The position numbers were made by a program, and so were the translations under genes. Positions 1-63,379 of a stretch of 63,379 nt of DNA are shown piece after piece (the first letter of the stretch is position 1; each line of letters opens with the position of its first letter). The stretch is from a virus. Where the stretch lies: positions 1-63,379 of the IMG/VR virus record IMGVR_UViG_3300036770_002271. One strand, given 5' to 3'. The notes below the pieces were generated by a model. That model saw nothing but the letters and a program-made list of their open reading frames with translations, ran no database searches and was not told where the DNA came from.

Positions 1-3000
1 GTGTTCCTTGTGTACCCTGTGTACCTTGAAGTCCCTGTAGCCCTTGTGTACCTTGTGTACCTTGAAGTCCCTGTAGCCCTTGTGTACCTTGTAAACCTTG
101 TAGTCCTTGTAATCCTTGTGTTCCTTGTGTACCCTGTGTACCTTGAAGTCCCTGTAGCCCTTGTGTACCTTGTGTACCTTGAAGTCCCTGTAGCCCTTGT
201 GTACCTTGTAAACCTTGTAGTCCTTGTAATCCTTGTGTTCCTTGAAGACCTTGTAAGCCTTGTAGCCCTTGTGTGCCCTGTGTACCTTGAAGTCCCTGTA
301 GCCCTTGTGTACCTTGTGTACCTTGAAGTCCTTGTAGACCTTGTAGACCTTGTAGTCCCTGAAGTCCTTGTAGCCCTTGTGTGCCCTGTGTACCTTGAAG
401 TCCCTGTGTACCTTGTGTTCCTTGTAGACCTTGTGTTCCTTGTAAACCTTGTAGCCCTTGTAGACCCTGAAGTCCTTGTAGACCTTGTAAGCCTTGTGTT
501 CCTTGTGTTCCTTGTAGTCCCTGAAGTCCTTGAAGTCCCTGAGTACCTTGTGTTCCTTGTAATCCCTGTAGACCTTGTGTACCTTGTAATCCCTGTAGAC
601 CTTGTGTACCTTGAAGACCTTGTAAGCCTTGTGTACCTTGTAAGCCCTGTAGACCCTGAATGCCTTGTATACCTTGTACACCTTGTAGTCCTTGTGTACC
701 TTGTAAGCCCTGTATACCTTGTACACCTTGTAGTCCTTGTGTACCTTGTAGTCCTTGTGTTCCTTGTAAGCCCTGTAGACCTTGTGTGCCCTGTGTACCT
801 TGAAGTCCCTGTAGCCCTTGTGTTCCTTGTAAGCCCTGTAGACCTTGAACTCCTTGTGTTCCTTGTAGACCCTGAACACCTTGTGTTCCTTGTAGACCCT
901 GTAGACCCTGTGTACCCTGAACGCCTTGTGTTCCTTGTAAGCCCTGAAGTCCTTGAAGACCTTGTGTACCTTGTAGTCCTTGTAATCCCTGTAGACCTTG
1001 TGTACCTTGTGTTCCTTGTGTTCCTTGTAAGCCCTGTAGTCCCTGAGTGCCTTGTGTACCTTGTAAGCCCTGTAGACCTTGTGTTCCTTGTAGACCCTGT
1101 AGACCCTGTGTACCCTGAACGCCTTGTGTTCCTTGTAAGCCCTGAAGTCCTTGAAGACCTTGTGTACCTTGTACTCCTTGTAATCCCTGTAGACCCTGAA
1201 CGCCTTGTGTTCCTTGTAAGCCCTGTAGGCCTTGAAGTCCTTGTGTACCTTGTAAGCCCTGAAGTCCTTGTGTTCCTTGTGTTCCTTGTAAGCCCTGTAG
1301 ACCTTGTGTTCCTTGTAAACCTTGTGTACCCTGTGTTCCTTGTAAGCCCTGAAGTCCTTGTGTTCCTTGTAAGCCCTGTAGACCTTGTGTACCCTGTGTA
1401 CCTTGTAAGCCCTGAAGTCCTTGTGTTCCTTGTGTTCCTTGTGTTCCTTGTAAGCCCTGTAGACCTTGTGTACCCTGTGTACCTTGTAAACCTTGTAGTC
1501 CTTGTGTACCTTGTAATCCCTGAAGACCTTGTGTACCCTGTGTTCCTTGTAAACCTTGTAGTCCTTGTGTACCTTGTAAGCCCTGAAGTCCTTGTGTTCC
1601 TTGTGTTCCTTGTAAACCTTGTAGTCCTTGTGTACCCTGTGTACCCTGTGTACCTTGTAAACCTTGTAGTCCTTGTGTACCCTGAGTGCCTTGAGTACCT
1701 TGTAGTCCTTGTGTACCCTGTGTTCCTTGTAAACCTTGTAGTCCTTGTGTACCTTGTAAGCCCTGAAGTCCTTGTGTTCCTTGTGTTCCTTGTAAGCCCT
1801 GTAGACCTTGAGTGCCTTGAGTGCCTTGTAAACCTTGTAGTCCTTGTGTTCCTTGTAAGCCCTGTGTGCCTTGTGTTCCTTGTAACCCCTGTAGACCCTG
1901 AGTGCCTTGTGTACCTTGTAATCCCTGAAGTCCTTGAGTACCTTGTGTTCCTTGTAATCCCTGAAGTCCCTGAGTGCCTTGAGTACCTTGTAGTCCTTGT
2001 GTACCCTGAATACCTTGTAGTCCTTGTGTACCTTGTGTACCCTGTGTTCCTTGTAATCCCTGTAGCCCTTGTGTACCCTGTGTTCCCTGTGTTCCTTGTA
2101 GACCCTGAAGTCCTTGAGTGCCTTGTAAACCTTGTAGTCCTTGTGTACCTTGTAAGCCTTGAAGTCCTTGTGTTCCTTGTAATCCTTGTAATCCCTGTAG
2201 ACCTTGTAATCCCTGTAGACCTTGAACTCCTTGTGTTCCTTGTAATCCCTGTAGACCTTGAACTCCTTGTGTTCCTTGTAGACCTTGTGTTCCTTGTAAT
2301 CCCTGTAGACCTTGAACTCCTTGTGTTCCTTGTAGACCTTGTAGTCCTTGTGTGCCTTGTAAGCCCTGTAGACCTTGAACTCCTTGTGTTCCTTGTAAGC
2401 CCTGTAGGCCTTGTAATCCCTGTAGACCTTGAACTCCTTGTGTTCCTTGTAATCCCTGTAGACCTTGAACTCCTTGTGTTCCTTGTAGACCCTGAAGTCC
2501 TTGTGTACCCTGTGTTCCTTGTAGACCTTGTAGACCTTGTAGTCCTTGTGTGCCTTGTAAGCCCTGTAGACCTTGTGTTCCTTGTATTCCTTGTATTCCT
2601 TGTAGTCCCTGTAGACCTTGAACTCCTTGTGTTCCTTGTAGACCCTGAAGTCCTTGTGTACCCTGTAGTCCTTGAACTCCTTGCGTTCCTTGTAAGCCTT
2701 GAGTGCCCTGTGTTCCTTGTAAACCTTGTAGACCTTGAACACCTTGAACACCTTGAACACCTTGTGTTCCTTGTAAGCCCTGTGTACCCTGTACTCCTTG
2801 AGTTCCTTGTAGACCCTGTAGACCCTGAACGCCTTGTGTTCCTTGTAGACCTTGAACACCTTGAACACCTTGTGTTCCTTGTAAGCCCTGTGTACCCTGT
2901 ACTCCTTGCGTTCCTTGTAGACCCTGTAGACCCTGAACGCCTTGTGTTCCTTGTAAGCCCTGTGTACCCTGTACTCCTTGAGTTCCTTGTAGACCCTGTG

Positions 3001-3290
3001 TACCCTGTGTACCTTGTAATCCTTGTAGCCCTTGAACACCTTGTAAGCCCTGAGTACCTTGAGTACCTTGTACTCCTTGTAATCCCTGTAGACCCTGTGC
3101 ACCTTGTGTACCTTGAACACCTTGTGTTCCTTGTAATCCCTGTAGACCTTGAGTACCCTGTATTCCTTGTAAGCCCTGTGTACCTTGTACTCCTTGAACG
3201 CCCTGTACACCTTGTGTACCTTGAAGTCCTAAATCACCTTGTAGACCTTGTGTTCCTTGTGTACCTTGGATGCCTTGTAATCCTTGGATG
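1..3290. repeat. Collagen-coding tandem repeat block, distal
   Basis: Imperfect 9-bp periodic DNA repeat: plus-strand words such as CCTTGTGTA, CCTTGTAGT and CCTTGAAGT are minus-strand Gly-X-Gln codons. Longer units are near-identically duplicated, for example the stretch at about 1-120 recurs at about 118-240. It continues beyond the window edge. It also creates a long meaningless open frame on the plus strand. Confidence 0.95.
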
Positions 3291-6200
3291 CCTTGAAGTC
3301 CTTGCAAATTACCTAAATCTGTAAGATACTGAGCACTACCAATGAAGTATTGAGCATATACATTACCTGCACCACCTACTTGTAATCCCTGAGTAGAAAA
3401 TACTCCTACATTACTCACACCCTGTACACTAATTGTTACATTACCATCAGCATTTGGTATAGTTACATTGCTTGTTCCATTACTAATGCCTGTGCCACTT
3501 GGTAACCCTGTTAAGAAAGCACCATTACCTAAGTAATAGTTAGCAGTGACATTTCCAGAGAATACTCCCTGTACTCCTTGTATTCCTTGAATGGCATAAA
3601 AGTTATTTGCCCATATTGTATTAGCAACTAATCCTGAATCTCCAGCATTTCTACCAACATAAACATTTCCCGTTGGATTTACATTTCCATTAGCATAAAC
3701 AGAGACAAGGTTTAAGTTACCTAAAGTTGTTCTAAATTCAAAATCAGTAGCAACTGTATTACTTGATGATATTGTAGCATTACTTGTTACACTAGCAATA
3801 ATAGTAGCACCTTCACGTCCTGTTGTCCCATTAAATGCTTGGAAGGTCATACTACCAATTCTATCTCCTGCTTGTACAGGTAATGCGCCGTCTCTATCCC
3901 CTCTACGTCTTTCAATATACCAAAACGCAGCGTTTGTAGCAGCATTTCCAAATACAATATTATTAATACCTGGTGTTGTTCCTGTCCAAGCACCTAGTGT
4001 CATTTGTAAACGTGAGTGTTGGTCAAAGCTGTATAAGTTTTGATTATTTGTAGAAGTATTATTCGCTGTTACATTACCATTTGGGTTACCAGTAACAATT
4101 TGAAAAGTGCCTGGCATCCATGGTGTCCAAGGCTGTCTAAATGCTGTAGTCGAGGCACTTGGAGCAGTTAATCTAACTTGACCTGCTAAGGCATAATAAT
4201 TGTTACCTGTGTAAACATAATGTCTTTGACCATATATTGTAGAAAAGCTTGTTACCGGAGTTGGGCTTTCAATAGTTCCATTTGCTTTTACATAATTTAC
4301 GTATAGAGGAGTAGAACCATAATCTGTTGTTTGGGTAGAAAAATTGTTTCCTATTGTAGCAGTATTAATTGTATTGCCATCACCATAAAACAGATATTGT
4401 GCTGCCTGACCTGTTCCTTGAACTTGTAAAGTATTAGCACTTAAACCACTAATTTGAACTGTATTACCAATTGTGATACTAGCACCATCAGGACTTGACA
4501 AACTAATATTATTACCGTCAGGACTACTAATTGTAGCATTACCTACATAAATTGTTGCGTTTGATAGATATAAATCTCTCCAACGGTTTGTAGCAGAACC
4601 TAAATCGTAAATGATGTCAGTATCAGGAATTAAACTTCCTGTCACATTTCCTGTAACCTTTAAGTTATTAACATTTAGGTTACTCCAAACATTAGACGAA
4701 GATCCCAAATTATATGTGAGATTGGCATCAGGTATTAAATTACTACTAATTCGTCCTGACACATTAAATTTACCATTTCCACCTACTACTACTGTATTAC
4801 TTGTATTATCAAAAATGAACTCACTGTAACCGGCTAACAGTCCGTTGTTATTATATTGTATTTGTGTGTTACTACCACCAATAGCAGGCAATGGGCCCTG
4901 AACACCTTGAGTTCCTTGTACACCTTGTAAGCCTTGAAGTCCTTGTAGGCCTTTATCTCCTGTTCTATCAAATGTAATAGTTAACAATTGGTCATTCGAT
5001 GGCGTAATACCACTTACATAACTTACAGTCAATTGTGACCAACCTACATTTGTTGATACAGCAGAAATAGCAAAGATGCTTGTTACATTACTATTATTAT
5101 CGTTTGCTAAAAACGTAATATAACCTTTAACTGTGCTGTCAGAGTTATCCCAAGTGTTAATCCAATTAGCAAAATTTATACCTGAAGCCCCTAAGTCATC
5201 AATAGCAATAGATGTAACACTTGATATTGTGCCATTATTAAATCTTACATAACCTGATCCAGGATCAACCATAGATGTGTTGGTACTAAAGTAATAAGGT
5301 ATACCACCTTTATCACCTTGAGCACCTTGTAAACCTTGAATACCCTGAGCAGCATAAGCACCATCAAGACCCTGTATGCCTTGAGTGCCTTGAATACCTT
5401 CACCTTGTATCCCTTGTGTGCCTTGTAGACCTTGTAATCCTAACCCTTGTGAACCTTGAAGTCCTTGTGTACCTTGTAAACCTTGGATACCCTGAGCAGC
5501 ATAAGCACCATCAAGCCCTTGTATACCTTGAGTACCTTGTAACCCATCTATACCTTGTATACCCTGTGTTCCTTGTATACCTAAGTCACCTTGTAATCCT
5601 TGTGTACCTTGTAATCCTTGTGTACCTTGTAATCCTTGTGTGCCTTGAATTCCTTGTAAACCTAGTGTTCCTTGAACACCCTGTAGCCCTATCGTGCCTT
5701 GTAGACCTTGCGTGCCTTGTAGACCTTGTGTTCCTTGTAGTCCTTGTGTGCCTTGTAGACCTAAATCACCCTGTAGACCCTGAACACCCTGTAGCCCCTG
5801 TGTTCCTTGTAGTCCTTGTGTTCCTTGTAGTCCTTGTGTGCCTTGTACACCCTGTAGCCCCTGTGTTCCTTGAAGTCCTTGTGTTCCTTGTACACCTTGT
5901 GTTCCTTGAAGTCCTTGTGTTCCTTGTACACCTAAATCACCTTGTAGACCTTGTGTGCCTTGAAGTCCTTGTGTCCCCTGAAGTCCTTGCGTACCTTGTA
6001 GACCCAAGACTCCTTGCGTTCCTTGTGGACCTTGTGTTCCTTGTAGTCCTTGCGTTCCCTGAAGTCCTTGAGTTCCTTGTATACCTAAATCACCCTGTAT
6101 ACCTTGTGTTCCTTGTAGTCCCTGTGTGCCTTGTAGTCCTTGAGTTCCTTGTATACCTAAATCACCCTGTATACCTTGTGTTCCTTGAAGACCTTGTGTT

Positions 6201-7573
6201 CCTTGTAGTCCTTGTGTGCCTTGTAGACCTAAATCACCCTGTATACCTTGTGTTCCTTGAAGTCCTTGTGTGCCTTGTAGTCCTTGTACACCTTGTGTCC
6301 CTTGTATACCTAAATCACCCTGTATACCTTGTGTCCCTTGAAGACCTTGTGTCCCTTGTAGTCCTTGTGTTCCCTGCGTACCTTGAATCCCCTGAACACC
6401 TTGCGATCCCTGCGTACCTTGTAGTCCTTGTGTACCTTGTAACCCTTGTGTTCCTTGTAGTCCTTGTGTACCCTGAACTCCTTGCGTACCTTGTACACCC
6501 TGAACTCCTTGTAGACCCTGTGTACCTTGTAGTCCTTGAATTCCTTGTAGACCCTGTGTACCTTGAACTCCTTGTAATCCTTGTGTGCCCTGTAGACCTT
6601 GAGTGCCTTGTAGACCTTGAACACCTTGTGTCCCTTGTAAACCTTGTACACCTTGTGTACCTTGAACACCTTGTACTCCAATAGCACCATCTAAGTTAAC
6701 TGTCCAACTAGAATATGTTCCTGAACCTTCAGTTTCTAAAACGTTTACAACTAATACACCTGTAGCTGGATCATAACTTACAACTCTACCATTCATATCA
6801 TTGGTAAAGTCATAAGCAATAACAACATCCTGATTTAAGCTATAAGCTAAATTGGTTGCTACAATTAATGTTTTGTTTCCTAAACTTATTGTAAGTGTAG
6901 AATTACTTGTTGTAATATAGGTATCACCTCTGATGCCTTGAGTACCTTGTGATCCTGCTGTCCCTTGTAAGCCTTGTATACCTTGTGCTGCATATTCACC
7001 AGCTAAACCTTGTAAACCTTGATTACCTTGTGTACCCTGAATACCCTGTACGCCTTGACCAGCGAATTGTCCTGCTATACCTTGTACACCTTGAAGTCCT
7101 TGTGAGCCTTGAAGTCCTTGTACACCTTGTAATCCCCTACTTCCTTGTATACCCTGTATACCCTGTAAACTACCATCTTGTGTCCATGTCAGATTACCAT
7201 TGCCATCTGTTGCCAAAAAGTAACCATTAGCTCCGCCACTAATATGTACATTGCTTACATCACCTAAATTAACATTTCCTGTTGTTGTTAAATTTAATGC
7301 TGTTAGTGTACCTGTAGTAGAGGTAAAGGTAAGGTTTGAACTTGCTCCAAATTGACCATTATTATTAAATTGAACTTGAGAATTTGCCCCTGCTGGTGTA
7401 GTTGTTAATGGTTGACCATTACTAAAATAATAATTATTACCATAGATATTATTAGCTGTTACATTACCTGATGTATTAACGTTTGTAACAACGTTTCCAT
7501 TAGCATCTACAACATCTACGGCTGGTATTCCAGCAGAATAACCACCTACACTATTAAACTTTTCGGCTGACAT
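1..7573 (-). CDS. Giant collagen-like tail fibre protein (3' end outside window)
   Basis: Read on the minus strand from the ATG at 7571-7573, one frame stays open to the window edge: at least 2524 codons, no stop. Seen: N-terminal domain (about residues 1-125, begins [15 protein letters not shown]); short Gly-X-Gln block (about 130-205); a beta-type module starting near [13 protein letters not shown] (about 208-295); long Gly-X-Gln block (about 297-757); a module beginning [18 protein letters not shown] (about 758-870); short collagen stretch; a non-repetitive module with [13 protein letters not shown] and [13 protein letters not shown] (about 895-1415); and a third collagen block of about 370 triplets running off the window. 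In the triplets Y is almost always Gln and X is mostly Leu, Thr, Val or Ile; proline is nearly absent. Such modules are known from T4-like phage fibres; a trimeric receptor-binding or decoration fibre is inferred. A perfect late-promoter box lies 21 nt upstream. The C-terminal tip is missing. Confidence 0.9.
5290..6690. repeat. Collagen-coding tandem repeat block, middle
   Basis: Same 9-bp Gly-X-Gln periodicity as the distal block, about 460 residues. A higher-order unit containing the phrase CCTAAATCACCCTGTA (minus: Gln-Gly-Asp-Leu-Gly) recurs several times between about 5765 and 6325, evidence of recent segmental duplication inside the gene. Confidence 0.93.
6930..7180. repeat. Collagen-coding tandem repeat block, proximal
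   Basis: Short Gly-X-Gln coding block (about 75 residues) close to the N-terminus of the fibre. It is less regular than the other two and is interrupted by QFAGQ and EYAAQ departures from the triplet pattern. Confidence 0.85.
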
Positions 7574-7594
7574 ATAGTATTATCCCTTATACTA

Positions 7595-7602
7595 TATTTA
7601 TA
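7595..7602 (-). promoter_or_regulatory. Late promoter box TATAAATA, fibre gene
   Basis: On the minus strand this is a perfect match to the T4 late promoter TATAAATA, 21 nt upstream of the fibre ATG (7573). The T4 late box is recognised by RNA polymerase carrying gp55, which is encoded in this window. Confidence 0.75.
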
Positions 7603-7654
7603 CTAATCGGTAAACATATTTTTATGAATAAGTCACCCTTGGTATCTTTTTTTC

Positions 7655-7662
7655 GATAAATA
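7655..7662 (+). promoter_or_regulatory. Late-like box GATAAATA before HNH-like gene
   Basis: GATAAATA lies 4 nt before the ATG at 7667. With the T4 late start-site spacing, transcription would begin at or next to the start codon. No Shine-Dalgarno sequence is visible. Confidence 0.55.
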
Positions 7663-7666
7663 TATT

Positions 7667-8038
7667 ATGCTTTATCAACAACCTACAAGACGATTGTGTG
7701 AATCATGCCACGTTAGTTTAGTTAAATCTAACGGCAAAAGTAAGCATGGTTTCACTAAATGGCACAAGTACTGTAACACTTGTAGCAAGGCGGCATACAA
7801 CAAAAAGAATGGTTTTAAACTAAATAAAAAGAATAAGTGCGAAAAATGTGGATTTGTTCCTATTGATATGTGTCAATTAGATATTGTTTATAAAGATGGC
7901 AACACAGGTAATAAAGAAAAGAATAATGTAAAAACACTTTGTGCTAATTGTAGCAGATTGCATAACAAAAAGGTACGACAAAAAAATAAATCAATATTGG
8001 ATATTACGGTTGATACTGATTTAACGATTTGGTTTTAG
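7667..8038 (+). CDS. Small Cys-rich HNH-like zinc protein, probably catalytically degenerate
   Basis: 123 aa. Two Cys pairs near the N-terminus (CESC at 11-14, CNTC at about 36-39) precede a second zinc-type region: CEKCGF, then QLDIVYKDGNTGNKEKNN, then TLCANCSRLHN. This matches the framework of small phage HNH proteins, where the second part normally reads D-x-D-H-x-DGN and ends C-x2-C-H. Here the catalytic His positions are occupied by Tyr (IVYKDGN) and Ser (CANCS), so nuclease activity is doubtful. It lies alone on the plus strand between two minus-strand genes and its last 35 bp overlap the 3' end of the desaturase in antisense. The start is an ATG 4 nt after a late-like box. It could instead be a DNA-binding or structural zinc protein. 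Confidence 0.75.
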   Translation: MLYQQPTRRLCESCHVSLVKSNGKSKHGFTKWHKYCNTCSKAAYNKKNGFKLNKKNKCEKCGFVPIDMCQLDIVYKDGNTGNKEKNNVKTLCANCSRLHNKKVRQKNKSILDITVDTDLTIWF

Positions 8039-8726
8039 CTAATTTTAAAAATTCAAATAACTTGAGATACTTATAACCTATGTCAATCTCAAACCATTTT
8101 GAACTTAATTTTGGACTAGCTGGGTTTTCATGGTGATTGTTATGCAATTCTTCACCACCTATAATAAAACCAAACGGAATAATATTTCGTGATTTGTCAT
8201 TAGTATTAGTATTGCGGTAACCAAACCAGTGCCCAAGACCATTGATAACTCCCGCAGCCCAAAATGGTATCCAAGCCATTTGAATAAGCCATATAACAAT
8301 ACCCCAACCATGAAAAAATATGGTATTAAGTACAAGTAATAATAATACTCCGTGAAATTCATACTTGCTATAAAGATTTCTTTCTATCCAATCATCAGGA
8401 GTACCAACTCCATATTGTTGTATCATTTTAACATCTTTCGTGGCATTAGTATATAGCCAAGCACCACGAAATAATACATTCATTATCCCATATACATGAG
8501 GACTATGTGGATCTCCTTCACGTTCACAATAACGATGGTGCTTTCTATGAACAGCTACCCATTCTTTAGTAATCATTCCAGTGGTCAACCATAACCAAAA
8601 TCTCATAAAATGACTTAAGATATAATTAAATTCTATAGCTCTATGTGCTTGTCCACGATGTAAAAATAATGTCACACAGATAATTGTTATATGCGTTGCT
8701 ACTAATGTATATAATATTTCGTACAT
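8004..8726 (-). CDS. Membrane fatty-acid (acyl-CoA/acyl-lipid) desaturase
   Basis: 240 aa. It carries all three histidine boxes of the membrane di-iron desaturase family: HRGQAH (H23, H28), HRKHH (H60, H63, H64) and HNNHH (H195, H198, H199), plus the GLGHWFGYRN segment (H166) typical of delta-9-type enzymes. Hydrophobic stretches lie at about 5-22, 38-52 and 125-165. The family uses O2 and electrons to place a cis double bond in a fatty acyl chain. The sequence style (HRGQAHRA, TKEWVAVHRKHH, GGEELHNNHHENPASPKL) resembles proteobacterial enzymes, suggesting acquisition from the host lineage. At 240 aa it is short and seems to lack the first membrane segment of cellular relatives. A late-like box ends 3 nt before the ATG. 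Probably an auxiliary metabolic gene changing membrane fluidity during infection; that role is inferred. Confidence 0.9.
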   Translation of the reverse strand: MYEILYTLVATHITIICVTLFLHRGQAHRAIEFNYILSHFMRFWLWLTTGMITKEWVAVHRKHHRYCEREGDPHSPHVYGIMNVLFRGAWLYTNATKDVKMIQQYGVGTPDDWIERNLYSKYEFHGVLLLLVLNTIFFHGWGIVIWLIQMAWIPFWAAGVINGLGHWFGYRNTNTNDKSRNIIPFGFIIGGEELHNNHHENPASPKLSSKWFEIDIGYKYLKLFEFLKLAKTKSLNQYQP

Positions 8727-8729
8727 CTA

Positions 8730-8737
8730 GTATTTAG
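8730..8737 (-). promoter_or_regulatory. Late-like box CTAAATAC before desaturase
   Basis: On the minus strand CTAAATAC is followed by only three nucleotides (TAG) and then the desaturase ATG (8726). The position predicts a leaderless or near-leaderless mRNA. Confidence 0.5.
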
Positions 8738-8782
8738 ATATTGGGTACAAACTTAATATCTAGCTTTACTTTATGTAAGAAC

Positions 8783-8804
8783 AAAAAAGGGCACCAAAGT
8801 GCCC
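8783..8804 (-). terminator. Rho-independent terminator after gp23
   Basis: On the minus strand a perfect 6-bp stem GGGCAC/GTGCCC with loop TTTG (8789-8804) is followed directly by six T. It lies 49 nt past the gp23 stop, separating the head operon from the desaturase. Confidence 0.85.
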
Positions 8805-8852
8805 AATTTTGTTTGCGAAATTACTTTCAAAAAATCTTGTAAATACTTGATT

Positions 8853-10049
8853 TCACTGAAACGTAAGGTTCTGCACGGCAATTTCACCAACGTAATCCGC
8901 CGCATTGCCAAACGAACTTGCAGTATTCGTAAGCTCAATGTAGCCATACCTGGTCATAAAGCTAACTACTGGTTCGAATGTAGTTGGATCTAGAACAACA
9001 CCGCTGCTCATCAATGGAATGTATGGGCAATAGAATGCTGCTGCATCTGTCTCACTTGAACCTTTGTAACCAACTAATACAGCCTGTGTATCAGGAGCAT
9101 AGCTGTCTACGAAAACACGCATTGCGCCATTCAATGTTCCTACAAACTTGGTATTTGTTGGAGCTTCGAATGTACCTTCTGTGGTACGTGCGAATGCTGA
9201 TGTTGTTGCGCTTTGTAGAACAGTTAAGCTTGCGCTTGATACAACTGCCCAGTTACCAGCACCACGACGTGTGCGTTGTGCGATTAGGTTAGCGACACGA
9301 TTGATTAGAACTGCTAGAGCAGCGTGTTCGTCACCAACGTATGTAGCTGTACCTGATACTGTAGCTTGGTTATATGTAAACTCTGTGCTTGCTAGTGTGC
9401 GTAGTGAAAGTAGAATTTCTTGGTCAATTTCAGCAGTAATTTCTTGTGCTAGAGCTGCCATGATTTCTGCTTCTACGTCGATACCATGCTGACTTTGTGC
9501 GTCTTGCGCGGCTTCGAATGTCCAACGTGCTTGTAGCTTACGTGATTTAGCTTCAACAGCTTGACGTAGAATTTGAACGCTGATTTGTTTACCACCGTTA
9601 CCTTCTAGTACCGCTGTGTTATTTGCTGTATAAGCATCTGTGCTTGTTGTGCTTGAAGCGACACGAGAATAAGCCTGAGCAATTTTGAATGGGCTCAATG
9701 CTTCTTCACCTGCTGTAACACTTGTTGCTGCTGCTGATGTATCAGTCAATGACTGAGCATAGCGAACACGTAGTGTATGAATTTGACCAACTGGTCCTGT
9801 CATTGGCTGAACACCAACTAATTCATTAGCAATAACAGTTGGCATCACACGACGGATTACTGGTAGAATCACACGGTTTAGTGTAGCGATGTTACCTGCT
9901 GTAGTTGTGCCTGCGCTACTTTCTTGTAGTAGTGATTTGCGAGTGTTTTCTAGAATAACACCCATTGTTGAACGACGAGTTCCTTTTAAGCCTTCTAGCA
10001 GGGCGTCTTTTGTCTCGTCCCAACGGCTTTCTAAGAGTACTTTTGACAT
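8853..10049 (-). CDS. 23: Major capsid protein gp23
   Basis: 398 aa. The block VILPVIRRVMPTVIANELVGVQPMTGPVGQIHTLRVRY (about residues 60-98) is the hallmark of the T4 gp23 family. gp23 forms the hexameric lattice of the head. T4 gp23 (521 aa) loses its N-terminal propeptide when gp21 cuts after Glu in an (I/L)-X-E context; the matching site here is LQE43/S44, which would leave a mature protein of about 355 residues. The protein is shorter than T4's, as in far T4-like phages. It is the last gene of the minus-strand head operon, after gp22 and before a strong terminator. The start is supported by an AGGAG ribosome-binding site about 10 nt upstream. Confidence 0.96.
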   Translation of the reverse strand: MSKVLLESRWDETKDALLEGLKGTRRSTMGVILENTRKSLLQESSAGTTTAGNIATLNRVILPVIRRVMPTVIANELVGVQPMTGPVGQIHTLRVRYAQSLTDTSAAATSVTAGEEALSPFKIAQAYSRVASSTTSTDAYTANNTAVLEGNGGKQISVQILRQAVEAKSRKLQARWTFEAAQDAQSQHGIDVEAEIMAALAQEITAEIDQEILLSLRTLASTEFTYNQATVSGTATYVGDEHAALAVLINRVANLIAQRTRRGAGNWAVVSSASLTVLQSATTSAFARTTEGTFEAPTNTKFVGTLNGAMRVFVDSYAPDTQAVLVGYKGSSETDAAAFYCPYIPLMSSGVVLDPTTFEPVVSFMTRYGYIELTNTASSFGNAADYVGEIAVQNLTFQ

Positions 10050-10078
10050 TTATATTTTCTCCTAATTATGTCTATAAA

Positions 10079-11191
10079 TTAAAGCCCTGCCAAACGCTTA
10101 ATATCGATAACGTTATCACGTCCTTCGAATTCTTCTTTTACTTCAATCTTGGCAGATTTATTACCAGTTACTTCTGTTACAACTTTTGATTCAGATAAAG
10201 CCTGTTTTGTGGCAGGTTTTGTTTCTGTACCTGAGTTTAAAACTGCTGGTAAATACTTGTCGAAAGCGACTTTCAATTTTGGTGTCTGTACGCTTTCTAG
10301 TAAGTCCTGCATTACTGTAGCCTTTTCCTTATTCAAAGTAGATAATAATTTTGTCATTACTTCTTTTCTTTCGGTTGACTCTTTAATAATACGGACTTCA
10401 CGCTCTTTGCTCTCAACCAATTTTTTAGCTTGGCTGATTACTTGTTGCGATTCAGCTAGTTGTTGTTCTTTTTCTGATAACTTTGTTAGCAATTTACGTG
10501 TTTCTGCCTTATCGTTTAAATAAGTTACACTAAATTCACTAGCAAAGGCTTCGAAAAGTTTACGTCCAAAGTTATTTTCTTTGGCTAGCTTAATGTCTTC
10601 CTTCAACTGTGATAGTTCACCTTTTAGATGTGAAGTTACAATATTATTAATCTTACCAGCAGATTCGTTAACAAACTTAGCTTTTAATTCTTCTAGTTTT
10701 GCTCTGCCTTCGCTGATTAGTTTAACTTTTGCTTCTACTACAGCACGCTTATCCTGAGCGAATTCTTTAATTTCGCGGGCCAATGCGTGAACTACAAACT
10801 TCTCTAACTTTTGTTGGTTTTCCATCTGAGCTTTGCGATCTGTGCGTAGTTCACGGATTTCTTCAGCTAATTTAGTAACCATAAAGTCATTGAATTTTCT
10901 AGCATTTTCTGTTAACTGAACTTTGGCACGAACACGTTCCTCACTTAGTGATTTACGTTCTTCGTTGAATTCAGCAATTTCTGTATGTAGATTTTCTGTA
11001 ATCATCTTATCTAGGGCTTCAACCATCACGCTACGATCATGTTCATAACGTTGTGCGAATTCTTCACGTAGTTCCGCACGTACTTGTTCACGAGCTTCGT
11101 TAAGTTTATGAGTCCAAGCTTCGTTTAGTTCTTGGGCTACATCCTCTTTAATTAAACCGCTTTCAAGTAATGGCTTGATAGCATCAAACAT
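10079..11191 (-). CDS. 22: Prohead core scaffolding protein gp22
   Basis: 370 aa, almost wholly charged and helical, with heptad-like coiled coil over about residues 20-290 (for example REQVRAELREEFAQRYEHD). This fits gp22, the main internal scaffold that shapes the T4 prohead and is destroyed by gp21 at maturation. Identification also rests on its place between gp21 and gp23. It begins MFDAIKPLLESGLIKEDVAQEL, as in marine T4-like gp22 proteins. The C-terminal 60 residues are Lys/Thr/Val-rich and probably flexible, ending in NVIDIKRLAGL. The ATG is preceded by an AAAGGGG ribosome-binding site. Confidence 0.9.
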   Translation of the reverse strand: MFDAIKPLLESGLIKEDVAQELNEAWTHKLNEAREQVRAELREEFAQRYEHDRSVMVEALDKMITENLHTEIAEFNEERKSLSEERVRAKVQLTENARKFNDFMVTKLAEEIRELRTDRKAQMENQQKLEKFVVHALAREIKEFAQDKRAVVEAKVKLISEGRAKLEELKAKFVNESAGKINNIVTSHLKGELSQLKEDIKLAKENNFGRKLFEAFASEFSVTYLNDKAETRKLLTKLSEKEQQLAESQQVISQAKKLVESKEREVRIIKESTERKEVMTKLLSTLNKEKATVMQDLLESVQTPKLKVAFDKYLPAVLNSGTETKPATKQALSESKVVTEVTGNKSAKIEVKEEFEGRDNVIDIKRLAGL

Positions 11192-11204
11192 GCTTTTTTC
11201 CCCT

Positions 11205-11846
11205 TTAATTGATTTTGAGGTCCTTGATGAGGCGCATTACTTCCTCTTTCAAGTACTTTTCTACTTTTTTGTTGCCCTTCACTTCCTTGCCAATTTCTAA
11301 TGCCTTATGACCATACTTCATGTTCATAACACCTTCGTAAATTGCCTTTGGATACGCATTTGGTGCGCTTGGTTGAGCAACGATATCGACAGTGATAATT
11401 TCAAAATCACTGACACGGCCATCCAAATCGTTAACATTACCACTACCACGACTTGAGACACCTAATTTAACACCACTTTCCAACATAGTCTTTACTAACT
11501 GACCCATTGGAGTTGGCAATATTTTAAGTTTACCGAAACCATTTGGCCCGTCCATCCACATACTTGTTATCATATGAGATACACGATCCAAGTTAATCTT
11601 TAGATCGTCAGGGTGATCTACTTCCCCTAAAACTGAGTAACCTTCGCTAATTTGTTTGTTAAGGGTCTCAACGGCATTTTCAATTTCAGAAACAGGGTAA
11701 ACACGCTCATTAGCGTTCTTTACCCCACCCTGAATGAAGATACCCTTCATATAGAGGGTCTTCAGGTCGCCTCCCTGCTCGGAGACAGATTCAACGACCA
11801 TACTCGCTCTATCGAACGTTAAGTGCTCTTTGAGTAACAAAGCCAT
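11205..11846 (-). CDS. 21: Prohead core protease gp21
   Basis: 213 aa. Serine protease of the herpesvirus-assemblin-like fold used by T4-like phages to mature the prohead. The visible motifs are NANERVYP (about 44-51), GEVDHP with the probable catalytic His78, and GVSSRG with the probable nucleophile Ser131 or Ser132. VAQPSAPNAYP (156-166) is also characteristic of the family. It digests the core proteins and trims gp23. The gene sits 14 nt upstream of gp22 and follows the acidic core protein, the T4 order. The Lys-rich C-terminus (KEVKGNKKVEKYLKEEVMR) may mediate binding to the core or be removed by self-cleavage. Confidence 0.95.
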   Translation of the reverse strand: MALLLKEHLTFDRASMVVESVSEQGGDLKTLYMKGIFIQGGVKNANERVYPVSEIENAVETLNKQISEGYSVLGEVDHPDDLKINLDRVSHMITSMWMDGPNGFGKLKILPTPMGQLVKTMLESGVKLGVSSRGSGNVNDLDGRVSDFEIITVDIVAQPSAPNAYPKAIYEGVMNMKYGHKALEIGKEVKGNKKVEKYLKEEVMRLIKDLKIN

Positions 11847-11860
11847 TTGTTCTCAGTTCC

Positions 11861-12655
11861 TTAACTTTTAGCTACTGGGCTACGATCATACGCAGCACCG
11901 TCTTTACTTACTGGCTTTGGTGTTGAATCACCTTTCTCTTTGAAATTGTCCTTGCCTGGACTATTCTTAAAGTTACCAGCTCCCTTTACACTTGTTTCAC
12001 CCTTAGCATAAGCATTGCTTGGGCCTTTTGGACCTGTTGGAACACTTTCAGCAGCACCACTAAATTTTACTGGCTTGCTGTCCATTCCTGCTTGTCCACT
12101 GTTTTGTAATCCTGGGCTTCTTGTTTGAACGCCATTGTCGCCATGTGTTACACTTACTTTTTGTAACTGTACAGCTTCCATCATGGCTTCCTCTTCTTCA
12201 GCGCCCATTTCTTCTTCATCACCTATTTCCATATCATCACTGCCGCCCATTTCTGCTTGGAACTCGGCCATTAGTCTTTCTAACTCATCGGTTTTTTCTT
12301 CAAGATCACCGACACGGTCTTCTAAGTCTTCGCCGTCCATGCCATCGTCTTCTTCATCACCAGGCATTAACTCAACTTCTTCTTCATCGTCAATCTCAAT
12401 ATCTTCGTCTTCATCTTCTGACATTTCTTGACCTTCTTCTTCAGCACCGATTTCATCTAATAGTTCGCCAACTTCGCCAACCATTCCTTCATCCATGTCA
12501 CCGTGCATTGATTCATCCATCATTTCTTCGTCCATGATAGACTCATAAATCTCGCGGCTCTTTTCAACAATTATTTCGTGAAATAATTGCTTAGCCTGTT
12601 CTTCGTTCTCATTGATAATTAAATCAATAAGTTGTTCAAATTTTTTGTTATCCAT
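11861..12655 (-). CDS. Acidic prohead core protein (gp67/gp68 position)
   Basis: 264 aa. The N-terminal 40 residues are an amphipathic helix region (MDNKKFEQLIDLIINENEEQ). Residues about 40-160 are extremely acidic and Met-rich, with runs such as EDEDEDIEIDDEEEVE. The last 100 residues are low-complexity Gly/Ser/Pro/Lys. In T4 the small acidic core proteins gp67 and gp68 lie between gp20 and gp21; this gene occupies that slot and has that composition but is far longer than gp67. I see no sequence motif that proves homology, so assignment is by position and composition. A clear AGGAGA ribosome-binding site precedes the ATG and a late-like box lies further upstream. Confidence 0.75.
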   Translation of the reverse strand: MDNKKFEQLIDLIINENEEQAKQLFHEIIVEKSREIYESIMDEEMMDESMHGDMDEGMVGEVGELLDEIGAEEEGQEMSEDEDEDIEIDDEEEVELMPGDEEDDGMDGEDLEDRVGDLEEKTDELERLMAEFQAEMGGSDDMEIGDEEEMGAEEEEAMMEAVQLQKVSVTHGDNGVQTRSPGLQNSGQAGMDSKPVKFSGAAESVPTGPKGPSNAYAKGETSVKGAGNFKNSPGKDNFKEKGDSTPKPVSKDGAAYDRSPVAKS

Positions 12656-12691
12656 TATGAATATCTCCTGATGTAAAATGGCTTTGTAGAT

Positions 12692-12699
12692 TTATTTAG
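12692..12699 (-). promoter_or_regulatory. Late-like box CTAAATAA, head operon internal
   Basis: Minus-strand CTAAATAA, 36 nt upstream of the acidic core protein start (12655), in the 106-bp gap after the 77-aa gene. It would add late transcription of gp21-gp22-gp23. Confidence 0.5.
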
Positions 12700-12761
12700 T
12701 GCGTATGCCAAAAAATAGCTCTAAATGTGCTGATTTTTTGCGTTTTTGGTAAGATTATTAA

Positions 12762-12995
12762 TTATAGACTTGGAGCGCCAGCTGCTTGCTCTGGTTTTGC
12801 CCCATATTGATCACGCACTTTCTTTAAATATTCTTTTTTTTCAAAGTTGCGAACATCTAACATCTTACGCATTTTGCGTATTTGTTTTAGAGTAAATTTA
12901 GTTTTTCTACTCATTTTCCACATTGGTCTACTGTTATCATTCTTAATATCCTGATAACCAGAGATTGGGGGATCAAACATTTCATTTAAGTGCAT
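12762..12995 (-). CDS. Conserved 77-aa protein of the T4-like head cluster
   Basis: 77 aa, strongly basic in the middle (MSRKTKFTLKQIRKMRKMLDVRNFEKKEYLKKVRDQYG). It sits between portal gp20 and the acidic core protein, 14 nt after the gp20 stop and in the same direction. I recognise the pattern as one that accompanies gp20 in marine T4-like phages, but I know no assigned function. A basic helical partner of the acidic core or of the portal is possible. The start is the only ATG in the frame; no strong ribosome-binding site is visible, so coupling to gp20 is likely. Confidence 0.75.
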   Translation of the reverse strand: MHLNEMFDPPISGYQDIKNDNSRPMWKMSRKTKFTLKQIRKMRKMLDVRNFEKKEYLKKVRDQYGAKPEQAAGAPSL

Positions 12996-13009
12996 AAGTT
13001 TATTTATCT

Positions 13010-14794
13010 TTATGCTGGTGCTGCTGCCGGTGCCGCTGGTGCTGGTGCTGGTGCTGGACTTCCCACAGGTGCTGTTCCTACAGGCCCTGCTACCTCTGGA
13101 CCAGCTTCTTCAGGAGGTGCTTCTAATTCTTCTCCAGTTTGTAAATCAGCTTCAATATCTCCACTGCTTACTCCAACACCACGAATATCAGTACCACTTG
13201 GAGTATCAACAGGTGCTTTATTATTTTCTTCCTGCCATAATTTTTCGTTTCTTGTAATTTCTTCCTCTGTTAATCCTAAAAATCTTTCTAAAGCAAAACG
13301 TTTACTCATATATGGAAATGCTTCCATTGTAGCAAATGTACTTACTCTTGCTGTATCTAATTCACTTTGACGATAAGCAGCAAAGTTTTGTGGTGGATTA
13401 AAAACTAAATTAAACAATCCACTATCAATATTCAAACCTCTCCAACGTAAGAACAATTTAAATTCTTCATCCAATTTCATTGCCAAATAACTTTGCAATC
13501 TTTCGCAATATTGATTAAAACGAAACTCTTGTATCATAGCTGTGCCAACACGACCATCACTTAATGGTGTGGTATTATCATCTGGGCCAGTTGGCAAATA
13601 ACTACTAGGAACACGCAAACCACGAGCTAAACGATTGTTAAAGTATTTTAAGTCATCAATCTCGCCTAAGTTTTGTCCACCTGGTAATACTTCTACACTA
13701 CTTCCACGACCTTCGGCAGTAACAGGGAAAAAATAATCTTCATTCATACTAAGTGGATTATATGTAGCATCTACAATACTTTGTCCACCATATAAACTTG
13801 GTATTCTACGTTGGTGTATTTCATTTTTTATACGTTCTACAAAAGCCATAGCCATGTGACTTGGCATATTACCAACATCAATTTTAAACATTCTACGTTC
13901 AGGCGCACGTTGAACACGATAAATTAATACAGCATCTTCTAATAATTCTTTTTGCTTGTATACTTTAAAAATGTTTTCCAATATACTTTGACCAAAAGGC
14001 CAAAATCTATCTAATCCTTCTGTTAAACTTAAATGAACAATATGTTTAGCATCAATTGCGCTTTCACTTTGTCCCAATGTAAATCTACTACCTGTTGTAT
14101 TATATGGCATAGCTGGAACGGTATACGGTGTATTTGTTCCACCTCCTGTACCACCTAATCCAGTTGCCGGGTTCGCAGCAAAGTCTGTATTAGTTTTTTG
14201 TGCTACGCTAAGATTTTGTAAGTTTATGTTAATATCTTTAAGAACATACTGTTCAGGTTTTTTACCTTCACTTTCATTCACAATAACTTTAATAACTTTG
14301 ACCATATCTACCCAATATAGTTTAAAGTTTTCAGGATCACGAACAAATACCTGATCTCCATATTTTACTACATTACGAAATATTTTAAAGATACGATTAT
14401 CAAATTCATTTAATTTACACCATTGCTGTAATTGAGTTTTTAATAGTTCTACTTCATGCGGAGTAGGATCGTCTTTAAACTCAAACGCAAATGGAGTTTT
14501 ATTGTGTTCATTACGTTGTGTAGAAAATTCTGAAATAATATCTAAGCAAGCATTAATTTCAGCATCAACATCCATCATTTCGTACTGATTATAACGTTCA
14601 ATACGATTTGGGTGCCCTGTATAAACTTCAGGCAAACGACTCATATAATTTTTATAACCAAACTCTGTGTTGTTATATCCACCAGTTGGCATACTATTTT
14701 GTCCAATTCCATTCCAAGCACCATTATTGCTATTAGCTCCACTGATTGGACTTGATACGCCACTACGGTTTAAAAATTTCTTTTTATAAGTCAT
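13010..14794 (-). CDS. 20: Portal vertex protein gp20
   Basis: 594 aa. Recognised as T4 gp20 from RLPEVYTGHPNRIERYNQYEMMDVDAEINACLDIISEF (about 53-90), VHLSLTEGLDRFWPFGQSILENIFKVYKQKELLEDAVLIYRVQRAPERRMFKIDVGNMP (about 250-310) and LPTGPDDNTTPLSDGRVG. gp20 forms the dodecameric ring through which DNA enters and leaves and which starts head assembly. The last 60 residues are a Pro/Ala/Gly/Glu tail (ending APAPAPAAPAAAPA), poorly conserved and probably disordered. It is the first head gene after the tape measure gene. A late-like box lies 15 nt upstream. Confidence 0.96.
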   Translation of the reverse strand: MTYKKKFLNRSGVSSPISGANSNNGAWNGIGQNSMPTGGYNNTEFGYKNYMSRLPEVYTGHPNRIERYNQYEMMDVDAEINACLDIISEFSTQRNEHNKTPFAFEFKDDPTPHEVELLKTQLQQWCKLNEFDNRIFKIFRNVVKYGDQVFVRDPENFKLYWVDMVKVIKVIVNESEGKKPEQYVLKDININLQNLSVAQKTNTDFAANPATGLGGTGGGTNTPYTVPAMPYNTTGSRFTLGQSESAIDAKHIVHLSLTEGLDRFWPFGQSILENIFKVYKQKELLEDAVLIYRVQRAPERRMFKIDVGNMPSHMAMAFVERIKNEIHQRRIPSLYGGQSIVDATYNPLSMNEDYFFPVTAEGRGSSVEVLPGGQNLGEIDDLKYFNNRLARGLRVPSSYLPTGPDDNTTPLSDGRVGTAMIQEFRFNQYCERLQSYLAMKLDEEFKLFLRWRGLNIDSGLFNLVFNPPQNFAAYRQSELDTARVSTFATMEAFPYMSKRFALERFLGLTEEEITRNEKLWQEENNKAPVDTPSGTDIRGVGVSSGDIEADLQTGEELEAPPEEAGPEVAGPVGTAPVGSPAPAPAPAAPAAAPA

Positions 14795-14809
14795 TATATT
14801 ATCTCTGTT

Positions 14810-14817
14810 ATATTTAG
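14810..14817 (-). promoter_or_regulatory. Late-like box CTAAATAT before gp20
   Basis: Minus-strand CTAAATAT placed right after the tape-measure stop (14819-14821) and 15 nt before the gp20 ATG (14794). Confidence 0.55.
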
Positions 14818-14818
14818 T

Positions 14819-17575
14819 TTAAGTTCTCGCATACTTAACTAACTTATCCTGTAGTGACACTCCTGATTCTAATACAGTAATCATGGTATCTAATTTATCA
14901 CTTAGTTGTTCTTGTGATTTGATAAACATACTCATTAGATCACCCATTTCAGTATTTTTAGTCGAAGTTGCTGGTGATATTGCCTCAGGGAACACACTTT
15001 CTATTGGACTTTTGGTTACATTATCTTCAAGTTTACTTTTCAAATTTTCAACCATTTGATTGGTTAATACGTACTCATCATTTTTAAGTAATACTGGAAA
15101 ATCACCTAAGCTGCTTTTAAAGTATCCACCATTATGTGCGATTTCAACGTGAAAATGTCCACCTGTTGTTTTAGCTGTTTTATGAGCAAAGTATTCATCC
15201 AATACCTTATTAGCACCCATACCCATGAGTTGTTGTCTTATTTCTTCTGCCTCTCTAGCATCTTTAGGAGGCGGATTCATAGCAAAATCAAGAGCCTTTC
15301 CTATAGTGTGCTTACTTGTTTTTCTTTTTTCTTGGTGAAATTTATCGTTTAGTGAGGTAATTACAACACCAGGAAATGTTTCATTAATTTTATGAGCCAT
15401 AGCAATTAAGTTAGGATCAGCTTCTCCGCCACCTGTTCTTTCTTCACGTTTACCACCGAAATTTAGTCCTGCCAGCGGATCTCCTTCACGCTTTCTAACT
15501 TCAGCGCCCATATTTGCTATTCTTTCTTCTTTTGCTGCTCCTGCCATTGCCTGAACTCTAGATCCTGCTCCTTCAAGACCAACCGCACTTAATCCTTTAC
15601 CTAATAATGTTCCAATACCCTCTATACCTTTAGCAGCATAAATTTGAGCCTTATCAACCAAATCTGCTTTTTTCATTAGTTCGGCTTCTTTTTCAGCAAG
15701 TTTTGGATCTTTTTGTTTTTGTTGCTCTAGTGCCTTATTAGGGTCGGTCATTATTGCGCCTGCTGTAGCACCAAAAGTTTTACCGTAAGCTCCTGTTATT
15801 TCACCAAATTTATCTACAGCTTTTCCAAATTGATCTGAAGCATGTGACAAAGTTCCTGCTGAATTTTCATTTCTTATAGCATCTTCACGTTGACTTCTTA
15901 CCAAATCAACTTGTGTTATAGTTTGCTTATCTACAACTTCACGTTGTTGTTTTAGATAATCATCTAAACTTAAGCCCATTTTTTTGGCTTGTTCCGGGGC
16001 ATCTTTCAATCGTAAATAAAAATCGCTTGCTGTTCCAAAGCCCTCTGCCATAACACTTTTCACAGCATCAGCATTAAGTCTACCTACACTAGCAAATTGT
16101 TTTGCTTGATCTTTCATTTCTGTAGCTGCTAATACCATATTTTCTGCTACAGTTCCTTGCCCTTTACTAATTCGATCCAATAATTGTGGAGCACTTTGAA
16201 ATGTTTTTACTGCTTCAGGACTTGTCATTGCTTCACCAGCAGCAAAATATTTTGCTACTCCAGCTGCCATTCCTTTAGCACCAGCAGCATACAAAGATTC
16301 AGCATTTTTTAATGCTCTTTCTAATTTTTCTTTCTCAACAGCGTCTTGTTCATCTAACATAGCAGCACGTAATTCTTCAATTGCTAGTATTTGATTACGT
16401 GCCTCTTCTTGTTCTTTTCTTGTAGCTCCTGTTAATTCAGCAAGCTTATCCATTTCAATGATATAATTAAAAGCTGATTTGTTTAACTTTTCTTGGTCAG
16501 TAATTCTTGCTTTACCTAAACGTGCCTCAGTTGTTAAGAAAGAAATCATGCTTTCACGCTGATCAGCAGCAGTGATACCCATTGTTTCTAATGTTCTACC
16601 CAAATCACTTTTAATTAACGTGCCCGCATTTTTTACAAAACTTTTTAACCCTTCACTTGTACTAGCACCTAATAATTTTAATTCTTTACCTGCTCCTTTG
16701 ACAAGACCTGTGAACTCACTTACTTCAGCCATCGTCAGACCAAGTTCATTTAATTGTCTTTGTAGTTCTGTCATACCACCAGCACCAATCATGCTGGCTT
16801 TGCCTAATTCATTAAATCCTTGGAATAATTTATCCTTAAGTCCTGCTACTTGTGTGGCAAATTCTAGTGCTGTGTCACTTGCTTTAGCATATGCCTTAGC
16901 CCCTACTCCTAAAATAGCAGTTAAGGCTCCAAATGCCAATCCAACTGGGCCACCCATCACTGCCATAACAGCACCCAAGCCTATCGCAAAATTTCCAAGT
17001 TGATCAATTACACTATTAAATGCCTTTCCTACTTGCTCTGATTGTTTTGCTACAAGTTGTTGACCACGTTCTCCTGCTAATAAACTTTTTGTGTAATTTA
17101 CCTGAGCATCATATGCTGCCTTTAAAACCGTGATACCACCATCTACTATAACTCTCAATCCTTGTAATGCTACAGTTGCACCAATACCACCTCCAGCTAA
17201 CTGTGTTAACCTGTCTTGCATAACACTTAAGGCACCGTCAACACCTGAGGACGAATTCATTATCCCCCTAGCTATGTCACCCTGTTTCTTGGCATTGTCT
17301 AATACTACCTTAGTAGCATCTTCTTCTGCTTTCGTGCGCTTTTCTGTCGCATCGAGTGCCTTTTTTTCTGCTTCAGTAGATTTTTGTGTTAATTCTTTGT
17401 CATCTTGACCAAGTTTGTTAACTTGCTTTGTTAATTTGCCAAAGGCTTCACCTAATTTATCACTTTGAGTTTTAGTTGAGGTAAAACTACTACCAAGACT
17501 ACTACTAGTGTTGGTTAACTCACTGAATCGTTGATTTAATTCATTAATAGTATTGGGGTCTAAATTTTCAGCCAT
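14819..17575 (-). CDS. Tail tape measure protein with embedded M15-like peptidase domain
   Basis: 918 aa. Residues about 20-110 are coiled coil. About 190-240 is a Gly/Ala-rich hydrophobic region (IGLGAVMAVMGGPVGLAFGALTAILGVGA) of the kind found in tape measure proteins. A helical middle follows. At about 715-815 lies a domain with SKHTIGKALDF and GGHFHVE, the S-x-H-x-x-G-x-A-x-D plus H-x-H arrangement of zinc-dependent M15 (D-Ala-D-Ala carboxypeptidase/VanY-like) peptidases. It is followed by GGYFKSSLGDFPVLLKNDEYVLTNQMV, like the C-terminal segment of many tape measures. The protein would set tail length, enter the cell ahead of DNA and open peptidoglycan cross-links locally. It replaces the sheath/tube genes that precede gp20 in T4. 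The neighbouring divergent gp26/gp51 pair fits a tape-measure chaperone role. Confidence 0.83.
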   Translation of the reverse strand: MAENLDPNTINELNQRFSELTNTSSSLGSSFTSTKTQSDKLGEAFGKLTKQVNKLGQDDKELTQKSTEAEKKALDATEKRTKAEEDATKVVLDNAKKQGDIARGIMNSSSGVDGALSVMQDRLTQLAGGGIGATVALQGLRVIVDGGITVLKAAYDAQVNYTKSLLAGERGQQLVAKQSEQVGKAFNSVIDQLGNFAIGLGAVMAVMGGPVGLAFGALTAILGVGAKAYAKASDTALEFATQVAGLKDKLFQGFNELGKASMIGAGGMTELQRQLNELGLTMAEVSEFTGLVKGAGKELKLLGASTSEGLKSFVKNAGTLIKSDLGRTLETMGITAADQRESMISFLTTEARLGKARITDQEKLNKSAFNYIIEMDKLAELTGATRKEQEEARNQILAIEELRAAMLDEQDAVEKEKLERALKNAESLYAAGAKGMAAGVAKYFAAGEAMTSPEAVKTFQSAPQLLDRISKGQGTVAENMVLAATEMKDQAKQFASVGRLNADAVKSVMAEGFGTASDFYLRLKDAPEQAKKMGLSLDDYLKQQREVVDKQTITQVDLVRSQREDAIRNENSAGTLSHASDQFGKAVDKFGEITGAYGKTFGATAGAIMTDPNKALEQQKQKDPKLAEKEAELMKKADLVDKAQIYAAKGIEGIGTLLGKGLSAVGLEGAGSRVQAMAGAAKEERIANMGAEVRKREGDPLAGLNFGGKREERTGGGEADPNLIAMAHKINETFPGVVITSLNDKFHQEKRKTSKHTIGKALDFAMNPPPKDAREAEEIRQQLMGMGANKVLDEYFAHKTAKTTGGHFHVEIAHNGGYFKSSLGDFPVLLKNDEYVLTNQMVENLKSKLEDNVTKSPIESVFPEAISPATSTKNTEMGDLMSMFIKSQEQLSDKLDTMITVLESGVSLQDKLVKYART

Positions 17576-17585
17576 TTTTAGGGTT

Positions 17586-17593
17586 TATAAATA
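17586..17593 (+). promoter_or_regulatory. Late promoter box TATAAATA, gp26 operon
   Basis: Perfect T4 late box on the plus strand, 45 nt before the gp26 ATG (17639). The gene also has a CAGGAGAT ribosome-binding site. The box faces the minus-strand box at 17601-17608. Confidence 0.7.
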
Positions 17594-17600
17594 TTCTATG

Positions 17601-17608
17601 TATTTATC
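17601..17608 (-). promoter_or_regulatory. Late-like box GATAAATA, tape measure gene
   Basis: Minus-strand GATAAATA, 25 nt before the tape-measure ATG (17575). It overlaps the start-site zone of the plus-strand promoter at 17586-17593. Confidence 0.65.
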
Positions 17609-17638
17609 GCATACAAATATCCATATTCAGGAGATATA

Positions 17639-18460
17639 ATGATTAACCCATTAAAGCAATATTTTCGTCGTGCTTCCATTACCGTAAAACTACCAAGCCA
17701 AGGTAAATTCTATCCACCAGATAGTATTGATATGCCAGTGACTGGAGAATTGCCAGTTTATCCAATGACTGCTGTTGATGAGATTACAAGTAAAACACCG
17801 GATATGTTATTTAATGGATCCGCTATTGTAGACATTATAAAAAGCTGTGTTCCTAATATTAAAGATCCATGGCAAATTCCTAGTATTGATATTGACCCAC
17901 TAATGATAGCAATACGTTCGGCTACATTAGGTAATGAAATGGAAATTGAAAGTCAATGCCCAAGTTGTAATAATATAGGAAAGTATGGGATTAATTTAGT
18001 TAGATTATTAGGTTCATTGGAGCCTGGAAATTACGAACAACCACTACAGATTGACGAACTAAAGTTTAAATTTAAACCCTTAAAATATAAAACAGTTAAT
18101 GATACCAATATGAAACAATTTGATATACAAATTGAAATTAATCGTATAAGTGAAATTACTGATGAACAAGAAAAAATGAAGAAGTCAAGTGAAACTATGA
18201 AAAAGTTGAATATGACAACTTTCCAATTGGTAGCAGAAAATATTGAATACATTCAAACTCCAACCGAAGTTATTAATAATAGAGATTTTATCTATGAATA
18301 CGTCACCAATGTAGAAAAGAAAACATTTGATAAAATACGTGACCATGGAATAAATTTAAGAAAACATAGCGAAATTAAACCAATGAAAATTAAATGTGTA
18401 AACTGTAGTCATGAATATGAACAAGGTTTATCATTGAACGTTACTGATTTTTTCGGGTAA
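17639..18460 (+). CDS. 26: Baseplate hub / tail-assembly chaperone gp26-like protein
   Basis: 273 aa. Recognised as the T4 gp26 family (T4 'base plate protein') from VKLPSQGKFYPPDSIDMPVTGELPVYPMTAVDEITSKTPDMLFNGSAIVDIIKSCVPNIKDPW. It carries two CxxC knuckles, C107-C110 and C253-C256, a likely zinc site not seen in every relative. In T4, genes 26 and 51 are adjacent and lie just upstream of the gp27-gp28-gp29 (tape measure) group. Here the same pair sits head-to-head with the tape measure gene. The last codons GAT TTT TTC GGG TAA contain a T-TTT-TTC slippery heptamer followed by a 13-bp hairpin, and the -1 frame continues into a gp51-like extension. The protein is therefore probably made in a short form (273 aa) and a frameshifted long form (348 aa). 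Confidence 0.85.
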   Translation: MINPLKQYFRRASITVKLPSQGKFYPPDSIDMPVTGELPVYPMTAVDEITSKTPDMLFNGSAIVDIIKSCVPNIKDPWQIPSIDIDPLMIAIRSATLGNEMEIESQCPSCNNIGKYGINLVRLLGSLEPGNYEQPLQIDELKFKFKPLKYKTVNDTNMKQFDIQIEINRISEITDEQEKMKKSSETMKKLNMTTFQLVAENIEYIQTPTEVINNRDFIYEYVTNVEKKTFDKIRDHGINLRKHSEIKPMKIKCVNCSHEYEQGLSLNVTDFFG

Positions 18461-18498
18461 AGCTTCTGAATAGTAAGCCACAAGATATTCAGAAGCTT
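18448..18498 (+). promoter_or_regulatory. Programmed -1 ribosomal frameshift signal
   Basis: Slippery heptamer T TTT TTC at 18448-18454 in the gp26 frame, 5-nt spacer (18455-18459), then a perfect 13-bp stem AAGCTTCTGAATA (18460-18472) paired with TATTCAGAAGCTT (18486-18498) around a 13-nt loop. The gp26 stop TAA (18458-18460) touches the stem base. Heptamer, spacer and stem all fit the classical -1 frameshift design. The -1 frame stays open for 76 more codons. Confidence 0.85.
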
Positions 18499-18684
18499 AT
18501 AGATGGATTTGAAAATGAGGCAAAATCCATAAAGGAAAATGCTATAAAATTATGTTGGTATATGAGAGGTGGTATTAGTTATACTGATATTCTTAATATG
18601 AGTCCTTTTGAAAGAGAAAGTATAACCAAACTCATTGAATCTAATTTAGAAACAACTAAAAAGACGGGATTGCCTTACTTTTAA
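18454..18684 (+). CDS. 51: gp51-like extension, reached by -1 frameshift from gp26
   Basis: Codons run from CGG at 18454 to the TAA at 18682-18684 (76 residues plus stop), in the -1 frame relative to gp26. The peptide is charged and helical; the part AIKLCWYMRGGISYTDILNM, then NLETTKKTGLPYF, is the pattern of gp51-type baseplate assembly proteins in T4-like phages. The frame has no ATG before 18562, leaving only 40 codons from there. It also has no GTG or TTG start after the last upstream stop (18445-18447), and no ribosome-binding site. Expression as a C-terminal extension of gp26 through the frameshift signal is thus the simplest reading. It mirrors the G/GT tail-chaperone pair of lambda-like phages. 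Independent initiation at CTG (18466) cannot be excluded. Confidence 0.8.
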   Translation, partial: RVKLLNSKPQDIQKLIDGFENEAKSIKENAIKLCWYMRGGISYTDILNMSPFERESITKLIESNLETTKKTGLPYF

Positions 18685-18727
18685 AGACGAACTTCGTTCG
18701 TCTAAGTCCTTCACTACGTTCGGACTT
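18685..18727. repeat. Two adjacent hairpins after gp26/gp51
   Basis: First stem AGACGAAC/GTTCGTCT (18685-18692 with 18696-18703, loop TTC). Second stem AAGTCC/GGACTT (18704-18709 with 18722-18727). No T-run follows on the plus strand; on the minus strand the first hairpin is followed only by TTTAAAA, a weak terminator at best. They may form one edge of the structured region that follows. Confidence 0.6.
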
Positions 18728-19091
18728 AACTTTACAAGGAGATTACTTGCCGCTAGGATGTCCATGGTAGTGCTATTCAGCACTACCAAGTTGACTTGCC
18801 ATGCCCGTCAATCCATGTTGTCTTTGCCCATACATACAGCCTTACTGCTTATGTATCCTACCGGTTGCCCTGTAAAGTTTATGGCCTGTAGTGAAGCTAA
18901 TGTCAGTTATGACACCTCTTCGGCAACGCACATCCTATAACATCAAGACAAAATAGTTATAGGCTTGTTGAGTGTTCGCTTTGTCGATTGCACTCTCGGT
19001 ATATTGAGGATATCCCCCTACTCCAGTTCCGTCGGCACAGCACTATCTGTACTTCCTCAAGGAGGGTCGAAGACTTCGACCAAACAAATTT
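18685..19091. ncRNA. Candidate structured non-coding RNA region, family unknown
   Basis: The only gene-free stretch over 300 nt in the window, between convergent genes. By eye it is richer in G+C than its surroundings and dense in strong stems: TGGTAGTGCT/AGCACTACCA with loop ATTC (18765-18788); ATACATA+CAG/CTG+TATGTAT with a 2-nt bulge (18830-18856); TTGAC/GTCAA (18791-18811); TGTCA/TGACA (18901-18914); CCTATAAC/GTTATAGG (18934-18963); GAGTG/CACTC (18970-18995); long-range TTGAGGA/TCCTCAA (19004-19060); GGTCGAA/TTCGACC (19065-19081). It has no convincing reading frame. I could not match tmRNA, RNase P, SRP, 6S, or group I or II intron signatures. The strand is undetermined. Alternatives: a decayed mobile element or a bidirectional terminator cluster. 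Confidence 0.5.
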
Positions 19092-19649
19092 TTAAATGTT
19101 AATACTTAGTATGTTTTGTTTTGATTCTGACTTGGTGTCAATAGTTGCTGAATATTTTTTAAGAAGGTCTTTGTTGTTTTTGAAAAAGTCATCAAATTCA
19201 AGTATGAGCCAATCACCATATTTTGTTGTTGAATAATACATAAAGTTATCTGTGATCCAAGTAAGACCACATTGTACTGCTACAAAACGACCTTTGCGAT
19301 TAAACTTCATAAACAATATGTTTAAGTCATTACTTTCGCTTACAGTCATTAACTGATCAATCCAATTATTTAGTAATTTACAATCACCTAAAAGTACTAG
19401 GTGAAATGGAAAGTCAGCATAACTTTTGCACTCTGCGTTAAAAAGAGGGAAACTTTGTCCAGGCACAATGTCTCCCTTAAAAGATCGAACCTGTCCTTCG
19501 TGTAATAATTCTTTACGGACTTGGTTCTTACCTCCCACATAAGCACCACTACCTGGGGCTCTAATAAAACTCTCATTATAAGTTTCAGTTAAAAACTTCG
19601 CAACTTCTCGCTCAAAACTAGAGCCTTTTTTCTTCTGTGGACTAGGCAT
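19092..19649 (-). CDS. PD-(D/E)XK nuclease, Hjc/RecB-like (probable Holliday junction resolvase)
   Basis: 185 aa. It begins with a basic segment and KKGSSFEREVAKFL (the conserved Glu of motif I), then RAPGSGAYVG (31-40), KGDIVPG (conserved Asp) and NAECKSY (the E-x-K motif of the PD-(D/E)XK core). This order resembles archaeal Hjc-type Holliday junction resolvases and related RecB-like phage nucleases. The gene follows gp46 and gp47 in the same direction with a 35-bp gap, which supports a role in recombination-dependent replication or branch resolution before packaging, where T4 itself uses the unrelated endonuclease VII (gp49). Substrate specificity cannot be read from the sequence. Confidence 0.75.
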   Translation of the reverse strand: MPSPQKKKGSSFEREVAKFLTETYNESFIRAPGSGAYVGGKNQVRKELLHEGQVRSFKGDIVPGQSFPLFNAECKSYADFPFHLVLLGDCKLLNNWIDQLMTVSESNDLNILFMKFNRKGRFVAVQCGLTWITDNFMYYSTTKYGDWLILEFDDFFKNNKDLLKKYSATIDTKSESKQNILSINI

Positions 19650-19684
19650 AGTATTATATATTAAAATAAAATGTCATCAAAAAA

Positions 19685-21439
19685 TTATTCTACATCCACA
19701 GTTGTATTGTATGATGTAAAACCGTTCTCTTTTATGACTTTTAAAACATTTGGTACACGCCCAGCAAGTTCCTCACGGTGACTTACTAACCATATACTTT
19801 TGTGTCTGCGACGGCTCATGTCTTTTAATATAGCAATACTATTTTCAACGCCCATTGTATCTAACCCACTGTCTATTAATTCATCAATAAACAATGTGTT
19901 TACTGGAGCGTATAGGTTCTCCCACACATCTCTAAACGCAAAACTTAATCCTAAAATTAATCTATTACGCTCACCCCTGCTCAAATTATCAAAATCAAGC
20001 TCACGTCCTAATTCTGTAATTTCAACCTGTAAGTCATTCTTAAAAACAACTTGATGAGGTAATCCAATCTTATCTAGGTAATGCGTCAATCTAGCATTTA
20101 AATAAGATAAATTTTGATCAATAATCTTTTTACGAACAAAACTATCTTTGCTAGTTAATAACTCTAACAAAAATTTCTGATGTTCTGAAACTTTTGTCAG
20201 TTGGTTAATTTTGTCGAAATTAACTTCTTGTAACGCCTGACTTTCCATCTCGGATATTTGTTCTGAGTATGGATCTGATTCTTTAATCTTGTTATCAATC
20301 GTTTTACTAATGTTTTCAATTTGACTACTATGTTTAACTGCCTCCGCTTCTGTGTCATAATGTGTGATAGGCTTATCCATTACAACAACTGGATTATCAA
20401 CTAATGAATTTAGCTGATGTTCATACTCTTTTAATAATTTTTTACACTCTGTAAGTTGTTTAGTCTTGTCTTTTAATACACTACTATGTTGTTTGTCATG
20501 TAATTCATGTCCACAAGCATAACACTTATGATCTTTTAATGACTTAACTTCTTTATCTAAAGTTTCACGGTCTTTGTCTTCTTTAGAAATATCTTTTCGT
20601 AGTTGATTTACTTTGTGATCGTAAGCAGACTTAAGATTAACTTGTTTAGTATATTCTAACAAATCTTTATGTGCCTGTAATTCACTTTCAATATCTATCT
20701 CAGATAAGTTTGATAACTCAGTAGCCAATTCTAATAAATCTTGTTCATGTTTATTTTGCCAAAGTTTTTGCCTACGTTTCAAACTTTCAATTTGTTCTTT
20801 GACACGCTTATTAGCTTCATCAACAGCCTTTACACGAAATTCTTCTTGCTGGATATCATCCTTTGTCTGTCTTAACAAATCTTTAATAATATCTGCTTTC
20901 TCACTTAATAATGTTATACCAAGTAATTGTTCAATAATAGCACGTTGCTCATTTGACTTTAGTGCTAAGAAAGGTTCGTTATATGTGTTCAATGCTACGA
21001 TATGTCTAAACATATCACTAGTCATGGAAATAGTTTTTTCTATAAACGATTGTGTTTCTTTATTTTCACCTTGGGCATCGTCTGTATTTTTCTGTAGCTT
21101 ATTATCAATATAAAATTTAAGTATGTTAGGTTTACGACCACGTTCAATTTTATAGTCGGTGCCATTTACATTAAACTCAAGCGTAACTAACATACCCTTG
21201 CTATTAGTACGATTTACAAGATTATCTTTTCTAATATTGTTGATTGGTACACCAAACAATGCGTAACATAACCCTTGAATTAGTGTGGTTTTACCTGTTC
21301 CATTTCTAGCACCATCACCACCTAAGTCTAAGTTCTCACCTAGAATAAGTGTAAGTTCTTTTCTATCAAAGTTTACTGCTTGTGTTACCTGTCCTATCGA
21401 TAAAAAATTCCGTAATGTAATATTTTTAAGAGTTATCAT
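19685..21439 (-). CDS. 46: Recombination endonuclease subunit gp46 (Rad50/SbcC-like ATPase)
   Basis: 584 aa. It has the SMC/Rad50 plan: Walker A GARNGTGKT (43-51), coiled-coil arms (about 175-430) interrupted by a zinc-hook CYACGH (about residue 305), signature LSRGERNRLILGL (about 484) and Walker B TLFIDELIDSGLD (about 510-525). Together with gp47 it resects double-strand ends to give 3' tails for UvsX-driven recombination and replication. The ATG overlaps the gp47 stop (ATGA), implying translational coupling. The signature has Arg in place of the second Gly of LSGGE. Length is normal for the family. Confidence 0.95.
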   Translation of the reverse strand: MITLKNITLRNFLSIGQVTQAVNFDRKELTLILGENLDLGGDGARNGTGKTTLIQGLCYALFGVPINNIRKDNLVNRTNSKGMLVTLEFNVNGTDYKIERGRKPNILKFYIDNKLQKNTDDAQGENKETQSFIEKTISMTSDMFRHIVALNTYNEPFLALKSNEQRAIIEQLLGITLLSEKADIIKDLLRQTKDDIQQEEFRVKAVDEANKRVKEQIESLKRRQKLWQNKHEQDLLELATELSNLSEIDIESELQAHKDLLEYTKQVNLKSAYDHKVNQLRKDISKEDKDRETLDKEVKSLKDHKCYACGHELHDKQHSSVLKDKTKQLTECKKLLKEYEHQLNSLVDNPVVVMDKPITHYDTEAEAVKHSSQIENISKTIDNKIKESDPYSEQISEMESQALQEVNFDKINQLTKVSEHQKFLLELLTSKDSFVRKKIIDQNLSYLNARLTHYLDKIGLPHQVVFKNDLQVEITELGRELDFDNLSRGERNRLILGLSFAFRDVWENLYAPVNTLFIDELIDSGLDTMGVENSIAILKDMSRRRHKSIWLVSHREELAGRVPNVLKVIKENGFTSYNTTVDVE

Positions 21440-22452
21440 AGATTGTTATAAATGTCCAGTAGTAATTTTTTATCAAAGCCTTTACTTTCAATCGCATTGA
21501 TTTGATCAATAATAATTTGATCAACGCTTTCAAACTTAAGGCCTTCAAAATTACCTTGGTCGGTATTTTCAAGTTTCATTGGTATTAATGTCATTTCACG
21601 CAATTTGTGTTCAGGAATAAATGTTTCACGCAAGAAATTTGCCTCCTCATAACTTATATCAATGTCAAGGTGTACCCTAACATGGCTATCAATTAATAGC
21701 AAGCCCTCTGGGTTTTCTAAGATATCGCTTAATTTATGAACACGATATACTGGTTGACGTGGCCAACTATGAAAAGTTGGTTCTTCTCCCCATTCTAATA
21801 TCATCATACCTCTAGCATCATCACCAGCATCAGCATAATTATGTGGGAAGGCATTGCCTATATACCAAATATTTTTACGTGCTTGACGTTTATGAAAATG
21901 TCCACTAAAAGCTTTTTCAATATTTGAAAAATCATCTATTTTTACTGAGTTATCATGCTCTGGCATCATAACTTGAGAATTCATATAAAAATTACCAAGT
22001 TCAAAATGACCGAATACATATTTTGATTTTATTTTTTTTATTTTTTTTATTTCATCACCTATTAGCCATGGGCACAATGTAACATCACCTTCAGTATATA
22101 TCTCATTAATAACATGAACATTTGGTAAGTAATTTGCCCATTCAACACTACTTACATCACGCTTCTCTCTAAAATAAATGTCATGATTACCTGTTATAAA
22201 ATAAACTTTACTAAATGATTTGTTAAGTAATTCCAAACAACGCATTGAATAATGCAATGTATGTATATTGATGCTTGCTCTATGATTATGCCAATCTCCG
22301 CAAATTATTGCAGTATCACAATGGTATTCTTTTGCCTTATCAACGAACCAAATTACAAAATTTAAACAATCTTCGTTATGTTGAATACTATTACTTTTTA
22401 AACCAACATGAAGATCAGTCATTACTGCCGTTTTTTTAAATAAATTATTCAT
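21436..22452 (-). CDS. 47: Recombination endonuclease subunit gp47 (Mre11/SbcD-like)
   Basis: 338 aa from the ATG at 22450-22452. The metallophosphoesterase motifs are in order: TDLHVG (about 11-16), ICGDWHNHR, ITGNHD, FGHFE and SGHFHKR, giving the two-metal site of Mre11 nucleases. It partners gp46. The frame is open 12 codons further upstream to a TTG, but that TTG is part of the -35 element of a near-consensus promoter, so the ATG is preferred; the protein then begins MNNLFKKTAVMTDLHVG. Spacing between the -10 element and the ATG (7 nt) predicts a leaderless mRNA. Confidence 0.93.
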   Translation of the reverse strand: MNNLFKKTAVMTDLHVGLKSNSIQHNEDCLNFVIWFVDKAKEYHCDTAIICGDWHNHRASINIHTLHYSMRCLELLNKSFSKVYFITGNHDIYFREKRDVSSVEWANYLPNVHVINEIYTEGDVTLCPWLIGDEIKKIKKIKSKYVFGHFELGNFYMNSQVMMPEHDNSVKIDDFSNIEKAFSGHFHKRQARKNIWYIGNAFPHNYADAGDDARGMMILEWGEEPTFHSWPRQPVYRVHKLSDILENPEGLLLIDSHVRVHLDIDISYEEANFLRETFIPEHKLREMTLIPMKLENTDQGNFEGLKFESVDQIIIDQINAIESKGFDKKLLLDIYNNL

Positions 22453-22459
22453 AGTAATC

Positions 22460-22488
22460 AGTATAAATGTTTTTTTGTTGTATGTCAA
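22460..22488 (-). promoter_or_regulatory. Sigma70-type promoter for gp47-gp46
   Basis: Minus strand: TTGACA (22483-22488), 17-nt spacer, TATACT (22460-22465), five of six matches at -10 and six of six at -35. The ATG of gp47 (22452) starts 8 nt after the -10 element, so the predicted start site falls on or next to the start codon. This fits early expression by host polymerase. Confidence 0.75.
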
Positions 22489-22505
22489 GAAATATTTTTT
22501 CCAAA

Positions 22506-22513
22506 GATAAATA
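22506..22513 (+). promoter_or_regulatory. Late-like box GATAAATA before HNH endonuclease
   Basis: Plus-strand GATAAATA, 61 nt upstream of the HNH ATG (22575), in the 122-bp gap between gp47 and the homing endonuclease. Confidence 0.45.
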
Positions 22514-22574
22514 ACATTGAGGATCGCGGTACTGGAATACCCACCCTCTCTATGATTTGAAAGGAATCACAGCA

Positions 22575-23210
22575 ATGATATTTATAGAAAATAAATATAC
22601 AGTTATCTATTACAAGATAATTGAAAGAAGTAAAAATAGAAATCTTGAAGGTTATACTGAAAAACATCACATTATTCCTAAAAGTTTAGGTGGTACCAAT
22701 GATAAAACTAATTTGGCAATTCTAACAGCTAAGGAACATTACATTTGCCATATACTTCTCACAAAAATGACTTTTGGAGAAAATAAAATTAAAATGCTTC
22801 ACGCAGTAAATTCATTTATTTCATGGGCATCCAACAAACACAAAAGAAATTTTAAATTTAATTCAAGATTGTTCCAAATATTAAAAGAAAAAAGAAGTCA
22901 TTTTTTGAAAATTGAAATGTCAAAACCTGAAAATAAAAAGAAATCAAGTGATGGCGCTAAAAAATTATGGGCTGATATTAATTACAAAAAAGAACAATCC
23001 AGTAAAAGAAAAGAACTTTGGAAAGATGTTAATTACCAAAATAAAATGAAAAATCGTAAAAAAACTACTAAAAGAATTTGTGTTAATAATGTAGAATTTT
23101 TATCATTAAAAGATGCTGCTTACCATCTTAACTTAGATCCTAGTACTGTATCTAAAAGGTGTTCTAGTCATCATATCAGATTTGCTGAGTGGAAATATAT
23201 AAGAGATTAA
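22575..23210 (+). CDS. Free-standing HNH homing endonuclease
   Basis: 211 aa from ATG 22575, which has an AAGGA ribosome-binding site 9 nt upstream (an in-frame TTG six codons earlier is not preferred). The HNH core is EGYTEKHHIIPKSLGGTNDKTNLAILTAKEHYICHILL (about 25-62), with the paired His, the Asn and the EHYICH helix. A Lys-rich linker with a repeated 'KLWADINYKKE / ELWKDVNYQNK' element follows, the NUMOD-like pattern of phage homing enzymes. The C-terminal CVNNVEFLSLKDAAYHLNLDPSTVSKRC is a helix-turn-helix DNA-binding module. The gene is inserted on the opposite strand between gp47 and gp55, 3 bp from the gp55 stop. Such genes spread by cutting the matching locus of related phages lacking them. 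Confidence 0.88.
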   Translation: MIFIENKYTVIYYKIIERSKNRNLEGYTEKHHIIPKSLGGTNDKTNLAILTAKEHYICHILLTKMTFGENKIKMLHAVNSFISWASNKHKRNFKFNSRLFQILKEKRSHFLKIEMSKPENKKKSSDGAKKLWADINYKKEQSSKRKELWKDVNYQNKMKNRKKTTKRICVNNVEFLSLKDAAYHLNLDPSTVSKRCSSHHIRFAEWKYIRD

Positions 23211-23213
23211 TTT

Positions 23214-24110
23214 TTAACCCTCTTCTAACCAAGTTTTATTCATACCTTGGTTCATACGTGAATAACTAGGATTCAACCCATTAATTTCTAAAATATCATC
23301 ACGTATGTTTTGATTGCGTTTTTCTGTATTCAATACACGGCAAAAACTATTTGTAATTGCTGCGGTATAATATGCGAAAGGGTTTTGTGATTTAGCTTCA
23401 TTAAAACGTAAACCAACATAAGTCAATTGAAGAATGGCACTGCTACGCATTTCATCATTATATGTATATCCACGCCAATTATATTTCATAGCATATTTTT
23501 CACATAGCATGATATACATTTTAGCTAGTTTATTTGTAATGTTTCCATGATCTTTAGTAAAATGCCCACGTTTTATACCACCAGTCCAATGACTCTTACC
23601 TACACATACGTAGCTACCCTCTTCATCAATCTTATAATGTTGGAAAGGTGGGAAATTGACTTTCATATGTACCATATCATCAATTTCACTTTGTGTACTG
23701 GGATCTTCTAAATCAATAAAGATTTCTTCTTCAATATCTTCAAACTCCATGATATCAATTGCTGTTTTTTTCTTTACTGTTTTTCTTGGTTGTTTTGGGC
23801 TGACCGGGATATGTTCCCATGTCATTACCCTAAAAACTAAATCTGTAGTTGGTATTGATTTTGGTTCTATTTTTGTACCAGTTTCATTTGATAAACGAGT
23901 AGCACGATTTTCTTTTGCTTGTTTGATTGTATCACGTTTACTACAATATTTAAATGATTTTTCTAAATCTTCTTGTGGCATATCAATAATGATATCGTAT
24001 TGATGATAATCGGGTTTTGTATAGTAGCAGTAAGTATTTTTGCTTAAATGAATTTCTTTTAGAATGTCCTTATTATTAAGGTAGTTGACAGGTTTTTTTG
24101 CGGTACTCAT
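23214..24110 (-). CDS. 55: Late transcription sigma factor gp55
   Basis: 298 aa. The C-terminal half is diagnostic of T4 gp55: HGNITNKLAKMYIMLCEKYAMKYNWRGYTYNDEMRSSAILQLTYVGLRFNEAKSQNPFAYYTAAITNSFCRVLNTEKRNQNIRDDILEINGLNPSYSR. This is a reduced sigma region 2 that directs host RNA polymerase to late boxes such as TATAAATA. The N-terminal 150 residues are longer than in T4 gp55 (185 aa) and contain a basic patch (KQPRKTVKKKT) followed by a very acidic one (EFEDIEEEIFIDLEDPS); their role is unknown. An AAAGGA ribosome-binding site lies just upstream. It has both a sigma70-type promoter and a late-like box, so autoregulation late in infection is plausible. Confidence 0.95.
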   Translation of the reverse strand: MSTAKKPVNYLNNKDILKEIHLSKNTYCYYTKPDYHQYDIIIDMPQEDLEKSFKYCSKRDTIKQAKENRATRLSNETGTKIEPKSIPTTDLVFRVMTWEHIPVSPKQPRKTVKKKTAIDIMEFEDIEEEIFIDLEDPSTQSEIDDMVHMKVNFPPFQHYKIDEEGSYVCVGKSHWTGGIKRGHFTKDHGNITNKLAKMYIMLCEKYAMKYNWRGYTYNDEMRSSAILQLTYVGLRFNEAKSQNPFAYYTAAITNSFCRVLNTEKRNQNIRDDILEINGLNPSYSRMNQGMNKTWLEEG

Positions 24111-24130
24111 AAGATCCTTTATTTTTTAAT

Positions 24131-24159
24131 ATTATAACATATAGTTGCTTGGGACGCAA
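24131..24159 (-). promoter_or_regulatory. Sigma70-type promoter for gp55
   Basis: Minus strand: TTGCGT (24154-24159), 17-nt spacer, perfect TATAAT (24131-24136), followed by an AAAGGATC ribosome-binding site and the gp55 ATG (24110). Confidence 0.7.
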
Positions 24160-24195
24160 CTTTTTGGGCTGGTGTTGGGTAAAATAGTGCTATAT

Positions 24196-24203
24196 TTATT
24201 TAG
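24196..24203 (-). promoter_or_regulatory. Late-like box CTAAATAA toward gp55
   Basis: Minus-strand CTAAATAA, back-to-back with the plus-strand box at 24204-24211; together they contain the 14-bp palindrome TATTTAGCTAAATA. It would give a second, late transcript of gp55 with a leader of roughly 80 nt. Confidence 0.5.
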
Positions 24204-24211
24204 CTAAATAT
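24204..24211 (+). promoter_or_regulatory. Late-like box CTAAATAT for the baseplate operon
   Basis: Plus-strand CTAAATAT, 17 nt before the ATG at 24229, which is preceded by AGGA. It heads the 33-kb run of baseplate and fibre genes. Confidence 0.55.
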
Positions 24212-24228
24212 ATAATAGGACCTTTAAT

Positions 24229-25812
24229 ATGTCGAACCAGCAAACAGCAAATGATTGGGCTACAGTAAAACGTGAAGCAGAGCAAGATATTGCTAGTATA
24301 ACGCCTTTATTAAGAACCGCCACAGCCAACCTTAAATCAGTAAATGAACGATTTAACGGATTATCTGCCACTGAAAATCAACTACGTGATGATCCAACCC
24401 GTGTTGCTGAATATGAGGCTGCTAGAAATGCTCGCAGAGAATATTATAATAGTTTTGTTAAACCGGCACAAAATGCTGAACAGGCATTACGTGATGAATT
24501 GAATGCTGCCCAACGTGATTTTAATTATGCTTCAGAACAACTGGTTATCGCAAGTTCAGGAGCACCAAATACAAGTACAAATACACCCCCTGCTACCAGT
24601 GGTCCTGGTAATGGAACAACTTTACCTCAACCAACAATAAATCTTGTTGAATCAGACCAGTCAATTATAGATGCTAATGCTGACCCACAAACTGCACAAG
24701 ATTTAGAATTTCAACTACAACAAGAACAACTTCAAGCAGAAAATGAAGGCCCCCAACCAGTAACTGGTGATGATGCTTATCAAGCTTTCTTAGCAGACAC
24801 CGCAACCGAAGATATTGAACCAACGTATGGTTTTAGTCCACCTCAAATTAATGACGATCCTTATCCTGTAGCTGACTTAGGTGAATTAGGAGTTAATACA
24901 GATTTACCTACTGATGCTGCTTTAGGTGAGTTAGGTATTAATACTGATATAAGTCCATTTGGAGCAGGTAGTAATGTAAGAGGTATACAAGGTGCCACTG
25001 ATAGTGCTAGGGCACAAGCTGACTTACAAGATGCTACAAATTTTGGTTTGTTAGAAGATTGGCGTGTAAGATTAAAATTAGCTCCAACTGCCAACTATCT
25101 TTACAGACAGCCTGGTTATAAGGGAATATTAGAACCATTAATAGCAACTGATGGTGTGATATTTCCATATACACCAGCTATTAGTGTAAATTATTCGGCA
25201 ACATATGATTCAACAAGTTTAACACATAACAATTACAAAGTTTACCAATATCAAACAAGTAGTGTAGATCAAATACAAATTACATGTGATTTTACAGCAC
25301 AAGATACTTTTGAGGCAAATTATGTTTTAGCAGTGATACATTTTTTTAGAACAGTGACAAAAATGTTTTATGGTAAAGACCAAGATCCTAAGCCAGGCAC
25401 CCCTCCTCCATTATGTTATTTGATTGGATTAGGTAATTTTCAATTTAATGAACATCCTCTTGTCATTACATCGTTTCAATACAACTTACCAACTGACGTT
25501 GATTATATTAGAGCAAGTACCCCAACTGTAGCCCCTGGTGTAAATCAAAGTAGTAGTGGAACAAGTAAGGCATTTAGATTACAAGGAACAGGAGTTGTGC
25601 CAGGTGGTAATACGCCTCCAGCACAGTTTCAAAATAGTACAAAACCAACAGGCACAATTGAACCAACTTATGTACCAACCAAAATACAAATTAGTATAAG
25701 TGCTTTACCAATAGTAAGTAGAAAAGATATTAGTGATAACTTTAGTCTGAAACGTTATGCTACTGGAGAATTATTACAAGGTGGCAAACGTACAACAGGA
25801 GGCATTTGGTAA
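24229..25812 (+). CDS. Baseplate/tail-tube cap-like structural protein (gp48-like, tentative)
   Basis: 527 aa. The N-terminal 100 residues are coiled coil (for example VKREAEQDIASITPLLRTATANLKSV). Residues about 110-255 are low-complexity Thr/Pro/Gln/Asp-rich and probably disordered. The conserved domain runs from DWRVRLKLAPTANYLYRQPGYKGILEPLIATDGVIFPYTPAISVNYSA (about 275-322) through FTAQDTFEANYVLAVIHFFRTVTKMFYG to NEHPLVITSFQYNLPTDVDYIRA. I recognise it as a structural protein of marine T4-like phages found beside gp53; its position suggests the baseplate tail-tube junction, like T4 gp48 or gp54. That assignment is tentative. Its stop overlaps the gp53 start (TAATG). Confidence 0.65.
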   Translation: MSNQQTANDWATVKREAEQDIASITPLLRTATANLKSVNERFNGLSATENQLRDDPTRVAEYEAARNARREYYNSFVKPAQNAEQALRDELNAAQRDFNYASEQLVIASSGAPNTSTNTPPATSGPGNGTTLPQPTINLVESDQSIIDANADPQTAQDLEFQLQQEQLQAENEGPQPVTGDDAYQAFLADTATEDIEPTYGFSPPQINDDPYPVADLGELGVNTDLPTDAALGELGINTDISPFGAGSNVRGIQGATDSARAQADLQDATNFGLLEDWRVRLKLAPTANYLYRQPGYKGILEPLIATDGVIFPYTPAISVNYSATYDSTSLTHNNYKVYQYQTSSVDQIQITCDFTAQDTFEANYVLAVIHFFRTVTKMFYGKDQDPKPGTPPPLCYLIGLGNFQFNEHPLVITSFQYNLPTDVDYIRASTPTVAPGVNQSSSGTSKAFRLQGTGVVPGGNTPPAQFQNSTKPTGTIEPTYVPTKIQISISALPIVSRKDISDNFSLKRYATGELLQGGKRTTGGIW

Positions 25813-26126
25813 TGGCACTTAATACATTATATCCACAAACAAGTCCATATTATGACACATCAGTAACCAATGGTAATTTCTTGGACTTTATGAATTACAG
25901 ACCTATTCCTAAAATTCCAAGTGATGTTTTAATGACAATCACAAAAGTTTATGAGTATAGACCTGATTTATTAGCATATGATTTGTATGGAGATAGTAGA
26001 TTATGGTGGGTATTTGCTGAACGTAACCCAAACCGTATTGGAAAAGATCCTTATTTTGATTTTATTTCTGGTGTACAAATATACGTTCCTAAGTTAGATA
26101 CATTAAAACAAATATTAGGAATATAA
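25812..26126 (+). CDS. 53: Baseplate wedge protein gp53
   Basis: 104 aa from ATG 25812, which overlaps the preceding stop (TAATG); an in-frame TTG at 25806 is less likely. Identified by LLAYDLYGDSRLWWVFAERNPNRIGKDPYFDFISGVQIYVPKLDTLKQIL, the LysM-like core of gp53 (Asp-Leu-Tyr-Gly ... Leu-Trp-Trp ... Asn-Pro ... Ile-Tyr-Val-Pro). T4 gp53 is about 196 aa, so this is the reduced form seen in far T4-like phages. gp53 clamps neighbouring wedges together around the hub. The next gene starts directly after its stop. Confidence 0.9.
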   Translation: MALNTLYPQTSPYYDTSVTNGNFLDFMNYRPIPKIPSDVLMTITKVYEYRPDLLAYDLYGDSRLWWVFAERNPNRIGKDPYFDFISGVQIYVPKLDTLKQILGI

Positions 26127-28421
26127 ATGGCAGACTACGGAGAATTGAACCAAGCAAATGACGATAACCCTTCTCCTAACCAAACAGGAGTAAATGCTAG
26201 CACTACAGGTGCTACAAATAGTTCAGGTACATCAAATGATAGTCCAAATACTAAGGCACCGAGCAACGCTACAGATAGTAATCCAGGCCGTAGATTATTC
26301 AATCCATTAAGTCAATTCGCCAGTTATACTTACAATTTAAGTTTATATATGGTTACACCTGAAGCATATGATGCTTTTGTAATATCAGGTAGAAGAAATA
26401 TTTACGCACTTAATTCAGGTGATTCAGGAGAAGGAGCTCAACAAACATCTGGTGTTTATTTAATAGCACAGAGTGGAGGTATTGGACAAGGCGAAAAGCG
26501 TGCTCCTGGTTTTAAATTTGATTATTACATTGATGATTTAGTAATTAAAACTGCTACTAATGCTAAAAATACTGGAACAAGCACAAATACAACTAATATT
26601 AAATTTAAGATATATGAGCCATATGGTTTTAGTTTTATTACCAATCTGAAAAAATCACAAGACGCATTACAAGAATATTTGGCAAGTACTGGTAGAACAC
26701 AAAAAGGATTACAAAATCCAACTAGACAATTTTATATATTAGGAATAAGATTTTTAGGATATGATAAAGAGGGTAATGTAGTAACCAGTAAAGATGCTGG
26801 AAAGACAATAGACAATAATGCCAATGAACGCGGTGTATTTGAAAACTTTTATGATATAGTTTTTACAGAATTAAAATTTAAGATATCTGGTAGTATGGTT
26901 GTATACGATATTACGGCAGCCCCAATATCAACAAAAGAGGCGTTTGGTAGAAAACGTGGATTGATTAATCTAGGAGCAAACTTAGAAGCTGAAAATGTTT
27001 ATGAGGCACTTACATTATTAGAAGAAAAACTTAACAAAGACCAACAAGATTTAGTTGGTAATGGTATAGGTAAACCTGATGTATATAAATTTAGTTACCT
27101 CGGCGATATGGAAGAAGTATTAAAGAAATCCAGTTTAGTAAACCCAGCAGACTTAGACAAATATCGTTGGGGAGGATCAGGAGCTAAAACAACAAGTGAA
27201 AGTAATGATGTTGCTGGAGTTAAAAGTACACCTAATCCTACAAAACGCACTATAACTTTTCAAGGCACTACACCTATATTACAATCAATTAATCAAATTA
27301 TGGCACAAAGTTCTTATTTGTTAGACGCACTTAAAGTGGTATATACAAGTGCCACTGAACCAAGTGAGGACGAGGGAGATGATCAGGTAATACCAGCTAG
27401 TAATAAAAAAATACGTTGGTATAATCTAAGTGCCCAAATAAGTAAGGCAGAATGGGATGAGGTACGTAGTGATTTTGCTATGACAATCAATTATATTATT
27501 AGCCCATATGAAACACCTGTTTTACAAAGTGCCTATAGTAATCCAGGAATAAAATATTATGGTCCACATAAACGTTATGAATACTGGTATACTGGACAAA
27601 ATAATGAAATTATTAGTTATGAACAAGTTTTAAACACAGCATATTTTAATGTTGTATTAAATCCAAAAGTAGCAGGTGATGGGTCTAAAGGTGGTAATGC
27701 TGATATTCCTCAAGTACCAAATCAAAGAACAAATCAACCAAGAATTGGTGAGTTAAATGAGGGAATGGAAGCACAAAATAACTTTTTAACAAATCTATTT
27801 GACCCAGGTAGTTATGCTGAGGCCAAGTTGACAATACTCGGTGATCCTGATTATTTAATTTATGACAGTGAGGCAACTAGTGATGTTCAAGCAGTTTATA
27901 ATAAGTTTTATGGTTCAAATCGTTTTACAATAAAGGCAAATGGTGGACAAGTTTTTATTGAAATTGATTTTAAAGAAGCAGTTGATTATGATACTCAAAA
28001 AGGTATAATGACTATTAATGATAAAATATTATTTTGGAATTATCCTGAGGATATAGCTAAAATAGTAAAAGGTGTAAGTTATATGGTATTATTTGTTACC
28101 AGTAATTTTAGTAAAGGTAAGTTCACACAAAATTTAGAGTTATCAATTAATACATTTCCTAATAATAAAAGTGAAAAGAAAAGTACAAATCAAGCTAGAG
28201 TACGTGAAGTTGATAATCAAATTAGTAATACAGGTACACAAGAAGGTGGTACATCTACAAAGAGTTCAAGTGGATTACGTCCTGAACCTGATTTAGGAAA
28301 CTTCAACAGTGATTATCCAGCAGATATCACTAACGCAGGTAAAGTACAAAGTCAACCAATTCAACAATCAAGTAATGATGACCAAGGTAGTGGAGTTGTT
28401 TTAGGTAGACCAGGGGTATAG
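26127..28421 (+). CDS. Large baseplate structural protein beside gp53 and gp5 (possible gp27 equivalent)
   Basis: 764 aa. The first 55 residues are Asn/Ser/Thr/Gly-rich, likely disordered. Folded beta-rich sequence follows from about 60 (FNPLSQFASYTYNLSLYMVTPEAYDAF) to about 690, including AKLTILGDPDYLIYD, FTIKANGGQVFIEIDFKEAVDYD and MVLFVTSNFSKGKFTQNLEL. The last 70 residues are again low-complexity. A protein of this type accompanies gp5 in marine T4-like phages. Lying between gp53 and gp5 it most likely belongs to the central hub, where T4 uses gp27 as the trimeric torus. I see no motif that proves gp27 homology, so the role is inferred from context. Spacing to gp5 is 1 nt. Confidence 0.6.
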   Translation: MADYGELNQANDDNPSPNQTGVNASTTGATNSSGTSNDSPNTKAPSNATDSNPGRRLFNPLSQFASYTYNLSLYMVTPEAYDAFVISGRRNIYALNSGDSGEGAQQTSGVYLIAQSGGIGQGEKRAPGFKFDYYIDDLVIKTATNAKNTGTSTNTTNIKFKIYEPYGFSFITNLKKSQDALQEYLASTGRTQKGLQNPTRQFYILGIRFLGYDKEGNVVTSKDAGKTIDNNANERGVFENFYDIVFTELKFKISGSMVVYDITAAPISTKEAFGRKRGLINLGANLEAENVYEALTLLEEKLNKDQQDLVGNGIGKPDVYKFSYLGDMEEVLKKSSLVNPADLDKYRWGGSGAKTTSESNDVAGVKSTPNPTKRTITFQGTTPILQSINQIMAQSSYLLDALKVVYTSATEPSEDEGDDQVIPASNKKIRWYNLSAQISKAEWDEVRSDFAMTINYIISPYETPVLQSAYSNPGIKYYGPHKRYEYWYTGQNNEIISYEQVLNTAYFNVVLNPKVAGDGSKGGNADIPQVPNQRTNQPRIGELNEGMEAQNNFLTNLFDPGSYAEAKLTILGDPDYLIYDSEATSDVQAVYNKFYGSNRFTIKANGGQVFIEIDFKEAVDYDTQKGIMTINDKILFWNYPEDIAKIVKGVSYMVLFVTSNFSKGKFTQNLELSINTFPNNKSEKKSTNQARVREVDNQISNTGTQEGGTSTKSSSGLRPEPDLGNFNSDYPADITNAGKVQSQPIQQSSNDDQGSGVVLGRPGV

Positions 28422-28422
28422 C

Positions 28423-31400
28423 ATGGCACAAGATGATTATAAGTTAATTGGACCACTTAAAGATAGTTTACCAGATGCAGGTGGTGCTCCTGTACGTAAT
28501 GTGCCAGTACTTGGTGTTGTAAAAGATAATGTAGATCCAAATCGTAGTGGTCGTATATTTGTTTATATTGGAGATAATACAGGACAAGATCCTGATAATA
28601 GAAGTAATTGGACTCCATGTAGTTACCTCAGTCCCTTTTTTGGTAAAACACTACCAAGTGGCGGTGATGATACTTATGGAAGTTATAAAGAAAATCCAAG
28701 TAGTTATGGTATGTGGTTTAGTCCGCCTGATATAGGCACAACAGTTGTATGTTTGTTTTTAAATGGTGATATGAACTATGGATTTTATATAGGTAGTATA
28801 CCTGATCCTGATAGTTTACACATGATTCCTGCTATAGGCAGTAGTGAGGAAGTCACACTTAATCCAAAAGAAGCAAATACATATGGTGGTGCTACAAGAT
28901 TACCAGTCACAAATATCAATCCAAACAATCCAGGTATAAGTGAAACAGGTGGTTTCATTACTGCTGCCAAACCTGTACATAGCTATGTGGCTGGAATTAT
29001 GTCACAACAAGGTATTATACGTGATCCTATTCGTGGTCCAATAAGCACTAGTGCACAACGTGAAACACCAAGTAGAGTTGGTTGGGGTGTTAGTACGCCA
29101 GGTAGGCCAATTTATGAAGGTGGTTTTGATGATCAAACCATAGCACAAGCAGCAACAGACAATACACCAACTGGTCTTAAAGTTGTAGCAAGACGAGGTG
29201 GACACAGTATAGTTTTAGATGACGGTGATTTGATTGGTCGTGACCAGTTAATACGTATTAGAACAGCATTGGGTCATCAAATTATGATGAGTGATGATGG
29301 TCAAACATTATCTATTTTACATAGCAATGGACAAAGCTATGTTGAATTAGGAAAAGAAGGTACAGTTGATATATATTCTACCAATAGTTTTAATGTAAGA
29401 ACACAGGGTGATTTAAACTTACACGCAGACAATAATATTAATATTAACGCTATGAAAAATATTAATATAAGAGGTGAGGCAATTAAAATTAATACTGATA
29501 AAGATTTTACACAACGAGTTGGGGAAAATTTTAAACTTTATAGTTTAGGGAAATATCTTGTAAAATCTGACAGTGCTATAAGTTTACAGGGTGAAGGTGA
29601 TGTAAGTTTAAGTACAAAAGCAACAGCATATGTAAATGGAAAAAACAGAGTAAATCTAAACACAGGTAATACCTCACACATACCTGAAAAAATAGATTTG
29701 ATTCCATTATTAGCACAAACTGATACATTATTTGATCAGGCAAAAGGATTTGCTGCTGCGCCTGGGAAATTGTTAACAATCGTAACAAGAGCTCCAGCGC
29801 ATATGCCATGGGCCAATAGTAATCAAGGTGTAGAAACAAAAGTTAATTTAAATAGTGATGCTAATTTACCAACAACCCCTCCACCTGCACTAGCAACAGC
29901 AAATGAAACAGCACAAGCAAATCCAATTGCTCAAAGCACTGTCACACAATCTGCTACAATGCCTGTTACTCCTGAAGTAAGTCAATCAATTGATAAAAAT
30001 ACAACAAGCGCAGTCTTAGGACAAATGGCAAAAGATGCTGCTACAGGTCCAGCAGCAGAGATAGTTAAAAAGGGATTAGGTACGATTTCACAGAACGGTG
30101 TTCCTACAGCAGTTGTTGGGGCATTTGCTCAAACACCAAAGCAACTTGAAAGTGCTGGTATTATTAAACCAGGTAGTAGCACATTGATTAATTCATTAGT
30201 AGCAAGTGGTATGCCTGTCAATAGAGCAATGTCAAGTAATATGTTTACAGGTAAACCAGGAGCTGAGAATATTACAGGATTGGTATCAAACGTAGGTAGC
30301 CAAGCCTTAGGAGTAGTAAGAAATTTACAACAATCACAAAGGCAATTACAACAATTTGGATTGCTTACAGGACGTGAACCTGCTACACAATCAGTGGGCG
30401 CAGTTATGTCAGGTGTTGTAAATGGTGTTAACAAAACTATGAGTGTCATACGTAATGTTCAAACTGTTAGTAATTTGGCAAGTGGTATAGCAACAGGTGG
30501 AGCAGGTGGTGCTGTAATGGCAGCAATGGCAGCAGGTAGTTTCGCTGCCTCATTGGCACAAAATAAAACAGGTGGATTAGGAGGCATTAGTCAGGCACTA
30601 AATGCTGCTAGTCGTGTTACGTCAGCAGCAGGACTACAACAAGCAGTTCGTGGGGTTACTGGTGCTGCTTTTGATGCTATTGTTAAAAAGTTTGTACCTT
30701 TAAAATCAGGCGTGCCACAAAACTTATTAGCTATTGCTAAACAAAGTTTAACAACAAATGTAGCAAGTGCTGCTATACAATCAGCACTAACAAATCCAAA
30801 AGGTAGTGGATCACTCATTGATGTAGCAAGTAAAGTAGCATTAGGTTCAGTAGGTAGTTTTACTGGAGCAATAGCAAGTGGATTAGGTAATTTACCAGGT
30901 GGACAACGTGTGGCAGCAGCGGTTGTAAACAATGCTATTGGATCTATAAACAATGTACCTGGATTAGGTAGTATTAACTTATTAGCAGCAGGAAGATCAA
31001 CTGCTGCGTTGAATGGTATACCACAGTCAAGTCTACCTAATCCATTAGCCCCTGTAAGTAATTTAGTAAATGCTGTATTACCTGGGGCAGGTGGTGTAAT
31101 TAATAGTTTAGTAGGTGGAGGAAGTGTAAATCCATTAAATCAAACATTACGTAGTGTAAGTAATTTAACTGGATCAGTAGTGGGACTAACCAATAGTTTG
31201 TCTGCCTTAGCTAGTGCTGGTCTACCAGCAGGGGCAGCAGCACAATTAACAGGAGCAATTAGTGCCTTAGGTGGAGGAGGTGCTCAACCAATTAGATTAC
31301 CAACAATTGGTTTAAACACAACAAATAGAACACAAATCAATAGTAGTACAGTTGCTTTGTTAGGAGATAATAGTATACCTAAACCTAATTTAACTGGTAT

Positions 31401-31650
31401 TATTGAAGAATCAACTGCTACATTATATGATAAAGCAACTGAAAAAGTAAAGCAAGATGAGCAAAGAAGAAAAGAACTTTCAGCACGTTTTGATGCTCAA
31501 TTCAAAATAACTAAAATAGCTAAAGATGAATTTGATAACGCTAAAAAAACATTACCAGAAGGTGATCCTCAAATTGATGAATTGTTATTAAAATATGGTG
31601 ATGAGTATAAAAAGTTGTTAGATATAAGAAAAGAAATTTTATTAGGCTAA
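28423..31650 (+). CDS. 5: Baseplate hub / puncturing protein gp5 without recognisable lysozyme domain
   Basis: 1075 aa. OB-fold at the N-terminus (NVPVLGVVKDNVDPNRSGRIFVYIGDN, about 26-52, through FLNGDMNYGFYIGSIPD). A linker with RRGGHSIVLDDGD (about 258-270) leads to a gp5/VgrG-like beta-helix (SYVELGKEGTVDIYSTNSFNVRTQGDLNLHADNNININAMKNINIRG, about 306-352). From about 470 to 1000 the chain is Ala/Gly/Ser/Asn-rich low complexity, then ends in a charged helix (about 1005-1075). T4 gp5 (575 aa) has a lysozyme domain between OB-fold and beta-helix; I see none here. It would form the membrane-piercing needle, with the long Ala/Gly region as an added extension of unknown function. Confidence 0.88.
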   Translation: MAQDDYKLIGPLKDSLPDAGGAPVRNVPVLGVVKDNVDPNRSGRIFVYIGDNTGQDPDNRSNWTPCSYLSPFFGKTLPSGGDDTYGSYKENPSSYGMWFSPPDIGTTVVCLFLNGDMNYGFYIGSIPDPDSLHMIPAIGSSEEVTLNPKEANTYGGATRLPVTNINPNNPGISETGGFITAAKPVHSYVAGIMSQQGIIRDPIRGPISTSAQRETPSRVGWGVSTPGRPIYEGGFDDQTIAQAATDNTPTGLKVVARRGGHSIVLDDGDLIGRDQLIRIRTALGHQIMMSDDGQTLSILHSNGQSYVELGKEGTVDIYSTNSFNVRTQGDLNLHADNNININAMKNINIRGEAIKINTDKDFTQRVGENFKLYSLGKYLVKSDSAISLQGEGDVSLSTKATAYVNGKNRVNLNTGNTSHIPEKIDLIPLLAQTDTLFDQAKGFAAAPGKLLTIVTRAPAHMPWANSNQGVETKVNLNSDANLPTTPPPALATANETAQANPIAQSTVTQSATMPVTPEVSQSIDKNTTSAVLGQMAKDAATGPAAEIVKKGLGTISQNGVPTAVVGAFAQTPKQLESAGIIKPGSSTLINSLVASGMPVNRAMSSNMFTGKPGAENITGLVSNVGSQALGVVRNLQQSQRQLQQFGLLTGREPATQSVGAVMSGVVNGVNKTMSVIRNVQTVSNLASGIATGGAGGAVMAAMAAGSFAASLAQNKTGGLGGISQALNAASRVTSAAGLQQAVRGVTGAAFDAIVKKFVPLKSGVPQNLLAIAKQSLTTNVASAAIQSALTNPKGSGSLIDVASKVALGSVGSFTGAIASGLGNLPGGQRVAAAVVNNAIGSINNVPGLGSINLLAAGRSTAALNGIPQSSLPNPLAPVSNLVNAVLPGAGGVINSLVGGGSVNPLNQTLRSVSNLTGSVVGLTNSLSALASAGLPAGAAAQLTGAISALGGGGAQPIRLPTIGLNTTNRTQINSSTVALLGDNSIPKPNLTGIIEESTATLYDKATEKVKQDEQRRKELSARFDAQFKITKIAKDEFDNAKKTLPEGDPQIDELLLKYGDEYKKLLDIRKEILLG

Positions 31651-31654
31651 ATAC
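31647..31654 (+). promoter_or_regulatory. Late-like box CTAAATAC before gp25
   Basis: CTAAATAC spans the gp5 stop codon (31648-31650) and ends 3 nt before the gp25 ATG (31658), predicting a near-leaderless transcript. Confidence 0.45.
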
Positions 31655-31657
31655 ATT

Positions 31658-32107
31658 ATGCCAAACTATATAGGTTTTTCAACAATCAATGCTAATAAGC
31701 CAAAAAGCACTAATTTACCCACAGGAGAAAATGGCGGTGTGGGAAGTGTAGTAAGACCTATTGTGCCTGGTAAAAAGTTTAGGATAGTAGATCAACCGTT
31801 AGTTATACAAGACTTTATTAACGCATTAAATATTCCACGTGGACAAAAAGTAGGTCAACCTGAGTATGGAACTACTATTTGGGATTTTGTATTTGAACCA
31901 AATACAGCAGATGTTCAATATCAACTTGAAAATGAAATACGTAGAATTATAACGTCTGATCCAAGATTAGAACTAAATTATGTAAAAGCTTTTCCTAAAG
32001 AGAATGGAATCTTAATTGAAGTTGAATTAGCAGTCAATCCATTCAATCAATCTGAACTTATAAGTGTATTTTTTAATAGTAAAACAAATCAAGCCAGTCT
32101 ACAATAA
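31658..32107 (+). CDS. 25: Baseplate wedge protein gp25
   Basis: 149 aa. Identified by RPIVPGKKFRIVDQPLVIQDFINALNIPRGQKVGQPEYGTTIWDFVFEPNTADVQYQLENEIRRIITSDPRLELNYVKAFPKENGILIEVELAV, the gp25 family (lysozyme-like fold, also TssE of type VI secretion). The conserved EPR-type motif at the fold's centre reads FEPN here. gp25 joins the wedge core bundle with gp6 and gp7 and primes sheath polymerisation. The gene lies between gp5 and gp6, the order found in aquatic T4-like phages. Confidence 0.93.
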   Translation: MPNYIGFSTINANKPKSTNLPTGENGGVGSVVRPIVPGKKFRIVDQPLVIQDFINALNIPRGQKVGQPEYGTTIWDFVFEPNTADVQYQLENEIRRIITSDPRLELNYVKAFPKENGILIEVELAVNPFNQSELISVFFNSKTNQASLQ

Positions 32108-32134
32108 TCCTTAAAAAACCGATATTTTAGGTAT

Positions 32135-32142
32135 GATAAATA
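32135..32142 (+). promoter_or_regulatory. Late-like box GATAAATA before gp6
   Basis: GATAAATA followed by CTTAAAAGAGATTATT and the gp6 ATG (32159), leaving room for a short leader with a weak AAGAGA ribosome-binding site. Confidence 0.6.
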
Positions 32143-32158
32143 CTTAAAAGAGATTATT

Positions 32159-35100
32159 ATGGCTACAAGTTCAAGACAATCAGCACTATTTGGGGTAAAT
32201 GACTGGAAAGCTATTTATCAAACTTTCCGTGAAGCCGATTTTCGTAGTTACGATTATGAAACACTACGCAAAAGTTTCATTGACTATCTACGCTTGTATT
32301 ATCCCGAAACTTTTAATGATTACATAGAAAGTAGTGAATTTATCGCCTTGCTTGATGTTATGGCTTTTATGGGCCAAGGTCTAGCATTTCGTAATGACTT
32401 AAATGCACGTGAAAACTTTATTGATACTGCTGAACGCCGTGATAGCGTCATCAAATTAGCAAACTTAGTGAGCTATACTCCAAAGCGTAATCTTTGTGCT
32501 GAAGGGTATTTAAAGGTTACAAGCATTAGAACTACACAGAACATAACTGATTTAAACGGATTAAATCTTAGCAATCTTACAATATTATGGAATGACCCAG
32601 CAAACCCAAATTGGCAAGAACAATTTAATACAATTATTAATGCTAGTTTAGTAAACACACAACGTATAGGTAGACCAGGTAATGTAGCTGATTTACTTGG
32701 TATTATTACAGCAGAATATGCTATAAACATACCAGCAGATAACTTACCAATAGCTCCATTTACTAGTACAGTGGATGGCATTACAATGAATTTTGAACTT
32801 GTAAGTGCTACAAGCTTAGATGAAGATTATATCTATGAAATTCCTCCTGCTCCAAGCGGACGTTTTAATATACTTTATCGTAATGACAAATTAGGATTTG
32901 GTAGTCCTGAAACAGGATTCTTTTTCTATTTCAAACAAGGTATATTACAAACGTTTGATTTTAATTTTGAGCAACAGATTGCTAACCAATTGATTAATAT
33001 TGATATAGAAGGTATAAACAATACTGATACATGGTTATATCAACTTAATGTTAACAATGGAAATCGTTTGTTATGGAAAAAGGTTGAAAATGTATATGCT
33101 AGTGCCTACTTACAAACTGAAAATAGTGACCGTAGAATATTCAGTGTAGATTCACGTTTTAATGACCAAGTAAGCTATGTGTTTGGTGATGGCGTATTTA
33201 GTGAAATTCCAGTTGGAACATTTCGTGCCTATATTAGAGCAGGTAATGCGTTAACGTACACAATTGATCCAAGCGAAATGCAGGGTGTCACAGTAGCATT
33301 TAGTTATATCAGTCGTTTAGGTAAAACAGAAACATTAACATTTACTTTAGAATTGCCAATAGCAAATTCTACAGCACAAGCACGAGAGTCATTGGCACAA
33401 ATTAAACAACGTGCCCCAACCAGATATTATACACAAAATCGTATGGTTAATGGTGAGGATTACAATAACTTTCCATATACTTTGTACAGTTCAATCATAA
33501 AAAGCAAGGCAATTAATCGTGCTAGTATTGGTGTAAGTAAGAATTTAGATTTATTAGATCCAACAGGAAAATATAGTTCTATTAATAGTTATGGTAGTGA
33601 TGGCGCTTTATACCAAGATGATACAAATGGATTTGAAAACATAACCATTAATAATACCACTGATATTAGGGCATTTTTAACTAAGTTGAGTAACATTTTA
33701 GGAACAACTGCGCCAGTACAATATTATGTACAAAATTATGACAGATACAATATAAATGTTTCAAGTGGAGACGGAATTACATATTGGCAAACAAGTACAG
33801 TAGATGCTAATAGTGAAACAGGCTATTTTTATAAAGTAGTTGGTAGCACTAATGTTCCTGTACCAACTGGTACATTTAATAACTATAACATGAAATATGT
33901 TACAACAGGAGCTATTTGTAAGTTTACAGCTCCAGCTGGTTTTTATTTTGATAACAATAACAGATTAGTAGCAGGTATTCCTGGATCAGGTGATACAACT
34001 TATATTTGGTCTACTGTTCTAAATGTAATTGGTGATGGTTATAATTTCGGCGAAGGTCAATTTTTAAACGGTACAGGTCCTATCACATTAAATGGGTATG
34101 TACCATCAGGTTGTATAATCTCCACTGTCATTCCTGTTTTTGATAATATTTTTCCACTTACACTAATTGAAGAAATTCAGGCAAGAATGGAATTACAACA
34201 GGATTTCACATTAGTTTACAACAATAGTTTATTGATTAACCAAAATCGTTGGTCAATAGAATCATTTACAAATACAAATTATTTTGTTAAATTTGAAAGT
34301 ACAGGAACTAATAATTATACAATTACATATCGTTCACTTAATTATTTGTTTGGAAGTGTAAGTGATATAAGATTTGCCTATAGTGTTAATGAACTTGTAT
34401 ATGATCCATTTTCAGGTAAAATTATACAAGACTTTGTAAAGATATTAGGTATTAACAGTCAACCAAATAGCACATATCCAATTGGTCAAGACATTAGTGT
34501 TAATGTAATTGGTCAAACTGTTGAAGACGATGGCTATGTTAATGATTTTGAAATTGAAGTATCATCAACTGATGTAAACAATAATCAAATTATTGTTAAT
34601 CCTGACTTCTTTACTGAAATAACAGGGTATGTTACAGGAGCAAGTAACATAGGCATTTATACATTCTTTGAACTTATCGAAGATGCTATTAATTTAACTA
34701 GATTACAAATTATTCCAACAAGTAGTGTGGTATTTACATTTCCTACAAAAACTCAAATTGAAGTTGTAAAATATGATTATCCTTTGGGACAATTATTTTA
34801 TGCCTATAGTGAAAATGTTTTCTACAAAACATTACAAGATTCAACCAGCACTACTCCATTATATACAGTAACAATACAACCACAATATAGCATAAAACCA
34901 GGTCGTCAAGGATTAAGTTTTCAGTACAGACATAATTCAAATAACACGACAAGAATTGATCCAGCTACAACAAATATAATTGATTTATATGTTGTAACTC
35001 AGGCATATTATACAAGTTATACAAATTATATTCAAGATGTAACTAATACTATTCCCGAACCTGACATGCCAACAATTAATGAATTGCAAAGTGCTTATGG

Positions 35101-35527
35101 TCAGGTAAATGATTACAAGATGTTGAGTGATAGCGTTATTTTAAATAGTGTGGTCTTTAAACCATTATTTGGACCAAAAGCAGCTCCACAATTACGAGCA
35201 ACAATTAAAGTAATTAAGGCTTCAAATACCAGTGCCAGTGATAGTGAAATACGTAGTGCTGTATTAACTGCTATGAATAATTATTTTAATATTAACAATT
35301 GGAATTTTGGAGATACGTTTTATTTTAGTGAACTAAGTGCCTACTTACATGCTGAATGTGGTGAATTGATTAGTAGTGCTGTATTAGTTCCTAATGATCC
35401 TACAAAAAGATTTGGTGATTTATATGAAATTAAATCAATGCCATATGAAATTTTTGTAAACGCAGCAACAGCAAATGATGTACAGGTAATACCAGCATTA
35501 ACACCAACTCAACTACAGATCGCATAA
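32159..35527 (+). CDS. 6: Baseplate wedge protein gp6
   Basis: 1122 aa. The N-terminal region NDWKAIYQTFREADFRSYDYETLRKSFIDYLRLYYPETFNDYIESSEFIALLDVMAFMGQGLAFRNDLNARENFIDTAERRDSVIKLANLVSYTPK is the signature of T4 gp6. A second conserved part is AQIKQRAPTRYYTQNRMVNGEDYNNFPYTLYSSIIKSKAINRASIG (about 415-460), and the C-terminus (VFKPLFGPKAAPQLRATIKVIKA) is the dimerisation region. gp6 dimers form the inner iris ring of the baseplate. The protein is much longer than T4 gp6 (660 aa) because of beta-rich insertions between about 460 and 900. The stop is followed one nucleotide later by the ATG of the giant gene. Confidence 0.95.
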   Translation: MATSSRQSALFGVNDWKAIYQTFREADFRSYDYETLRKSFIDYLRLYYPETFNDYIESSEFIALLDVMAFMGQGLAFRNDLNARENFIDTAERRDSVIKLANLVSYTPKRNLCAEGYLKVTSIRTTQNITDLNGLNLSNLTILWNDPANPNWQEQFNTIINASLVNTQRIGRPGNVADLLGIITAEYAINIPADNLPIAPFTSTVDGITMNFELVSATSLDEDYIYEIPPAPSGRFNILYRNDKLGFGSPETGFFFYFKQGILQTFDFNFEQQIANQLINIDIEGINNTDTWLYQLNVNNGNRLLWKKVENVYASAYLQTENSDRRIFSVDSRFNDQVSYVFGDGVFSEIPVGTFRAYIRAGNALTYTIDPSEMQGVTVAFSYISRLGKTETLTFTLELPIANSTAQARESLAQIKQRAPTRYYTQNRMVNGEDYNNFPYTLYSSIIKSKAINRASIGVSKNLDLLDPTGKYSSINSYGSDGALYQDDTNGFENITINNTTDIRAFLTKLSNILGTTAPVQYYVQNYDRYNINVSSGDGITYWQTSTVDANSETGYFYKVVGSTNVPVPTGTFNNYNMKYVTTGAICKFTAPAGFYFDNNNRLVAGIPGSGDTTYIWSTVLNVIGDGYNFGEGQFLNGTGPITLNGYVPSGCIISTVIPVFDNIFPLTLIEEIQARMELQQDFTLVYNNSLLINQNRWSIESFTNTNYFVKFESTGTNNYTITYRSLNYLFGSVSDIRFAYSVNELVYDPFSGKIIQDFVKILGINSQPNSTYPIGQDISVNVIGQTVEDDGYVNDFEIEVSSTDVNNNQIIVNPDFFTEITGYVTGASNIGIYTFFELIEDAINLTRLQIIPTSSVVFTFPTKTQIEVVKYDYPLGQLFYAYSENVFYKTLQDSTSTTPLYTVTIQPQYSIKPGRQGLSFQYRHNSNNTTRIDPATTNIIDLYVVTQAYYTSYTNYIQDVTNTIPEPDMPTINELQSAYGQVNDYKMLSDSVILNSVVFKPLFGPKAAPQLRATIKVIKASNTSASDSEIRSAVLTAMNNYFNINNWNFGDTFYFSELSAYLHAECGELISSAVLVPNDPTKRFGDLYEIKSMPYEIFVNAATANDVQVIPALTPTQLQIA

Positions 35528-35528
35528 T

Positions 35529-38500
35529 ATGAGAATAAGAACATTAAACTTTTTACCAGAAGTATTTCACACTCCAACTAATGCTCAATTTTTAAATGCT
35601 ACGTTGGATCAACTTGTTAATCCACCAGTCACACAAAAGATTCAAGGATATATAGGAAGTAAATTAGGGTATGGGATTAATGCTAAAGATTATTATGTAA
35701 CCGAACCAACAAAAGTTCGTACAGACTATCAATTAGATCCTGGTGTTGTTTTTACAAAGAAAAATGAAAGCACAGCATATGACTTTTTAAGCTATCCAGG
35801 TATTATTGATAGTTTAAAATTACAAGGTGGTATCACAAATAATAATAGCGACTTATTCACAAGTGAAATTTACAGTTGGGATAGCTTTACAAATTTAGAT
35901 AAACTAATTAACTTCAATCAATATTATTGGTTGCCGTTTGGACCTCCAGCAGTTACAGTAGCAAGTGATATTGTTTATAGTGAAACTGATTATGTTGTAA
36001 CTAGCGAACCTAATAATTATAACATAAGAATTGAATCAGCAAGTACAGGTAGTGATAATCCTACCATTACATTATTGCGTGGTGGTACATACACATTTAC
36101 TGTTGACCAAGCATCACAATTTTTTATTCAGGGTCAACCTGGTGTAACAGGATATAGTATTACTCAACCTAATCTATCTACAAGAGACATTTTAGGTGTC
36201 ACTAATAATGGCGCTAATGTAGGAACAGTTACCTTTAATGTGCCATTAAGCACAGCACAAAATCAATACATACTACCTGGATCAAATACTGTAGATGTAA
36301 TTTCCACTGTGCCATACGCAAATGTAAATGGTGGAACTTTAAGTAGCATTGGTGGTAGTATAGATGGTGTAACAAGCTTAAATGGACTTACTGTAATGTT
36401 TTACAATACAGGCGTTACAGATCCATTAGAAACTACAAACTTTTACACAATTACAACATCAGGTAGTCCAAGTAATCCTACACTAACATTAACACCAAGC
36501 ACAGCTATTCCTTCCAACCAAAAGATTACAGCTAGTTTTGGTACTGTATACAATGATAGAAATTTTTACAAAAGTACAGGCGGGACAATTGAGTTAATAC
36601 CATATATTAGTGCTAATTTAGACACACTTTATTATCAAGACGGTAGTGTTGCCAATCGTGTTGGTGTGATTAGAATTATTGATAGTAATTTACTAAACAT
36701 AATCAATGTTAATGAAGATATTTTAGGACAAACGAATTATACCTCACCAAATGGAGTAATTTTTACAAACGGGTTAAAGGTAGATTTTGTTGGTGATATA
36801 ATACCTAGTTCTTATGCCAATGGAACATATTATGTTGAAGGTGTGGGAACAGGAATACAACTTATTCCAACTGACTTGTTAGTGAATCCTGAACCATTTA
36901 CAACAAGTGCCTTTATTCCATATGATACAACACCATATGATATTGGTAATTATGATACAGATTTGTTTATACTAAGCAACCAAGATTACATCACCATAGC
37001 AAGAAATTCATTAAGTTATAATCCATGGAGCAGAAGCAATCGTTGGTTTCATATAGAAGTCATAAATGCTACAGCAGAATACAATAATGACCCCAATATT
37101 GTAACTGACTATGCTACATATAATAACAAAGCTAAAAGACCTATTATTGAATTTTATCCTAACTTAAAATTGTATGAGTGTGGCTCTGTAGCGAAAAATC
37201 CAACCGATTTTATTGATTTACGCACAACAGACGCCTTTAGTTTAGTCGCAGGACATGAAAACTATTATCCTGACGTTAATGTATATACTGCTTATGATTG
37301 TACAATCAATGGTGTAGTAAATGGAACATCAACAACAATTAATATTCCTAGCTCAGGAGTTGTTGGTACGTTTGTAATTGGACAATACATAGCTGACTTA
37401 TATGAAGCAGGACCATCAACCAGCCCACCACAAATACCAGATACAGCACAAATTACAGCAATATCAGGGTTAGGTACAAGTACAATTACTCTAACAATAA
37501 ATTGGACAGGCAACACAACTATTACCACTGTAAATAATGCCAGCATTATTGCTACAGAAGAAACTGTTAACAACTACGCATTATTTGAAGGTTGTAGAGT
37601 TATCTTTAATAACGATACTGATAATATTTCAAATAAAATTTATGTAGTTACATTTGCTGAACTTACACCAGGTGGCACTCCAGTTATATCGCTAACAGAA
37701 GCACCAGATGGTCAAGTTGAAAATAATAATCAAGTTGTAATTTTACGTGGTGCTAATAATATTGGTAAAAGTTATTATTACGATATAGATATTTGGAAAT
37801 TAGGTCAACAAAAAACAAATGTAAATCAAGCACCATATTTTGATGTTTTTGATAGTAATGGTATAAGTTTTGGTAACACAGATATTTACATTGGTTCAAG
37901 TTTTGCTGGTTCAAAATTGTTTGCCTATGGAATAGGATCAGGACCAAATGATATATTACTTGGTTTTCCTATACAATATAGCAGTATAGACAATCCAGGA
38001 GACATAAGTTTTGATGTTGTTATTAATTCACAAACATTTGATTATGTAACAGGATCAACTCCGATTACGCAAAATATTAATACGGGTTATGTTTATAATT
38101 ATAGTTCATTAATTGATTATACTAGAATGTTAGGATGGCAAACTTGTGTGTCACCTAGTGTACAATATCAAGTTTTTGAATTCAATTATTTTGCTGACAA
38201 TCCAACTAATATTTTTACTTGTGATGTACCAGCATTGACAACTACAGAAACCAATTGGCCTGTTGTAAAAGTTTTTATTAACAATGTTTTCCAAGAACCA
38301 ACTAATTATACATATAATATAAGTGGTAATAACACTATTGTAAATCTAACTGTAGATGGATTAATTGATACTGTAGTTCAAGTATTAGTATTAAGCAATG
38401 AAGTAAGTGAAAATAGCTATTTTACTGTACCTTTAAATCTAAGCAACAATCCATTTAATACAAATATAACAACAGCGAATATTGGTGACATACGTTCACA

Positions 38501-41500
38501 ATATTCAACTATTTTTATGAACAATCCAAATATGACAGGGGTTATGTTTGGCAGTAATAATTATAGAGACTTGGGAAATTTAGTACCATATGGTAATGCT
38601 ATCATTCAAAATAGTAGCCCATTAACAAGTGTCGGAAGTTTCTTAAGATTACAAAATCACAATATATTTGACAGTTTACAATTTAACAGTCGTGAATATG
38701 TGAAGTTCAAGACTTTATTAATTGACACAGTAAATCAAATTGTTAATGAACAAAATTATACAGCAAGCACATATTTAGATGATGCCCTTGATATTATTAC
38801 CAGCACAAAAAATCAAGAACAACCTTTCTTTTGGAGTGACATGCTTCCAAGCAAAGCTCCATATTTGTCACGTTCATATACATTTAATAATGATTTAGAG
38901 ACAAGTATTTTTCCATTGTCAAGAGTCTATGATTTTTCTAAAGCAAATTATAATGGTGTATTAGTTTATGTTAGTAGAATAGTAAGTGGTACTGTAATTC
39001 AATTACAATTAATAAAGGGTACTGATTATGTAATAAGCACAGACTCACCCTCACTAACAGTATCATTTGATTTGTTAGCAGGTGATATTGTTACAATCAA
39101 TGAATATAATCAAACATATGGAAGTTATGTTCCTAACACTCCAACTAAGTTAGGATTATATCCTAGTTTTATTCCAACAGTTATATTAGATAGTACCTAT
39201 ACTCAACCAACTTACTTCATAATTGGACATGACGGATCATATACAAAAACATATGGAAATTACAATACTACATTGGGTGTATTAGAAGATTTCCGTGATC
39301 AGGCTTTATTAGAATTTGAACGTAGAATTTACAACAATCTAAAATTAAGTCAGACAATACCAGTTAGTGAATATGAAGTTGTTCCTGGATATTTTAGAAC
39401 TACTGATTTAACTTGGGCAGAATTCTTAGAAATTTATAGTAAAAATTTCTTAGATTGGGTTGGACAAAACAGACTAGATTATAAGTCACAATACTATGAC
39501 AATAATAATCAGTTTACTTATAATTATAGTGATAGTGGTATTAGATTAGATAACAAGCCTATATTACAAGGATATTGGCGTGGTGTTTATGAATATTTCT
39601 ATGATACATCACAACCAAATACAAGCCCTTGGGAAATGTTGGGATATACAAGCCAACCTAGTTGGTGGACAAGTGTGTATGGACCAAGTCCCTATACAAG
39701 TGATAACTTAGTATTATGGGGTGATTTAGCAAATGGTTATGATTACAATAATGGAAATCCTGTAATACGAGAAGAATTTATTAGACCAGGATTATTAAAT
39801 GTATTGCCTGTTGATAGTAACGGAAACTTGGTAAGCCCATTAAGTAGTATTGTTGGTAATTATACAAGTAACACATTTCAACGTGAATGGAAAGTTGGTG
39901 ATGATAGTCCAGTTGAATTAAGTTATCGTCGCAGTAGTACATGGCCATATGACTTAATGCGAATATTAGCATTGACCAAACCTGCTAAGTTTTTTAATCT
40001 AGGTATAGATTTAGACAATTACTTATATAATACAGAATTTAATCAATACTTGGTAAACAATAGAAGTCACTTGGTTTTAGATGATGTAGAGATTTATGGT
40101 TCAGGGGTTGCTAAAACAAGTTATATTAATTGGATCGTTGATTACGAAAAACAATTAGGAGTAAATGCTACAACTAACATAACTGATTTATTATTTAATT
40201 TAGATGTTCGTTTAGTCTATCGAGTAGCAGGATATAGTGATAAAACACTATTAAAGTTCTATGTAGAAAAGGGAAGTCCGAACAGCACAAATGCCTCATT
40301 ATTAATACCAGATGAAAGCTATAGCGTTTTATTATATGAAAATCAACCATTTGATAGAATAATTTATACAAGTATTATTATTCAACGAGTAACTAATGGT
40401 TATGCTGTATATGGTAATTCACAAAACCGTGCTTATTTTTCAACACTAAGTCCAAAATACGATGGATTTTATGATAATATTACAGTTGAAGGTTTAAGTG
40501 CTAAGATCACTAAAAACTTTACAACACCAGAACAAGTCGTACCATATGGATATATTTTTAATACCGTACAAGAAACCTCACAGTTTATAGCAAACTATGG
40601 TAGTTGGTTGATTGAAAAGGGTATGATATTTGATCAAATTGAAAATGGTGTAGAAATTAATTGGCGTCAAATGATTGGAGAGTTTTTGTATTGGGCTCAG
40701 ACAGGATGGGATGTGGGAAGTATCGTCACATTAAGTCCTGCTGCAACACAAATTAAAATAGACCGAGATAGTTACATTGTACAACCTTTGACATTACAAC
40801 AATCAAATTTTATTTTAAATCAAAGCTTGTATCCAATTCAAAATATAGACTTATCAATAGTTCGTGACCAAACATTGTTTAATGTTCAACCATTGAATGA
40901 AGGAGATTCATTAAGTTATGGACAGTTTAATATCAGCAACTTTGAACATGGTATAGTATTTGATAATACAACTGTATTTGATGATAGAATTTACAATTTA
41001 GTAACTGGATTACGTCAAAATAGAATTTTAGTAAAAGGTGTTAAAACTGCCGAATGGAATGGCACTGTTACAGCATCAGGATTTATATTAAATCAAGACA
41101 ATATAACAGAATGGCGTACAGCAATTGCTTATACAAAAGGTCAAATTGTAAAATACAAAAACAAGTATTGGGTAGCACTTAAGAAAATTGAACCAAGTAG
41201 TGTGTTTAATGAACTAGATTGGAAAGAAACAGATTACAACGAAATACAAAAAGGTTTGTTACCAAACAGTAGCACACGTAGTTACGAAAGTAGTATATAT
41301 TACAACATTAATGAAGCTAACTTAGAACAAGATGCGGACCTATTAGGATTTAGTTTAATTGGATATAGACCAAGAGATTATCTAGCTTTAGTTGATTTAA
41401 CTGATACAGCACAAATAAATGTTTACAGAAACTTTATTCGTAATAAAGGTACAAGAAATAGTTTAGATGCCTTTAAAGGAGCAAGATTACCACAAGGTGG

Positions 41501-44500
41501 TATTGATTATGACATTTATGAAAATTGGGCTATTAAATTACACAGCTTTGGCGGAACATTAAACGATAACTTTGCTGAATTTAGATTACGTCAAAATTTA
41601 CTAACAGGCAATCCAAGTATTGTTAGTTTGACAAATGGTATTCCTACAATTGGTTCACAACAGGAAGTACCGTTATATTCATTATTCAATTATGGCAGTT
41701 TAATTACTAATCCAAACATATTACCAACTACAGATAATTACACACCACAGATTTATCCTAGTGCTGGTTATGTTAACTTTAACGATGTAAAAATGTCTAG
41801 TTATTTTTATAACGGACTGCCTACTGCTGTAAACGAAGCAGGTGTAATTGTACCAATAGAAGACTTTTATGTTAGAGATTATGTTTGGTTAGCAAACTTT
41901 TTAGGTACATGGCAAGTATATACTTGGCAACCTTTAGGACAAATTATTTTAGCCCGTGGTAATAACGACGGGACTACTACAATTCGTTTTAGTAGTCCAC
42001 AAAACATACCTTTACTAACACCAATTGCTATTGTTAATTTTAGTTCACTTGTAGATGGTTATTATATTGTAACAAGATTAGTTAACAATTCTGAAGTTAT
42101 CATTAATCTAACATTGGACATAAATTTAGGTCAAGTAACGGGATATGGCGTTGTAAGTAAGTTCGCAAGTCAACGTGTAACACAACCAAGTGATATTATT
42201 AATTTACCTTTACTTAATGCTGAATTCATTAAAAACACAGTATGGGTAGATGAAGACACAGATGGCAACTGGAGTGTTTATAGAAAAGGTATTAACTATA
42301 CATTTGATAATGAAAAGACAAAAACAAATAGTGATAATTTTGGTAGTAGTGTAGCGTTTACAACGACAAGTGGTTATTTAATAGGTGATAGTGGATTAGG
42401 TGAATTATATCGTTACACCTATAATATTATACAAGATGATTATGAGTTATCTGAAACTATCACAGAGAGTGTAAGTTTTGGAACTGCCATAACTTACACT
42501 GATAATTTTTATTTTGTAAGCGAACCAACAAGTGGTAGTCCAAAGGTATATGTTTATGTAATTAATGATAGTACAGAAAGCACAGATTTAATTCAATTAC
42601 AAACACTTACAGCATTAGGTGGTTCAACAAATTACGGAGCAAGTTTATCTATTAGTAATGATAGAAAATGGTTGTATGTTGGTGCTCCTGATATTAATCG
42701 TGTTTATGTTTATAGACAACAATATATTCCATTGTCAGCAGGATATTTTGTTAATGGCGAAGTATATACTATAACAGAAGTTGGTACTACTGATTTTACA
42801 TTAATAGGGGCCTTGGAAAATAAAATAGGTATAACATTTGTAGCAACAGGGATAGGTAGTGGTAATGGTACAGCAACTCAAATCAGTTATGAGTATAGTA
42901 CCTATCTTGATGGAAGTATTTTAGGTGACAATTACGGAATTACAGTTAGTACTGATTATTATGGTGATACATTAGTTGTAGGAGCCCCAAGTTACGATCA
43001 AAGTATCTCTGCTACCAATTGGGGTAGAGCTTACATGTATCATAGAACTGTTCAAAACATTGAAGTCCAAAGTAATAGTTATGGAGGATTACCTCAACTA
43101 TTTTCATTAGGTTGGACACCAGCAAAAACAACTGTAAGTGTTACGAATACAACAGCAACAACAAATTTAGTTACAATTAGTAATACAGCTGGTTTAAGCG
43201 TGAATGATCCAATCATATTTACAGGTACAGGATACGGATCAAGTTTATTAGAAACAGAAAAAGTTTATTATATTAGTTCTATAAACTCAGGTGCTCCAGG
43301 TACAATCACATTAAAAACAAGTAGAACAACAAACACTAATGTTACATTGAATACAGAAACAATTGGATCAGGTACAGCTTATATACAAACAACTCCATTA
43401 TATGTTACAGTAAATGGTAGATTAGTACAAGACAATAACTATGCTGTAATTAGCACTAATACTTTTGTATATACAGGAGATGTTTTAGCTGGCGATATTA
43501 TTAATGTAAGTGATAACATCTTTACATTATTACAAACATTTGAAAGTGAAAGTACTCCAAGACCAGGTGTACAATTTGGTATTAGTGTAGGTGTAACAAG
43601 AACAAGTAATGAAATAATTGTTGGAGCACCATTTGAAATAAGTTCACAAAACAGTGAAGGTGTTGTATATCGTTATACAAATGGTGGTGGTCGTTATGGA
43701 GTTATTATTGGTACTGATGAATGTTACATCACTGTACCTAGAAAAATGTTTATTAATGGATTCTTAGTTATACTACCAGTTGGAGATGTTAATACAACTG
43801 TAAATGCAATTAATTCAACACAAGTACCAAACGTACAAGCCTCAGCCACAACAGATGGAAAACTAATAATCAGTGTGGTAGATCAAAACTTATCAGTGCC
43901 AAACGAAAAATTATTAGTAAGTGTTATTGATATTGTTACATTGGATGAATTAGGTTTTGAAATTTATACAAAAACACAAACTGTATTATGTCCCCATTTA
44001 ATTGGAGCAAGTCAATTTGGAAGTGTAGTAAAATTTAATGAATTTGATAGTTTTGTAGTAAGTGCTCCAGTAGGAACACGCTACTCATTTACAACATTTG
44101 ATTTTACAGATGATGAAAATTTTGAAAATGATACAGTATTTGACAATAATGCCACACAATTTGTAGACATGTTACCAAACGCAGGAGCTGTTTACATGTT
44201 TGATTATTTACCTTCTTACAATGAAAGTTTAAGTAATGTAGGTAATTTTGTATATGCTCAAAGTTGTAATGATACCAATCAAAATGTTGGGTCTTTACCA
44301 AGATATGGGTTAAGCTTAGATTTTAATGAATACAAAGTAATGGTAGGATCTCCTTACTATCAGCCAAATATAACAAATGGTCAAGTTGTTATATATCAAA
44401 ACAACGTTGGAATAAAAGATTGGAGTATTTACCGTAGATCAAGTAGCGTTGTTGATATCAACAAAATGCAAAATTTACAAATCTTTAGTGCTGAAACTAA

Positions 44501-47500
44501 TGATACATTAATTAATTTAGATTATTTTGACCCACTACAGGGCAAGTTATTAGGTGCTGTTAGAGAAAATTTAGATTATGTAAGTAATGCTGATCCTGCT
44601 AACTATAACAGTTTAGACAATACTCAAAGTGGTTTAGTTTGGGGTGCTAACAAAGTTGGCTTATTATGGTACAATACAAGTAATACACGTTTTGTAAATT
44701 ATCATCAAAATGATGTTGTTTATAATAGCAAATATTGGGGAAGTGTGTTCCCAGGAAGTAATGTTACTGTATATAGTTGGGTAGCTAGTAATGTTATTCC
44801 TAGTGAATATGAAGGACCAGGCACACCATTTGACATAACAAAATATACAACTCAAGAAGTATTAAATGCTAGTAACTTGTTAAGCCCAGTTTATTACTTT
44901 TGGGTTAGAAATACTAATGTTATTTTTAGAAAAACTAATAAGACATTAGCTGATAGTGTGATTGAACAATATATTAACTCACCAATTAATTCGGGTATAA
45001 GCTATCTTTCTCCGTTGTTACCTAATACATTTGGATTATATAATTGCCAAAGTTATTTTGATGCCAATGACAGTGTGTTACATATAGGTTATAGTACAGG
45101 TACAAGCAGTGATGTACCACATAATGAATATACATTGATTAGAGCAAATTATGCTGATGACTTTTTACCAGGTGTTCCAACATTTGGTAGTACAGAAAGA
45201 CCTACAAGTTTATATGATAGATTACTAGATAGCCTGTGCGGTGTGGATGAAGAAGGTGGAGTTGTACCTAACCCATTCTTACCATTAGCAGTACAATCAG
45301 GAATATTAGTAAGACCAAGACAAAGTTTCTTTTATGATAGATTCTTAGCACTTAAAAATTATCTACAATATGCCAACACAATTTGTAAACAATTTCCAAT
45401 TTTAGAAATAAGAACACCAAGTTATTTGTATACAAGTGGTCTTTATTTTGATACACAAGATTATTGGACAAAAATTACATGGTGGGCTCCTGGTTATGAT
45501 GATAATACAAAGCCAGCATTACAGGTTAACTTCTATGCTGATTTAAGCACATTGAATGTTAATACAGGAACAGTTGTTGCTGTTGGACAAAACAACGGTA
45601 GCCAAGAATATTATGTATATGGTACAGATAGACTTTGGACACGTATTGGGCTACAAAATGGAACCATAGAATTTAATAGCACACTATGGGACTATGCGGA
45701 AGCAAAATTAGGCTTTGGGGATAATTTCTTTGATACTAGTTTATATGATGAGTACCCAAGTGAGGAAACACGTTACATAGTTAGAGCATTAAACGAACAA
45801 ATTTATATTGATGACTTATTAGTTTTTAGAAATAAGAGTTTAATATTATTATTTGAATATATTCAAAGTGAAACAACTGAGTCACAAAATTATTTACCTT
45901 GGTTGAACAAGACAAGTTTGGTTGATGTATCACACAAAATACGAGAACTATTACCCTTCGAAGTTTATCAAACAGATAATCAAGATTTCTTAGCAGGTTA
46001 TTTAAATGAAACTAAACCATATCACGTTGTAATTAAAGATTTCTTATTCACTTATACAGGTACAGATGTATACGAGGGAGATATAACAGACTTTGATTTA
46101 CCAAGTAGCTACAATAGTAACTTCGCAACATTTATAAGTCCACAGCTTGTTTATAATAGTGTAATAGGGGATAACCAATATCTACCAAACAATTCAATTT
46201 GGACAAATAATTTATATTCACAATGGTTTAATAATCGTGGAGTAAGTTTAACAGGTGAAACAAATTATCAAATTACAACATTAGCAGTATATATGACTTT
46301 AGGATCAACTGTAATCGTTGTTGATAATGCGAGCGGTTTTCCAGTAAACGGTGTCATCACTATTGGCACTGAAAAAATTGTTTATAGTAATGTTGATAGA
46401 GCCGCAAATATACTTAGCAATTTACAACGTGGGTATAATGATACAGATATTCAATATCATTTACCTGGTGAATTAATTTATATTGATTTACCACCTGTGC
46501 TTTTATTGAATAGTGGTAGAGATTATACTGAACCACCAAAAATAACAGCATATATTGATACAACAATTTATCCTGAACCACTACAACTAGCGGTATTAGA
46601 GCCAGTAATGAGTTTGGATAAAGTTATAGATGTTAATGTAATTAATCCAGGTCAAGGCTACGCAGTGTTACCTGAAATTCGTATTGATCCAAGTCTAGTT
46701 ATAACCTTTAGTAGTGTAGATGTTAACCTGTTATTAAACACAATACGTTTATTTGCTCCAACACTAGTAACAGGAGATTTAGTACAATATAAAGTTGGAA
46801 CTGGAACAAGTATAGGTGGCTTGGTTAATAGTGCTTGGTATTATATAAATTTACTGGAAGATAATCCTAGTCCAATCATAGCATTATACACATCATATGG
46901 CGATGCTGTAAATAATCGTGATAGAGTTGTATTTTCTAATGCAGGCACAGGTTCTGACCACACATTAAACTTAGGAGCAAGAGCTTCAGCCATATCAACC
47001 AGTTATCCAATACGTGAAATTGATTTGACTTTGCGTTATGATAGAACAACATATACAACACAGGTTATAGATTGGCGTCCAGGTGAATATTACGGAGCTT
47101 TCTATGCTGGACGTTATAGCAATAGTGAAAATATAGCGAGCAGTTCTATTACATTACAAAGTGTATTACCACCAATCAATACTATATTAGCAAGTGCTCA
47201 GGGTGTAGCTTTTGAAATTGTAGAAGTAACTAATGATAGAACAATAGATTATTCAAATTTTGTAAGAAATGTTTTAGAAACAGTTGACGTTGGATCAGGT
47301 GTTGCCGAAGACCGTTATCTAGTAAGATTGACCTATGACTATAATGATCCAAACGCACCTGGATCTACAATTGGTTTCACAGTAGGTATGCCAGTTAAAT
47401 TTATTGGTTTGGCAATAGGTGGATTAGTTGCTGATACAACATACTATGTTAAAAAAGTAATTAACAATAGTGATTTTAGTATTTCTTCAACTCAATTTGG

Positions 47501-50500
47501 AAGTGCTTTAACATTAACTAATGCTAATGTAACCCCAGCTGGGCTAGAATGTTTTACAGCACAAATTATAGACCAAGGCATAATTACAGTAAATTATCCA
47601 AGTATTGTAGAAGTAACAGAAACATTTGCTAATACCAATAAATTATTAGCACCAATTAGTGCCATAGGAACAGGTGGAACAAGTGGATTATATACAAACA
47701 TTAGTATTACCTTTACTGGAAATGTGTTTGGTAATATCGTTGAAAATGAAATTTACTATGTGACTAGTGTAGCTGATAGTGAAACTTTCACCATAAGTAG
47801 AACGCTTGATCCAATTACAACAACACTAACAAATACCAATACTTCAAACATAATTACAGTAGATAGCACTACTGATTTTAATTTAAACGATCCAATTATT
47901 TTTAATCAAATGGTTATTACAGTTGGTAATTTTGTTATTGGACAAAAGTACACAATATTAACATTAGGTAACACTGATTATACAGTATTAGGTGCTAAGG
48001 AAAATTTACGTAGTTTAGAATTTATAGCTACATCAACAGGATTAGTAACAGCAGGAAGCTTTGTTCCTGGCAAACAATATGTTATTCAATCGCTTGGAAC
48101 TGTATTATTTAACGCAGGAAGCTTTGTTCCAGGAAATGCCTATGAAATTGTAAGTGTCGGCACAACTGATTTTACATTAATTGGGGCAGCAAATAATAGT
48201 GTTGGTACTATATTTACAGCAACAGGAGTTGGGTCAGGATCAGGTACAGCAAATTATATAACTGATTTTACGTTGATTGGTTCAAGTGAAAACGTTGTCG
48301 GAGCAACATTTATAGCTACAGGCTTTGGAACAGGTCCAGGTACTGCCACACAAGGATCAGGTACAGTGGCAGTAACAAGTTTTGGTAATATCAATCAAGG
48401 TACTGTTTATTATGTTCAGAACATTTTAAATTCTACTCAACTGAAAATAAGCACAGTTGTTAATGGATCAGAACTTACGTTAAGCAATCAAACAGGTACA
48501 GCAACATTAATTAACCAAAAAGATGTTGTTCAATTAACAAATGCTACTGGATCAATGAATATGAATGTTTCATTACCAGTAAGTCCTGGTCAAGTAAATG
48601 GTCAACTGTTCACACTATATCAAACATCAGGACAATATCCAAGTATTAGTTCAGGAACAGTTAGTAATTTAATTTCACGTACAATTAATGCTACATTAGC
48701 TACAGTAGATAAAATAGCATTACGTACACCAAGTAGAATTTTGTCAGCTACAAGTAATTTTTATTACAACATGCCTTTAGTTGTAGATTCAAATATTGGA
48801 AACTTAACAACAGGGATAATTTACTATGTGATTGAATATACAGGTAGATACGATAGTAATACAGATACAACAACACCTGGGTTACAAGTTACTGTTACGA
48901 CTGTATCAGGATCAGTATTGACTTGTGATGATACAAATAATTTATATGTTGGAATGCCAATTATCTTTAGTGGCAATGGCATAGGAAGTGTAGTTATAGA
49001 CCTAGAATACTATGTACATAGTATCATAAATGGTACACAATTTAGATTAAGTAACACAAATGGTGGTACTATAGTTACTTTTGTATCAGGTGTTGGATCA
49101 ATGATAGGTACAGGTGATGATTTTATTCAAGTTAGCACATCAATTATAAGCCCAACTGTTGTAACTTTATCTGATGCTGACGGACCTAGCACAATAGAAC
49201 AAACAACTACAACAATCACACCAGCATCATTTGATGTAAGTTATACATTGGGTGGTTATCAAGTAGTAATTAGTGATCAAGGAAGTGGTTATGCTGTTAA
49301 TAATACTGTAACTATCCCAGGTAATTTAATTGGTGGTGTTACAACAACAAATGACTTAACAATTGAAGTAAATTCAATAGGTACAATGGGAGAAATTACT
49401 AGTGTCATTAAATTGGGCACGCCTGCTGGTAATGTCAATCAATACTACTTAAAAGTTATTAGTATAAATCAATTTGAACTTTATAGTAACAAGCAACTAA
49501 CGATTCCTGTAAGTGGACTAACACTTCCATATGAAGGATTTACAAGTTCAACTGTTACAGGAGCTACTAGTAGCGTGTTAACAATTGATACTACAGGGTT
49601 CAATGAATATGATAGTGTGGTATTTACTGGGTCAGTTCCAAATGTGATTACTGAAGGGTATACATATTATCTTTATAATGTTACTCCTACAACAACTCAA
49701 ATTACAACTATTCCAAATGATATAAGTTCAATTGTTGGAAGTATAACATTTACGTCAGATTTTACAATGGCTAAGGCAGGAAGTTTTGCTTTACTTCCTG
49801 AACCATTTAGTTTTAATCGTAGTATTGTTAGATACAATAATAAAGTATGGGAATGTATTGTAAGCAATAATGATGATGACTTTGTATTTGGTAAGTGGGT
49901 AGAATTAAATTCAGGTGATAGAAAGTTAAACGCATTAGATAGAGCATTTGGATATTATCAACCAACTGATAATATGCCAGGTAGAGATTTAACACAAGCA
50001 TTCACAGGACTTATATATCCAAACACAACTTATTTAGGAAATGCTTTTGCTCCTGAAGACCAATATAATATTGATACATTTTTACAAGATCAGCCATTTT
50101 ATCCAACAGATATTGATAATGTAGCGATTACAAATAATGGAACAATTTATTTGGGAGCTGCCAATACAAATGAATACTCAGGATTAATTACTAGTACTAA
50201 TACAACATCATGGGAAGCTAATGGATTAACATCATTACCAATTGGATTCACAGATATTATATATGCTGGTGGCTATTATATTGTTACAACGACAAATACA
50301 GCTACACCAATTTTTTATAGCTCAAATGGAACTGTTTGGACATCAAGTGGAGCATTTACTCCCTATAGTTCAACTCCATATGATGTAACACCTTGGGACG
50401 TTTCAGCACTTAGTGTGCCAGCAGACAGTTTAAATAGTGTTGGGTACAAATCAAACACTTGGGTAGCAGTAGGTTCAAGCATTGTTACAGCAACTAATGT

Positions 50501-53500
50501 AAGTGTATGGAATACTACATTTACATTTACTACATACACCAACACATTGTATGGTGTAAATGGTGTAACAACAACTGGTTTTAATGGTTTTATTGCTGTT
50601 GGAGCAGGACAAGAAGCTACAGGTTCAGGAGTAATAAATTGTAACGTTATAGTAACTAGTCTAGATGGACTTACTTGGACTAGATTGGGATATGTAAGCC
50701 TTAAAGGATTTTACGGAGTAAGTAGTAATGGCACAGTAGCAGTAGCAGTAGGTGAAGATGGGGTCATTTATAATTCTCAAAATGGTAGCGATTGGTATGG
50801 AATAAATGAATCAACTATACTAAGTGTAAATTCTGTTAGCGATACACTTATTGTTGACAGTACCATTGGAGTTAATGTAAATGATGTAATCAGATTTAAC
50901 AACTCATTTAGTAGTATTACAACAGGAACAAGTTATTATATTGTTGCTATACCAACATCAAATCAAATACAAATTAGTACAAGTTTAGGTGGTCCTGTAT
51001 TAACACTGACTGCTGGTACACCTAGTGATAATACATATTATTTCACTTACCCTACTACCGATACATTATATGATATAAGTTACGCAGGTGGTGTTTTTGT
51101 AACTGTTGGTGACAATGGTTTAATTAGAACGAGCAGTGATGGTATAACTTGGACAACAAGAACTTCAGGTACTACAAGAGATTTGCGTGGTATCACATAT
51201 AATTCAGGTATATGGATAGTAGTTGGACTTAATAATACTATTTTAAAGAGTACAGATAATGGTATTACATGGACAGATGTTTCATCATTTATTACAGAAG
51301 ATCCAGCTTACACTGTAAAAGGAGATAGTTTCTTATCAGGTTACGGCCCAGAAGAACTTGTTCCAGGTGTAGTAAGTGATAACCTTACAATGATTGTTAA
51401 TACACGACCTGGCACAAATTGGAGTGCTACAGAATATCAAAATGTAGGATATAATGTTGTAAGTATTGAATTTACACCGACCCCGTCAAATCAAGTTACT
51501 TATAGCTTTGACGAAATAGTTCAAGTTCCAGCACAGGTTGCTTTATTTGAGATTGTTAGTGCATCGGGATTATCAACAAGTTTATATGAAACATTAGATT
51601 ACACAGTAAATTGGATTAATAATACTATTACTTTAAATAGTTCATTACCTGTAGGTAATAAACTTAGACTTGATGTATATGAGGTGGGTAACGGAGATCA
51701 ATTAGTAAAATCAAATACTAAGATTGATCCGTTATTAACAAATAGTGTAACTGGCTTTAATGAAATTGTTTTAAATTGTAATTATAGCGAAAACATTTAC
51801 TTAGGTAGTGGTGTTCTTAGAACTGGAAGTAGTGCTATTGAAGAAACTGCTACACAAACTGATAGCGTTGATAATACAATTGTTGTTGGTGATGCTAGCA
51901 AATTTACATTGAACTCACCAATTTATTTTCAAGGTACGGTATTTGGTGGCATTGTTGCTAATAATACATATTATGTTAAAACAATTAGTATAGTAACTAA
52001 TAGAATTACTGTGTCTAGTACCTTTAATTTAATATCAGGTTTAGCTGGACCCACACTTACTGTAACAGATGCTACAGGAAGTATGACAGTAATTATACGT
52101 ACAGGAACAGGTAGTGTATGGACAGAACCTTACGTGGCACATAATGGGACAAAATTAATATTAGGTAAAACAGGTACGGTTAATGCTACAATTGCTGCTA
52201 CAGATACAGTTGTAGTCAATAGTACAGGTGGTATGGTAGCAGGAACACAAATAGTGTTTAGTAGCACGATGTTTGGGGGTGTTTTAACACCACTTACACC
52301 ATATAACATTTTAGTTATTGTAGATGGTAATGAATTTCAAATTGAAGACCCAAGCAGTCCAGGAAATCCATTAGCATTGACCGATAGCTCAGGTGGGGCT
52401 AGTTTTGTTAGTGGAGACTACAGCATAGCATTGGCAAGCAATGGAGTTAGTGCTAAATTAATATTCGCCGATGCATATAATGTTTCAACAGATTATTTGG
52501 TATACAGTGTATTTGGAGAAACAGAACCAGAACAATATGGTTACACAATACCTGAAACACAAGTATTTACAGCAACAGCTGGACAAACTGTTTTCAATTT
52601 AGATAATTTTGTTGGATATAATAATATTACTGATGCTATAGTAGAAGTTGACGGGTTACGTGTAAGTGATACATTATATACAATTGATTTTGTTTTAGAA
52701 ACATTAACATTTGGATCAGGATTAACTCTTGGTCAAATTGTTGCTGTAACAACTTATAATGATACGTTTAGACAATATCTAAACACACAATTTGACATAA
52801 CCAATAATTCTGTAGTTAACGTAACTAATGCTGTTTTAACAGTTGTAAGTCCTACTCCATATAGTGCTTATGTTACAGTAACCGTATCAGCACTACCACA
52901 AGTAAACGGAGTAGCAATAACAACAGGAGATGTCGTAAGATTTGCTGAATGTGTTGGAGCAGACCAATTAAATGGTCAAGCATTCTATATTGATAATATT
53001 GTAGGAAACACTTTTAGAATTTACACAGGTATATCAGGTGGTACACCAGTAGATCCTGTGAGCTTATTAGCAACATATATATCAGGTGGAGTATGTTGGA
53101 TAGACAGAACCTTCACATTAACAACAACTGTGGGAACAAGAACATTCAGTGCTAACAATAGAATATTAGTAAACAACACTGATAACTTAGTTGCTGGAAC
53201 ACCAGTATACTTTACACAAACAGGAAGTACATCAGGTGATATATTGCCTGGTGGATTAATTGATAGCCAAGAATATTTTGTATTAGAGGTTGCTCCAATT
53301 GTTACAATGGATGAAATTGTAACAAATGAAGTATACACAATTGAGGCACAAGGTATTCTAACTGATGCTGTAGAACTTGAAACAGGTAGAATTTATCAAA
53401 TCGTAACCATTGGAACTACAGACTTTACATTAGTTGGAGCAGCAAGTAATACGATTGGTATATACTTTACAGCAACAGGAGCAGGAACAGGAACAGGAAC

Positions 53501-54671
53501 AGCAATATTAGAACCAACTTACTATACATTACCTTATATAGGAGCAGGTGCTAATACCACAGGAACTGTGTTTACGGGTATCAATACTGGTCCTTATCCA
53601 GCAACAAGCATTGTAGCAGGGTATGTTTACACAATCATAAGTGTTGGTTCAACAGACTTTACGTTAATTGGTGCTAGTTCAAACACAGTAGGAACTACAT
53701 TTATAGCAACGGGAGTAGGTCTTGGCACAGGCACAGCAAGACAGGGTATAGGAACTATAATTGCTAGAAGCTTTACAGTGAGTGAGACAAGATTTGGTGA
53801 TGAACTAGTTTTAACAAATAGTGGGCCTGACACTATTCTAGTAAGTCAATTTGACCAAACTAATGTTGATAGACTCTGGGTTACATTAAATGGTTATCGT
53901 GTACCATCAAGTCAACTAGTTTTGTATCCTGGAAATAATTTAGGTATTCTAGTTCCAATTCTTACAACTGATGATGTAACAATTACAACAATGATGCCTA
54001 CCCCAACTCCAAATCAAGAAGTATACCTACAAAATGTAAACAAAAATGGTGTTGGAACAGTATTTAGAGAAAATACAAGAAATAGAACATGGTTAGCAAA
54101 TCAGTTACTATACACTGATAGTGAAATTGTTGTAAATAATGCTGAGTATATTACTGATGTTATTACTCAAACTTCAACAGTTCCTGCTTTAGGCTTAGAT
54201 GGACTATACACAATTGGATTAACTGCTGATAAAAATACCATTCTTTCAATCACTGTTTATAATAATACCACATCAGCGACAATTAATTCAAGTAATTATG
54301 TATTAAGTTTCGTTGGTAATCAACCAGTTATTGAAATAAACCCAGGAGCCTATATCAATGTAGGTAATAGTTTAACAATAACAGTAATAGTAGGAGGATT
54401 AATTTATATTAATGGTGAGCAGATACGCTTCACAGATGTTGATTTTGCTACTAACACATTGAGTGGCTTGACAAGAGGTGTCAATGGAACAGGGGTTCAA
54501 TTAAATATACCACAATATTCTGTTGTTTATAGCTTGATTTACACAAATCAATTAAGTCAAATAAATTACAACCAAACTTGGAATAGTAATCAATACAATA
54601 GCACATTGGGCGACCCACTACAGATTAGTAACACAGAAGCTTCAATATTCTTAAAAACGGATATAAATTAA
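35529..54671 (+). CDS. Giant multidomain baseplate/virion protein at the gp7 locus
   Basis: 6380 aa (about 0.7 MDa), uninterrupted over 19.1 kb. The N-terminus MRIRTLNFLPEVFHTPTNAQFLNATLDQLVNP and YDFLSYPGIIDSLKLQGG belongs to a family of very large structural proteins after gp6 in aquatic T4-like phages; in T4 that place is gp7. Seen along the chain: beta-sandwich repeats; CBM5/12-like modules (GQIVKYKNKYWVALKK, about 1870-1900, and SIVRYNNKVWECIVS, about 4765-4790); FG-GAP-like propeller blades (about 2260-2960, for example KWLYVGAPDINRVYVYR); five or more TDFTLIGA repeats (about 2420, 4211, 4244, 5958, 6041); a BNR/YCF48-like propeller (about 4860-5250, FVTVGDNGLIRTSSDGITW); and a 'G-E-K/Q-I ... 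N-L-S-x-L-x-R-G' module near 3604 and 6291. The N-terminus probably anchors in the wedge; the rest may be an adhesive arm. Function beyond that is inferred. Confidence 0.85.
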   Translation: MRIRTLNFLPEVFHTPTNAQFLNATLDQLVNPPVTQKIQGYIGSKLGYGINAKDYYVTEPTKVRTDYQLDPGVVFTKKNESTAYDFLSYPGIIDSLKLQGGITNNNSDLFTSEIYSWDSFTNLDKLINFNQYYWLPFGPPAVTVASDIVYSETDYVVTSEPNNYNIRIESASTGSDNPTITLLRGGTYTFTVDQASQFFIQGQPGVTGYSITQPNLSTRDILGVTNNGANVGTVTFNVPLSTAQNQYILPGSNTVDVISTVPYANVNGGTLSSIGGSIDGVTSLNGLTVMFYNTGVTDPLETTNFYTITTSGSPSNPTLTLTPSTAIPSNQKITASFGTVYNDRNFYKSTGGTIELIPYISANLDTLYYQDGSVANRVGVIRIIDSNLLNIINVNEDILGQTNYTSPNGVIFTNGLKVDFVGDIIPSSYANGTYYVEGVGTGIQLIPTDLLVNPEPFTTSAFIPYDTTPYDIGNYDTDLFILSNQDYITIARNSLSYNPWSRSNRWFHIEVINATAEYNNDPNIVTDYATYNNKAKRPIIEFYPNLKLYECGSVAKNPTDFIDLRTTDAFSLVAGHENYYPDVNVYTAYDCTINGVVNGTSTTINIPSSGVVGTFVIGQYIADLYEAGPSTSPPQIPDTAQITAISGLGTSTITLTINWTGNTTITTVNNASIIATEETVNNYALFEGCRVIFNNDTDNISNKIYVVTFAELTPGGTPVISLTEAPDGQVENNNQVVILRGANNIGKSYYYDIDIWKLGQQKTNVNQAPYFDVFDSNGISFGNTDIYIGSSFAGSKLFAYGIGSGPNDILLGFPIQYSSIDNPGDISFDVVINSQTFDYVTGSTPITQNINTGYVYNYSSLIDYTRMLGWQTCVSPSVQYQVFEFNYFADNPTNIFTCDVPALTTTETNWPVVKVFINNVFQEPTNYTYNISGNNTIVNLTVDGLIDTVVQVLVLSNEVSENSYFTVPLNLSNNPFNTNITTANIGDIRSQYSTIFMNNPNMTGVMFGSNNYRDLGNLVPYGNAIIQNSSPLTSVGSFLRLQNHNIFDSLQFNSREYVKFKTLLIDTVNQIVNEQNYTASTYLDDALDIITSTKNQEQPFFWSDMLPSKAPYLSRSYTFNNDLETSIFPLSRVYDFSKANYNGVLVYVSRIVSGTVIQLQLIKGTDYVISTDSPSLTVSFDLLAGDIVTINEYNQTYGSYVPNTPTKLGLYPSFIPTVILDSTYTQPTYFIIGHDGSYTKTYGNYNTTLGVLEDFRDQALLEFERRIYNNLKLSQTIPVSEYEVVPGYFRTTDLTWAEFLEIYSKNFLDWVGQNRLDYKSQYYDNNNQFTYNYSDSGIRLDNKPILQGYWRGVYEYFYDTSQPNTSPWEMLGYTSQPSWWTSVYGPSPYTSDNLVLWGDLANGYDYNNGNPVIREEFIRPGLLNVLPVDSNGNLVSPLSSIVGNYTSNTFQREWKVGDDSPVELSYRRSSTWPYDLMRILALTKPAKFFNLGIDLDNYLYNTEFNQYLVNNRSHLVLDDVEIYGSGVAKTSYINWIVDYEKQLGVNATTNITDLLFNLDVRLVYRVAGYSDKTLLKFYVEKGSPNSTNASLLIPDESYSVLLYENQPFDRIIYTSIIIQRVTNGYAVYGNSQNRAYFSTLSPKYDGFYDNITVEGLSAKITKNFTTPEQVVPYGYIFNTVQETSQFIANYGSWLIEKGMIFDQIENGVEINWRQMIGEFLYWAQTGWDVGSIVTLSPAATQIKIDRDSYIVQPLTLQQSNFILNQSLYPIQNIDLSIVRDQTLFNVQPLNEGDSLSYGQFNISNFEHGIVFDNTTVFDDRIYNLVTGLRQNRILVKGVKTAEWNGTVTASGFILNQDNITEWRTAIAYTKGQIVKYKNKYWVALKKIEPSSVFNELDWKETDYNEIQKGLLPNSSTRSYESSIYYNINEANLEQDADLLGFSLIGYRPRDYLALVDLTDTAQINVYRNFIRNKGTRNSLDAFKGARLPQGGIDYDIYENWAIKLHSFGGTLNDNFAEFRLRQNLLTGNPSIVSLTNGIPTIGSQQEVPLYSLFNYGSLITNPNILPTTDNYTPQIYPSAGYVNFNDVKMSSYFYNGLPTAVNEAGVIVPIEDFYVRDYVWLANFLGTWQVYTWQPLGQIILARGNNDGTTTIRFSSPQNIPLLTPIAIVNFSSLVDGYYIVTRLVNNSEVIINLTLDINLGQVTGYGVVSKFASQRVTQPSDIINLPLLNAEFIKNTVWVDEDTDGNWSVYRKGINYTFDNEKTKTNSDNFGSSVAFTTTSGYLIGDSGLGELYRYTYNIIQDDYELSETITESVSFGTAITYTDNFYFVSEPTSGSPKVYVYVINDSTESTDLIQLQTLTALGGSTNYGASLSISNDRKWLYVGAPDINRVYVYRQQYIPLSAGYFVNGEVYTITEVGTTDFTLIGALENKIGITFVATGIGSGNGTATQISYEYSTYLDGSILGDNYGITVSTDYYGDTLVVGAPSYDQSISATNWGRAYMYHRTVQNIEVQSNSYGGLPQLFSLGWTPAKTTVSVTNTTATTNLVTISNTAGLSVNDPIIFTGTGYGSSLLETEKVYYISSINSGAPGTITLKTSRTTNTNVTLNTETIGSGTAYIQTTPLYVTVNGRLVQDNNYAVISTNTFVYTGDVLAGDIINVSDNIFTLLQTFESESTPRPGVQFGISVGVTRTSNEIIVGAPFEISSQNSEGVVYRYTNGGGRYGVIIGTDECYITVPRKMFINGFLVILPVGDVNTTVNAINSTQVPNVQASATTDGKLIISVVDQNLSVPNEKLLVSVIDIVTLDELGFEIYTKTQTVLCPHLIGASQFGSVVKFNEFDSFVVSAPVGTRYSFTTFDFTDDENFENDTVFDNNATQFVDMLPNAGAVYMFDYLPSYNESLSNVGNFVYAQSCNDTNQNVGSLPRYGLSLDFNEYKVMVGSPYYQPNITNGQVVIYQNNVGIKDWSIYRRSSSVVDINKMQNLQIFSAETNDTLINLDYFDPLQGKLLGAVRENLDYVSNADPANYNSLDNTQSGLVWGANKVGLLWYNTSNTRFVNYHQNDVVYNSKYWGSVFPGSNVTVYSWVASNVIPSEYEGPGTPFDITKYTTQEVLNASNLLSPVYYFWVRNTNVIFRKTNKTLADSVIEQYINSPINSGISYLSPLLPNTFGLYNCQSYFDANDSVLHIGYSTGTSSDVPHNEYTLIRANYADDFLPGVPTFGSTERPTSLYDRLLDSLCGVDEEGGVVPNPFLPLAVQSGILVRPRQSFFYDRFLALKNYLQYANTICKQFPILEIRTPSYLYTSGLYFDTQDYWTKITWWAPGYDDNTKPALQVNFYADLSTLNVNTGTVVAVGQNNGSQEYYVYGTDRLWTRIGLQNGTIEFNSTLWDYAEAKLGFGDNFFDTSLYDEYPSEETRYIVRALNEQIYIDDLLVFRNKSLILLFEYIQSETTESQNYLPWLNKTSLVDVSHKIRELLPFEVYQTDNQDFLAGYLNETKPYHVVIKDFLFTYTGTDVYEGDITDFDLPSSYNSNFATFISPQLVYNSVIGDNQYLPNNSIWTNNLYSQWFNNRGVSLTGETNYQITTLAVYMTLGSTVIVVDNASGFPVNGVITIGTEKIVYSNVDRAANILSNLQRGYNDTDIQYHLPGELIYIDLPPVLLLNSGRDYTEPPKITAYIDTTIYPEPLQLAVLEPVMSLDKVIDVNVINPGQGYAVLPEIRIDPSLVITFSSVDVNLLLNTIRLFAPTLVTGDLVQYKVGTGTSIGGLVNSAWYYINLLEDNPSPIIALYTSYGDAVNNRDRVVFSNAGTGSDHTLNLGARASAISTSYPIREIDLTLRYDRTTYTTQVIDWRPGEYYGAFYAGRYSNSENIASSSITLQSVLPPINTILASAQGVAFEIVEVTNDRTIDYSNFVRNVLETVDVGSGVAEDRYLVRLTYDYNDPNAPGSTIGFTVGMPVKFIGLAIGGLVADTTYYVKKVINNSDFSISSTQFGSALTLTNANVTPAGLECFTAQIIDQGIITVNYPSIVEVTETFANTNKLLAPISAIGTGGTSGLYTNISITFTGNVFGNIVENEIYYVTSVADSETFTISRTLDPITTTLTNTNTSNIITVDSTTDFNLNDPIIFNQMVITVGNFVIGQKYTILTLGNTDYTVLGAKENLRSLEFIATSTGLVTAGSFVPGKQYVIQSLGTVLFNAGSFVPGNAYEIVSVGTTDFTLIGAANNSVGTIFTATGVGSGSGTANYITDFTLIGSSENVVGATFIATGFGTGPGTATQGSGTVAVTSFGNINQGTVYYVQNILNSTQLKISTVVNGSELTLSNQTGTATLINQKDVVQLTNATGSMNMNVSLPVSPGQVNGQLFTLYQTSGQYPSISSGTVSNLISRTINATLATVDKIALRTPSRILSATSNFYYNMPLVVDSNIGNLTTGIIYYVIEYTGRYDSNTDTTTPGLQVTVTTVSGSVLTCDDTNNLYVGMPIIFSGNGIGSVVIDLEYYVHSIINGTQFRLSNTNGGTIVTFVSGVGSMIGTGDDFIQVSTSIISPTVVTLSDADGPSTIEQTTTTITPASFDVSYTLGGYQVVISDQGSGYAVNNTVTIPGNLIGGVTTTNDLTIEVNSIGTMGEITSVIKLGTPAGNVNQYYLKVISINQFELYSNKQLTIPVSGLTLPYEGFTSSTVTGATSSVLTIDTTGFNEYDSVVFTGSVPNVITEGYTYYLYNVTPTTTQITTIPNDISSIVGSITFTSDFTMAKAGSFALLPEPFSFNRSIVRYNNKVWECIVSNNDDDFVFGKWVELNSGDRKLNALDRAFGYYQPTDNMPGRDLTQAFTGLIYPNTTYLGNAFAPEDQYNIDTFLQDQPFYPTDIDNVAITNNGTIYLGAANTNEYSGLITSTNTTSWEANGLTSLPIGFTDIIYAGGYYIVTTTNTATPIFYSSNGTVWTSSGAFTPYSSTPYDVTPWDVSALSVPADSLNSVGYKSNTWVAVGSSIVTATNVSVWNTTFTFTTYTNTLYGVNGVTTTGFNGFIAVGAGQEATGSGVINCNVIVTSLDGLTWTRLGYVSLKGFYGVSSNGTVAVAVGEDGVIYNSQNGSDWYGINESTILSVNSVSDTLIVDSTIGVNVNDVIRFNNSFSSITTGTSYYIVAIPTSNQIQISTSLGGPVLTLTAGTPSDNTYYFTYPTTDTLYDISYAGGVFVTVGDNGLIRTSSDGITWTTRTSGTTRDLRGITYNSGIWIVVGLNNTILKSTDNGITWTDVSSFITEDPAYTVKGDSFLSGYGPEELVPGVVSDNLTMIVNTRPGTNWSATEYQNVGYNVVSIEFTPTPSNQVTYSFDEIVQVPAQVALFEIVSASGLSTSLYETLDYTVNWINNTITLNSSLPVGNKLRLDVYEVGNGDQLVKSNTKIDPLLTNSVTGFNEIVLNCNYSENIYLGSGVLRTGSSAIEETATQTDSVDNTIVVGDASKFTLNSPIYFQGTVFGGIVANNTYYVKTISIVTNRITVSSTFNLISGLAGPTLTVTDATGSMTVIIRTGTGSVWTEPYVAHNGTKLILGKTGTVNATIAATDTVVVNSTGGMVAGTQIVFSSTMFGGVLTPLTPYNILVIVDGNEFQIEDPSSPGNPLALTDSSGGASFVSGDYSIALASNGVSAKLIFADAYNVSTDYLVYSVFGETEPEQYGYTIPETQVFTATAGQTVFNLDNFVGYNNITDAIVEVDGLRVSDTLYTIDFVLETLTFGSGLTLGQIVAVTTYNDTFRQYLNTQFDITNNSVVNVTNAVLTVVSPTPYSAYVTVTVSALPQVNGVAITTGDVVRFAECVGADQLNGQAFYIDNIVGNTFRIYTGISGGTPVDPVSLLATYISGGVCWIDRTFTLTTTVGTRTFSANNRILVNNTDNLVAGTPVYFTQTGSTSGDILPGGLIDSQEYFVLEVAPIVTMDEIVTNEVYTIEAQGILTDAVELETGRIYQIVTIGTTDFTLVGAASNTIGIYFTATGAGTGTGTAILEPTYYTLPYIGAGANTTGTVFTGINTGPYPATSIVAGYVYTIISVGSTDFTLIGASSNTVGTTFIATGVGLGTGTARQGIGTIIARSFTVSETRFGDELVLTNSGPDTILVSQFDQTNVDRLWVTLNGYRVPSSQLVLYPGNNLGILVPILTTDDVTITTMMPTPTPNQEVYLQNVNKNGVGTVFRENTRNRTWLANQLLYTDSEIVVNNAEYITDVITQTSTVPALGLDGLYTIGLTADKNTILSITVYNNTTSATINSSNYVLSFVGNQPVIEINPGAYINVGNSLTITVIVGGLIYINGEQIRFTDVDFATNTLSGLTRGVNGTGVQLNIPQYSVVYSLIYTNQLSQINYNQTWNSNQYNSTLGDPLQISNTEASIFLKTDIN

Positions 54672-54673
54672 GA

Positions 54674-54681
54674 GATAAATA
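54674..54681 (+). promoter_or_regulatory. Late-like box GATAAATA before 58-aa gene
   Basis: GATAAATA starts 3 nt after the giant gene's stop and ends 5 nt before the ATG at 54687, the spacing that predicts a leaderless mRNA. Confidence 0.5.
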
Positions 54682-54686
54682 TAACT

Positions 54687-54863
54687 ATGACTAACTTTAC
54701 CTTAACACAATTAATGCATAATAGAGTTGCACAAAAGAAAGAACACGAGCAACAGGAACAGAAAAAGCCTAATGAAAATTCGGGGATTTTACTTTCTAGC
54801 CATGTTAAAATTTATGATCCAAATACGAGTGAGGTATTAGTTCAGAAAAGGGCGGATGAGTAA
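54687..54863 (+). CDS. Small protein with KIYDPN motif
   Basis: 58 aa, translated from ATG 54687 to TAA 54861-54863. The sequence begins MTNFTLTQLMHNRVAQKKEHEQ, with a Gln/Glu/Lys-rich helix, and ends SSHVKIYDPNTSEVLVQKRADE. That end is nearly the same as residues 13-31 of the next protein (GFLKIYDPNSMEVFVDKKN), so the two share a short module. The stop overlaps the next start (TAATG), indicating translational coupling. Function unknown; a small virion or assembly protein is likely from its place between structural genes. Confidence 0.7.
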   Translation: MTNFTLTQLMHNRVAQKKEHEQQEQKKPNENSGILLSSHVKIYDPNTSEVLVQKRADE

Positions 54864-55483
54864 TGTCAATAATCAATTTATCCTATAAAGTTGAAGGGTT
54901 TTTAAAGATTTATGACCCAAATAGCATGGAAGTTTTTGTAGATAAGAAGAATGCTATCAACTATGAAAACATGAGCAATGCTATGGCTGACACATTAAGC
55001 AGTCGTGGATATGGAGAAATATATCAAATGGCTTTTGGAAATGGTGGAGCCAGTGTTAATGAGACTGGAATTATTACATATTTGCCACCAAATACCACAG
55101 GTCAGAATGCTAGTTTGTATAATGAAACCTATGCTAAGATAGTTGATGATACCAGTGTGTTTAATTTAGATCCAACACGTAACAAAATGACAGTTTTTCA
55201 CACTGCTGGAAAAGTTTATAGTGATATTCTTGTACAATGTTTGTTAGATTATGGGGAACCAGCTGGACAAGATACATTTGATAATAGTACACAAACAGAT
55301 AGCAGTTATATTTTTGATGAATTAGGATTATTAGCTAATTATGGCACAGACGCTAATGGTGAAGTCATTACTAGACTATTAACGCATGTAATTTTTCATC
55401 CAGTACAAAAATCATTAAACAGACAAATTCAAATTGATTATACAATACGAATTCAAAGTCTAACAAACTTAGTAACTATATAA
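54863..55483 (+). CDS. Conserved virion structural protein of T4-like phages
   Basis: 206 aa. Recognisable conserved blocks: KKNAINYENMSNAMADTLSSRGYGEIYQMAFGNGGASVNETGIITYLPPNT, then YAKIVDD, DPTRNKMTVFHTAGKVYSDILVQCLLDYGEPAGQDTFDN, and FDELGLLANYG...RLLTHVIFHPVQKSLNRQIQIDYTIRI. The family is common next to baseplate and fibre genes in aquatic T4-like phages, but I know no assigned biochemical role. Its place after gp6 and the giant protein could correspond to gp8, though no specific gp8 motif is seen. It starts with the KIYDPN module shared with the 58-aa protein upstream. Confidence 0.75.
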   Translation: MSIINLSYKVEGFLKIYDPNSMEVFVDKKNAINYENMSNAMADTLSSRGYGEIYQMAFGNGGASVNETGIITYLPPNTTGQNASLYNETYAKIVDDTSVFNLDPTRNKMTVFHTAGKVYSDILVQCLLDYGEPAGQDTFDNSTQTDSSYIFDELGLLANYGTDANGEVITRLLTHVIFHPVQKSLNRQIQIDYTIRIQSLTNLVTI

Positions 55484-55491
55484 GATAAATA
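55484..55491 (+). promoter_or_regulatory. Late-like box GATAAATA before fibre gene
   Basis: GATAAATA starts at the first base after the previous stop. A GGAGAG ribosome-binding site (55498-55503) precedes the ATG at 55512. Confidence 0.6.
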
Positions 55492-55511
55492 ATATACGGA
55501 GAGTGTAAAAA

Positions 55512-56723
55512 ATGGCATATACGATTGTAAAAAGTGATGGGACAGTTCTAACAACCATTGCTGACGGTACTATCAACACAACTAGTACCCCGTTAGGGCT
55601 ACCAGGTAGAAATTATGCGGGATATGGACAAGCACTCGATACCAATTTTGTTCATCAGCTTGAAAACTTTGCCGATACGACTCCTCCTCCAAATCCATTA
55701 CGTGGGCAATTATGGTATGATATTAATAATCAAACATTAAACGTATGTCCTAGTGATGGTGAAACAAATACAGCAGCTTGGTTTACATTGGCACAATCAG
55801 GTAGCACAGGTACAACAACATTTGGTAATGTTACAGTAGCAGGAAATCTTGTAGCCAATAACATTACAGCAACCAACAACAGTAATGCTAATGCTATAAC
55901 AGTAGCATATCTTACAGTAACAGCAAATAGTTCTATTGCTAATAGTACAATAACTGCAGGAAACATTGTATCACTTACTACATCAAATATTACAACAGGT
56001 GCGGTAAGTAGTCCAGGTAACTTAACTGGTACTTGGACAATGAATGGAAGTGTAAGTGGCAATGGTCTTGTAATGGCAGGCGGTAACGTATATATTAATA
56101 ATACTGGTAACATTTATGGTATTAAGACAGACAAATACATGTATGCTAATGGTGATCCAATCAGTTTTGCTGGCACATATAGTAATTCAAACGTAGCAAG
56201 TTATTTAACTGTTTATGGTGGTAATATTTTAGCTAGTAGAGTACAAATGACACAACTTACTACTGGAGCAAATACTACACCAGGAAATATCACAGGTAAT
56301 TGGACATTAACAAGTGGTAGCAGATTACAAGCAACATATGCTGACTTAGCAGAACGATTTGAAGCAGACGATACATACGATCCTGGCACAGTTGTAGAAT
56401 TGGGCGGTATTAAGGAAATTACATCAGTCAAACAAGAGTTGAGTGATGATATCTTTGGTGTAATTAGTAATACTGCTGCTTATTTAATGAACGCAGGAGC
56501 AGGAGATGATAACACACATCCTCCTGTAGCAGTAAGTGGTCGTGTACAAGTTAGAGTAAAAGGTTTAGTTAAAAAGGGTGACAGGCTTGTTAGTGCGGGC
56601 AATGGGATAGCAAGGTCAGCAAAGATTAACGAAGCAACAGCATTTAATACAATAGGTAGAGCATTAGCTAACAAGACTACTGAAGGAATAGGTACTATTG
56701 AGGCTATAGTTAGCATAAGGTAA
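55512..56723 (+). CDS. Short tail-fibre protein with C-terminal beta domain
   Basis: 403 aa. The N-terminal domain (1-90) contains NYAGYGQALDTNFVHQLENFADTTPPPNPLRGQLWYDINNQTLNV, a baseplate-attachment domain common to fibre proteins of T4-like phages. Residues 95-275 are Asn/Thr/Ser-rich repeats of the triple-beta-helix kind (GNVTVAGNLVANNITATNN). The C-terminal domain YADLAERFEADDTYDPGTVVELGGIKEITSV ... DDIFGVISNTAAYLMN ... GRVQVRVKGLVKKGDRLVSA resembles the layout of autocatalytic chaperone-type (peptidase G2-like) fibre ends; this is a weak similarity by eye. The protein would be a trimeric fibre or adaptor. Confidence 0.78.
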   Translation: MAYTIVKSDGTVLTTIADGTINTTSTPLGLPGRNYAGYGQALDTNFVHQLENFADTTPPPNPLRGQLWYDINNQTLNVCPSDGETNTAAWFTLAQSGSTGTTTFGNVTVAGNLVANNITATNNSNANAITVAYLTVTANSSIANSTITAGNIVSLTTSNITTGAVSSPGNLTGTWTMNGSVSGNGLVMAGGNVYINNTGNIYGIKTDKYMYANGDPISFAGTYSNSNVASYLTVYGGNILASRVQMTQLTTGANTTPGNITGNWTLTSGSRLQATYADLAERFEADDTYDPGTVVELGGIKEITSVKQELSDDIFGVISNTAAYLMNAGAGDDNTHPPVAVSGRVQVRVKGLVKKGDRLVSAGNGIARSAKINEATAFNTIGRALANKTTEGIGTIEAIVSIR

Positions 56724-56732
56724 GGATAAAAA

Positions 56733-57683
56733 ATGACATATGCACAATATGGCTTAGTAGAAGCAAGTGATTATAACAACTTAATTGGTACCAGTCCTGG
56801 TACTACAGCAAATAGACTTAATACCGTTTGGGCAACAGGTGGAGGTAGTGCAGGTTATGGTCAAACAGCTATAGCCAATGTAAGTGTGGGAAATACTGTA
56901 ACTGCTAGTCAATGGAATAGTGTTATAAATAATACAGCTAATAGTGCCAGTCATCAAGGATCAAGCATCACTAGTGTTTCAGCGGTAGTTGCCGGTGGCA
57001 CAATAACTTTCTTAAGTGCTATCCCAACAAACTTAACGACCATTTATACAAATAGATTAAATGCTGCTGCTCAAGGATCAACATCAAGTAACGCAGTAAC
57101 AAGAGGAAGTACATGGACTAATTCTTTAGTTTTCACACATACTATAACATTTTCAAGTGGTGACACAGCACGTTACTTTTTTAATTCAGGTGGACAAATA
57201 GCTATAACAGCAAGTCATCCAGCTGGATCAGGCATTAATACAACATTTAATGGATTAGCAAGTAATATCGGCACAGTTGTATTAAGTGCTCCCACTAGTG
57301 GAACAATTACTGTATCAGGTGTTTCATATAATGGAGTAACAAAAATTGGGGGAGGTGGTAACAGCCCAACTATAAGTCAAAATAATGGATATTATGCCCT
57401 TACAACTAGCAATGCTAATGTATTCACACAAACTGCGAGTAGTGGTTATGTTGGATATCTTGGAAGCTTCATACGTATAATTGTAAAATCAAATGGTACC
57501 CAAGGTTCAAATAGTGACGCAGGAAGTGTAATTAATGTATACACTGTTTGGGATGAAGTTCCAGATGGTCAAATAGTTAGCATAGGAAGTGTTACCACAT
57601 GTACATTAAGACCACCAAGTACAAGTTATATTGCTAATACTTGGGGAGCTATAGGTTTGTCAGGCTCAGTATCAGGTTCTTAA
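56733..57683 (+). CDS. Virion structural protein, probable fibre
   Basis: 316 aa. It begins MTYAQYGLVEASDYNNLIGTSPGTTANRLNTVWATGGGSAGYGQTAI, a conserved opening of a small structural family in aquatic T4-like phages. Next is a helical stretch (TASQWNSVINNTANSASHQGSSIT) and a beta-rich Gly/Ser/Thr C-terminal part with few charged residues. An AAGGAT ribosome-binding site precedes the ATG. It lies directly after the fibre gene with a 9-nt gap and probably forms part of the same appendage. No enzymatic motif is visible. Confidence 0.72.
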   Translation: MTYAQYGLVEASDYNNLIGTSPGTTANRLNTVWATGGGSAGYGQTAIANVSVGNTVTASQWNSVINNTANSASHQGSSITSVSAVVAGGTITFLSAIPTNLTTIYTNRLNAAAQGSTSSNAVTRGSTWTNSLVFTHTITFSSGDTARYFFNSGGQIAITASHPAGSGINTTFNGLASNIGTVVLSAPTSGTITVSGVSYNGVTKIGGGGNSPTISQNNGYYALTTSNANVFTQTASSGYVGYLGSFIRIIVKSNGTQGSNSDAGSVINVYTVWDEVPDGQIVSIGSVTTCTLRPPSTSYIANTWGAIGLSGSVSGS

Positions 57684-57709
57684 TAATTTTCATCAACAAT
57701 TTGCTGTAT

Positions 57710-57717
57710 CTAAATAC
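57710..57717 (+). promoter_or_regulatory. Late-like box CTAAATAC for the modification operon
   Basis: CTAAATAC lies 14 nt before the ATG at 57732, with a TAGGAG ribosome-binding site between. It is the only such box seen upstream of the overlapping gene run that continues to the window end. Confidence 0.6.
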
Positions 57718-57731
57718 TTTTAGGAGTATTT

Positions 57732-58043
57732 ATGGATACAGCAACATTAATTTCAGACGCTAAAGCAAGATTCGCACATAATTCACATAGAAACTATTTA
57801 AGAGAAAAGTATACAAGCAAACTCATTGTTGCTGAACAAGGAGGCTTATGGAAAGTTACGCCTGAACTAATCAGTTTCTTACACACAATGACAAGCAATA
57901 CCGTATCTGATATGATTTTACAGGATAGCTATAATAATCCAATTAAGATTAATGTAAACAAATTACTTAAAACTTGTACAGAAACATATAATCAAACAAT
58001 GGTAGATTGGTACAATGAACTTCATAATACAGAAAAGAAATGA
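57732..58043 (+). CDS. Conserved small protein of T4-like phages, function unknown
   Basis: 103 aa. The pattern DAKARFAHNSHRNYLREKYTSKLIVAEQGGLWKVTPELISFL, then LQDSYNNPIKINVNKLLKTCTETYNQTMVDWYNELHNTE, is one I recognise as widely conserved in marine T4-like phages near structural genes. It is predicted mostly helical and has no enzymatic motif. It heads the operon containing the glycosyltransferase-like genes; its stop overlaps the next start (ATGA), so it is translated in coupling with them. A role in virion assembly is as likely as one in the modification system. Confidence 0.7.
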   Translation: MDTATLISDAKARFAHNSHRNYLREKYTSKLIVAEQGGLWKVTPELISFLHTMTSNTVSDMILQDSYNNPIKINVNKLLKTCTETYNQTMVDWYNELHNTEKK

Positions 58044-58843
58044 TACGAGGAGCTTTACTCTTTGCCTACAATAATGATACATGTGACTATTTCAAACAAG
58101 CAGAAATAACAGCATGTCGTATTAATCATTTTCTTAATTTACCAGTTACCGTAATTACTGATGAAAATAGTTTGCCTGAAAATCCAATTAATGTTTTTGA
58201 TAAAATTATTTTAACAGATCCTAACAAATCAAATAAAAAATTTAGAGAAGTTTGGATTAACAAAAATAGATATAGGGCTTTTGAATTAAGTCCATATGAT
58301 GAAACATTATTAATTGATACAGATTACGTTGTAAATTCAAAACAATTAAGTAAGCTTTTTACTTTATACACAGATTTTGCTTGTCACAATTCAACTAATT
58401 TTTTAATGACTGAAAATAAATATTCTGAGTATTTAAGTCAGTTTAGTTATAAAACAGAATGGGCAACTGTTGTTTATTTTAGAAAAACAAAAAAATCCAA
58501 ACAGATTTTTGATTGTATTAAAATGATACAAGACAATTATTTACATTATGCTAATTTACATAATTTTCTTTCAGAACCATTTAGGAACGACTATGCCTTA
58601 ACATTGGCAAGACGTATTGTACAGGGACAAACTGAACTAGAAAGAGAAGTTATCCCATGGTGTCTTACACACATAGGAGATAAAACAAAAGTTTATAAGC
58701 TTAATAATAATTTTTATGATACAGAATTTATTATTGTTTACGACAAATGGATGAATGGTAAGATCAAAAAAGAATATATGACTATTAAAGATTATGACTT
58801 TCATTTAATGGACAAAGAAAATTTCATGGAGTTATGGACTTGA
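58040..58843 (+). CDS. Glycosyltransferase-like protein A (GT-A fold, DxD)
   Basis: 267 aa. It starts with a beta-strand (RGALLFAYNND), has a nucleotide-binding type N-terminal half and carries ETLLIDTDYVV (about 88-98), whose D-x-D is the metal/nucleotide-sugar motif of GT-A glycosyltransferases. It is paralogous to the next protein: YRAFELSPYDETLLIDTDYV matches WQVYEASPYDYTIKLEADLYI. A short two-domain enzyme of the GT8-like kind is the best reading; donor and acceptor cannot be inferred. It overlaps the genes on both sides (4 bp and 10 bp). Confidence 0.7.
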   Translation: MIRGALLFAYNNDTCDYFKQAEITACRINHFLNLPVTVITDENSLPENPINVFDKIILTDPNKSNKKFREVWINKNRYRAFELSPYDETLLIDTDYVVNSKQLSKLFTLYTDFACHNSTNFLMTENKYSEYLSQFSYKTEWATVVYFRKTKKSKQIFDCIKMIQDNYLHYANLHNFLSEPFRNDYALTLARRIVQGQTELEREVIPWCLTHIGDKTKVYKLNNNFYDTEFIIVYDKWMNGKIKKEYMTIKDYDFHLMDKENFMELWT

Positions 58844-59637
58844 ATAAAGGATATATAATCTATGCTCAAAATTCTACAACTGTAAATTATATAGGTTGTG
58901 CCACAACATTGGCAAAAAGTCTTAAACGAGTTATGCCTTATTGTAATGTAAGTTTACTTACTAATGAAAAGGTTGAAAGTACTATATTTGATCATGTTAT
59001 AAAATTACCATATGGAGATTTGGATCCTTTCAATAATTGGAAATTAGTAAATGATTGGCAAGTTTATGAAGCTAGCCCATATGATTATACAATTAAACTA
59101 GAGGCAGACCTTTACATTCCTTGTGATATTGATTATTATTGGGATGTGCTACAACAGAAAGATTTGGTTTGTTGTACAACAATTAGAGATTTCAAACAAA
59201 ATATTTCAAATATTAAGTCATACAGAAAGTTTATAACTGATAACAAGTTACCAAATACTTATAACGCTATTACTTATTTTAAAAAATCAAATTTAGCAGA
59301 TGAGTTTTTTAAAATTGTAAGAAACATTTTTGAAGATTGGGATAGTTATAAAAATATTTTAGTTTGTAATAATGATGAATTAGTAACCACTGATTGGGCT
59401 TATGCTATAGCATCGCATATATTAGGACAAGAACATACTACAATGCCTGATTTTACACCTTATAGTATGATACATATGAAAAAATTTATTAATAATTTGT
59501 ATACTGAAAATTGGACAAAAAATTTAGTATATGAAATCTTGCCACATGCGTTTAAAGTAAATACATATCCTCAACGATATCCTTTTCATTATTTGATAAA
59601 AGATTTTTGTTATGAGATAGATAAGGCAGTGCTATGA
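58834..59637 (+). CDS. Glycosyltransferase-like protein B, paralogue of A
   Basis: 267 aa, the same length as protein A. It shares the plan: an N-terminal strand (GYIIYAQNSTTVNYIGCATTLAKSLKRVMPYCNVSLLTNE), then SPYDYTIKLEADLYIPCD where Glu-Ala-Asp takes the place of the usual D-x-D. Later motifs LPNTYNAITYFKKSNLADEFFKIVRNIFEDWDSY and TTDWAYAIA are typical of this phage family. The altered acidic motif may still bind metal or mark a changed or lost activity. It starts inside the end of protein A and its stop overlaps the next start (ATGA). Confidence 0.65.
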   Translation: MDLNKGYIIYAQNSTTVNYIGCATTLAKSLKRVMPYCNVSLLTNEKVESTIFDHVIKLPYGDLDPFNNWKLVNDWQVYEASPYDYTIKLEADLYIPCDIDYYWDVLQQKDLVCCTTIRDFKQNISNIKSYRKFITDNKLPNTYNAITYFKKSNLADEFFKIVRNIFEDWDSYKNILVCNNDELVTTDWAYAIASHILGQEHTTMPDFTPYSMIHMKKFINNLYTENWTKNLVYEILPHAFKVNTYPQRYPFHYLIKDFCYEIDKAVL

Positions 59638-59972
59638 CAACAGAAACAATTGTATTATGGGAAGCACCTGCTCTTGAAAAGCCCGAATTTAGATTATATT
59701 ATGATGAAGAAGGGAATGTAATTACATATACTACAGAAAAATTGCCAGGTAACTTTATTGTTATTGATAAGATGACATTTGCCGAAGCAAGACCAGATGT
59801 TAAAGTTTTTGAAGGTTCTTTAACACGAAAATCTAATCTTACAGTAGTAAGTAAATTAATTCCTAACATAGAGGGAATAAGTTGTAGTATTGATGATATT
59901 AGTATTTTATATAATGGAAGTGAAACAATTAATTGGAGTTTGAAGACCCGTGAGTACAGAATTGATAGTTGA
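59634..59972 (+). CDS. Conserved protein of unknown function
   Basis: 112 aa. The phrase FRLYYDEEGNVITYTTEKLPGNFIVIDKMTFAEARPDVKVFEGSLTR is a recurring small-protein pattern in aquatic T4-like phages. It looks like a compact beta-rich fold with no Cys and no catalytic motif. It lies between two glycosyltransferase-like genes and overlaps both, 4 bp upstream and 23 bp downstream, so it is probably part of the same pathway or complex. No function can be assigned from sequence. Confidence 0.65.
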   Translation: MTTETIVLWEAPALEKPEFRLYYDEEGNVITYTTEKLPGNFIVIDKMTFAEARPDVKVFEGSLTRKSNLTVVSKLIPNIEGISCSIDDISILYNGSETINWSLKTREYRIDS

Positions 59973-60900
59973 TGTTGCTGACTTAGATTGTATCTATTTG
60001 AGCTATGATGAACCACAAAAAGAATTATTTTGGTTACAAATACAAGACATGATACCTTATGCTAAACGTGTGGATGGTGTTAAAGGAAGTGATGCTGCTC
60101 ACAAAGCAGCAGCAGAGGCTAGTGATACCGAACGTTTTATACTCATCGATGGCGATAATATGCCACAATCTGAATTCTTTAATATTCAATTAGATTTTTC
60201 AAAAGTTGATGAAGTTTTTCAGATTGCTCAGTTTCGTTGGAAGGCTGTAAACCATATAAATGGTTTATGTTATGGTAATGGTGGTATGAGCAGTTGGACA
60301 AAATCATATGTTCGTAATATGAAAACACATGAGCATAGTCAAGGTAATAAAAACAGCACTGTAGATTTTTGTTTGGATAGTAGCGATAATGTTTATTATG
60401 CTATGTGGGATTGTTACAGTACAACTTATCCGAACTATACACCATTTCAAGCTTGGCGTGCTGGATTTCGTGAAGGTGTAAAAATGTCGTTAAGACAGGG
60501 TATTGTACCTACTGTAACTGAATTTCAGGAAAGTGTAAGTAAACGAAATTTAAATAATTTAACGATATGGCATAATGTTGGAACTGATGTTGACAATGGT
60601 ATATGGGCTATATATGGAAGTCGATTAGGTACATATATGACTATGCTTACAGATTGGGATCATAGCCAAGTTCAATGGTTTGATAATTTTTTGTCAATGT
60701 GGGAACAATATGAACATGTGGATCCAAGTTTAGAAGCAGAAAAGATTGGGGTAATTTTATCTGACAAACTTAAGCTGCCAATTTGTACACTAAATAGTGA
60801 ACAAAGTAAATTCTTTAAACTCCATCTTAATTCAAATAGACACAATTTAGGACCATTGGTTCGTGAAATGGATGTAATAAGAAAAATAGAAGGATGGTAA
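59950..60900 (+). CDS. Glycosyltransferase-like protein C
   Basis: 316 aa, from the GTG at 59950, which overlaps the previous gene by 23 bp; a later start would lose the first conserved strand (LIVDVADLDCIYLSYDEPQK). It contains YAKRVDGVKGSDAAHKAAAEASDTERFILIDGDNMP (about 37-72): the 'V-x-G-x-x-x-A-H-x-x-A-A' helix followed by I-D-G-D-N is the nucleotide-sugar and D-x-D pattern of a viral GT-A family. The C-terminal half (PFQAWRAGFREGVKMSLRQG) is helical. Donor and acceptor are unknown. Its stop overlaps the radical-SAM start (TAATG). Confidence 0.68.
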   Translation: MSTELIVDVADLDCIYLSYDEPQKELFWLQIQDMIPYAKRVDGVKGSDAAHKAAAEASDTERFILIDGDNMPQSEFFNIQLDFSKVDEVFQIAQFRWKAVNHINGLCYGNGGMSSWTKSYVRNMKTHEHSQGNKNSTVDFCLDSSDNVYYAMWDCYSTTYPNYTPFQAWRAGFREGVKMSLRQGIVPTVTEFQESVSKRNLNNLTIWHNVGTDVDNGIWAIYGSRLGTYMTMLTDWDHSQVQWFDNFLSMWEQYEHVDPSLEAEKIGVILSDKLKLPICTLNSEQSKFFKLHLNSNRHNLGPLVREMDVIRKIEGW

Positions 60901-61847
60901 TGGATCACAAATATATTAAATTAGTTCACAGTAATCCCGCACATGAAGATTGGTTTGTAGTAAATTGGTGTTTAGGAAACACATGTAATTATAGTTGTAG
61001 CTATTGTCCAAGTAGTTTACATGATGGTTCAATTAAATGGCCTGAACTTGATAAAATAAAACAATTTATAACAAGAGTTGTTGAACAAACATATCCGCGT
61101 AAAGTGTATTTTGAATTAACTGGGGGCGAAGTAACACTATACAAATATTTCACCGAAATTTGTCAACATTGTACAGAATTAGGCGCTAAAGTAGGTCTTA
61201 TAAGTAATGGTAGTCGTACATTACGTTGGTGGGAGGAAAATAAACAATACTTTGATCATGTATGTTTAAGCTTTCATCCTGAATTTGCTGAACCCGAACA
61301 TTTTATTGAGGTAGTAAAGATATTACATAATGAAGTTCGTGTCCATGTCAATGTAATGATGGCTCCTGATAAATTTGATTATTGTTATAGTGTAGCTGAT
61401 CGAGTAAAAGATTTAGGTAATATCAGTATGGCATTACAACCATTAATACATGATTTTGGTGAGGTTGTATATGATTATAATGAGTTTCAGAAAAATGTAT
61501 TTGATAGACAGCATGAATTAATTACAAAACATATAAAATTTAACAAATCATTTGATTATTATCGTGGTGCTATGCGACTAATTTATCCTGACGGAACAAG
61601 TGAAGTTAGTAGTGCACATCGTTTTATAAGCTTTAAAACTAATGATTGGAGTGGTTGGAAATGTTATGCTGGAGTTGAACAAATCATTGTAGATTTAGGT
61701 GGTAATATATTTCGTGGTTGGTGTAGGGTAGGGGGCAAGATTGGACATATACATGATGAAGATTTATTAATACCAATAGACCCTGTTATGTGTAACAAAA
61801 CTATGTGTCATTGTAATTTTGACATAATGTCAACTAAGGAGTTGTAG
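60900..61847 (+). CDS. Radical SAM enzyme with C-terminal auxiliary Cys (SPASM-like) domain
   Basis: 315 aa from ATG 60900 (TAATG overlap; the in-frame ATG two codons earlier is also possible). The core motif is C29-N-Y-S-C33-S-Y-C36, the CxxxCxxC of radical SAM proteins, which bind a 4Fe-4S cluster to cleave S-adenosylmethionine. VYFELTGGEVTLY is the GGE motif. The C-terminal part WKCYAGVEQIIVDLGGNIFRGWC then MCNKTMCHCNFD supplies extra Cys for an auxiliary cluster, as in SPASM/twitch enzymes that modify peptides, proteins or sugars. The substrate is unknown. It sits among glycosyltransferase-like and sulfotransferase genes. Its stop overlaps the next GTG start. Confidence 0.88.
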   Translation: MDHKYIKLVHSNPAHEDWFVVNWCLGNTCNYSCSYCPSSLHDGSIKWPELDKIKQFITRVVEQTYPRKVYFELTGGEVTLYKYFTEICQHCTELGAKVGLISNGSRTLRWWEENKQYFDHVCLSFHPEFAEPEHFIEVVKILHNEVRVHVNVMMAPDKFDYCYSVADRVKDLGNISMALQPLIHDFGEVVYDYNEFQKNVFDRQHELITKHIKFNKSFDYYRGAMRLIYPDGTSEVSSAHRFISFKTNDWSGWKCYAGVEQIIVDLGGNIFRGWCRVGGKIGHIHDEDLLIPIDPVMCNKTMCHCNFDIMSTKEL

Positions 61848-62563
61848 TGAGATATTGTATTGTTTCTAGTCCTAGGACTGGAACAACTGCCCTAACAGAA
61901 GCATTAAGAATTTATTCATTTCAAAATAATCCTATAAGTGTGTATTATGGAGAATTACATCATATTAATCTAAACACACTTCATGTATCAGGACATAAAT
62001 CGATAACAACTATCAATGATTATAATAGCCAAGAAAGTAAAGAAATTAGGAATTTAATAAAGTATTATATAGAGCAAACAAATTCTGCTATGGTGGGTAA
62101 ATATTTCCCACATATTTGGCACTTTGAATATTTTGATCCAATGGAAATTCCGAAATATTTATTAGAACATAATTTTAAATTAATTCATATCCGACGTAAT
62201 TTATTTGATGTTATAATTAGTGGTTTAGTTGCTAATATTACTGGTTACTATCATACAAATATGAATCCCTCATATAAAGATCAAATCAAGCCTAATTTTA
62301 AAGACAAATTAAAATTAACTTTCGAATTTTGTATAAAAACAGCTAACCACATGTCTTTAAGCTATTATCTTGTTACACAAATCTGTAAAAAATATCCTAT
62401 TACTGTAATAAATTATGATAATTTAATAGAGGAAAGTACTAATTTATTACCATGTAGTTGGGATCAAGTAACATTAGAAAAAACCTATAAAGAGCCATAT
62501 GAAGAAATTATTGAAAATTATAATGAAGTAAAAAGTTGGATTAAAGATTTTATACATGAGTAA
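61847..62563 (+). CDS. Sulfotransferase-family protein
   Basis: 238 aa from GTG 61847 (overlapping the preceding TAG). The N-terminal P-loop SSPRTGTTAL (7-16) is the PAPS 5'-phosphosulfate loop of sulfotransferases, and FKLIHIRRNLFDVIIS (about 111-126) is the 3'-phosphate-binding strand and helix with the expected Arg and downstream Ser. Length and topology fit a compact bacterial or phage sulfotransferase of the Sulfotransfer_3 type. It would move sulfate from PAPS to a sugar or protein hydroxyl. The context with three glycosyltransferase-like proteins suggests a sulfated glycan. It ends by overlapping the next gene by 8 bp. Confidence 0.83.
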   Translation: MRYCIVSSPRTGTTALTEALRIYSFQNNPISVYYGELHHINLNTLHVSGHKSITTINDYNSQESKEIRNLIKYYIEQTNSAMVGKYFPHIWHFEYFDPMEIPKYLLEHNFKLIHIRRNLFDVIISGLVANITGYYHTNMNPSYKDQIKPNFKDKLKLTFEFCIKTANHMSLSYYLVTQICKKYPITVINYDNLIEESTNLLPCSWDQVTLEKTYKEPYEEIIENYNEVKSWIKDFIHE

Positions 62564-63379
62564 TAAAAATTCCAACAAACAATTAAGAATTTATGATGAA
62601 ACCGGTAAGTTTACTTTATTGTCAGTAGACGAAACTATTGCTAGGGATTACAATCATTGGAAAGATTGGCATTGTAGTGCTGGTATAAGAGGGTTGTATA
62701 TTGATTATGATGGTAATGTTTGGGTATGTAATACAGCAAGTTCAAAATTCAATCGTTTTAATTATGATGAATGGAAAACAACCTATATGAAGTATATAGG
62801 TCATTATGGTAATAATGTTCCAAGTGAATGGCAGTCTACTGGTGAAAAATGGATAAAATTAAACAATGAATATCTTAAAACTAAAAATGCCTTTAAAAAA
62901 ATTATACCAGTAACTTCAGAAGGTAAAAAAGATAATCCAGGATTCATTGGTAATATCTATGAAAACATTGATTTTACAAAAACTTGGTTTACATGTCCAT
63001 GGGATCAATGTGGGTGCGGGGCTGACGTTGTTTTAAGTAAAGTAAAAGACAAAAGTAAAGTTGATATATTAAGTGTAACTAATTATGGAATTCGTGGTAA
63101 AGAAATTACAGAATACGATGAAGTAGAAAATATACAAATGCCAATTGGTATTGAACTAGACTTTCCTATGCCATATCAGATATTGTGGGATTTAAGTAGA
63201 AAGTGTAATTATGATTGTAGTTATTGTTGGCCTAGCGTACACAATAATACTGATGAACATAAAGATTATAATTTGTTACTAAACACAGTAGATAACATCA
63301 TACAAAATTGGGCTAACCATAATACAATTCGTTGGAACTTTGGAGGAGGAGAGCCTACATTACATCCTAACTATAAAGA
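62556..63379 (+). CDS. Second radical SAM protein with N-terminal auxiliary Cys domain (C-terminus outside window)
   Basis: Open from ATG 62556 to the window end, 274 codons. The N-terminal region has WHCSAGIRGLYIDYDGNVWVC (C40, C58) and C147-PWDQ-C152-G-C154. These mirror the C-terminal auxiliary domain of the other radical SAM protein (CYAGVEQIIVDLGGNIF and C-NKTM-C-H-C). The radical SAM motif C217-N-Y-D-C221-S-Y-C224 comes after, followed by IRWNFGGGEPTLHP (GGE motif) at the edge. The auxiliary domain therefore precedes the core, the reverse of the usual order. It overlaps the sulfotransferase by 8 bp and belongs to the same operon. Substrate unknown. Confidence 0.85.
   Translation, partial: MSNKNSNKQLRIYDETGKFTLLSVDETIARDYNHWKDWHCSAGIRGLYIDYDGNVWVCNTASSKFNRFNYDEWKTTYMKYIGHYGNNVPSEWQSTGEKWIKLNNEYLKTKNAFKKIIPVTSEGKKDNPGFIGNIYENIDFTKTWFTCPWDQCGCGADVVLSKVKDKSKVDILSVTNYGIRGKEITEYDEVENIQMPIGIELDFPMPYQILWDLSRKCNYDCSYCWPSVHNNTDEHKDYNLLLNTVDNIIQNWANHNTIRWNFGGGEPTLHPNYK

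Follow-up and report, generated by a model that had tools for sequence, protein, structure and literature searches.

T4 has been described as an exception to the frameshifted tail chaperones of long-tailed phages (PMC5009743). Vladimirov, Gautam & Davidson 2022 (Virology 566:9-15) reportedly identified the tail assembly chaperone (TAC) genes of T4-like phages; passages citing that work report that the arrangement in some T4-like phages is instead one short gene plus one long gene encoding the fusion (PMC10885494), and that poly-T slippery sequences occur in the TAC-N genes of T4-like phages (PMC12846349, 2025). Frameshifting is mentioned neither in the RaK2 paper nor in a jumbo-phage overview. 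The first-pass annotation of the locus described here knew of no published description of such a fusion in T4-like phages; judging from these reports, the phenomenon is partly published, and its breadth, the clade-specific stem and the missing annotation may be new. The locus comparisons give good support to a family-wide -1 frameshift signal, of an already known kind, in a putative tail assembly chaperone gene.

The window is the whole stretch of DNA analysed, the 63,379-base virus record IMGVR_UViG_3300036770_002271 (positions 1 to 63,379). It encodes T4-type genes for the major head protein, prohead protease, portal, an SbcD-like nuclease, tail lysozyme/hub and a baseplate wedge protein. 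One uninterrupted ORF in its virion-protein region spans 6,380 codons (35529-54671), and a 217-aa ORF on the plus strand (22557-23210), with a stretch resembling HNH homing endonucleases (HHIIPKSLGGTNDKTNL; motif recognized by eye), is inserted beside a gp47-like gene on the opposite strand. The features of the locus are as follows:

14819-17575, minus strand: 918-aa product, probably the tape measure protein, its gene divergent from (head-to-head with) the gp26-like ORF; from conserved position.
17639-18460, plus strand: gp26-like ORF, 273 aa, predicted short tail assembly chaperone (TAC-N); from PF12322, PHROG 150 and AF2/Foldseek.
18448-18454, plus strand: slippery heptamer T_TTT_TTC (X_XXY_YYZ), in the gp26 frame; kept in 97/97 loci.
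18455-18459, plus strand: 5-nt spacer, GGGTA; from the sequence.
18460-18472, plus strand: 5' arm of a 13-bp stem; from the minimum free energy (MFE) fold, synonymous-recoding z and pair counts in the clade.
18486-18498, plus strand: 3' arm of the same stem; from the same three sources.
18454-18684, plus strand: -1 frame extension, 76 codons long, which opens with R (CGG, 18454-18456) and has its stop at 18682-18684; predicted to be the C-terminal domain of a long, gp51-like chaperone (TAC-NC); from a 55-locus alignment, codon-position bias, hhalign and AF2.

The reading preferred here, with a probability of roughly 0.92, is that a programmed -1 frameshift in this gene would yield a short and a long tail assembly chaperone (TAC-N and TAC-NC).

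The gp26-like ORF is preceded by an AGGAG Shine-Dalgarno sequence at about 17629-17633. Its product matches PF12322 (T4_baseplate) above the gathering score (4e-18, 66.3 bits, cut-off 24.5) and PHROG 150 (baseplate hub, 1e-16). Its AF2 model (pLDDT 91) is similar to predicted T4-like baseplate hub (assembly) proteins by Foldseek (E 5e-23); searches of PDB gave no match by fold and no credible relative by sequence. Two CxxC pairs (C107/C110, and C253/C256 just upstream of the slip site) are invariant in all aligned gp26 relatives and are probably a zinc site.

The neighbouring 918-aa protein has no family match of its own in Pfam or PHROG. In Erwinia phage pEa_SNUABM_47 the gene in the same position is annotated as a putative tape measure, in RaK2 its product is recorded as resembling a tape measure protein, and most relatives have a tape measure or structural annotation for the neighbour of gp26, with Atu_ph07 and XacN1 as exceptions; this conserved position on the opposite strand supports the head-to-head pairing with the tape measure gene that had been proposed from the window alone. 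Residues ~740-850 of the probable tape measure protein (SKHTIGKALDF...GGHFHVE) resemble an M15-type peptidase motif, and its PHROG endolysin match is weak (E 0.13).

A tblastn search with the gp26-like protein hit 63 phage records, and every one inspected belongs to a jumbo T4-type phage. The records compared (RaK2, PBECO4, GAP32, CBB, PA5oct, Munch, Atu_ph07, Phosso, SCTP-2, XacN1 and others) have 23-33% protein identity to the window. A scan of IMG/VR found at least 570 relatives; the best 80 of them, together with the window and 16 jumbo-phage records, make up 97 loci.

The gp26-like ORF ends ...GTT ACT GAT TTT TTC GGG TAA, its 0-frame stop occupying 18458-18460. The T-TTT-TTC that the first-pass annotation had placed in the correct frame is exact to the base, and a slippery heptamer is in phase at the 3' end of gp26 in all 97 loci (including the best 80 of at least 570 IMG/VR relatives), as TTTTTTC in 96 and TTTTTTT in one; it is retained down to 23-33% protein identity. 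Elsewhere in the upstream codons of 67 dereplicated genes (18,172 codons), T_TTT_TTY occurs in frame only three times. The codon preceding FF ends in T in every one of the 67 dereplicated loci, though eight different codons and different residues are used, and the 0-frame tail beyond the slip site varies among loci from 1 to 11 residues. The heptamer is present as well in a very distant 595-kb metagenomic phage genome, where the -1 frame has a similar YPINERKYIIHKFIEQKE end. Inspection of the upstream sequences by eye showed no conspicuous Shine-Dalgarno-like stimulator in any clade.

A single uncultured record could, taken alone, contain a sequencing error, and a frame break of this sort could also mark a decaying pseudogene; this explanation, whose probability is negligible, is already refuted by locus comparison, the frame relation being identical in the 97 loci (16 public phage records and the best 80 of at least 570 IMG/VR relatives among them) and codon-position constraint being found in both frames. 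Transcriptional slippage on the T6 run, adding a base in some mRNAs, would generate the same fusion without ribosomal shifting: the homopolymer run exists, and one extra T gives an identical product. This is very unlikely, for 66 of the 67 dereplicated loci have a run of exactly six, with no drift toward longer runs, the phase fits X_XXY_YYZ in all loci, and a stem lies 5-6 nt downstream in the window's clade, as in ribosomal shifting. RNA polymerase slippage usually needs runs longer than six.

Ribosomal frameshifting would bring into use a -1 frame that re-reads the final C of the heptamer as part of CGG (18454-18456). The chance of 76 open codons in one sequence of this base composition is about 0.004, and the aligned extension is 69-79 aa in all 97 loci (with the IMG/VR relatives again represented by the best 80 of at least 570), mostly exactly 76; on contig L033 it is cut at 35 aa. 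Nearly all loci begin the extension with FF-R-x-x-L-L, from which XacN1, PA5oct and Atu_ph07 depart slightly. Across 210 pairs of 5-30% divergence, substitutions at the three -1 codon positions number 120/103/256 in codons 0-5 and 1743/723/3939 in codons 36-75, and past the extension stop they are flat (2683/2566/2638 in 210 pairs); because pairs and loci are phylogenetically non-independent, these and the other counts are descriptive and are not probabilities. From the first codons on, the extension is constrained as coding sequence of the -1 frame; the sequence beyond its stop is not. Its AF2 model is all-helical (pLDDT 83); the structure prediction proposed for the 76-aa part by the first-pass annotation produced this model, and the fold search with it returned no match.

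On the 3' side of the -1 ORF are about 400 nt (18688-19090) devoid of a convincing gene and apparently higher in G+C than their surroundings, which open with two perfect hairpins (GACGAACTTCGTTCGTC; TAAGTCC...GGACTTA). This stretch had no match by blastn against phages and nothing above the gathering score in Rfam.

The extension might instead be a separate small gene whose translation is coupled to that of gp26, through re-initiation at the gp26 stop or close to it. An ATG overlaps or just follows that stop in several cultured relatives (e.g. loci L006, L007 and L009), where a separate hypothetical protein is annotated. In the window the earliest ATG, GTG or TTG of the -1 frame is codon 36 (ATG, 18562), leaving a 40-codon remnant, just as had been noted at the outset, and PA5oct has no usable early start and none in its whole extension. 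No ATG precedes codon 18 in 45 of the 67 dereplicated loci, and a start with a Shine-Dalgarno sequence occurs in the first 20 extension codons in only five, versus 57 of 67 for gp26 itself. R-x-x-L-L is conserved upstream of most such starts, and re-initiation leaves the heptamer unexplained. The codon-position bias, which includes codons 0-5, the T-ending codon before FF and the scarcity of Shine-Dalgarno starts are evidence against a separate gene, which is very unlikely. Present annotation of the extension varies: most of the inspected public records of cultured jumbo phages list it as a hypothetical protein of its own, that of Atu_ph07 has a 40-aa remnant of it, and those of RaK2 and PA5oct leave it out; no joined CDS was found in the inspected regions of these records.

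A stem downstream of the heptamer would be a second element of the frameshift signal. In the window the 5-nt spacer and the perfect 13-bp stem have exactly the coordinates first assigned to them, and the MFE fold of the sequence is this stem (-16.6 kcal/mol; z -3.6 versus dinucleotide shuffles, 0 of 200 of which are as stable; z -3.7 versus synonymous recoding). In the window's clade, delimited on the gp26 tree after stems had been seen, the mean z versus synonymous recoding is -2.9 (18 lineages, 16 of them below -1.3), compared to -0.7 in lineages outside it, and the stem lies 5-6 nt 3' of the heptamer. Stem pairs are formed in 73% of cells in the clade (slid controls, 32-49%), and none of 500 shuffles reaches its covariation score; the number of doubly changed pairs is matched by 222 of 500 shuffles and so is not in excess, and RNAalifold gave no consensus stem for the clade. 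The stem therefore rests on individual folds and synonymous constraint, which lend moderate support to its being a likely clade-specific stimulator. On the gp26 tree the strong stem is confined to the window's clade and is weak or absent elsewhere, and with the recoding z this led to rejection of the stem as a family-wide feature. Of the joint conservation of heptamer, spacer and stem that the first-pass annotation had suggested examining, the universal heptamer and the maintained -1 frame were found and the stem is limited to one clade; thus the three elements do not seem to go together across the family.

PF12322 covers residues 1-206 of T4 gp26 and residues 1-201 of T4 gp51, and a C-terminal extension beyond it is present in T4 gp51 and not in T4 gp26. 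By hhalign, the -1 extension is related to this C-terminal extension of gp51 (probability 91%, pairwise E 1.2e-6, 33 columns); the single-sequence match of the extension to PHROG 634 reaches only 0.013. As the PF12322 domain is shared by gp26 and gp51 and the -1 extension matches the C-terminus of gp51 only, the frameshifted fusion as a whole, rather than its last 76 aa, would correspond to gp51, and the short product to gp26. The first-pass annotation's fusion of gp26 and gp51 thus holds in that the 76 aa are related to the C-terminal extension of gp51, and fails in that gp51 is not a separate domain. An independent gp51 domain fused to gp26 was rejected, gp51 itself containing the gp26 domain. 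The further proposal that gp26 and gp51 are tail-chaperone equivalents is supported as well.

We infer frameshifting itself, its efficiency and the chaperone function of the products as follows. Most ribosomes would stop at 18460 and release the short chaperone (gp26 = TAC-N), and in a minority the two Phe tRNAs on T_TTT_TTC would shift back by one base, aided in the window's clade by the stem 5 nt downstream. Slipped ribosomes would read the -1 frame and produce the long chaperone (TAC-NC = T4 gp51), whose additional C-terminal domain is modelled as all-helical. If the two products act like lambda gpG/gpGT, the domain common to both would bind the tape measure protein, the product of the head-to-head neighbouring gene, and the extension would bring in tube or hub subunits.

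It is conceivable, as a tentative extension of this reading, that the whole jumbo T4-type lineage makes both tail chaperones from one gene, the frameshift being older, the gp26 and gp51 of T4 having arisen by a duplication that replaced it, and the stem having been added later in one clade. If the frameshift is indeed ancestral in jumbo T4-type phages, its breadth and the direction of evolution would be undocumented so far.

The TAC genes of Vandenendeviridae and Andersonviridae (PMC12846349) resemble that of the window in having a conserved -1 frameshift with a poly-T site at the end of TAC-N, a -1 frame that is open in all genomes, and a second ORF mis-annotated as a hypothetical gene; unlike the window, they belong to other myovirus families and have a GTTTTT motif. 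The window's products may be likened to lambda gpG/gpGT as tail assembly chaperones, but the heptamer T_TTT_TTC differs from the lambda site, the gene is on the strand opposite to the tape measure gene and head-to-head with it, and a stem is present in the window's clade. In Synechococcus phage S-PM2, gp26 and gp51 are not annotated within 8-124 kb. The gp26 and gp51 genes are separate and divergent in Acinetobacter and Aeromonas phages and in tandem in Klebsiella phage KM3. T4, whose gp26 and gp51 have a domain homologous to that of the window's ORF and whose gp51 ends in an extension that is related to the one in the -1 frame, encodes the two proteins in separate, full-length, divergent genes, whereas the window has one apparently frameshifted gene. 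T4 relatives that retain the predicted frameshift across many jumbo genera help to explain the T4 exception, and they provide natural comparisons in which the control of the short-to-long chaperone ratio could be examined.

Follow-up and report, generated by a model that had tools for sequence, protein, structure and literature searches.

Organization of the locus

The window analyzed here is the entire 63,379-nucleotide stretch of the IMG/VR virus record IMGVR_UViG_3300036770_002271, whose right end is occupied by eight forward-strand ORFs running from position 57732 to the contig end (g1-g8; Table 1). In the ORF list successive members overlap at all seven junctions, by 4, 10, 4, 23, 7, 1 and 8 nt in order, and the eight form a single, densely packed and co-oriented unit. 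This bears out the initial annotation's account of eight consecutive genes with an overlap at each junction, and the overlapping ORFs support its proposal of translational coupling. One detail has to be corrected: TAATG, which it gave as a junction type within the unit, occurs at 54863, beyond g1-g8, and the 1-nt junction between g6 and g7 reads TAG/GTG. The junctions upstream, from f1/f2 through f4/g1, measure -1, +28, +9 and +48 nt.

The unit lies directly behind a block of fiber genes. The f3 product matches two PHROGs, number 6427 and one annotated as tail fiber (0.0014), and f4 has no family match in Pfam or PHROG. To the left of the island lie baseplate genes of the hub/lysozyme and wedge types, together with a gene for a 6380-aa virion protein. 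The PHROG matches of this phage include baseplate, portal and head families, and the carrier most likely belongs to an uncultured lineage of contractile-tailed phages.

Table 1. Features of the fiber-linked island, with positions in the window
Feature	Position	Strand	Description	Basis
f2	54863..55483	+	Fiber-block gene, 206 aa, member of the conserved core	35-91% identity in g5 loci where found
f3	55512..56723	+	Fiber-like, Peptidase_G2 autoproteolytic chaperone domain	Pfam PF11962, E 5.9e-8
f4	56733..57683	+	Fiber-like	Synteny
Late-type box	57709..57716	+	TCTAAATA (then C), T4-late-promoter-like, in the 48-nt f4-g1 gap	
g1	57732..58043	+	103 aa, conserved	Alignment A4
g2	58040..58843	+	Predicted GT8-like GT-A protein, DxD (D93, D95) invariant	Alignment, homology to g3
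g3	58834..59637	+	Predicted GT8-like GT-A protein, E/D-x-D, D92 invariant	Model, alignment
g4	59634..59972	+	112 aa, conserved	Alignment A5
g5	59950..60900	+	GT-A-like, unnamed family, DGDN/DADN motif, GTG start	Model, alignment
g6	60894..61847	+	Radical SAM enzyme, rSAM then twitch	Radical_SAM, E 1.3e-10
g7	61847..62563	+	PAPS-type sulfotransferase, SPRTGTT and IRRNLFDVIIS	Sulfotransfer_1, E 5e-6
g8	62556..63379	+	Radical SAM enzyme, twitch then rSAM, cut at contig end	Radical_SAM, E 6.1e-8

Predicted enzymes of the unit

None of g2, g3 and g5 matches a Pfam family, and each has a conserved DxD or ExD motif. The predicted model of g3 (pLDDT 94.8) displays a GT-A fold of the glycogenin/LgtC type and aligns with glycogenin over 204 residues (Z 16.0, rmsd 3.7), sharing fold and E/D-x-D motif at an identity of about 10-14% to the glycogenins. 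Its homologue g2 (hhalign 99.6%) is assigned the same fold by homology alone. With the metal motif conserved, the earlier description of both as GT-A-like holds; by fold and DxD we classify them as GT8-like GT-A glycosyltransferases, the glycogenin/LgtC type being GT8 in the CAZy classification. The third protein so described, g5 (in-frame stop 9 nt upstream of its GTG start), retains the conserved DxD motif, with D67 and D69 invariant across 33 sequences, but the fold match is weaker: its model (pLDDT 87.3) yields a moderate match confined to 140 residues of the N-terminal half (Z up to 9.1, rmsd 3.3-3.4), with top rows mostly of GT-A or nucleotidyltransferase proteins.

Both g6 and g8 score above the Radical_SAM cut-off (42.1 and 33.5 vs 29.5 bits) and contain the CxxxCxxC motif (CNYSCSYC and CNYDCSYC, respectively). 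The proposal that they are radical SAM (rSAM) proteins with auxiliary Cys domains thus stands in its first part; for the second there are a weak SPASM match at the g8 N-terminus (15.1 vs 21.5 bits) and matches of the g6 C-terminus to g8-type N-termini (E 1.8e-5 to 4e-16), for which a cluster-binding role is putative. The g8 ORF (62556-63377) is open at the contig end, and a full-length relative encodes 417 aa (L008, 10965-12218). Identification of g7 as a PAPS-type sulfotransferase is confirmed by a profile score above the cut-off (26.5 vs 22 bits) and by two motifs that align with 20 relatives, the PAPS-binding 5'-PSB (SPRTGTT) and 3'-PB (IRRNLFDVIIS) elements.

A fixed core followed by fast-changing cargo

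The order f2-f3-f4-g1-g2-g3-g4-g5 is unbroken in all 96 related viral contigs, and g1-g4 were all detected in 91 of them. The gene set is therefore no chance assemblage, and the placement of the unit downstream of fiber genes, as first annotated, reflects a tight tie between the glycosyltransferase genes and their neighbors. For g5 the best 80 of 134 scan matches were kept, and its alignment (A1) comprises 32 relatives out of 41 listed, one of the 41 being the window's own; the others use subsets of 60 listed in each case, namely 28 for g2 (A2), 25 for g3 (A3), 18 for g1 (A4) and 15 for g4 (A5). Five contigs that occur twice each entered the order, cargo, box, membrane-segment and post-g6 counts a single time.

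Thus g1-g5 with f2-f4 constitute a fixed core, and everything behind g5 is fast-changing cargo, which differs even where g5 is 95-97% identical. The cargo includes arrays of NF033640 twitch-rSAM genes, B12-rSAMs, sulfotransferases, epimerases (among them an NAD-dependent one), a carbamoyltransferase, a mannose-6-P-isomerase-type cupin and an NTP transferase. NF033640 is its commonest family, exceeding the cut-off in 37 of 39 records with up to 17 matches per record (near-identical records, G006, G011 and G012 among them, are left unmerged in this count and in the collagen-related counts below). A giant repeat protein, c9, lies downstream in this lineage, often behind the carbamoyltransferase c16. 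The gene g6 itself occurs in 23 of the 96 contigs with g5, none of which repeats the window's g6-g7-g8 order: g6 is followed by a sulfotransferase-like gene in nine, a g8-type rSAM gene on the plus strand in six and on the minus strand in two, an N_Twi rSAM gene in five and the contig end in one, and a sulfotransferase together with a plus-strand g8-type gene follows it in none (0/23). A g5 domain is fused to g6 in 7 of 43 g6 ORFs. The idea that the six enzyme families make up one pathway therefore finds no support, since only g2, g3 and g5, with g1 and g4, are fixed.

Searches of 50,697 named-phage records by tblastn with g3, g4, g5 and g6 gave no match at 1e-5, and an N_Twi relative used as query gave one partial match. 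The g8 query found no relative in the viral contigs, but BLAST against the collected loci did recover relatives.

Among bacteria, MAGs of Bdellovibrionia, Bacteriovoracaceae and Halobacteriovoraceae carry a g5 homologue beside an N_Twi rSAM gene and other rSAM cargo families, and the neighbors in such loci include GT2-like, QueC-like and FAD oxidoreductase genes; bacterial g5 relatives adjoin GT2 and GT1/4 genes. These Bdellovibrio-type chromosomal loci resemble the window in combining g5 with rSAM families and differ from it in that fiber genes are absent from those examined, so that virions are not necessarily the target of the enzymes.

A late-type promoter box

The T4 late promoter consensus is TATAAATA, and a similar box precedes g1. 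When starts were fixed from alignments and each set of identical upstream stretches was taken as a single case, 72 of the 74 distinct relatives had the box at most 60 nt upstream of g1, compared with a background frequency of 3.2% among 60-mers; at f3 the box occurs as TAAATA in 70 of 76. It almost never precedes g2 (0/75), g3 (2/77) or g4 (0/72), and is found before g5 in 6 of 78; on this distribution the g1-g8 unit is probably expressed late. No box was found before g2-g8 within the window. As g6 has a TAAATA box of its own in 14 of the 23 loci with g5 ahead of it, the unit is perhaps divided in relatives. In the window TAAATA stands upstream of 15 of 35 selected ORFs, as against a mean of 1.3 and a maximum of 7 for random 70-mers (2000 draws); however, other permutations of the same letters score up to 11, so the window count is at most suggestive and the weight of the late box lies with the relatives.

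Possible functions of the island

We tentatively favor, at somewhat below an even chance, a late, fiber-linked island whose enzymes produce a glycan tailored by sulfation and radical chemistry, with virion proteins as its probable carriers. What leads us to it is the unbroken order of the core behind the fibers, the late-type box ahead of g1, the sugar-type tailoring cargo, the GT-A folds, the PAPS motifs, the g5-g6 fusion and the glycosyltransferase-flanked bacterial g5. Under such a scheme g2 and g3 would transfer sugars from NDP-sugars, g5 would extend or branch the chain, g6 and g8 could catalyze radical oxidation, dehydration, epimerization or cross-linking of the sugar or a peptide anchor, and g7 would add sulfate with host PAPS as donor. 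The acceptor would most likely be a late virion protein, with the adjacent f3/f4 fibers as first candidates; the core would attach a base glycan and cargo turnover would alter its decoration, and thereby virion adsorption, masking or stability.

The collagen-like Gly-Thr-Gln protein, whose Thr residues had been put forward as acceptors, is encoded at 2-7573 on the minus strand, about 50 kb from the unit, and is not an adjacent fiber gene. The strict G-x-Q DNA pattern has 437 matches in the window and none in 39 other records; the more general Pfam Collagen model matches 11 of the 39 and is absent from G001 (525 kb), G008 (349 kb), G004 (333 kb) and G007 (260 kb). We accordingly reject it as a general acceptor; it might yet serve as one in this phage alone.

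The main rival, which we judge fairly unlikely, is remodeling of the host surface, with O-antigen or another envelope glycan altered against superinfecting competitors. The same proposal has been made for the same type of island, in which GT8 is likewise prevalent (PMC7029224), and it fits the occurrence of bacterial g5 relatives in chromosomal glycan-type loci; but a late-type box would bring the host change too late for most of the benefit. Moreover, membrane segments are predicted in only 21 of 825 cargo ORFs, which accords better with a cytosolic acceptor than with lipid-linked O-antigen, and the few cargo proteins that were scanned included neither a flippase nor a polymerase. Less likely again is modification of proteins or peptides, wherein the rSAMs introduce cross-links, epimers or thioethers at residues of the fibers or of some other large protein, and the glycosyltransferases and sulfotransferase act on the same target. 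Twitch/SPASM rSAMs often modify peptides, and the long NF033640 arrays, weak matches to the maturase families WgkB, PapB and YydG and the B12-rSAM cargo, whose best match is a RiPP C-methyltransferase model, all point this way. Yet the maturase matches fall far under the curated cut-offs, the B12-rSAM match is also below its own, and no precursor gene was found among the ORFs of at least 60 aa that were scanned; nor does the packing of the cargo (of 528 same-strand junctions, 489 have a spacing of 10 nt or less and four exceed 100 nt) leave much room for one.

That the cargo comprises unrelated morons, gathered without a common product at a recombination-prone site behind the fibers, would account for its variation between loci with near-identical g5. 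We find this improbable given that the cargo is enriched in a small number of enzyme classes (359 c0 ORFs across 110 loci, with duplicates counted), that the g5-g6 fusion exists and that Bdellovibrio-type chromosomes also bring these families together. A viperin-like role in counter-defense or antiviral-nucleotide chemistry is barely credible: although the prokaryotic viperin model NF038283 is the best named match of g6 and g8, the scores of 63.4 and 41.7 bits fall far short of the 180 set as its cut-off, the alignment is confined to the generic rSAM core (g6 residues 22-127), an extra twitch domain is present and the operon is fiber-linked with a late-type box. We therefore reject a viperin identity for both.

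Returning to the glycan-tailoring island, a more specific version, possible though on balance doubtful, sees a combinatorial, radical-modified virion coat, with a fixed glycosyltransferase core, exchangeable rSAM, B12-rSAM, sulfo- and carbamoyl-tailoring enzymes, and g5-g6 as an elementary machine found also in Bdellovibrio-type predators. If true, it would provide a reason for the long runs of radical SAM genes in large aquatic phages and a function for the NF033640 family, with g5 and g6 as a minimal testable pair and f3/f4 as a fixed candidate acceptor.

Relationship to known systems

Our searches of open-licence papers turned up no description of this exact island. At the family level, NCBIfam NF033640 (N_Twi_rSAM, twitch domain-containing radical SAM), whose description gives no function, is common in the relatives' cargo, but its cut-off of 170 bits is not reached by the incomplete g8 (23.3 bits), and g6 is not among the 25 of 30 matches listed. 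The T4-like environmental genome TARA_ERS488813_N000010 likewise has many rSAM genes, 12 in all, discussed as Fe-S metabolism with no fiber or glycosyltransferase link given in the parts of that study drawn on here (PMC5332604).

The general kind of island is already known from pelagimyophages and cyanomyophages, T4-like phages of the Tevenvirinae, as the host recognition cluster (HRC), of which the present one is a variant. The HRC sits in the structural region between VrlC and the neck gene gp14; in pelagimyophages GT8 is its commonest glycosyltransferase, and remodeling of the host surface against superinfection has been proposed (PMC7029224). The window's island is HRC-like in being hypervariable and in combining tail fibers with several glycosyltransferases. 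The fixed g1-g5 core, the long NF033640 arrays and the downstream c9 belong to the present lineage, and rSAM enzymes as agents of glycan tailoring are not treated in the parts of the HRC account drawn on here.

A fibre-linked core with glycosyltransferase-like folds

The initial annotation had reported eight co-oriented genes (g1-g8) overlapping at every junction downstream of the fibre block, and this holds: all seven junctions overlap, by 1 to 23 nt, with g8, the last ORF, open at the contig end. The junctions upstream of g1, from f1/f2 to f4/g1 in the fibre block, measure -1, +28, +9 and +48 nt. The classes proposed for g6 and g8 (radical SAM, rSAM) and g7 (sulfotransferase) are likewise borne out by matches above Pfam cut-offs; no Pfam family passes its cut-off for g1, g2, g3, g4 or g5. 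The AlphaFold model of g3 (pLDDT 94.8) upholds the GT-A reading of that protein, matching the catalytic domains of glycogenin, LARGE1 and UGGT (best structural match at Z 16.0, rmsd 3.7, 204 residues); its top Foldseek match is glycogenin (E 2.8e-7), with LgtC also among the matches. The g2 protein is homologous to g3 (hhalign 99.6%), and hhalign found no similarity between g5 and g3. The N-terminal half of the g5 model is like GT-A and nucleotidyltransferase folds (Z up to 9.1 over 140 residues), and among viral models g5 is best matched by two uncharacterized proteins of uncultured phages (TM 0.59 and 0.58). In alignments of relatives all three proteins keep an acidic motif: DGDN/DADN in g5, DxDY in g2 and E/D-x-D in g3.

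Searches of viral_contigs yielded 41 loci for g6 and, for g5, the best 80 of 134; with duplicated contigs counted once, 96 contigs carry g5. The order of the detected genes in f2-f3-f4-g1-g2-g3-g4-g5 is unbroken in all 96, with g1-g4 all found in 91 and the complete f2-g5 set in 86; the remaining ten are without a detected f2, f3, f4, g1 or g4, several lying near a contig end or being distant. The g6 gene is present in 23 of the 96, and 20 of 43 g6 contigs are without g5 within the fetched stretch. In 7 of 43 g6 ORFs, some of them near-identical pairs, g6 carries a fused g5-type domain on its N-terminal side (E 6e-33 to 3e-38), a fusion that links the GT-A-like domain with the rSAM enzyme.

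Coordinates of features in the window and in related loci
Feature	Location	Coordinates	Strand	Remarks
g1-g8	window	57732 to contig end	+	eight-gene unit
TCTAAATAC	window	57709		in the gap preceding g1
6380-aa ORF	window	35529-54671	+	immediately 3' of a baseplate-wedge gene; its start matches a virion structural PHROG
Collagen-like ORF	window	2-7573	-	at least 2524 aa; hundreds of G-x-Q triplets; open at contig end
732-aa protein	L161, Paraburkholderia MAG	6732-8930		C-terminal g5-type domain (E 1.5e-72)
c9 giant (example)	L134	3529-9357		FDFSWRPDP-type repeats, then terminal g5-like domain

Variable cargo behind g5

The first gene of the cargo, as we term the variable genes after g5, is c0, a cluster of N_Twi rSAM proteins, on the + strand in 65 of the 96 contigs, g6 in 23 and another gene in 7, one contig ending there. 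The c0 cluster comprises 359 ORFs in 110 loci (duplicates included), and the four members scanned against NCBIfam all pass NF033640 (289-341 bits; cut-off 170). Among 39 records selected for holding g5 or g6 relatives, three of which look near-identical, 37 have a match exceeding the NF033640 cut-off, and at E 0.001 individual records contain between 1 and 17 matches. Further cargo types include a B12-binding rSAM, NAD-dependent epimerase, carbamoyltransferase, DUF6071, cupin and NTP transferase, and packing is tight (489 of 528 same-strand junctions overlapping or at most 10 nt apart). Across contig pairs, which are not independent, the first three cargo groups come in the same order in 0.70 of 40 pairs with g5 at least 95% identical, 0.22 of 93 at 88-95% and 0.03 of 924 at 70-76%; in the phages of L083 and L086, with g5 96.8% identical, the first three cargo genes are wholly different.

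Where g5 and g6 co-occur (23 contigs), g6 is followed by a sulfotransferase-like gene (c6) in 9, a g8-type gene (c2) on + in 6, c0 in 5, c2 on - in 2 and the contig end in 1. Their listed cargo combines c6 with c2 on + in none of the 23, and thus the window carries its own mosaic. Over its PAPS-binding motifs g7 can be aligned with 20 relatives, substitutions being present. The domain order is rSAM then twitch-like in g6 and twitch-like then rSAM in g8; the g6 C-terminus matches the N-terminus of g8 (E 1.8e-5) and of a g8 relative (4e-16), and the rSAM parts also match each other. Judged by these sequence comparisons, g6 and g8 are the same two domains in reversed order.

In 12 of 12 extended stretches a giant protein with FDFSW-type repeats, c9 (1353-2014 aa where complete), lies towards the cargo's right end, and in 8 of the 12 it comes directly after a carbamoyltransferase-cluster gene (c16). 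Its C-terminal part is homologous to g5 (E 1e-5 to 8e-15). In the c9 giants of L124-L135, this g5-like domain is without DxD in the copies read.

A late-promoter-like box

The box before g1 resembles the T4 late promoter, and in the window no TAAATA occurs within 70 nt before g2-g8. Among relatives, the 60 nt preceding g1 contain TAAATA in 72 of 74 distinct sequences; the corresponding counts are 70/76 for f3, 22/80 for f4 and 0/68 for f2, and 0/75, 2/77, 0/72 and 6/78 for g2, g3, g4 and g5, against a background of 3.2% of 60-mers. We infer late transcription of the unit. In loci where g5 precedes g6, the box stands before g6 in 14 of 23, and so a second transcript may begin there in relatives; among other g6 loci the count is 3 of 19. 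Across the whole window, TAAATA-type late-promoter-like boxes stand upstream of 15 of 35 ORFs.

Bacterial counterparts

The g5 search of genome_contigs returned 37 loci, many of which are phage contigs binned into MAGs, judged by the g2/g3 or fibre relatives alongside. Eight (L140, L143, L150, L152, L157, L163, L169 and L170) pair g5 with a c0-type rSAM and have no fibre-gene match within the stretch; their MAG titles read Bdellovibrionia, Bdellovibrionales, Bdellovibrionaceae, Bacteriovoracaceae, Halobacteriovoraceae or 'bacterium', and L143, L169 and L170 were those examined in detail. In the Rhodobacterales-type loci L153-L155, L158, L159, L162, L164 and L166, g5 is present with no rSAM match in the stretch. 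The g5 relatives in L165 and L162 adjoin GT2 or GT1/4 genes. Genomes of 15 chosen loci hold 1 to 33 NF033640 matches each (11 of 15 over cut-off). Those of L143, L152, L170 and L169 (G040-G043), MAGs mostly of Bdellovibrio type, hold 25 to 33 each, some of them grouped close to g5 and GT-like genes.

Product and acceptor

A virion glycan is the most likely product, given the sugar-type tailoring enzymes, the late-type box and the uninterrupted linkage to the fibre genes. The pairing of g5 with c0-type rSAM proteins in Bdellovibrio-type MAG loci implies that the GT-rSAM partnership exists in cells too, which keeps alive the readings of host-surface modification and of a more general role in glycan synthesis. 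The second chemistry to consider is peptide modification, since twitch/SPASM enzymes often act on peptides. Predicted membrane segments occur in 21 of 825 cargo ORFs (at least 100 aa) versus 31 of 183 ORFs of the extended stretches, a rough comparison as the latter include cargo. For the virion glycan, we infer the acceptor from adjacency alone. Pfam Collagen matches occur in 11 of 39 other records.

Relation to known phage systems

Passages of one study describe pelagimyophage host recognition clusters of fibres plus GTs, with GT8 most represented, report two close genomes that differ by radical-SAM-related cassettes, and propose O-chain modification for these clusters (PMC7029224). An ocean T4-like genome carrying 12 rSAM genes appears in a passage of another (PMC5332604). 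To these accounts the present analysis adds that the g1-g5 core is fixed and preceded by a late-type box, that g5 and g6 can be fused, that the twitch order is swapped between g6 and g8, that c9 is linked to the island and that a Bdellovibrio-type counterpart exists.
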